From a virus, in IMG/VR virus record IMGVR_UViG_3300037585_005278, positions 1-26,125 of that record: a DNA stretch of 26,125 bases; one strand, written 5' to 3'. Below are positions 1-26,125 of this stretch, piece after piece. A program made the position numbers and the translations under genes. Under the pieces are notes generated by a model. The model worked only from the letters and a program-made list of their open reading frames with translations, was not told the DNA's origin and did not search any database. Positions within the stretch are counted from its first letter, which is position 1, and every line of letters begins with the position of its first letter.

Positions 1-2
1 GC

Positions 3-1499
3 AGTACCCAAGAACAGATTGACACCAATCTTAAGTTCGTTAAGTACCTTGATAATAACCCAGAGCCAATCCACGCTGCTATTCAAAAAGAGTGGGATGA
101 ACTGGTAGCTAACTTTGACAAAGACCAGCCTATGAAAAAAGAGGCACCAAAGAAAGAAGAGGAGCCCGCTGGGGAACCATCTCATATGGACGCCTATAAG
201 GAATCTGTAAGTTATTTGCGGAACCTAATAAAAGAAACACTAACCGAAGCCAAGTTTGAAAACGAAACAACCAAAATAGCACGAGAGATAATGAGTAGAG
301 TGACAGCACATCTTGATCACTACGGAGAGCCAAGAGTGCCACACCGCTATATGGCAAACGAGAATGACCTAAAAGGTTTTGGTTATGGCGGCTATGGTCA
401 GCCAAAGGTCCCAGAGACACTCAAAGCTGAAGGCGTAAATGCTATTGTGGTAAAATTGGGTGTTGAGCCAAGCACCGCATTTGCGGAAGGTAGTAAGTTT
501 GCTTCAACGGGTCAGGCTCGTATGCGTGACGACGAAGATGGGCGAGACCGTATGATAATCATTGATGTCGCTTTGTCTGATGCCTTCACACAGAAGGACC
601 TCTCCCTGTTAAATGCCCGAGTAAAGAACACGATCGCTCACGAACTAACTCACGGCGGTCAAGGCGAGGATATCCTCACCATCTCTGGTAATGCCCAAAA
701 GGAAGCGTTCCGGCTTGGGATGAAAACTATTGAAGGCATCCGAAGTTATTATCTTGATCCTGCTGAAGTGGAAGCATTTGCTCGGGGAATATATAAACAA
801 GCTAAAATGACGAAGACACCATTCCACGAAATGGTATCCGCTGAGATTGAACGCAGTCTTAATTTCTATACTCACCCTAAAGAATTGGCAAGAGTAGAAT
901 TCTCAGAAGAGGAAGTCCGATCGTTCTTTGAAGAGGATTATCGCCAAGCGTTGTTGGATTACGCCAAAGCAAATTTGCCTGCTGCTGTAATTGAGGGACT
1001 AATTAGAGAAGCTATGGAAGATGAAGATTACGACGGAGTAGACTCAATTGACTACAAGGGTGAGCACTCTGCCCCAATGGCGGAAGATGGTGCTCCTCTG
1101 TGGAACATCACAGCCAACGGCGTATATCCAGATGATGTCTACGGACCAAACGGTATGAGTTGGTATGGAACTGGTGATCGGTTCTTAGACTCTGAAGCTT
1201 ATAGTATTCTCCGTAAAGCTCATGGACGACGGGACAAGCAACTCACAGTTTACCGAGCCGTTCCAAAAGGAGTGAAAGGCATCAATCGTGGTGACTGGGT
1301 TACAACTGTAAGACAGTATGCTAAAGATCACGGCGAGAGTGCTCTCAACGGCGAATATAGTATTATAAAGAAATCAGTAACTGCCCGAGATATTTTCACT
1401 GACGGCAACTCCTGGCTAGAGTGGGGATACGACCCACAGCCACGAATACCATATTCAGAAAGAGAAGACTGGGAAAGATATCCAGGGAAGAAAAAATGA
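3..1499 (+). CDS. Zincin-like metallopeptidase plus ADP-ribosyltransferase-like protein (5' end cut by window)
   Basis: The frame is open to the left edge (first whole codon at 3), so this is the C-terminal 498 residues of a longer protein; the first ATG at 132 is probably internal. Seen: a Lys/Glu/Pro-rich linker (about 132-190), then a leader-like stretch YLRNLIKETLTE (213-248). The zinc-binding motif HELTH is at 639-653, with a later YYLDPAEVEAFAR (about 747-785) that could supply the third, glutamate ligand. The C-terminal domain has YRAVP (Arg codon 1254), GDWVTT (about 1290-1307) and LEWGYDP (Glu codon 1419), an Arg / Ser-Thr / Glu arrangement like ADP-ribosyltransferase domains of phage polyvalent proteins. 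By analogy with T4 Alt it may be injected to modify host proteins. Its stop overlaps the next start (ATGA, 1496-1499). Domain calls are from motifs only; what lies upstream is unknown. Confidence 0.6.
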   Translation, partial: STQEQIDTNLKFVKYLDNNPEPIHAAIQKEWDELVANFDKDQPMKKEAPKKEEEPAGEPSHMDAYKESVSYLRNLIKETLTEAKFENETTKIAREIMSRVTAHLDHYGEPRVPHRYMANENDLKGFGYGGYGQPKVPETLKAEGVNAIVVKLGVEPSTAFAEGSKFASTGQARMRDDEDGRDRMIIIDVALSDAFTQKDLSLLNARVKNTIAHELTHGGQGEDILTISGNAQKEAFRLGMKTIEGIRSYYLDPAEVEAFARGIYKQAKMTKTPFHEMVSAEIERSLNFYTHPKELARVEFSEEEVRSFFEEDYRQALLDYAKANLPAAVIEGLIREAMEDEDYDGVDSIDYKGEHSAPMAEDGAPLWNITANGVYPDDVYGPNGMSWYGTGDRFLDSEAYSILRKAHGRRDKQLTVYRAVPKGVKGINRGDWVTTVRQYAKDHGESALNGEYSIIKKSVTARDIFTDGNSWLEWGYDPQPRIPYSEREDWERYPGKKK

Positions 1500-1843
1500 A
1501 AAAGCTACTAACAGAGTGGCGGAAGTTTTTGAAAGAGGATAAGTCTTCCCATTATCATTCTTATGAGCCAAGCGAGGAAATAAAACAGATTATCACCGAC
1601 AACGACGAGAAGGTTGTCTCTGCTTGCCGAATACCAGGCAATTGTCAGGATGAAAGTTATGCGTGGGCTAAGGTTTTCAGAGATGCTGGAATTGATGTAG
1701 AGATTCACCACGGAATGTATAAAGACCAAGGGCACACTTGGCTCGTTGTTGATGGAGACATTTTCGACCCAACCGCACGACAATTTGAAGACTTCCCAAA
1801 TATGGAAGAATTTGAATATTCGACGCACGAAGTAGAAGACTAA
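1496..1843 (+). CDS. Leader-bearing small Cys-His-Asp protein (transglutaminase/papain-like), copy 1
   Basis: 115 residues. The ATG at 1496 is chosen over an in-frame upstream start (1421) because it begins exactly at the shared leader MKKLLTEWRKFLKE and overlaps the previous stop. After the leader the body has Cys50 in GNCQDESYAWAKVFRDAGI, then GHTWLVVDGDIFDPTARQF with His80 and Asp91. A cysteine on a helix, then HxW on a strand, then an Asp on the next strand is the layout of transglutaminase-like and NlpC/P60-like cysteine enzymes, so a peptidase, amidase or cross-linking role is possible. The protein is much shorter than most members. The gene at 2504 is a diverged paralogue with the same three positions. 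Leader residues 12-14 (LKE) fit the prohead-protease cleavage rule, suggesting packaging in the capsid. Function is inferred from motif order only. Confidence 0.6.
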   Translation: MKKLLTEWRKFLKEDKSSHYHSYEPSEEIKQIITDNDEKVVSACRIPGNCQDESYAWAKVFRDAGIDVEIHHGMYKDQGHTWLVVDGDIFDPTARQFEDFPNMEEFEYSTHEVED

Positions 1844-1844
1844 A

Positions 1845-2507
1845 ATGAAAAAACTCCTAACAGAGTGGCGGAAGTATGTTCTGACCGAAGGAATGAAGAC
1901 GGCAGCCAACCTACCCCAAGGCTCGGCAATTGCTATTATGTCCAGGGGTACAAACCCTATGTTTGTTTATACTTATGGCGGAAAGCCTCTGTATGATAAG
2001 CCTAATCCTCGCTTCAATCCTGGCGTCCCGGAAGGGGCACCCTGGGGAGAGGTTCTAATAGGGAAACTAAAACCAAATAGTCAGGGTGATTGTTCAGATG
2101 CCTATGGGGTTGACCATTCTGATACAGCATCGGGCTGGGGTCCGTTACTTTACGATGTGGCGATGGAGTGGGCTTCAAGAAATGGTGGCGGACTTACTTC
2201 TGATAGAGGTAGCGTATCTAAAGATGCTTTTCGGGTATGGGAGTATTATTTAGAGAAACGCCCAGATGTGGAATCAATCCCACTAGATATTAGAAATAGA
2301 GGCTATGAGAAAATTACTCCTGACGATGAAAGCGATGACTGCGAGCAGTCTATTTCTGTGAAATATGCACGAGATACTAATAGCGACCCTAAGTGGGGAT
2401 GGTCAGCCCAACCCACAGCCTACCTGTATAGAGTAAGCGGAACTCCGACGACGGATGCGTTAAGAACATCAGGGCAATTTTTGGAATTAGGGGATCGCTC
2501 GCCGTGA
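1845..2507 (+). CDS. Leader-bearing protein, possibly acetyltransferase-like
   Basis: 220 residues, starting one base after the previous stop. The leader reads MKKLLTEWRKYVLTE, one residue longer than its siblings, so the candidate cleavage triplet is LTE at 13-15. The body contains APWGEVLIGKL, then SGWGPLLYDVAMEWAS followed by GLTSDRGSVSKDAFRVWEYY. A glycine-containing turn leading into a helix of the form GxGPLLYDxAME resembles the acetyl-CoA-binding region of GNAT N-acetyltransferases and recurs, as I recall, in phage proteins of unassigned role. I do not recognise a full GNAT domain with confidence. The C-terminal 70 residues are acidic and then Thr/Ser-rich, without a motif I can name. 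The last bases overlap the next gene (GTGA, 2504-2507), so translation is probably coupled. Confidence 0.5.
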   Translation: MKKLLTEWRKYVLTEGMKTAANLPQGSAIAIMSRGTNPMFVYTYGGKPLYDKPNPRFNPGVPEGAPWGEVLIGKLKPNSQGDCSDAYGVDHSDTASGWGPLLYDVAMEWASRNGGGLTSDRGSVSKDAFRVWEYYLEKRPDVESIPLDIRNRGYEKITPDDESDDCEQSISVKYARDTNSDPKWGWSAQPTAYLYRVSGTPTTDALRTSGQFLELGDRSP

Positions 2508-2875
2508 AAAAACTACTAACAGAGTGGCGGAAGTTTTTAAAAGAAGGTGCCCGACAGCCTTGGCTATCTCAAAGCCCATCGCCCGAGTTAGCCGCAGCAA
2601 TAGCGGACAACCATGAACGATCACAACAACATTTGTGCGACATAGGTCGTCCGCTTGATTCCTGCGATGCGAACACCGACTTCTGGCTAAAAGCCTTATC
2701 CGACGCTGGGTTTGATGCCCGAGATGTAAGAGATGGTTTGTTTGATGATGACGGAGAAATGGTTGGACACGACTGGATTGTTATTAATGATAATGGATCA
2801 GAGATTATATTTGACGCAGCGGCAGAACAATTTGATACCGAACCCTTTGCGGACAAATACACAGAGGTTTATTAG
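2504..2875 (+). CDS. Leader-bearing small Cys-His-Asp protein (transglutaminase/papain-like), copy 2
   Basis: 123 residues with a GTG start at 2504 inside the previous gene's stop. The leader is MKKLLTEWRKFLKE, identical to the copy at 1496. The body aligns with that gene: Cys54 in DSCDANTDFWLKALSDAGF, then GHDWIVINDNGSEIIFDAAAEQF with His89 and Asp104. Overall similarity outside these blocks is low, so the pair diverged long ago or under strong selection even though their leaders stayed the same. Likely a cysteine-type hydrolase or transferase fold, assigned only from the Cys-His-Asp order and spacing. It ends with TAG at 2873-2875, immediately followed by the next GTG start. If the leader is cleaved after Glu14, the mature protein would be about 109 residues. 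Confidence 0.58.
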   Translation: MKKLLTEWRKFLKEGARQPWLSQSPSPELAAAIADNHERSQQHLCDIGRPLDSCDANTDFWLKALSDAGFDARDVRDGLFDDDGEMVGHDWIVINDNGSEIIFDAAAEQFDTEPFADKYTEVY

Positions 2876-3394
2876 GTGAAGCAACTACTAACAGAGTGGC
2901 GACGATATTTAAACGAAATAATCCAAGGCGGGGTCTATGACGAGAGCAAGGGCACCTACACTAAAACAATAGCTGCTGGTGTCGCACCCCAACGAAAAAA
3001 AGAAATACAACTTTATAAAGACGCCATTGGGCAAGAATACATAAGAGGCGTAGCCAAAGTCTACAATGTGACCGACAATGAAGATGGAAGCGTAACAATA
3101 GAGATGGAGCATGTCTTGCCATATGATAATTCAAAAGGGGCTTATGGAGATATTGGAGATGCACGCTATCATGCCCTGCGGTGTATCGCCGCTGGCAGGA
3201 ATTGTGTTGATGAGTATGGTAAGCTCAACGATGAAGAGTATGAGATGGCTTTAGGGTTTCACAAAGATATAAAAGCAGCAGCAAAATATTTCAGAACATC
3301 GGGCGGCAAGATGGATGACAATCCTGGCAACTACGGCTTTGCCGAACGCAACGGTCGCCTTGAGTTAGTCTTTTTGGACTTTGGTCATGGGTAG
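2876..3394 (+). CDS. Leader-bearing miniature protein-kinase-fold protein
   Basis: 172 residues, GTG start directly after the previous stop. The leader is VKQLLTEWRRYLNE. The body shows the landmarks of a small kinase fold in the right order: a candidate ATP-binding Lys30 in YTKTI; Glu43 in RKKEIQLYKDA, as in helix C; a strand-hinge segment VTIEMEHVLPYD (73-84); a catalytic-loop-like D147-D-N-P-G-N152, matching the DxxxxN spacing; and D168-F-G as in the Mg-binding DFG motif. The catalytic-loop HRD histidine is not evident and the protein is far shorter than a typical 250-residue kinase, ending two residues after DFG, so there is no activation segment or C-terminal helical part. It may be a phosphotransferase of atypical type or a pseudokinase. 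With its leader it would be a candidate packaged effector. Confidence 0.55.
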   Translation: MKQLLTEWRRYLNEIIQGGVYDESKGTYTKTIAAGVAPQRKKEIQLYKDAIGQEYIRGVAKVYNVTDNEDGSVTIEMEHVLPYDNSKGAYGDIGDARYHALRCIAAGRNCVDEYGKLNDEEYEMALGFHKDIKAAAKYFRTSGGKMDDNPGNYGFAERNGRLELVFLDFGHG

Positions 3395-3406
3395 GAGGTT
3401 TGCGAT

Positions 3407-3814
3407 ATGAAAAAACTACTAACAGAGTGGCGGAAGTTTATGAAAGAAGCAGACGACTTTGACTGGGATGCTTTCGGGTTTTCTGATGAAGAGCGTGGGG
3501 AACCAGAAGGACGCTCTTCTCATTACGATGATTTGGTTGGCTTAGACAGAGGCGATACTTTTACTATCGGCAACCGTAAGCCTGTTTATCGTGTTGTCGG
3601 AGCACTAACCGACAGAGGGGAAGCCAAGGGCTCACAAACCAAGTTGGTTGTTATTGACGGCTCTGCCGAGAGAAAGACCTACGAAATCAGAACAACCGGC
3701 GAAGATTATGAAGTAGGAGCCTTCGGAAAAGATGAGAACAATGAGCACACTATACTCGTTGGTAAGACAGGATTTGTCATGAACATCACCAAGCCTGCGG
3801 GAACAAATAAATAA
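3407..3814 (+). CDS. Leader-bearing protein of unknown function
   Basis: 135 residues. An AGGAGG Shine-Dalgarno at 3393-3398 precedes the ATG at 3407, the clearest ribosome site in this array. The leader reads MKKLLTEWRKFMKE; the triplet before the expected cut is MKE, not LKE. After an acidic stretch (ADDFDWDAFGFSDEERGE) the rest looks like a small beta-rich domain: alternating hydrophobic strands such as DTFTIGNRKPVYRVVGAL, TKLVVIDG, KTYEIRTTG and HTILVGKTGFVMNI. No catalytic motif is visible and I do not recognise the family. It is the last gene with leader family 1. A 26-base AT-rich gap follows before the membrane gene at 3841. Confidence 0.6.
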   Translation: MKKLLTEWRKFMKEADDFDWDAFGFSDEERGEPEGRSSHYDDLVGLDRGDTFTIGNRKPVYRVVGALTDRGEAKGSQTKLVVIDGSAERKTYEIRTTGEDYEVGAFGKDENNEHTILVGKTGFVMNITKPAGTNK

Positions 3815-3827
3815 AACAAACTTCCCA

Positions 3828-3837
3828 AACTATTTAC
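3828..3837 (+). promoter_or_regulatory. AACTATTTAC motif (possible phage promoter element)
   Basis: This 10-mer recurs exactly at 18740-18749 and 20218-20227, and with a final T at 21872-21881, always on the coding strand. Here and at 21872 it lies in a short non-coding gap. A promoter role is only a guess; the other two copies lie inside coding sequence. Confidence 0.2.
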
Positions 3838-3840
3838 TTT

Positions 3841-4344
3841 ATGGATAGAGAAAGGGAAGCGTGGCAAACTATAAAAGACAACGCCACATCTGATTACCAT
3901 CATGCCCAAGTGTATGACGCTACACCTGTGACCAAACCAAACTATATTACAGCAACCATATGGACGACCATCGTCGCCGTATTGGTGTGCGGTGTATTCT
4001 CAGGATTTATGCTTTACTTATATAATGAAAGCAACATAGAGGAAACTTTATCCAAGGCTGTCAATCAGGCGATTATTTCTCTGGAGCAGACGATAGAACT
4101 TCAAAGCAAAGAGATCAACAGCTTGAAGGAAGAAAATAAAAAGATATACAAACACCTACAACTCTGGACCCCTATGGATCTCCAAAACCTACGCCGTAAA
4201 TACGAGCGACAAAATAAACCGCCCACAGAAGACGACCTTTGGGATATAGGACCAGATATTATCATAAGGGGTAGAGCATTGCCTCCCCTTCGGAAACTAA
4301 GCCTGGAGGACAAAATATGCTTACCTTTCTTGGAATCATATTAA
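3841..4344 (+). CDS. Single-pass membrane protein with coiled coil
   Basis: 167 residues. A soluble N-terminus of about 35 residues is followed by one strong hydrophobic segment (about 36-60, TATIWTTIVAVLVCGVFSGF and on), then a helical charged region with heptad-like spacing (about 66-105, including LEQTIELQSKEINSLKEENK) and a basic/proline-rich tail. There is no signal peptidase site, so the protein probably stays anchored in the inner membrane. Its last 28 bases overlap the start of the M50 protease gene at 4317, so the two are probably co-translated. A membrane protein encoded directly with an intramembrane protease could be its substrate or partner, but that is inference from position only. 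It lacks the leader found in the genes on both sides. I do not recognise a family. Confidence 0.55.
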   Translation: MDREREAWQTIKDNATSDYHHAQVYDATPVTKPNYITATIWTTIVAVLVCGVFSGFMLYLYNESNIEETLSKAVNQAIISLEQTIELQSKEINSLKEENKKIYKHLQLWTPMDLQNLRRKYERQNKPPTEDDLWDIGPDIIIRGRALPPLRKLSLEDKICLPFLESY

Positions 4345-5117
4345 TTGTTATAACAGTTCATGAATTGGGTCACTATGTGGCTGCCCGAATGTGCGGGGTG
4401 GATGTAGAAGTTTTTTCTGTTGGCTTTGGCAAAGTGTTGCTGAAAAAAAGGCTGTGGGGGACTGAATGGCGTTTGTCGTTGCTTCCTATAGGCGGCTTTG
4501 TTAAAATGAAGGGCGACTCTGATTATAACAAGACGGATGACCCTTCAACTTTTTGGGGAACCCACCCTCTCAAGAGGGCTTGGATAGCCTTTGCTGGACC
4601 ATTAGTAAATCTACTTCTGCCATATCCTTTATATTTTGCCTTCATAGTAGGTCAACCATGGCCCGATGTTGTTGTGCCTCAAGGCGCAGAAGCTGCTCGA
4701 ATCGGCATCGTCGATGCTGCCGGGTTATCTCATCGTCTTGTGGTAAAATCCTATTCGGATATGGGGGCTGCTTTTAGACACAATACCGTTACCCGAACCC
4801 CCAAGCTCGAAGATTTAGGAGGTCCAGTTGCTATTTATGAAATTTCCTCAAAGGTACAAAAGCGTGCTATTGAGACTGAGGATTGGGGGTTTCTGATAGA
4901 CTGGCTTGTCTTTATGTCCATAAATTTGGGGATAATAAACCTGTTGCCAATCCCGGTTCTTGATGGCGGGCACATAACGATCTCTTTGGGTGAGGCTATT
5001 ACAAGACGCCGGATGTCTATAAAATCTCGTAATATTGCGACCTATATTGGGATTGCATTTGTGTTTGCCCTCATGGCACTGGCGATCACTTCGGACATGG
5101 TAAGAATTTTTGGCTAG
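4317..5117 (+). CDS. Site-2 (M50 family) intramembrane zinc metalloprotease, compact form
   Basis: 266 residues. The N-terminal membrane helix carries HELGH (15-19), the zinc-binding HExxH of site-2 proteases. Next come the family-typical GGFVKMKG (59-66) and FAGPLVN (92-98), and near the end NLLPIPVLDGGH (208-219), the variant NPDG motif whose Asp216 is the third zinc ligand. These are the expected elements of the RseP/S2P family, which cuts transmembrane substrates inside the bilayer, so all key catalytic residues appear present. The protein is much shorter than E. coli RseP (about 450 residues). The periplasmic PDZ region is reduced to a PDZ-like remnant around 115-155 (VPQGAEAARIGI, then AGLSHRLVV). 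C-terminal helices follow (about 190-210, 240-258). The gene overlaps the upstream membrane protein. Its role in a phage is unknown; it might act on an envelope stress factor or process its neighbour. Confidence 0.88.
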   Translation: MLTFLGIILIVITVHELGHYVAARMCGVDVEVFSVGFGKVLLKKRLWGTEWRLSLLPIGGFVKMKGDSDYNKTDDPSTFWGTHPLKRAWIAFAGPLVNLLLPYPLYFAFIVGQPWPDVVVPQGAEAARIGIVDAAGLSHRLVVKSYSDMGAAFRHNTVTRTPKLEDLGGPVAIYEISSKVQKRAIETEDWGFLIDWLVFMSINLGIINLLPIPVLDGGHITISLGEAITRRRMSIKSRNIATYIGIAFVFALMALAITSDMVRIFG

Positions 5118-5155
5118 AGGTGAACTATATAATATAACCCTAACAGGAGAGCAAA

Positions 5156-5422
5156 ATGAAACTCACAAAATCACAACTAAGAAACTTAGTTAAAGAAGAA
5201 TTATGTATCGTCACTGAAGAGCAAGAGGGCGACCGCCACTCCCAAGGGGAAAAGCTGTTTGATAGCGTAGAAAAGGATTTACCTGGAGCCTCTAGCAAAC
5301 TGAGTCAATGGTCGCTGCAACACGAGTATAGTGAGCGAGCCAAAGAAATGGGTCTTGACCATGACGCTGTATCTGATGCCATGGGGTTAGCAGGATATGG
5401 GAAGGTACATTCAGAATCATGA
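5156..5422 (+). CDS. Small leader-bearing (family 2) protein, unknown function
   Basis: 88 residues, preceded by AGGAGA at 5145-5150. The leader MKLTKSQLRNLVKEEL opens the second leader family; the expected cleavage triplet is VKE at 12-14. The rest is hydrophilic and mostly helical in character (DSVEKDLPGASSKLSQWSLQ), with no motif I can name. Its ATGA end (5419-5422) overlaps the next gene's start. If the leader is cut after residue 14, the mature product would be about 74 residues, within the size range of T4 internal proteins. Confidence 0.6.
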   Translation: MKLTKSQLRNLVKEELCIVTEEQEGDRHSQGEKLFDSVEKDLPGASSKLSQWSLQHEYSERAKEMGLDHDAVSDAMGLAGYGKVHSES

Positions 5423-5649
5423 AAATCACAAAACAACAACTACAGCAGATAATTAAAGAAGAGTTGCTCAAGGAAGCCTCGTTCCGTGACCTTCCTGGCA
5501 AAGAAGCAACACTAGACTTCCTAAAAACCGAACTAGGAAAATGGCGACCATCAGCACTAGAGTATTTGAAAACTCGTTTGGAGACCGAAAGGTTTGACCT
5601 GACACAAGAGGTGTTGGACATTATCGCAGGGTGGTCAAGGCTAAAATGA
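5419..5649 (+). CDS. Small leader-bearing (family 2) protein, unknown function
   Basis: 76 residues. The ATG lies inside the previous stop (ATGA, 5419-5422) and the end overlaps the next start in the same way (5646-5649), so the three genes are probably translated as a coupled set. The leader is MKITKQQLQQIIKEELLKE, containing two fitting triplets (IKE at 12-14 and LKE at 17-19). The body (about residues 20-76) looks all-helical, with KEATLDFLKTELGKW and SALEYLKTRLETERFDL. No family recognised. Confidence 0.6.
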   Translation: MKITKQQLQQIIKEELLKEASFRDLPGKEATLDFLKTELGKWRPSALEYLKTRLETERFDLTQEVLDIIAGWSRLK

Positions 5650-5894
5650 AAATCACCAAATCCCAACTAAAAAAGATAATCAAAGAAGAGCTTCAAGACT
5701 TATTCGAAGAGTATCTTTATGATTTTAGGGTGACCTTGTATGATAAGACAACCAATAAAATGGTTGGAAAGTCAGAAAGAGTTGACGCTCGTGATCCATC
5801 CCATGCCAAGACTTTGGTAAACACCAAGATGAAAGAAGCAGGATCAAATCTCAGAGCAAGCAACGCTTATAACCTTGACATTCCCAGAGATTAG
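5646..5894 (+). CDS. Small leader-bearing (family 2) protein, unknown function
   Basis: 82 residues. The ATG at 5646 is preferred to an in-frame start 15 bases upstream (5631), because it begins exactly at the leader MKITKSQLKKIIKEEL and makes the usual ATGA overlap. After the leader comes YDFRVTLYDKTTNKMVGKSERVDA, which looks like a beta hairpin, then a helical stretch SHAKTLVNTKMKEAG. That beta-alpha pattern resembles small single-domain phage proteins but matches nothing I can name. The gene ends at TAG 5892-5894, eight bases before the next start. Confidence 0.6.
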   Translation: MKITKSQLKKIIKEELQDLFEEYLYDFRVTLYDKTTNKMVGKSERVDARDPSHAKTLVNTKMKEAGSNLRASNAYNLDIPRD

Positions 5895-5902
5895 ATAATA
5901 AT

Positions 5903-6127
5903 ATGAAGATTACAAAATCTCAGTTGAGAAAAATAATCAAAGAAGAATTTCTAGCTGAGACTGCTAGAGAGCTAAAGGGCGATCCAATTGAGATATATGG
6001 GTCATTTGCCATGGCAGATCTGAAGCTAGATCACCTAAGCAACATGTTTCCGGAAGATGCCCAGACAGAAATCATAGAACTAAAAAAACACTTACAGTCT
6101 CTGAGAAAGGCTGTACTAGGAGTATAA
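5903..6127 (+). CDS. Small leader-bearing (family 2) protein, unknown function
   Basis: 74 residues; no convincing Shine-Dalgarno precedes the ATG at 5903, so expression may rely on re-initiation from the upstream gene. The leader MKITKSQLRKIIKEEF is the best match to the family consensus. The body appears helical (FAMADLKLDHLSNMFP, then QTEIIELKKHLQSLRKAVLG), suggesting a small helical hairpin or bundle. No catalytic residues or known family seen. Confidence 0.6.
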   Translation: MKITKSQLRKIIKEEFLAETARELKGDPIEIYGSFAMADLKLDHLSNMFPEDAQTEIIELKKHLQSLRKAVLGV

Positions 6128-6128
6128 G

Positions 6129-6353
6129 ATGAAAATCACAATTGAACAGATTGATAAAGTTGTCCGTGAGGTTCTAACGAAGCTCCGAGAAGATAAGTCC
6201 GGCAAAGGCAAGTGTCCTGATTCTGGCTGCATTACCAAGCGTGGTGATAAGTGGAGAATTATCAGCAACAAGACTGGTAAGCTCTGGCCTCAAACCTATG
6301 ATTCTGAAAAGTCAGCAGAAGACGCCCTAGACGCCTATCACGCATCCCGGTAA
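6129..6353 (+). CDS. Small protein with diverged leader and a short CxxxxC beta domain
   Basis: 74 residues, with GGAG at 6119-6122 and an ATG one base after the previous stop. The leader MKITIEQIDKVVREVL is the most diverged of the group but keeps a hydrophobic-x-Glu triplet (VRE) at 12-14. The remainder reads CPDSGCITKRGDKWRIISNK then TGKLWPQTYDSEKSAEDALD: two cysteines followed by a strand-turn-strand and a helix. I recall very similar short modules (CxxKRGDKWRIxSNKTGKLWPQxYDxxxSA) in many phage genomes, where they have no assigned role. The domain boundaries are clear but the function is not known. Confidence 0.62.
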   Translation: MKITIEQIDKVVREVLTKLREDKSGKGKCPDSGCITKRGDKWRIISNKTGKLWPQTYDSEKSAEDALDAYHASR

Positions 6354-6367
6354 TAAGAGAGATTAAG

Positions 6368-6751
6368 ATGAAAATCACAAAAACACAACTACGACAAATT
6401 ATCAAAGAAGAACTACAGAATGAGCTATTTGGCTTTGGTAAAAAGAAGTCTAAGCCTGAACCAGCACCTCAAGCCACACCTGAACCATCAGGAATAAAAG
6501 ACGAAGATAGACCGGTCAGTGTAGAAGTTGTACGAACCGCCCCTCAATCAAACAACGAGATTGAACTTGCTGATGAGCGAGCTTATAAGCTACTAATTCC
6601 TGCTGTCTTTGAATGGATGGAAAATAATGATCTTGAAAAATCTGATTATGGCATCACCGTCTCACCAAAGAATTATACACAAGAAGGTGGCCTACGCAAG
6701 TTTTACTACACTGTTCCTAAGGGCTTCTTGGAAATAACTTTCAAGGAGTAG
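6368..6751 (+). CDS. Leader-bearing (family 2) protein with proline-rich linker, unknown function
   Basis: 127 residues, the largest of this group. The leader MKITKTQLRQIIKEEL is followed by a basic then Pro/Glu-rich linker (about residues 22-45, KKKSKPEPAPQATPEPSG) and a C-terminal domain of about 80 residues (VSVEVVRTAPQ, LIPAVFEWMEN, DYGITVSPK, LRKFYYTVPKGFLEITF), probably alpha/beta. The leader, flexible linker, folded domain layout is what one expects if the leader is a removable sorting tag. The gene ends the leader-bearing array; a 93-base gap with a promoter follows. Confidence 0.6.
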   Translation: MKITKTQLRQIIKEELQNELFGFGKKKSKPEPAPQATPEPSGIKDEDRPVSVEVVRTAPQSNNEIELADERAYKLLIPAVFEWMENNDLEKSDYGITVSPKNYTQEGGLRKFYYTVPKGFLEITFKE

Positions 6752-6785
6752 CCACCGCCGCTAAAGCAGGCTAGTCTAAAAATCC

Positions 6786-6813
6786 TTTACAACTAAAATA
6801 TATCTGATACAAT
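6786..6813 (+). promoter_or_regulatory. Sigma70-like promoter with extended -10, upstream of the SbcDC gene
   Basis: TTTACA at 6786-6791 and TACAAT at 6808-6813 are separated by 16 bases, each one mismatch from the sigma70 consensus, with TG one base before the -10 (extended -10, 6805-6806). It lies in the 93-base gap ahead of the nuclease gene, followed by GAAGGAG at 6831-6837 and the ATG at 6845. This suggests early expression by host polymerase, independent of the upstream array. Confidence 0.6.
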
Positions 6814-6844
6814 AGTTCTGCGAAACTACAGAAGGAGTTCGTCT

Positions 6845-9800
6845 ATGGTACGGCTCGCACATTTTGGTGATACTCATATTAAGAACCTCAAATATCATTA
6901 CGAATATCGTAAGGTCTTTGAGCAAGCTTATCAAATGCTACGAGAGCAGAAGGTGGATTACATTATCCACTGCGGCGATCTAGCCCACACAAAGACACAA
7001 CTCTCACCAGAATACTTTGAGTTGGCTACAGAGTTCCTAAAGAACCTGGCAGACATTGCCCCAACTCACATCATCTTGGGGAATCACGACGGCAACCTAC
7101 GAAACAGTAGTCGTCAGGATGCCATCACTCCAATCGTTGATGCGTTGAATCACCCGGACCTTCACCTGCACAAGTTTTCAGGGGAAGTAGAATTAGATAA
7201 TAACATTACACTAAATGTGTTATCTGTGTTTGATGAGACTAATTGGACTGACCCTACAAATACAGATCGTATCAATATTGCCTTATATCATGGAGCGGTC
7301 AACAACAGCCGAACTGACCTTGGTTGGATTATGGATCACGGCGACCACGATGTGTCTGTCTTCGATAAATTTGATTATGCCTTCCTCGGAGATATTCACA
7401 AAACTAATCAGTGTCTGAACGAGACGGGCACCATCCGCTATTGTGGTTCCACTATTCAACAGAACCATGGCGAGACAAACGACAAGGGTTTTCTAGTCTG
7501 GGATATTGAGGACAAGACTAACTATGAGGTCAGCCATCACATCCTAGAGAACCCTAAGCCCTTTAGTACGATTGAGCTAACGCCCAAGGGCAATATGCCC
7601 CGCAACCTAGAAATTCAACAGGGCTGCCGTCTTCGCATCGTTACTCACCATAAAGTATCCCTAGACAAGATCCGCCGGGTAATGGACACAGCGAAGAGCA
7701 AGTTCAAGCCCGAGAGCCTATCATTCGTGAACAAGGCAGGTCTAAAACGCTCTAGCGTAGATGTTGATGATCTTGGTAGTACAGAGAACCTACGAGACCC
7801 AGCAGTCCAAGAGCGACTTATTCGGGAATACTTAAAAGAATATGAACCCGACACTAAGACTCTGGAAAAAGTGTTTCAACTTAACTCCCGCTACGATGCT
7901 CGGGTCAACGGCGAGGACGCAAGCCACCGTAATGTCAACTGGTCCCTTAAGAATATACAGTTCGACAATCTCTTCAATTATGGAGAAGGAAACAGTGTTA
8001 ATTTTGAAAAGCTTAATGGCGTTGTCGGTATCTTTGGTAAGAACTATTCAGGCAAGAGTTCTATCATTGACAGTGCTCTGTATACTATCTACAACTCGAT
8101 TAGCAAGAACAATCGCAAGAATTTAAACATTATCAACCAGACTAAGCCAGCAGGTTGCGGTCGTGTTGAAATCGATATTGCTGGCAAGACTTATATTATC
8201 GAGCGTAAATCGGAAAAGTACACTAAAAAACTTCATGGCGAAGAGACAGAAGAAGCTAAGACCGATGTCGAGTTTACGATGATTGATCCAGCCACGGATG
8301 AGGTTGTTAGTCTTAATTCGCTTGATCGAAATGGGACTGATAAAGCCATCCGTAAAATCTTCGGCAGCCTCGACGACTTCTTGCTTACGAGTATGTCGAG
8401 CCAAATGGGTGCGATGACTTTTATTAACGAGGGTTCAACCAAGCGCAAAGAAATCCTAGCCAAGTTCTTGGACCTTGATCAGTTTGACAAGAAGTTTAAG
8501 CTTGCCAAGAATGACAGCATTGAGACCCGTGCTTTACTGAAGAAGCTTGAGGATAATACCTTTGACGAGGATATCATATCTTTACAGCATATGCTTGAGG
8601 TGAACAAGGAAGAAAAAACAAAACAAGAAAAATCTTGTAAAAAGTACAAAAAGAAGTTAAACAAAATTACTGATCGTGTCGATGAGATAGATAGCTTGTT
8701 TGCTGCCGCCCCTGTTGAGATAATTCATATCCAAAAAGAAAACAAGGACCTCAAGAAAGCAACAACAGAATTGCAGAAATCAAACCTCCAGATTTCCGGC
8801 GCTAAGACAAAAAAAGAAATACTACTTGCTAAGCTTCTCAAGCTCGATGAGTTTCTTGAGGGCTTTGATGTTGAAGTCTTGAATTCTAAAATTGATGAAG
8901 TTTTATGCATCAAAGAAGAGATAAGAGAACTAGAGACAAGTCTAAAGATCGAGACTCGAAATAAAGAAACATATGAAAAGAAGCTTAGCGTTCTTGACGA
9001 GGTGCCTTGTGGTCCTGATTGTGGTCTCCGAAAATATATCAAAGACGCCTACGAAGCAAAGCAAAGACTTTCAGAAACACGAATCACCATCTATAATCTA
9101 GAGACTGATTTACGCCACCGCAATGAGCAACTAGAAGAGATGGATGTGAATAGTCTCAGGGATCAGAAAGAAAAGTATGATCAACTTATCGATAAAAAAA
9201 GGTCCTTGTCCACGGAGGCAACCGGTTTAGATTTATTAGTTGAAAAAACAAATAATCATATAAACACGCTGAGCAACAAGATTATAAAAATCAATGAACG
9301 CATTCAGCTATACGAAGACAATAAAGAGGCAATCGAAAATAAAGAAGATCTAATCCTTGAACAGGACGAATTGACTGACCATAAGATTTTAGCTGAAAAT
9401 GAGTTATCTATCTGCGAAGCAAAGATCATGGACTTCATCAAACAGCACGGCGGGCTGGAACAACAAATTATTAATCTCCAAGAGAAAAAGCAGGAGCTTG
9501 AAGATCTCCGGACAGAATATTCAGCCTATGATTTGTTTATGCGGTGTACTCACAGCAACGGTATCAGCTATGATGTTGTGAAGCGGATGCTGCCTCTCAT
9601 TAACGAAGAGGTCAGCACGGTGCTAGCTAATGTCACCGACTTCGACATCTTTTTCGAGGCAGAAAAGAATAAGTTAGACATCTTCATCAAGCATCCAAAA
9701 TACGAAGCACGACCTTTAGAAATGGCTTCTGGAGCAGAGAAAACGCTTGCAGCGATTGCCATTCGCATCGCTCTAACCAATGTGTCAACCCTACCAAAAT

Positions 9801-9997
9801 CAGACATTATGATTATGGACGAGCCAGGCACAGCGTTGGACGCCGAAAACCTTGAAGGTTTTATGCGAGTGATGGAAATGATTAAGGGCTACTACAAGAC
9901 TGTGCTTTTGATTACTCACTTGGATAGTCTCAAAGATATTGCCGATATGACTATTGACATTGAGCGTCAAGATGGTTATGCTTATGTCAGTCAATAG
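6845..9997 (+). CDS. SbcD-SbcC (T4 gp47-gp46 type) fused nuclease/ATPase
   Basis: 1050 residues in one chain. Residues 1 to about 330 are an SbcD/Mre11-like phosphoesterase with GDTH (8-11), CGD (43-45), GNHD (79-82), YHG (148-150) and GDIH (182-185), the metal-binding motifs. From about 370 on is the SbcC/Rad50 ATPase: Walker A GKNYSGKSS (398-406), a long coiled-coil pair (about 550-900) with a hook CGPDC at 722-726, the signature ASGAEKT (961-967), Walker B IMIMDEPG (about 988-995) and a final ITH switch. T4 and E. coli encode the two subunits as separate adjacent genes; here they are joined with no intervening stop. The complex processes DNA ends in phage recombination, replication and host DNA breakdown. 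The hook spacing (Cys-x3-Cys) differs from the usual Cys-x2-Cys. Confidence 0.93.
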   Translation: MVRLAHFGDTHIKNLKYHYEYRKVFEQAYQMLREQKVDYIIHCGDLAHTKTQLSPEYFELATEFLKNLADIAPTHIILGNHDGNLRNSSRQDAITPIVDALNHPDLHLHKFSGEVELDNNITLNVLSVFDETNWTDPTNTDRINIALYHGAVNNSRTDLGWIMDHGDHDVSVFDKFDYAFLGDIHKTNQCLNETGTIRYCGSTIQQNHGETNDKGFLVWDIEDKTNYEVSHHILENPKPFSTIELTPKGNMPRNLEIQQGCRLRIVTHHKVSLDKIRRVMDTAKSKFKPESLSFVNKAGLKRSSVDVDDLGSTENLRDPAVQERLIREYLKEYEPDTKTLEKVFQLNSRYDARVNGEDASHRNVNWSLKNIQFDNLFNYGEGNSVNFEKLNGVVGIFGKNYSGKSSIIDSALYTIYNSISKNNRKNLNIINQTKPAGCGRVEIDIAGKTYIIERKSEKYTKKLHGEETEEAKTDVEFTMIDPATDEVVSLNSLDRNGTDKAIRKIFGSLDDFLLTSMSSQMGAMTFINEGSTKRKEILAKFLDLDQFDKKFKLAKNDSIETRALLKKLEDNTFDEDIISLQHMLEVNKEEKTKQEKSCKKYKKKLNKITDRVDEIDSLFAAAPVEIIHIQKENKDLKKATTELQKSNLQISGAKTKKEILLAKLLKLDEFLEGFDVEVLNSKIDEVLCIKEEIRELETSLKIETRNKETYEKKLSVLDEVPCGPDCGLRKYIKDAYEAKQRLSETRITIYNLETDLRHRNEQLEEMDVNSLRDQKEKYDQLIDKKRSLSTEATGLDLLVEKTNNHINTLSNKIIKINERIQLYEDNKEAIENKEDLILEQDELTDHKILAENELSICEAKIMDFIKQHGGLEQQIINLQEKKQELEDLRTEYSAYDLFMRCTHSNGISYDVVKRMLPLINEEVSTVLANVTDFDIFFEAEKNKLDIFIKHPKYEARPLEMASGAEKTLAAIAIRIALTNVSTLPKSDIMIMDEPGTALDAENLEGFMRVMEMIKGYYKTVLLITHLDSLKDIADMTIDIERQDGYAYVSQ

Positions 9998-10184
9998 AAA
10001 AGTAGAGTTCAGATTCTTTGAAGAATATTTTGAAGGGGAAGTCTTAGAGGAGAATATTCCCGGCAAAGACATCTTCCCAGGGATAGAGGAACTCCATGGC
10101 TATACCTATACCCGAGTCAAGAGGGATTCTGATGGGCTCACCTTCGGGATCCGAACACACCAACTTAGGGAACTAAATAATTAA
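9984..10184 (+). CDS. Small protein of unknown function
   Basis: 66 residues from the ATG at 9984; in-frame ATGs at 9954, 9972 and 9978 are possible but lie deeper in the end of the nuclease gene. There is no strong Shine-Dalgarno, so coupling to the upstream gene is likely. The sequence is acidic, with aromatic-rich beta-like strands (KVEFRFFEEYFEGEVL, HGYTYTRVKRDSDGLTFGI). No family recognised. The small size, overlap and placement between early genes suggest an accessory protein. Confidence 0.5.
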   Translation: MSVNRKVEFRFFEEYFEGEVLEENIPGKDIFPGIEELHGYTYTRVKRDSDGLTFGIRTHQLRELNN

Positions 10185-10187
10185 TAT

Positions 10188-10355
10188 ATGATGTGGTTTC
10201 TTCAAGAGTATCCAGCAATAAGCGGATTGATCTTTTCAATCATTTTAGGATTACCGGTAGGATTAAGTACTGTATGGAGTATCAGAGGGTTCAACGAGGA
10301 CCCAGAAGAGCAAAGAAATGAAGATGTTTGGGATGACGAATGGGATCTAAAGTGA
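10188..10355 (+). CDS. Very small membrane protein
   Basis: 55 residues from ATG ATG at 10188 to TGA at 10353-10355, filling the gap between its neighbours. The start MMWFLQEYPAISG leads into one hydrophobic segment (about 11-32, containing LIFSIILGLPVGLSTVW) and then an acidic tail (NEDPEEQRNEDVWDDEWDLK). The last 16 bases overlap the next gene. No Shine-Dalgarno is obvious. The fit to the gap, a hydrophobic core and a charged tail all support a real gene. Function is unknown; T4-like phages carry many such small membrane proteins. Confidence 0.5.
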   Translation: MMWFLQEYPAISGLIFSIILGLPVGLSTVWSIRGFNEDPEEQRNEDVWDDEWDLK

Positions 10356-10549
10356 AGCCAGGTGATCTGGTTCAGAGTAATATATTCGACAAAAGCGGTT
10401 CAGGGGCGTATGGCTTAGTAATGGGTCCTTATGGAATCCCCGGCTACTGGACAGTTAAGTGGGTCAGCGATGAATGGGACCTAGCTAATGAAATAGTCGG
10501 TATTTATGAAATCAACGAAAAAGATATGGTGGTGGTGTCGAGAGCATGA
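10340..10549 (+). CDS. Small SH3-like beta-barrel protein
   Basis: 69 residues. The pattern KPGDLVQSN, GAYGLVMGPYG, YWTVKWVSDEWD then EIVGIYEINEKDMVVV is typical of a small SH3/KOW-like barrel: a PGDLV opening strand, a glycine-rich second strand, and a closing strand with an aromatic. Similar short proteins occur in many phages without a known role. It overlaps the membrane gene upstream by 16 bases and the next gene by 4 (ATGA at 10546-10549). The next gene may be a diverged tandem copy of the same fold. Confidence 0.55.
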   Translation: MGSKVKPGDLVQSNIFDKSGSGAYGLVMGPYGIPGYWTVKWVSDEWDLANEIVGIYEINEKDMVVVSRA

Positions 10550-10749
10550 GGGCTGGAGATTTAGTAAGATTCAGAGAGTGTACTTGGCATGTGGAACCAA
10601 AACAATATACTGACTGGAAAATTGGTCTGGTTTTAGAATATAAAACCTGGGAAAAAATTGCCAAGATAAGTTATGAAGGGCGCATAATTCGTGTCCGTGC
10701 CTCTGACACTCAGTTGCACCAACAAGTTAAAAGAAAACGAAACAACTAA
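10546..10749 (+). CDS. Small SH3-like beta-barrel protein, probable tandem relative
   Basis: 67 residues. It opens with MRAGDLVRFR, parallel to KPGDLVQ in the gene before, followed by WKIGLVLEYKTWEKIAKISY and EGRIIRVRASDTQL, then a very basic tail (QQVKRKRNN). The shared GDLV opening, GLV second strand and length suggest a tandem duplication with strong divergence. The basic tail may indicate nucleic-acid contact, but this is only a guess. ATGA overlap with the upstream gene suggests coupled translation. Confidence 0.52.
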   Translation: MRAGDLVRFRECTWHVEPKQYTDWKIGLVLEYKTWEKIAKISYEGRIIRVRASDTQLHQQVKRKRNN

Positions 10750-10777
10750 TTATATCTACACAGGAGGTGTTGTAGAT

Positions 10778-10963
10778 ATGCAAGAGAAAATTGATAAAGC
10801 ATTGGGTAAATGGGCATCCCGCAAACTTATAGTTTGGGGTACATCCACAGTTTTTTTAGCCATGGGTTCATTGACAAGTGGTGACTGGGTTGCAGTATCC
10901 TTAGCTTATATCGGATTGCAGGGTGCTGCTGATATTGCAGCTACTTGGAAACACGGCAAATGA
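10778..10963 (+). CDS. Small two-helix membrane protein, holin-like candidate
   Basis: 61 residues. The ATG at 10778 is chosen because a strong AGGAGGT lies at 10762-10768; an upstream in-frame start (10691) would run through the previous gene. A short amphipathic start (MQEKIDKALGKWASRK) is followed by two hydrophobic segments (about 17-32, LIVWGTSTVFLAMGSL, and 36-55, DWVAVSLAYIGLQGAADIAA) with a tight turn, then a basic end. Size, two helices and charged ends fit small class II-like holins, and similar sequences are called phage membrane proteins. No endolysin is visible nearby, so the holin label is tentative. The end overlaps the next gene (ATGA, 10960-10963). Confidence 0.5.
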   Translation: MQEKIDKALGKWASRKLIVWGTSTVFLAMGSLTSGDWVAVSLAYIGLQGAADIAATWKHGK

Positions 10964-11274
10964 ATTGGTTGTGGGTAAAAATCAAACAAGGCGCATGGAG
11001 GATCATTTTAGCGATCACCGTAGTCCTGGCTGTAGTTGTTTGGTTGTATAACATTGTACGCTCCTCTGAGGACAAGACACAGTTTCTAGAGGTCATACAG
11101 ACAAAAGTTACAACTGCTATAAAAGAAAATGAAATTCGTGCTACACTAGAAAAAGATAAAATCGGAGCCATCAAGAAAATCTACGATCGAAAAATCAAGG
11201 AAACAAAAAAGATTGAAGATCGTGAAGAAAGATTGAAGGCTCTAATTAGATTACACGAAGAACTAGATTTATAA
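10960..11274 (+). CDS. Membrane-anchored helical protein, inner-spanin-like candidate
   Basis: 104 residues from the ATG at 10960 in the upstream stop; an in-frame ATG at 10945 exists but lies within the holin-like gene. One N-terminal membrane helix (about 14-34, AWRIILAITVVLAVVVWLYN) is followed by a long charged helical region rich in Lys/Glu (KENEIRATLEKDKIGAIKKI, then KIKETKKIEDREERLKALI). A single N-terminal anchor with a periplasmic coiled coil is the design of Rz-type inner spanins, and the gene directly follows a holin-like gene. No outer-membrane lipoprotein partner is seen inside or next to it, so this is a topology-based guess. Confidence 0.45.
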   Translation: MNWLWVKIKQGAWRIILAITVVLAVVVWLYNIVRSSEDKTQFLEVIQTKVTTAIKENEIRATLEKDKIGAIKKIYDRKIKETKKIEDREERLKALIRLHEELDL

Positions 11275-11287
11275 GGAGACTAGTATC

Positions 11288-12445
11288 ATGGTAGACATCC
11301 CTACACTAGAGATAGAGGATTACGATCCAGAACTAAACGAAGAACAGGAAGCTGTTGCTGACCTTTCCGGCGGTGCGCTGACTTACGCAATTGTTGGCGC
11401 TGGGCAAGGCGGTGGTCGAATGGCTAAAGCCTTTTACGATATGGGTTACACCAAAACGGTGGCAGTCAATACTGCTCGTTCTGATCTTAATGGACTGGAC
11501 TTGCCGGATAATCAGAAGTTTTTAGTAGATGAACATGGCGAGCAGGGCGCTGGTAAAGACCAGGCTAAAGCCCAGGCTGCTATTGAGCGCAAAGAGCAGG
11601 AGGTCTTTAATAAATTTCGTGAGATCTTTGGGAACAATGTAGACAGGGTCGTTATTTGTCTTGGGGTTTCTGGTGGCTCAGGCGGCGGAACAGTTAATAC
11701 ACTTATAAGGGTTGCTAAAAAATACTTCACTTATATTGGCGTAGAAGATGTAGATAAGAGAGTGGGAGTGATCGCATCTCTGCCTACCGCTGGTGAATCT
11801 GCTTCTCCGACGGTGGCTAATAATGCCCACCATCGTATGACTCAGTTATGTGACCTGGCAGAGAAAGGGGAGATTGCTCCCCTGATCATGGTGGACAACG
11901 AGAAGATTAAAAAACTTTACCCAAAACTTACAGTCAAGAAGTTCTGGACCACGATCAATAATACAGTAGCTGGTTTGTTTCATGTCTTCAATGTGCTAGC
12001 AAATAAAGATTCAGAATACACCACCTTTGATGCTACGGATTATGATAGTATTATGCGCCAATCTGGGTGTATGATTATGGGTGTCACAAGTGTAAAAGAG
12101 GTTGAAAGCGAGACAGCTATTTCGTCCGCATTGAAGAAGAATCTAGAAAAGACACTTCTTGCTGAGGGCTTTGACCTTACAACCGCTACGGGTGCTGCTT
12201 GCATCGTAGTTGGTGGCGAAGAAATTTTTGAGGAGACTGTTGGATTAATGGACAGTATTGAATTTGGTTTCGATACTTTAGCTGCTTTGACGGGCGGCGC
12301 TATTATCCATCGTGGCATCTATGAGGATGACAAAAGAGACAAACTAGTCACATATACGCTGGTAAGCGGCTTGGACCGCCCACAGAAGCGCATTGATGGT
12401 TTGAAGAAGTTCATCACGGACACAAAGAAAAAACGAAAGAAGTAA
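11288..12445 (+). CDS. Phage tubulin/FtsZ-family GTPase
   Basis: 385 residues, with AAGGAG ahead of the ATG. The GTP-binding motifs of the tubulin superfamily are in order: T1 GAGQGGG (37-43), NT (61-62) as in the NTD of FtsZ, T3-like EQGAGKDQ (85-92), T4 GVSGGSGGGT (126-135, the signature corresponding to GGGTGTG), DNEKIKKL (203-210), and T7-like FDATDYDSIM (247-256), whose acidic residues would complete the active site of the next subunit. A hydrophobic MIMG stretch (262-265) follows T7, as in FtsZ. It begins with an acidic extension of about 30 residues and ends with a basic tail (KKKRKK), unlike the acidic tail of PhuZ. It probably polymerises and could position phage DNA or a replication body. 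It lies just upstream of the packaging genes. Subfamily (PhuZ, TubZ, other) cannot be decided by eye. Confidence 0.85.
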   Translation: MVDIPTLEIEDYDPELNEEQEAVADLSGGALTYAIVGAGQGGGRMAKAFYDMGYTKTVAVNTARSDLNGLDLPDNQKFLVDEHGEQGAGKDQAKAQAAIERKEQEVFNKFREIFGNNVDRVVICLGVSGGSGGGTVNTLIRVAKKYFTYIGVEDVDKRVGVIASLPTAGESASPTVANNAHHRMTQLCDLAEKGEIAPLIMVDNEKIKKLYPKLTVKKFWTTINNTVAGLFHVFNVLANKDSEYTTFDATDYDSIMRQSGCMIMGVTSVKEVESETAISSALKKNLEKTLLAEGFDLTTATGAACIVVGGEEIFEETVGLMDSIEFGFDTLAALTGGAIIHRGIYEDDKRDKLVTYTLVSGLDRPQKRIDGLKKFITDTKKKRKK

Positions 12446-12446
12446 A

Positions 12447-12827
12447 GTGAAGAAACTTGTTTCTCTCATAGTCTTGTTTTCGTATACGGCTGCTGCTGGC
12501 GAGGTTACAGAATTTAAGCCTCGACCAGCAGTGGTCGAACAAGGTAGCGACTCTTATGTGGGAATTCTCTTAAGTGAGGAAGATTTTAGAAATCTTTTGC
12601 AAGATAAGATTGACTCTAATGCTAAGATTGCAAACTGCTCTGTGGATAAGCAGGTGTGCATAAAGGTCCAGGAGGCATACAGAGTTTCGATGGTGGCACT
12701 ACAGGAAGATATCAAAAAAAATAACACCTGGTTCAAAAGGAACAAAGGCGCTCTAGGTTTGTTGAGTGGTTTAGTCATCGGTGTTGGTACTTCCATTGCC
12801 ATTGTGCGGGCAGTCAACGGACAATGA
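12447..12827 (+). CDS. Secreted/envelope protein with signal peptide and C-terminal membrane helix
   Basis: 126 residues with a GTG start two bases after the tubulin-like gene. Residues 1-17 (MKKLVSLIVLFSYTAAA) form a typical signal peptide with an AxA cleavage site. The mature part has a segment GILLSEEDFRNLLQDKI, two cysteines (64 and 71) that may form a disulphide, a helical region and a C-terminal hydrophobic segment (about 102-121, ALGLLSGLVIGVGTSIAIV). Phage envelope proteins with a signal peptide, a helical body and a C-terminal helix often occur in lysis regions, and this may belong with the holin/spanin-like genes before the tubulin-like gene. The role is unproven. It shares an ATGA with the next gene (12824-12827). 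Confidence 0.5.
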   Translation: MKKLVSLIVLFSYTAAAGEVTEFKPRPAVVEQGSDSYVGILLSEEDFRNLLQDKIDSNAKIANCSVDKQVCIKVQEAYRVSMVALQEDIKKNNTWFKRNKGALGLLSGLVIGVGTSIAIVRAVNGQ

Positions 12828-13240
12828 AGGATAAAGATTACAATTACATTGCAGCCGTGGAAAAAGCCATAGTACAAAAATATGGCAAAGAGACTGTGCA
12901 GGATTTTCGATCTCAGTGGGAAGAGGATAGAGAAAAGTCATATCTAGAGCAGTTAAAGGTCCGTCGAGAAAAAGGATATAAAAAACAACACAAAGAGGTT
13001 GTTACAGTGTGCGAGGATACAATAATTCACCAGAGACCGATCCAGGCATCCGGAGATAGGACCTGTCCAGTCTGTAAAACATATTCATTTTCCGCAAAGG
13101 ACGACCTATATATGAATAGGTTCAAAAGCTGTTATCGCTGTTATATTGATTTTATTGAAAATCGTGAAGAGCGATGGAACGAAGGCTGGAGACCAAACCA
13201 AGAGCATCTTGATGGATGTCTTATAAGGAGAAAGAAATAA
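12824..13240 (+). CDS. Zinc-ribbon protein of unknown function
   Basis: 138 residues. A charged helical N-terminal half (VEKAIVQKYG, WEEDREKSYLEQLKVRREKG) is followed by a four-cysteine zinc ribbon: CPVC (81-84) and CYRC (103-106), 18 residues apart, then a helical aromatic segment (FIENREERWNEGW). The zinc site is convincing; the partner (DNA, RNA or protein) is not shown. Position ahead of terminase could hint at a packaging or late-transcription accessory, and no small terminase subunit is otherwise visible, but nothing here looks like a DNA-binding small terminase. Overlaps both neighbours (ATGA and TAATG). Confidence 0.55.
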   Translation: MKDKDYNYIAAVEKAIVQKYGKETVQDFRSQWEEDREKSYLEQLKVRREKGYKKQHKEVVTVCEDTIIHQRPIQASGDRTCPVCKTYSFSAKDDLYMNRFKSCYRCYIDFIENREERWNEGWRPNQEHLDGCLIRRKK

Positions 13241-13791
13241 TGGCCTCTGTAATGGAAGTAATAACTTGTTTGAACCAAATCGCCGCTAATTCATATGATG
13301 ATGGTGTGTTGGAGGGAATTGGATTAAACCGTGAAGAGGGTCACCCCATCCTGGACAGCCGACTAATCGACGGCTTTCGTGTGCGCTTCGCAGCAGACCA
13401 GATGATTGTATCTTATCAGGCGGAAATGCACCTAAATGAGGTTCACCCACGAAATCAATTTGAAAACGAGATCGAGCGTAAGTTCGCTGATATCGTAAAA
13501 TTCTTGAAGAAAGAATATAAGGTAATCAAGAAGCAGCCTGTGACCTTGACCTCGGAAGCAGATGCACAGATGATTGTTCAGACTACCTCTCGTTACCATA
13601 CTTGGGTTCAAGCAAATAAGATCTATCGCATTGGTGGTCTCTCTGAGAGTACAGATGGTGTTAAGAAGAGTAGTGAAAATTCCGCAGCCTCGCCATTTGA
13701 GAAGAGGTTTAAAGACTTTTTAGAGCTTTCCACAGACAAACGCCCACCAAACGATACCTCCAAAAAGAATCCTGATACTCCGGAGGCATAA
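13240..13791 (+). CDS. Conserved phage protein upstream of terminase, unknown function
   Basis: 183 residues from the ATG at 13240 (TAATG overlap), supported by AAGGAG at 13225-13230; a start at 13216 would sit upstream of that site. Residues 1 to about 135 form an apparent alpha/beta domain (VMEVITCLNQIAANSYDDG, SRLIDGFRVRFAADQMIVSY, ENEIERKFADIVKFLKKEY, AQMIVQTTSRYHTWV). The last 45 residues are Ser/Pro/Lys-rich and probably disordered. I recall similar proteins beginning VMEVITCLNQ in T4-like marine phages, always without assigned function. It directly overlaps the terminase start (TAATG), so it may be a structural or packaging factor. Confidence 0.6.
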   Translation: MASVMEVITCLNQIAANSYDDGVLEGIGLNREEGHPILDSRLIDGFRVRFAADQMIVSYQAEMHLNEVHPRNQFENEIERKFADIVKFLKKEYKVIKKQPVTLTSEADAQMIVQTTSRYHTWVQANKIYRIGGLSESTDGVKKSSENSAASPFEKRFKDFLELSTDKRPPNDTSKKNPDTPEA

Positions 13792-15362
13792 TGCCATCTA
13801 ACAAGCAGGAAGTGATGGCGGAGATTGTCCGCTGCGGCAAAGACCCTGCTTATTTCTGTAACAAGTACGCTAAGATTTCTCACCCGATGAAGGGGTTGAT
13901 CCCTTTTGAGATGTACAAGTTTCAGGAAGAAGCACTGACAGACTTCAAAAAGAACCGCTTTAGCGTTATTTTAAAAGCTAGGCAGCTAGGCATTTCCACT
14001 ACTGTGGCGGCTTATGTATGTTGGATGATGTTGTTTCATCGAGATAAGAATGTCTTAGTTGTTGCAACCAAACTCGGCACGGCTACCAATATGGTCAAGA
14101 AGACCAAGGCTATTCATAAGCATCTTCCGGATTGGTTGAAGATAGCTAGTATTTCGATTGATAACAGAACATCTTTTGAACTTAGTAATGGTTCCCAAGT
14201 TAAGGCTTCTTCGACTTCCGGCGACGCTGGTCGTTCTGAGGCACTCTCTCTGCTCGTGGTGGATGAAGCTGCCTTTGTAGATGGCATGGAAGAACTGTGG
14301 GCGGGACTTTATCCTACCTTGTCAACTGGTGGTAGGTGTATCGCTCTCTCAACACCTAACGGTGTTGGTAACTGGTTCCACAAGACTTATACTGAAGCTG
14401 AAGAAAAGAAAAACGACTTCCATACAATTAAGCTACCATGGGAGGTTCATCCGGATAGGGACCAAGAGTGGTTCCAAAAAGAAACCCGGAATATGTCTAA
14501 GAGGGAAATCGCCCAAGAGCTTGAGTGTAATTTCAATGCTTCTGGTGAGACTGTCGTGCATGGGGACGATTTAGGAAGAATCCTTTCCGCAGTTTCGGAC
14601 CCCGTTCATAAGACAGGTTTTGATCGCAATTATTGGATTTGGAAAGAGCCGGATATAAACGGTCAGTATATCCTAGTAGCCGATGTGGCGAGAGGAGACG
14701 GCTCAGATTTTAGTGTGGCTCATGTCTTCGATGTGGCTACCATGGAGCAAGTAGCAGAGTATCAGGGCAAAATCACGCCAGACATGTTTGCTCCATTGCT
14801 TCATTCCATAGCTTCTGAGTATAATGATGCTCTGCTAATCATTGAGAATAATTCGCTAGGTATCGGCGTCCTGACTCGATTGCAGGATTTAGACTATAAA
14901 AATTTATATTATAGTGTAAAATCTACTCACGAATATGTAGATGAAGTCACGGCACAAGCTTTAGGCGGAGTGGCAGGGTTTACAATGTCGATGAAAACAA
15001 GACCGCTTGTTATAGCCAAATTTGAGGAATTCGTGAGAAATAAACTAATTACTATTAATTCTATTCGTTTTGCTAACGAGATTAAGACCTTTGTTTGGCA
15101 TAACGGTAGACCGCAGGCGATGCGTAGTTATAATGATGACCTAGTTATCGCTGCATGTATTGGTTGCTGGGTAAGAGGAACTGCATTGACCGCCAACCGG
15201 CGTGAGGAAAATTTCAAGAAAGCTCTTTTAGATAGTATTTCTATTGGCGGAACAAAAATGAACACTAAGATTGAAGGTCAACATGGATACAAACCACCTT
15301 CAGGTAAATTCCGAGGCGCTGACGGAAGACTACACGATCTAGACTGGATAATCAAAGGATAA
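13791..15362 (+). CDS. Terminase large subunit (T4 gp17-like)
   Basis: 523 residues, a normal size. The ATPase half has a Walker A variant KARQLGIST (62-70), Walker B LLVVDE (154-159) followed by AAFVDG, and a coupling motif STPN (187-190). The nuclease half has an RNase-H-like acidic set: VADVARGDGSDFS (D298), LLIIENNSLG (E352) and SYNDDLVIA (D449/D450). Together they drive DNA packaging through the portal and cut concatemers. The portal gene follows after three bases. In T4 the tail sheath and tube genes lie between terminase and portal; here the two are adjacent. AAGGA near 15353-15358 serves the portal start. Confidence 0.95.
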   Translation: MPSNKQEVMAEIVRCGKDPAYFCNKYAKISHPMKGLIPFEMYKFQEEALTDFKKNRFSVILKARQLGISTTVAAYVCWMMLFHRDKNVLVVATKLGTATNMVKKTKAIHKHLPDWLKIASISIDNRTSFELSNGSQVKASSTSGDAGRSEALSLLVVDEAAFVDGMEELWAGLYPTLSTGGRCIALSTPNGVGNWFHKTYTEAEEKKNDFHTIKLPWEVHPDRDQEWFQKETRNMSKREIAQELECNFNASGETVVHGDDLGRILSAVSDPVHKTGFDRNYWIWKEPDINGQYILVADVARGDGSDFSVAHVFDVATMEQVAEYQGKITPDMFAPLLHSIASEYNDALLIIENNSLGIGVLTRLQDLDYKNLYYSVKSTHEYVDEVTAQALGGVAGFTMSMKTRPLVIAKFEEFVRNKLITINSIRFANEIKTFVWHNGRPQAMRSYNDDLVIAACIGCWVRGTALTANRREENFKKALLDSISIGGTKMNTKIEGQHGYKPPSGKFRGADGRLHDLDWIIKG

Positions 15363-15365
15363 AAA

Positions 15366-17237
15366 ATGGCAGACAATAATTCAAACAATAATAATCCTAG
15401 AAACGATGCTTCTCCTCTCTTCCGCCGGCTTACCCGGCTTTTTAGTGGTCCTATCGTAAATTATGATAGACCCGCTGTTATTCGAGGTACCAGAAGAGAT
15501 GTTCAGAAGTATACATTTACAAGCGGAACCGGGAAAGAGTTTAAGAAGAAAGAGTATTACAACCCCTTTGGTCAGTTGAGCAATGGAGTTCTGTATGCCC
15601 GCAATAAGCAGGTTAGATATACTGATTTTGATCAAATGGAATACATGCCAGAAATAGCTTCCGCTTTGGACATCTATGCTGACGAAATTACCACCTCAAC
15701 AGCTTTTAATCCTATAGTCAGTATTGACTGTCATAACCGTGAGATTACAGAAATTCTTAATACTCTGTTGTTCACAGTTCTCAATGTTGAGTCAAATTTA
15801 TTTGGTTGGTCACGAAGTATGTGCAAATATGGGGATTATTATCTTTATTTAGATATTGATGACACCTTGGGCATTACTAACGCTATTCCGCTTCCTGTAA
15901 GATCTATGGAACGGATTGAGGGAACCGACCCCACTAACCCCAATTATATTCAATACTTTTGGCAAGGGGCCGAGGGTAACAAAGGTGTCAGTTTTGAGAA
16001 CTGGCAGGTTTCTCATTTCCGAGTTATCGGGAATGATCGGTATGTCCCCTACGGGACTTCTGTCCTTGAGCCCTCCCGTAGAATATGGCGGCAGCTTACC
16101 TTGCTTGAAGATGCCATGATGGCATACCGTATTGTTCGCTCTCCTGAGCGTCGTGTTTTTTATATTGATGTGGGAAACATTTCTCCCGAAGATGTAGAAC
16201 AGTACATCGAACAAGTAAAAACACAAATGAAAAGAAACCAGGTGGTGGATGAACAGACTGGTCAGGTTGACCTTCGCTATAATGCAATGAGTGTAGACGA
16301 GGATTATTATATTCCTATTCGTGGAAACACCAGCAATACTCGTATCGAAACTTTGGCTGGCGGTCAATTTACGGGAGACATCGATGATGTCAACTATCTT
16401 CGTGATAAATTATTCTCGGCACTCAAGGTACCAAAAGCTTATTTAGCACAGGCAGATACTGTAGAGGACAAGACTACACTATCACAGAAGGATGTGAGAT
16501 TCTCCAGGACAATCCAGCGACTTCAAAGAGTTGTCATAGCTGAGATAGAAAAGATGTGTATCATCCATCTTTATACTTTGGGATTCCGAGATGCTGATCT
16601 TACATCTTTTAAGCTCAGTCTGAATAACCCTTCTAAGATTGCCGAACTTCAAGAGCTTGAGCACTTGCGTACTAAGTTTGATATTGCAGGCTCAGCCACA
16701 GAAGGCTTCTTCTCTCGTAACTGGGTATATAAGAACATCTTCAAGATTGCAAACGAAGACATTGATAGGATCCAAATTGAGCTTTACGGCGACGCCAAGC
16801 TTGGTGCAGCCCTAGAGGAGGCTGGAACGGTACCAGAATCTGGGGACATGGGTGGCGACTTAGGACTTGGAGATGACGACTCAGGCAGTCTCGACCTCGG
16901 CGGCGATGCCGGCGGCGACATTCCTGGCGACGATGACGCATCTGATGGTCCTCTTCTAGCAGAGCCCGAACCAGCCCAAAGAGACGACAAAAGAAGCACA
17001 TCCGGACCAAGATTGAGAAGCATGAACGGTCAATATAACAAGGAAGCTGCTTCTCGGACAAAAAGAACCCTATATAAAGGGGATGATATCTTCGCTGGCA
17101 TGAAGCAAATGGGAAGACTTCAGAACGGCATTGCAACCGAGAACCTAGATAAAGAAGAAAAGTTACTGTTCAGTACTCAGTTTGAAATAAACAAACTCAT
17201 AGAACAATTGGGAAACAAAGATGAAGGTCAAGCATAA
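15366..17237 (+). CDS. Portal protein (T4 gp20-like)
   Basis: 623 residues, larger than T4 gp20 (524) because of a C-terminal tail. Portal hallmarks of this family are the early segment YADEITTS after MEYMPEIASALD, the conserved FRVIGNDRYVPYGTSVLEPSRRIWRQLTLLEDAMMAYRIVRSPERRVFYIDVGN block (broken here as FRVIGNDRYVPYGTS, RRIWRQLTLLEDAMMAYRI and PERRVFYIDVGN), the YIPIRG segment, and a clip-to-wing part with LFSALKVPKAYL. Residues about 490-550 form a Gly/Asp low-complexity stretch (GDMGGDLGLGDDDSG), probably disordered and perhaps facing the head interior. It forms the dodecameric DNA entry ring on which the prohead is built. The last 17 bases overlap the next gene. Confidence 0.93.
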   Translation: MADNNSNNNNPRNDASPLFRRLTRLFSGPIVNYDRPAVIRGTRRDVQKYTFTSGTGKEFKKKEYYNPFGQLSNGVLYARNKQVRYTDFDQMEYMPEIASALDIYADEITTSTAFNPIVSIDCHNREITEILNTLLFTVLNVESNLFGWSRSMCKYGDYYLYLDIDDTLGITNAIPLPVRSMERIEGTDPTNPNYIQYFWQGAEGNKGVSFENWQVSHFRVIGNDRYVPYGTSVLEPSRRIWRQLTLLEDAMMAYRIVRSPERRVFYIDVGNISPEDVEQYIEQVKTQMKRNQVVDEQTGQVDLRYNAMSVDEDYYIPIRGNTSNTRIETLAGGQFTGDIDDVNYLRDKLFSALKVPKAYLAQADTVEDKTTLSQKDVRFSRTIQRLQRVVIAEIEKMCIIHLYTLGFRDADLTSFKLSLNNPSKIAELQELEHLRTKFDIAGSATEGFFSRNWVYKNIFKIANEDIDRIQIELYGDAKLGAALEEAGTVPESGDMGGDLGLGDDDSGSLDLGGDAGGDIPGDDDASDGPLLAEPEPAQRDDKRSTSGPRLRSMNGQYNKEAASRTKRTLYKGDDIFAGMKQMGRLQNGIATENLDKEEKLLFSTQFEINKLIEQLGNKDEGQA

Positions 17238-18045
17238 TAAAAAAAGAAACACAGCGTTTTTATTTGAAGCTCTCTTACGAGAGTTGACAAAGTCAGTTGT
17301 CTCCCAGCAGACCGACAGAACTAGAGGTGTAAAGAAAATACTTTCTGAGCATTTCCACAAAGGTCAGCCACTAAGCCAAGAGGTAGAGTGCTACAGTGCT
17401 TTGGCAGAAAATCAGGACCTTGATAGACCATCGGCTGAAAAACTAATTCAATTGGCAAAAGATTCCTACTCTAAGATAAGCCAGGGCGAAATATTCCACG
17501 AACAATCACAGGTTATTAAAAAGATCAACACAACCTTGGGTAAGGGCGTTTATAATAATTTTGTCCCTAACTACAAATCCTTTGCCACTATCGCCCAGAT
17601 ATTCGGCGAGAAGGCTTCGCTAAAGAGTCGGGTCTTGATGGAGAATAAACTTGTTGAAGGTCTTATGTCTACGACCGAACAGAAAGAGGTTATGGAGCCT
17701 GTTGATGGCTTGGTTGTGAGGACTTTTACGGAACGCTTTAATCAATCCTATTCCGACCTTTTACAGGAGCAGAAACAGCTTTTGGGCAAGTACATCGTTT
17801 CTTTCGGAGACTCGGCAGTAGACTTTCGACTCTATGTTGCAGAAGAATTAAAGAGACTTCACGAGGCAATCGCCAAATCTTTAGAAATGGACGAAATAAA
17901 AGAAGATGAAGAGATGATCAATAGTACTAATCAAATCCTCAAAGAGATGGAGGCATTAGATGTCTCGAAGCTCACAGAGGAACAAGTACTTAAAATTCTA
18001 AAACTTCAACAACTAGTAGAAGAGTATCAGTCCAATGACAATTAA
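17221..18045 (+). CDS. Conserved head-region protein, unknown function (position of T4 gp67/68)
   Basis: 274 residues. It starts MKVKHNKKRNTAFLFEALL, a basic helical opening I recall from many T4-like marine phages, and appears helical throughout (QVIKKINTTLGKGVY, YKSFATIAQIFGEKASLKSR, a Lys/Glu-rich C-terminus). T4 has the small core proteins gp67 and gp68 between portal and protease, and this gene holds that position but is longer and shows no clear similarity to them. A role in the prohead core or as an assembly factor is a position-based inference. Overlaps the portal by 17 bases and the next gene by 11. Confidence 0.6.
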   Translation: MKVKHNKKRNTAFLFEALLRELTKSVVSQQTDRTRGVKKILSEHFHKGQPLSQEVECYSALAENQDLDRPSAEKLIQLAKDSYSKISQGEIFHEQSQVIKKINTTLGKGVYNNFVPNYKSFATIAQIFGEKASLKSRVLMENKLVEGLMSTTEQKEVMEPVDGLVVRTFTERFNQSYSDLLQEQKQLLGKYIVSFGDSAVDFRLYVAEELKRLHEAIAKSLEMDEIKEDEEMINSTNQILKEMEALDVSKLTEEQVLKILKLQQLVEEYQSNDN

Positions 18046-18568
18046 GATAAGCTTACAAAACAATGTTAAACCCACACAAGAGACTGTTTCCTTACAGATA
18101 AGTAAAACTCTTGATGGAAACTTGCTTATCAATGATCACAAGTATATGGATATTGTAATTAATCCCCAAGAAGGGAAAATTGCGACGCTGTCCAAACCCG
18201 AGACTGATAGGGATGTTTTTGAGTACCAGAGGGATTTGATGTATCACTTGTTCAAGGGGGGTGTCACCCCAGCAGCAAGCCCTGAGGGAACTGCTGTTTT
18301 TGGTGTGGTCGAGTCTTCTTATCCTGTAGAGAGTGATGTAAATTCTCTGGAGACAGTTCTTTATATTATTCAGGATTATATTAGCAAGACCGCCGACGCC
18401 GAGGTTGTGGCTGATGAGTATGATAAGAATATTGAAGATAGATTTACACAGCCCTCTGCGAAGGACTCTACCGAATATGGGGAAATAGAACCATACGAGG
18501 ACACTCCCGAAGCTTACCAGCAGGGCGACCCAACTTACGCCTTCGCTGGTTACGGTTATTTGTACTAA
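18035..18568 (+). CDS. Head-region protein of unknown function
   Basis: 177 residues. The N-terminal part is beta-rich (TIKISLQNN, ETVSLQISKTLDGNLLINDH, YMDIVINPQEGKIATL), the middle helical (DVFEYQRDLMYHLF, NSLETVLYIIQDYI), and the tail acidic and aromatic (IEPYEDTPEAYQQGD, AFAGYGYLY). No family recognised. The beginning overlaps the previous gene by 11 bases, so coupled translation and a shared assembly role are likely. Placed between portal and protease. Confidence 0.55.
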   Translation: MTIKISLQNNVKPTQETVSLQISKTLDGNLLINDHKYMDIVINPQEGKIATLSKPETDRDVFEYQRDLMYHLFKGGVTPAASPEGTAVFGVVESSYPVESDVNSLETVLYIIQDYISKTADAEVVADEYDKNIEDRFTQPSAKDSTEYGEIEPYEDTPEAYQQGDPTYAFAGYGYLY

Positions 18569-18597
18569 CAGAAAGTAGGACCTTGATATCCTTTATA

Positions 18598-18921
18598 ATG
18601 TGTTCATATGGCTTGACACAGATTTTGGTTTTTGCTACAATTTTTGATAAAGTCCGGCCCAAGCACCACTTTTTCCACTGCCCGATGTGTGTTGGCTTCT
18701 GGGTTGGTGTGCTTCTTCTGATCCTAAACCCTTTTACAGAACTATTTACCTTTGATGTAAGTTTAGTAAATGCATTACTTTTAGGGTCGCTTTCATCGGC
18801 TACATCCTATATGTTATGTATGACCTTTTCAGATGGAGGTATTCGGTTTGAACACAGAACGAAAGGGAACTTGGACGCAAAAGTGGATGTTACGCCCCGT
18901 AACAAACTGCTGTCGTGGTAG
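18598..18921 (+). CDS. Membrane protein with CPMC motif (DUF1360-like)
   Basis: 107 residues from the ATG at 18598; an in-frame TTG at 18583 would add five residues but lies only two bases after AGGA (18577-18580), so the start is uncertain. Hydrophobic segments: about 5-16, 31-45 and 54-76. Residues 25-37 read FFHCPMCVGFWVG, a CxxC followed by GFW at the membrane edge, a pattern shared by the DUF1360-like family of phage and bacterial membrane proteins, as I recall. The two cysteines could bind a metal or form a redox pair. It is unusual for a membrane protein to sit between portal and prohead protease; T4 proheads assemble on the inner membrane, so a membrane role in assembly is possible. 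Confidence 0.55.
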   Translation: MCSYGLTQILVFATIFDKVRPKHHFFHCPMCVGFWVGVLLLILNPFTELFTFDVSLVNALLLGSLSSATSYMLCMTFSDGGIRFEHRTKGNLDAKVDVTPRNKLLSW

Positions 18922-18928
18922 TTGTACC

Positions 18929-18947
18929 GTGCGGGTAACGCCCGCAC
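18929..18947 (+). promoter_or_regulatory. Perfect 7-bp RNA hairpin ahead of the protease gene
   Basis: GTGCGGG (18929-18935) and CCCGCAC (18941-18947) can pair around a five-base loop. No T-run follows; instead the Shine-Dalgarno AAGGAG (18951-18956) begins four bases later. It is therefore more likely a translational control, mRNA-processing or stability element than an intrinsic terminator. Confidence 0.5.
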
Positions 18948-18962
18948 TCAAAGGAGATAATA

Positions 18963-19556
18963 ATGAATAAAAAATATGTACTACAAGAATTTATGAACCT
19001 CGATTACAGTGATGAACTTCTCACAGAAGAAGAGCGTGAAGGTAATCGCAGCGGCACTCACCTTATTGTGGCAGGTAAAATCCAATGCGCCGAAGCTAAG
19101 AATGGTAATGGTCGTATTTATCCTCGCCCAATTCTGGAACGAGAAATAAAAAACTACTCGAAGCTTGTAAAAGAAGGGCGTGCTATTGGCGAACTAGATC
19201 ACCCCGACACTTCTGTTGTGGAGCTTAAGAACGCCAGTCATGTAATCACTGAAGTGTGGTGGAAGGGTGACGATGTAATGGGCAAGATGAAAATCCTCGG
19301 CACCCCCGCCGGACAGATAGCGAGACAGTTAGTGGAAGGCGGAGTTCAGCTAGGAATATCTAGTCGTGGACTAGGGTCAACCAGGCAAGAGAATGGCGCT
19401 ACTATGGTAGAGGACGACTTCCAATTGCTATGTTTTGATTTGGTTTCTGAACCCAGCACTGACGGCGCATTTCTCGTTGCTGAAAATAAAATCAAAACAT
19501 ATCTCACAAAGGCTGATAGGATCAATAGAGCCCTTAACGATGTTTTGGGTAACTAA
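18963..19556 (+). CDS. Prohead maturation protease (T4 gp21-like)
   Basis: 197 residues, close to T4 gp21 (212). It carries the herpesvirus-assemblin-like serine protease signature of phage prohead proteases: GKIQCAEAKNGNGRIYPRPI (38-57), GELDHP with catalytic His80, and GISSRGLGS (131-139) with the nucleophile Ser at 133 or 134. In T4 the enzyme cuts scaffold, capsid protein and internal proteins after (I/L)-x-E. Such sites are visible here in the capsid protein (LKE, 56-58) and in the leaders of at least a dozen other genes in this window. AAGGAG at 18951-18956 gives a good start. The core gene at 19571 follows after 14 bases. Confidence 0.92.
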   Translation: MNKKYVLQEFMNLDYSDELLTEEEREGNRSGTHLIVAGKIQCAEAKNGNGRIYPRPILEREIKNYSKLVKEGRAIGELDHPDTSVVELKNASHVITEVWWKGDDVMGKMKILGTPAGQIARQLVEGGVQLGISSRGLGSTRQENGATMVEDDFQLLCFDLVSEPSTDGAFLVAENKIKTYLTKADRINRALNDVLGN

Positions 19557-19570
19557 AGAAAAGAGAAAAG

Positions 19571-19957
19571 ATGAAGAAATCAGAACTGAAAAACATAATC
19601 AAAGAGTGCGTAAGAGAAATCATCTTCGAAGAGGGAGCCCTATCCGGGATTATAAAAGAAGTAGTTCAGGGTCTAGGCACTGGTGGTGCCCTCACAGCGC
19701 AGCCAACTGCGCCCCAACACACGCCCGCCCAGAACTCTTCCCGAAGAAAAGTCCTCGATGAAATAGCGTCACAATCTTATGACGACCTAAAGAAGACTTT
19801 TCCTAATCCGGAACTTTTCGAGGGCACTGCCCCACTACAGGAGGCGAGAGGCGGAAATGCTCTTGAGGGCGTTCGTACCGGTGATTCCGGCGTAGATATA
19901 TCTAACATACCAGGCTTCGGCAACTGGTCCAGTGTTGCAACTGCAATAAGAAAGTAA
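19571..19957 (+). CDS. Probable prohead core / internal protein with leader related to family 2
   Basis: 128 residues. The start MKKSELKNIIKECVREIIFEE resembles leader family 2 (LRKIIKEE) shifted by two residues, with IKE at 10-12, and a second IKE at 27-29 (GIIKEVV). The middle is Pro/Thr/Gln-rich (GGALTAQPTAPQHTPAQNSS) and the end has FEGTAPLQEARGGNALEG and a glycine-rich close. It lies between protease and scaffold genes, where prohead core proteins belong, so it links the leader family to the head interior. I judge it an internal/core protein processed by the protease. No enzymatic motif. Confidence 0.55.
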   Translation: MKKSELKNIIKECVREIIFEEGALSGIIKEVVQGLGTGGALTAQPTAPQHTPAQNSSRRKVLDEIASQSYDDLKKTFPNPELFEGTAPLQEARGGNALEGVRTGDSGVDISNIPGFGNWSSVATAIRK

Positions 19958-19961
19958 AATA

Positions 19962-20261
19962 ATGAGAAACAGAAACAATTTTAGAAATAAATCAAGAAAC
20001 AATACTCGTCCCTTGGAAACTTGTGTTGCTGTTCATGCTGAAGAGTGTAATGGTGATGCAGAGAAGATGGTCCGTCGTTTTACTAAGAAGGTAAAGCGGG
20101 AAGGCATCATCGAAGAGCAGCGAGACAGAAGGTATTTTTCTAAGCCCTCTGTGAAGGCTACTGAGAAAAAACAGGAAAAGAAAAGATTAATTAGAAAAGT
20201 GAATAGAAGAAGAGAAGAACTATTTACACCTAGAGATAGAGTGAAAAGGAGGAGTCGATAA
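19962..20261 (+). CDS. Phage-encoded ribosomal protein bS21 homologue
   Basis: 99 residues, longer than bacterial bS21 (about 70) through a basic N-terminal extension (MRNRNNFRNKSRNN) and a basic tail. The core V22AVHAEECNGDAEKMVRRFTK (22-41), then VKREGIIEEQRDRRYFSKPS (44-63), then a Lys/Arg-rich helix (KKQEKKRLIRKVNRRREEL) follows the bS21 pattern: a short strand, RRFxxxxxxxGI, ExRxRxxFxKPS, basic C-terminal helix. bS21 sits on the 30S platform near the anti-Shine-Dalgarno end of 16S rRNA and takes part in initiation. Phage homologues are known (for example in pelagiphage HTVC008M). The gene itself has no clear Shine-Dalgarno, while the next gene has a very strong one. It lies inside the late head operon, so it may tune late translation. 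Nothing else fits as well. Confidence 0.82.
   Translation: MRNRNNFRNKSRNNTRPLETCVAVHAEECNGDAEKMVRRFTKKVKREGIIEEQRDRRYFSKPSVKATEKKQEKKRLIRKVNRRREELFTPRDRVKRRSR
20245..20254 (+). promoter_or_regulatory. Very strong Shine-Dalgarno for the structural gene at 20261
   Basis: AAAGGAGGAG is embedded in the last codons of the bS21-like gene, six bases before the ATG (20261), which itself lies in the TAATG overlap. It is among the longest matches to the 16S rRNA 3' end in the window and contrasts with the bS21 gene, which has none. Confidence 0.7.
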
Positions 20262-20689
20262 TGGGATATTCACCCGACGGTACAAAATACTTTAATGGAT
20301 ATTATGGTAAGTCCCCAGGGCTTGGAAGCGTGGGAGCATATCAGGTTGCTGGAACTCCTTACCTTACTTCTAGTCAGGTTGGTGCCGGCGCAGAGGTTCA
20401 ACTTACATTTCCTGCTCTTCCACGGTCAATTACTATAATTAACAAAGATGCCGACAGCGATCCTCTACTTGTGCGCTTCGCTTCGGTGGGTACAGGTGCA
20501 GCATCTACGCACTGCATAACATTGGATACTCAGAATTCTTCCGTTACTTTGAATGTCCGCACTCGTTCTATATTTTTAGAAGCAACTGGTGCGGCAGTGG
20601 ATTATGAGCTTTTCGCTGAACTAACTGGGATTGCTACCAATTTAGTGCCGGATATGAATATTGCCAACTGGCCTGGTATTAGTGATTAG
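20261..20689 (+). CDS. Beta-rich virion structural protein, probable head decoration protein
   Basis: 142 residues, served by the strong Shine-Dalgarno above, which suggests high expression. It starts MGYSPDGTKYFNGYYGKSPG, then strand-like segments (EVQLTFPALPRSITIINKD, LLVRFASVGTG, HCITLDTQNSSVTLNVR, RSIFLEATG, DYELFAELTGI). I recall similar small proteins with the YFNGxYGKSPG opening in T4-like marine phages, annotated only as structural. The size, beta content and head-cluster position suit a decoration or head-vertex protein, but no homology to T4 Hoc or Soc is visible. Confidence 0.6.
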   Translation: MGYSPDGTKYFNGYYGKSPGLGSVGAYQVAGTPYLTSSQVGAGAEVQLTFPALPRSITIINKDADSDPLLVRFASVGTGAASTHCITLDTQNSSVTLNVRTRSIFLEATGAAVDYELFAELTGIATNLVPDMNIANWPGISD

Positions 20690-20739
20690 TGACGCTTGAG
20701 TTAGTATTTTATTTACCAGTATCATAGGAGAAAACAATA

Positions 20740-21831
20740 ATGGGCGGATACGGCGGCGGCAGCGGTTTCACACCTTCACCAAATAATGTTCCTGGACCCA
20801 CCAAGGTTGGCTCTGCGGTGTCAGATGTTCATCAGATGACTGGGTCGGTGGAAATCGATGGTACTTTGAAACTAAATGGATCATCTATTACGCCCGGCGG
20901 CGGCGGTGGCACCTCACCCGGCGGCTCGAACACCCAAGTACAATATAACAACGCTGGATCATTCGCTGGTTCTGCTAACTTCACTTTTGACGGAACAGGT
21001 ATTTCAGTCTCTCCGGATACAGATAATTCTGCTATCATCGGGCGAGCACATATCGGACTTGGCACGGGAGGCCCACCTGGCAGCATGAACGATAGGGCAC
21101 TGTTTGCTCATGTGGACAATGCGACTGCCACCAATTTTTCCCTACTACACCGATCAAACGGACAGACGGATATTAATGCTGCTAGCGGCGTCCCTATTAC
21201 ATTTCGTATTGGAAGCCAGATTAAGGCTCAGTTGGATGCCGACGGTCAGTTCGGCGTGGGCGGAAACTTTGCCCCCACCGCAATGCTACATGTATCTTCC
21301 TCTGATGCAGGACCTCTTTTTAAGGTAGACCACCCAGATGTAGCCCATCCCGACCCCATCTTGTTTGTAACAGGTTCAGGAAAAGTTGGCATAGGAACAG
21401 GCACGCCACTTCAAACCCTGTCTGTGAGCGGCAGCGCAGCTTTTTCGGGAGCCTTTGGCTCAACCGCAATAGAGACCCTCACCAGCGCCGGAGCACTCTC
21501 CGTTACGGACGGCGTTTCTATTATAGATACGACGGGATTAGCAAACAACGCATTGTATAACTTTACTATACCTAACGGCACCTTTGTCGGTCAACAAAAG
21601 GTCGTTTATGGCAAAATCAATGCTGGTGCCTCGGGACCACTTTCTAACGCTTTCCAAATCGGACCTTCATCTAATATAGACAGCGGGGGTGGCAATGTCA
21701 ACGGCCAGCTTCTATTATCGGGTTCTGATTTCGGCTTTGGTTGGGAAGCGTTGCCCCGTGGCGGCGCTACTCTGTTGTGGGACGGCACCAAGTGGATAAC
21801 CATCAATTTTACAAACATGTTCTGGAACTAG
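20740..21831 (+). CDS. Fibre-like glycine-rich structural protein, possible head fibre
   Basis: 363 residues, with AGGAG at 20726-20730. It has a glycine-rich opening (MGGYGGGSGFTPSPNNVPGP), then repeats typical of phage fibres: GGGGGTSPGGSNTQVQYNNA, FTFDGTGISVSP, AMLHVSSSDAGPLFKVD, ILFVTGSGKVGIGTGTPL, TLSVSGSAAFSGAFGS. The SNTQVQYNNAGSFAGS and LHVSGSGKVGIGT types recur in tail fibres and fibre-like adhesins that form trimeric beta-structures. The end (GATLLWDGTKWITI) looks like a small terminal domain. The gene lies within the capsid operon between a structural protein and scaffold, not with tail genes, so a capsid-attached fibre is possible. Receptor or role unknown. Confidence 0.6.
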   Translation: MGGYGGGSGFTPSPNNVPGPTKVGSAVSDVHQMTGSVEIDGTLKLNGSSITPGGGGGTSPGGSNTQVQYNNAGSFAGSANFTFDGTGISVSPDTDNSAIIGRAHIGLGTGGPPGSMNDRALFAHVDNATATNFSLLHRSNGQTDINAASGVPITFRIGSQIKAQLDADGQFGVGGNFAPTAMLHVSSSDAGPLFKVDHPDVAHPDPILFVTGSGKVGIGTGTPLQTLSVSGSAAFSGAFGSTAIETLTSAGALSVTDGVSIIDTTGLANNALYNFTIPNGTFVGQQKVVYGKINAGASGPLSNAFQIGPSSNIDSGGGNVNGQLLLSGSDFGFGWEALPRGGATLLWDGTKWITINFTNMFWN

Positions 21832-21871
21832 AGGGACAATCAAACAAATCTCGGCGTTTACATATTTGATC

Positions 21872-21881
21872 AACTATTTAT
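21872..21881 (+). promoter_or_regulatory. AACTATTTAT motif in the gap before scaffold
   Basis: It lies in the 87-base AT-rich gap 21832-21918, 37 bases before the scaffold start, next to the palindrome TTGATCAA (21866-21873). It matches the motif at 3828 in nine of ten bases. A late-promoter role is possible but unproven. Confidence 0.22.
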
Positions 21882-21918
21882 TGGTGATGTATTTTCATCA
21901 GAAAAAGGGGATTGACAT

Positions 21919-22908
21919 ATGTCCAATATGCTAGAGCAGGCTATCGTAGATGCAAAGACGCTCCGAGAGGCTGCTATCAAAAATGCTGAACACGCCGTTG
22001 TCGAGAAGTACTCCGACGAAGTCCGCACAGCCGTAACTCAACTACTAGAGGAAGAGGACCCTGTTCTGGGAGAGCCAGAAGTCTCCGATGAGACTCAGGA
22101 GGTCGTTGACCAAGCTCCTGCTGCCCATTTAGCCGAAGACGATGAGATTGTTACCATCGACCTTAAGAATTTAGGCAAGACCTTTGAGGCAGAGAAAGAA
22201 CTGGGAGAAGTATCAAGTAGCGACACGGTCAGCCGTGAGGAAGTCATGGACAACCTTGAAGCAGATATGGATATTGATATTGGATCCGACATCCCAGCTA
22301 ATCGTGATGACGAAGAGATTAATATTGATGAGGGCGAGTTGGTAGATTTGTTTAAAGAGATTCTCGCCGTTGATATTCCAGACGCTGCTGTAAAGCAGGC
22401 TGCTGAGGCATTGACCCAAGACCAGCTAGAGATTGACGAAGAGGAAGCCATGGCTATGGCTCCTGAGCATGTCGATGGCATGGATAAAGAAGATATTGAA
22501 GAACTTAAGCAAGCTAAGAAGGCTTTAGAAACTCTCGCAGAAAAGAACGACGAGTTGGTAAAGACTCTTACGATGGCTAAAAACACATTAGAAGAAATAA
22601 ACTTGCAAAATGCAAGGCTATTATATGCGAACCGTGTCTTACAAGACCCCTCCTTGAATGAGCAGCAAAAGAACAAAATTGCTGAGATGGTTGAAAAGGC
22701 ACAGTCGGTAGAAGAAGCAAAGTTAGTCTTTGAAACTCTTCAAAAGACAATGGCGAATGTCACTAAAGACGCTCCAAAATCATTGTCTGAAGTTGTAACA
22801 AGATCATCTTCTGTTATTCTTAGTGGAAATCGAAAACAAGATCGAAACACTGCTGACAACAATCCAGTGAAAGCTCGCTGGGCAACTATCGCAGGTTTGA
22901 GAAAATAA
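21919..22908 (+). CDS. Prohead core scaffold protein (T4 gp22-like)
   Basis: 329 residues, strongly acidic and helical, as expected for a head scaffold. It opens MSNMLEQAIVDAKTLREAAI, has an acidic middle (DIDIGSDIPANRDDEEINID), a coiled-coil segment (about 195-245, LKQAKKALETLAEKNDELVK) and a conserved late part NARLLYANRVLQDPSLNEQQ, KNKIAEMVEKAQSVEEAK, a pattern shared by T4-type core proteins. It shapes the prohead and is degraded or released at maturation. The adjacent capsid gene supports the call. Several (L/I)-x-E triplets (for example LLEE around 44) may be protease sites. Only a weak purine-rich start site (AGGGG) is seen. Confidence 0.8.
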   Translation: MSNMLEQAIVDAKTLREAAIKNAEHAVVEKYSDEVRTAVTQLLEEEDPVLGEPEVSDETQEVVDQAPAAHLAEDDEIVTIDLKNLGKTFEAEKELGEVSSSDTVSREEVMDNLEADMDIDIGSDIPANRDDEEINIDEGELVDLFKEILAVDIPDAAVKQAAEALTQDQLEIDEEEAMAMAPEHVDGMDKEDIEELKQAKKALETLAEKNDELVKTLTMAKNTLEEINLQNARLLYANRVLQDPSLNEQQKNKIAEMVEKAQSVEEAKLVFETLQKTMANVTKDAPKSLSEVVTRSSSVILSGNRKQDRNTADNNPVKARWATIAGLRK

Positions 22909-22945
22909 ACAAACACTGATTAAAACTTTTAAGGAGATATAAAAA

Positions 22946-24697
22946 ATGTCAGTATTAGATACCCTCACAGAAGGCATCAAGGCTCGTTCCTTGGCCAATG
23001 AAGGGGAAGCTCTCATGAGCAAGTGGGAAAAGACTGGTCTACTAGAAGGACTTGAAGAAGTCGGTGCGAGCAACATGGCTCGTCTACTAGAAAACCAAGC
23101 TGCCCAACTACTCAAAGAATCCAGCACAATGGCTGCTGGTGATGTCGCAGGCTTCTCCGCAGTTGCATTCCCAATCGTTCGTCGTGTATTCGGCAACCTT
23201 TTGGCACAGGACCTTGTGTCCGTTCAACCAATGAGCCTACCTTCAGGTCTCATTTTCTTCATGGATTTCACCTACGACAGCGCAATGGCTGCTGATGGTG
23301 CTGTCGCAGACAAATCCATCTACGGCGGTAATGTCGTCGGTTCACAATTGACTGGCGGTGTAGATCTTGGTAATACCACCACCGCTACTGGTCCTGCTGA
23401 ATTGCCAGAAAGAAGTTTCTACTCTCTTAACAACGGTTTCGGTATGGCAACGGCTAGCGCCAACCTTGCCACCGGTGACTTGGATGGTGGTGCTATTTTC
23501 ACCACGCATACAGCTTTCGCTGGTTTGACTGCGGCACAGGTTGCACGCCTTCAGGCTGATCCTGATATTATTGCTGCTTTGGCTGCTGACGCTGCCAACA
23601 CTGTGCGTGAATATGTCGTTCCTGCTGGTACCGCTGCTGGTCAAGTTGAAGAAGTGTTCCCTAACCTTAATAAGGACAACCTTATCGCTATCGATATCGA
23701 CAATACACCTGCTAGCGGTGTGTTGGTCCGCCGCTTGACTCAGTTCATGCCTAATGGTGACTTGTCCTTCATTTTGTACCTAAAAAATGGTAACGCAGTA
23801 AAGAATGGTCAAACGAGCCCAACATACAACTACGCTGATAACTTCGTAGCTGCTCTAGGTTCTGTAGGTGCTGTAAGTGGTTCCGAACTCTGGCCCCTAG
23901 AAGCTTTGACAACTTTGAAAGAAATCGATATCAAAGTCGATTCCGTAGCTGTCACAGCTATGACCCGCAAGCTTAAGGCTAAGTGGTCCCCAGAACTAGC
24001 TCAAGATTTGAATGCTTATCATAACCTCGACGCTGAAGTTGAGCTTACGAGCATCCTTTCTGAGCAGATCGCTCTAGAAATCGATCAAGAGATCCTCAAG
24101 GACCTCACCGAAGGTGCTACTGGTGCTACATTGTACTGGTCCCGTATGCCTGGTAAGTTCCTAGATCGTGAATCAGGTGCTGCTGTCGATCCCGGCACAA
24201 TCGATATGGGTTACCCAGACTTCACCGGCACAGTGTCCGAGTGGTACGAAACTCTTCTTGAGACAATCAATGATGTGAGTGCTCGTATTCACCGTAAGAC
24301 GCTTCGTGGCGGCGCAAACTTCGTAGTTTGTGGCCCTGAAGTTGCTTCTATCCTAGAATTTACCGCAGGTTTCCGTGCCAACACCGCTGTTGACGCTGAA
24401 AACGCTGGTAGCTGGGGTGCTCAGCAGGTCGGTTCCTTGAGTCGCAAGATGGACATTCATGTAGATCCATACTTCCCACGCAGTGTTATACTCGTCGGTC
24501 GTCGTGGTAGCAGCTTCCTAGAAAGCGGCTATGTGTATGCCCCATATGTGCCACTACAAGTCACACCTACCATCTTTGGTCCTGAAGACTTCGTGCCTCG
24601 CAAGGGCGTGATGACTCGCTATGCCAAGAAGATGGTTCGTCCTGACATGTACGGTATCGTTGTCGTTCGTGACCTAGTCACCAATGTCGATAAATAG
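22946..24697 (+). CDS. Major capsid protein (T4 gp23-like)
   Basis: 583 residues, with AAGGAGAT at 22931-22938 for strong translation. The N-terminal pro-region (1-58) ends in LLKE, then SSTMAAGD, fitting cleavage after Glu58, near the Glu65 cut in T4 gp23. The mature part has the gp23 pattern: FPIVRRVFGNLLAQDLVSVQ, PMSLPSGLIFFMDF, a middle domain, a helix with KLKAKWSPELAQDLNAYHNL and AEVELTSILSEQIALEIDQE, RRGSSFLESGYVYAPYVPLQ, and RKGVMTRYAKKMVRPDMYGI near the end. It forms the HK97-fold hexamer shell. A middle insertion rich in Thr/Ala/Gly (about 120-270) is larger than in T4 (521 residues total). A strong terminator follows, separating it from the neck gene. Confidence 0.96.
   Translation: MSVLDTLTEGIKARSLANEGEALMSKWEKTGLLEGLEEVGASNMARLLENQAAQLLKESSTMAAGDVAGFSAVAFPIVRRVFGNLLAQDLVSVQPMSLPSGLIFFMDFTYDSAMAADGAVADKSIYGGNVVGSQLTGGVDLGNTTTATGPAELPERSFYSLNNGFGMATASANLATGDLDGGAIFTTHTAFAGLTAAQVARLQADPDIIAALAADAANTVREYVVPAGTAAGQVEEVFPNLNKDNLIAIDIDNTPASGVLVRRLTQFMPNGDLSFILYLKNGNAVKNGQTSPTYNYADNFVAALGSVGAVSGSELWPLEALTTLKEIDIKVDSVAVTAMTRKLKAKWSPELAQDLNAYHNLDAEVELTSILSEQIALEIDQEILKDLTEGATGATLYWSRMPGKFLDRESGAAVDPGTIDMGYPDFTGTVSEWYETLLETINDVSARIHRKTLRGGANFVVCGPEVASILEFTAGFRANTAVDAENAGSWGAQQVGSLSRKMDIHVDPYFPRSVILVGRRGSSFLESGYVYAPYVPLQVTPTIFGPEDFVPRKGVMTRYAKKMVRPDMYGIVVVRDLVTNVDK
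23111..23119 (+). other. Predicted prohead-protease cleavage site in the capsid protein (LKE, residues 56-58)
   Basis: The triplet Leu-Lys-Glu ends the pro-region just before SSTMAAGD. It is identical to residues 12-14 of two leader-family-1 proteins. It follows the gp21 rule (I/L)-x-E and lies close to the T4 gp23 cut. This is a prediction from pattern and position. Confidence 0.55.
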
Positions 24698-24708
24698 CAT
24701 GGCATCAT

Positions 24709-24731
24709 AAATAATATTCTGAATATTATTT
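24709..24731 (+). repeat. Perfect 23-base AT-rich inverted repeat after the capsid gene
   Basis: Arms AAATAATATTC (24709-24719) and GAATATTATTT (24721-24731) are perfect complements around a single T. It begins 12 bases after the capsid stop and ends 6 bases before the terminator stem. It could be an operator-type site, or in RNA an AT-rich hairpin that supports termination or protects the 3' end of the capsid mRNA. Confidence 0.6.
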
Positions 24732-24737
24732 GAGATT

Positions 24738-24768
24738 ACCTCGTCCTAGTGGCGAGGTTTTCTTTTTT
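24738..24768 (+). terminator. Intrinsic terminator after the major capsid gene
   Basis: ACCTCGTC (24738-24745) pairs with GGCGAGGT (24751-24758), with one T-G wobble, around CTAGT. It is followed by a T-tract interrupted by one C (24758-24768). It is the only convincing Rho-independent terminator in the window and probably limits read-through from capsid into the neck genes. Confidence 0.85.
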
Positions 24769-24780
24769 AAGATTTAAGCT

Positions 24781-24809
24781 TTCCGAAACTAAAAAACTAC
24801 TTATACAAT
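24781..24809 (+). promoter_or_regulatory. Possible promoter for the neck gene
   Basis: A TACAAT -10-like box (24804-24809) lies 15 bases before ATG 24825 and within the same ATACAATAG string as the promoter at 6786. The -35 (TTCCGA at 24781-24786, spacer 17) is poor. A promoter is expected here because a terminator lies just upstream; the exact site is uncertain. Confidence 0.3.
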
Positions 24810-24824
24810 AGCGAGGATTTACTT

Positions 24825-26075
24825 ATGCCAACTAATCTCCAACCGTTAAGTACCGTAAGTGCTGTTGTATTGCCTGCTACCGGCTCTCCGGGGGATGTAT
24901 CCTCTGCACTTGCATACAATATTTATACAACAGACGCTTTCTATAGCGGCGCAGCCGATCAGGTCTCTTATACCTACAATAAGTTGGGGGGGAATGTACT
25001 AGATCTAGAAATTATGCCTTCAACGGTTTATAATGCTTATGAAGAGGCGTGTCTAGAATATTCTTACCTTATAAACACACATCAGGCTAAGAATGTATTA
25101 TCTACTCTCTTGGGTAATTCTACCGGTTCATTTGATGAAGACGGTGAGTTGGCTACCTATGCAGGGGGCACAGGCTCCACTCCTAATCTTAACTACCCTC
25201 GCTTCCAGCTTGATTATATTAACCATGTTGGTCAGGGTGTGGCTGGTCGTGCAGGTCTAGCCGGAAACCAGACAATCTATTCGGCTTCCTTTTCTGCTGT
25301 ACAGAATGTCCAAGACTATGATCTCCAGGCTATCATCTATACTGCTTCCTTGGAGCCCACTTCTCCTTTCCACGCAAAGGTGGGAAAGAAAACAATCACA
25401 GTCCAGAAAGTTTATTATAAAACACCTCAGGCAATGTGGAACTTTTATGGAGGGTATGCCATTGGCGCAGTCGGAAACCTCTCTACTTACGGAATGTATG
25501 CCGACGATAGCAACTTTCAGATGGTTCCCGCCTGGCAAAACATCCTTCAGGCTTATGCTTTTGAGGAGGATCTTCATGTTCGTGCTTCTCACTGGTCTTT
25601 CAAGCTTATTAATAATAAAATAAGAATTTACCCTATGCCTCGTTTTAGTGGCACCTACAAGTTCTGGGTAGACTTCAAGGTCTCGGAAGAGCCATTTGAT
25701 GAAGATCCTGATCGTAAGTATGGTGCCGAGGGCGTCAACAACATGAATACGCTTCCTTTTCCTAATGTTCCCTATAAGAACATTAACAGTATTGGGAAGC
25801 AGTGGATCCGCCGCTTTGCTCTGTCTTTATCCAAGGAAACCCTTGGGCAAGTTCGATCCAAACTAGCCTCGATCCCAATTCCTGGAAACGATGTAACCCT
25901 GAATGGTCCGGCACTTGTCTCCGAGGCTAAAGAAGAACAAGCATCGCTTAGGGATGAATTAAAAGAAGTACTTGATCAAATGGTTTATGCTTCGTTAGCA
26001 GAACAAGACGCCAAGCTTCAGAATAATATTACAGAGGTCGCCCTAAAAGTGCCCACTGGAATTTATGTGGGTTAA
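24825..26075 (+). CDS. Neck / head-completion protein (T4 gp13-like)
   Basis: 416 residues, with GAGGA at 24813-24817. The N-terminal region has NVLDLEIMPSTVYNAYEEAC and LEYSYLINTHQAKNVLSTLL, a helical core found in connector proteins of T4-like phages. The late part WIRRFALSLSKETLGQVRSK, LASIPIPGNDVTLNGPALVS, EAKEEQASLRDELKEVLDQM resembles the corresponding part of gp13 in T4-like cyanophages. T4 gp13 is about 309 residues, so this protein carries extra sequence in its middle (about 90-250, with Gly/Thr-rich and aromatic segments). It would bind the portal after packaging, with gp14, to complete the head. In T4 gp13 lies upstream of terminase; here it follows the capsid gene. Confidence 0.6.
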   Translation: MPTNLQPLSTVSAVVLPATGSPGDVSSALAYNIYTTDAFYSGAADQVSYTYNKLGGNVLDLEIMPSTVYNAYEEACLEYSYLINTHQAKNVLSTLLGNSTGSFDEDGELATYAGGTGSTPNLNYPRFQLDYINHVGQGVAGRAGLAGNQTIYSASFSAVQNVQDYDLQAIIYTASLEPTSPFHAKVGKKTITVQKVYYKTPQAMWNFYGGYAIGAVGNLSTYGMYADDSNFQMVPAWQNILQAYAFEEDLHVRASHWSFKLINNKIRIYPMPRFSGTYKFWVDFKVSEEPFDEDPDRKYGAEGVNNMNTLPFPNVPYKNINSIGKQWIRRFALSLSKETLGQVRSKLASIPIPGNDVTLNGPALVSEAKEEQASLRDELKEVLDQMVYASLAEQDAKLQNNITEVALKVPTGIYVG

Positions 26076-26080
26076 GATAG

Positions 26081-26125
26081 ATGCCAACTAATAAGTGGAC
26101 ACAACCTGTTCAGCCACCACCTCCA
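26081..26125 (+). CDS. Start of a further structural gene (cut by window)
   Basis: An ATG at 26081, five bases after the previous stop, opens a frame that runs to the window edge (15 codons, MPTNKWTQPVQPPPP). The start resembles MPTN of the neck gene. By T4 order a gp14-like neck protein would be expected here, but too little is visible to tell. Confidence 0.45.
   Translation, partial: MPTNKWTQPVQPPPP

Follow-up and report, generated by a model that had tools for sequence, protein, structure and literature searches.

The window analysed here, the whole 26,125-nucleotide stretch of IMG/VR virus record IMGVR_UViG_3300037585_005278, carries a gene for a tubulin-superfamily GTPase at positions 11288–12445 of the forward strand. 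The gene starts with ATG, encodes 385 amino acids plus a stop, and is preceded by an AAGGAG ribosome-binding site (11273–11278) that is kept in relatives. The three loops by which an earlier sequence-only reading, the first-pass annotation, had recognised the protein are present: T1 GAGQGGG (residues 37–43; 11396–11416), the tubulin signature T4 GVSGGSGGGT (residues 126–135; 11663–11692) and T7 FDATDYD (residues 247–253; 12026–12046). Further upstream, at 11297–11326, lies a conserved N-terminal motif, IPTLEIEDYD, which is predicted to be disordered.

The T4-like head module reported alongside the gene was confirmed with PHROGs, which identified a T4-like terminase large subunit (13791–15362), a T4 gp20-like portal protein (15366–17237), a prohead protease (18963–19556) and a T4 gp23-like major head protein (22946–24697), all on the forward strand. 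Three small ORFs (12447–13791) separate the tubulin gene from the terminase gene. The immediate neighbours, both on the forward strand, encode a small protein with a membrane-like segment (residues 13–41) followed by a charged helical part (10945–11274; weak match to phrog_1009, of unknown function) and one with a C-terminal membrane-like segment (residues 101–123; 12447–12827). Each is present in 28 of 28 terminase-selected loci, with median identities of 61% and 66%, respectively. The small membrane-type proteins on either side of the tubulin gene (10691–11274 and 12447–12827) could be spanin- or holin-like lysis proteins. Elsewhere in the window, serial ORFs at 1421–6751 have common N-termini (for example MKKLLTEWRKFLKE and MKITKSQLRKIIKEEL) that resemble capsid-targeting leaders of internal head proteins; within this region, an ORF at 4317–5117 with HELGHY and several hydrophobic stretches has the look of an M50 site-2 protease. 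A single ORF of 1050 amino acids (6845–9997) combines SbcD-like and SbcC-like parts (phrog_100, phrog_77).

The protein belongs to the tubulin/FtsZ superfamily, having a GTPase domain with T1, T4 and T7 and the tubulin fold. It matches the Pfam models PF00091 (Tubulin; 37 bits, cut-off 33) and PF22453 (TubZ-like_C; 33.5 bits, cut-off 26), and has no PHROGs family. A profile search of the PDB returned TubZ/RepX (2e-16), CetZ (9e-12) and FtsZ (5e-7). In an alignment of 29 diverse phage relatives, G37, G39, Q40, G42, G43 and the T4 glycines are kept. Loss of the catalytic aspartates in homologues and an unrelated predicted fold were both checked for, as proposed by the first-pass annotation: the two catalytic-position residues of T7, D248 and D251, are invariant in 29/29 of these sequences, and the AlphaFold model (pLDDT 84.7, pTM 0.86; confident except for residues 1–22) is closest to TubZ in VIA-align (Z = 37.5 over 338 residues; the next TubZ, 36.6), followed by CetZ (Z = 34.7) and FtsZ (Z ~30). 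Foldseek with the same model also returned TubZ as the best match. One relative (L067, 256–1356) lacks nine residues including T1; it could be a dead copy or the product of misassembly.

Two terminal features had been proposed to set the protein apart from PhuZ. Of these, the acidic N-terminal extension was confirmed; it is conserved, with disorder predicted. The basic C-terminal tail, TDTKKKRKK, was dropped as a family trait because it is not conserved among the closest relatives: the match reaches residue 385 in only two of them (L006 and L007), and most others stop at about KKFL. The N-terminal motif was also considered as a packaging signal used across the phage and dropped, since the tubulin was its only carrier when two long genomes were scanned with a regular expression. 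The DIPxL motif may resemble the FtsZ C-terminal peptide.

A tblastn search with the window tubulin gave no match in 50,697 INPHARED phage records, nor did the single protein find anything in genome contigs at first; a profile was needed. Relatives were found in IMG/VR, in 91 stretches with the single-protein search and 174 with the profile search. The tubulin gene is present in all 62 de-duplicated contigs that extend 2.6 kb or more beyond this terminase on its upstream side, and in 28 of 28 when the contigs are chosen by terminase; the latter is the fairer count, since some of the 62 were fetched by the tubulin itself. Across the 28 loci, the tubulin has a median identity of 90% to that of the window, compared to 84% for the terminase, 74% for the portal and 58–66% for the flanking small genes. 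With a pN of 0.064 and a pS of 0.79, the latter saturated, among the 28 terminase-selected relatives, the tubulin is under strong purifying selection. It is thus a core gene of a group of large uncultured phages, present in every genome that could be checked, a status that the first-pass annotation had missed.

The longest relatives measure 178,630 bp (G001) and 190,528 bp. The former is probably complete, since it has a 98-bp repeat at its ends; the latter has a 112-bp repeat near its ends and encodes a contractile tail sheath, a DnaB-like helicase, a phrog_405 DNA polymerase, a UvsX-like recombinase, a ribonucleotide reductase and GroEL. No PF00091 match was obtained in the isolates closest in terminase and major head protein, namely a Flavobacterium phage, a Microcystis phage and Rhodothermus phage RM378, or in two huge uncultured phages. 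The 178,630-bp genome also carries a phage tmRNA (144108–144430, complement) with the tag ANDDFQLALAA. Phage-encoded GroEL is present in four of the genomes (G001, G002, G003 and G010). A link between tubulin and GroEL was considered and dropped, as GroEL also occurs in the tubulin-less Flavobacterium phage; phiKZ had none, nor did the remaining tubulin records covered by the search, of which several are fragments.

The position of the gene before the terminase had been taken to suggest a role in DNA or prohead positioning. The position itself holds, with the three small ORFs in between. The function read from it does not follow: phages with tubulins 62–70% identical to that of the window have terminases only 33–40% identical to the window's, or none near the gene, and their tubulin neighbours differ, being PhoH/PIN genes in one clade and dUTPase and RecA genes in another. 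Because the contexts differ among these divergent phages, the neighbourhood says little on function.

The nearest cellular kin, also missed by the first-pass annotation, came from a profile search of 84,980 GTDB species genomes, which yielded 28 loci with 36–52% identity, mostly titled Planctomycetota, Phycisphaerae or Sedimentisphaerales. The closest cellular relatives of the phage tubulin, at ~50% identity, are encoded on chromosomes within a single planctomycete order. One lies within a 2.96 Mb chromosome and others on contigs of 130–221 kb, and their neighbours, inspected by eye, are housekeeping genes (panC, folK, gapdh, pgk, accD and csrA). Of 118 sampled genomes of the order to which the 2.96 Mb chromosome belongs, 23 carry the gene, as do 4 of 392 in a sample of the phylum, all four of which are also on that order's list. 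A member filed under Omnitrophota (L214; 1 of 193 genomes in that phylum) may be a mis-binned contig or a transfer. Planctomycetes have been reported to lack ftsZ and to divide without FtsZ (PMC6952346, PMC12283558). No FtsZ_C match was detected in 10 of 10 gene-bearing genomes (nine planctomycete and the one filed as Omnitrophota), while 13 of 14 control genomes were positive. Neither paper mentions the tubulin family, and no description or published name for it was found in the open-licence full-text literature.

The window tubulin fits this family, with ~50% identity across the whole domain, the GTPase loops and the N-terminal motif in common. The planctomycete members (L201–L226 and L229–L242, chromosomal and of one order) differ in mostly carrying a long lysine/arginine-rich, histone-H1-like N-terminal tail of 50–270 residues, after which comes [IL]PxL[DE]LExYE, the equivalent of the phage IPTLEIEDYD. 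With thresholds of 40 residues or more and a lysine-plus-arginine content above 25%, 19 of 29 distinct ORFs have a tail of this kind, the content commonly being 32–46%; some bacterial members lack it (L203, L205), and it is absent from the window protein and the other phage copies. L205, L207 and L223 are tandem paralogues with a C-terminal AAA_lid_14 domain (an AAA+ lid) and, by eye, a Fis-like helix-turn-helix.

Two further phage clades were recovered besides that of the window (clade A). Clade B comprises seven viral contigs (L313–L319) and L228, which was binned with a bacterium yet lies on a contig encoding phage-like genes; its members are ~38% identical to the window tubulin. Clade N (L322–L329 and L376) is ~50% identical to both clade A and the bacterial sequences. 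In the largest tree, which holds all three phage clades, the bacteria form one clade (100/98) and phage A another (99/97), with the bacterial clade between N and A+B; a single all-phage clade was not rejected (AU p = 0.305), and the deep branches are long. In the phylogeny called for in the first-pass annotation, TubZ branches apart from both the phage and the planctomycete tubulins, and PhuZ, CetZ and FtsZ also lie on branches of their own, though branches are long and the deep order shifts between trees. One speculative history, to which we give a rather low probability, is that FtsZ-less planctomycetes captured a tubulin from a family found across several lineages of large phages and fused it to histone-like tails, giving a chromosome-linked cytoskeleton, with the phage copies acting as nucleus-independent DNA-positioning filaments.

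Among characterised tubulins, CetZ (of Haloarchaea and Methanosaeta) shares the fold and a GQxGGK/R-type T1 loop, but is archaeal and only ~23% identical. FtsZ shares the superfamily and fold at ~21% identity, and the window protein has no match to the FtsZ C-terminal domain. Descriptions of phage tubulins come mainly from the nucleus-forming Chimalliviridae, the few exceptions being scattered (PMC11835377, PMC13282480). PhuZ, from these phages, is likewise a tubulin of large phages of lytic type, and the first-pass annotation was right to set the window protein apart from it: phiKZ PhuZ matches PF22334 at 128 bits, whereas a scan of the window protein to E = 1 listed no such match, and PhuZ lies on a very long separate branch. 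PhuZ is also dispensable and found in only 66% of chimallin phages (PMC10299810), compared to the universal presence of the tubulin in the window's group. The suggested search for nucleus genes was negative: neither the chimallin model PF25677 nor the RNA-polymerase beta model PF00562 matched in four long relatives (G001–G004, 120–190 kb), with phiKZ as positive control. The chimallin model covers Phikzvirus only, so that a very divergent shell could have been missed, and the window is itself a 26 kb fragment; since the long relatives show neither a chimallin of Phikzvirus type nor RNA-polymerase beta, a phiKZ-type nucleus is not indicated. A spindle of PhuZ type serving a phage nucleus, to which the large phage, the tubulin and the nearby head genes might have pointed, was rejected on the lack of PF22334, PF25677 and PF00562 matches, and we consider it very improbable.

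On balance, and with modest confidence, we favour the reading that the protein forms a GTP-driven filament, core to a lineage of contractile-tailed phages of ~170–190 kb, that, with no protein nucleus involved, positions phage DNA or segregates it. The gene would supply an active GTPase of TubZ-like fold, which, judging from its fold and loops, would assemble into filaments in the infected cell. Phage DNA is the suggested cargo by analogy with the planctomycete homologues, through their histone-like tails and AAA-lid/Fis-like C-terminus, and proheads are an alternative cargo. The conservation of the disordered N-terminal motif suggests that it may dock the filament to a partner. Counting against a DNA filament, the basic tail is missing from the phage copies, which would have to bind DNA through some adaptor, and there are no nearby iterons and no recognisable TubR-like gene. 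In addition, phages can do without PhuZ, the best-known analogue, which also occurs in only part of its group, in contrast to the universal presence of the window tubulin in its own.

The closest known system in structure is TubZ/RepX of Bacillus plasmids and phage c-st, and TubZ of phage c-st has been reported as a partition system. A TubZ-type partition function, by which a phage genome in a plasmid-like or pseudolysogenic state would be retained as cells divide, would account for the best structural match, the TubZ-like C-terminal domain and the shared GTPase loops. However, median identity to plasmid TubZ is only 21–25%, the gene adjoins head genes in the packaging region, and neither an iteron array of centromere repeats nor an adjoining TubR partner was found; no DNA-binding Pfam match was obtained in the four flanking genes scanned, a result to be read with the high divergence of TubR, which could also lie elsewhere. 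The N-terminal motif conserved in the phage tubulin has, for TubZ, no description that we found in the literature. We regard partition of this kind as unlikely. The hijack of a host filament deserves about as little weight. The phage protein would co-assemble with, cap or poison a related host tubulin and so block chromosome segregation or division, having retained the docking motif and lost the basic DNA-binding tail. Kin at ~50% identity that share the motif and bear the tails missing from the phage copies, in planctomycete genomes without FtsZ, speak for such a hijack. It needs a planctomycete host with its own copy, however, and none of 298 genomes of that planctomycete class contained the major head protein of the phage, a count that is uninformative on its own for the host. 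Moreover, an identity of ~50% is on the low side for co-assembly, the kin are confined to a minority of genomes of one order, and the GTPase residues, superfluous in a pure poison, are intact.

If the preferred reading of a DNA-positioning filament is true, a tubulin that is core to widespread uncultured phages and works independently of a nucleus would mean that spatial organisation by a phage tubulin needs no nucleus. On the cellular side, the tubulin with a DNA-binding-like tail in one order of the planctomycetes, bacteria reported to divide without FtsZ, is a candidate for studies of chromosome handling or division.
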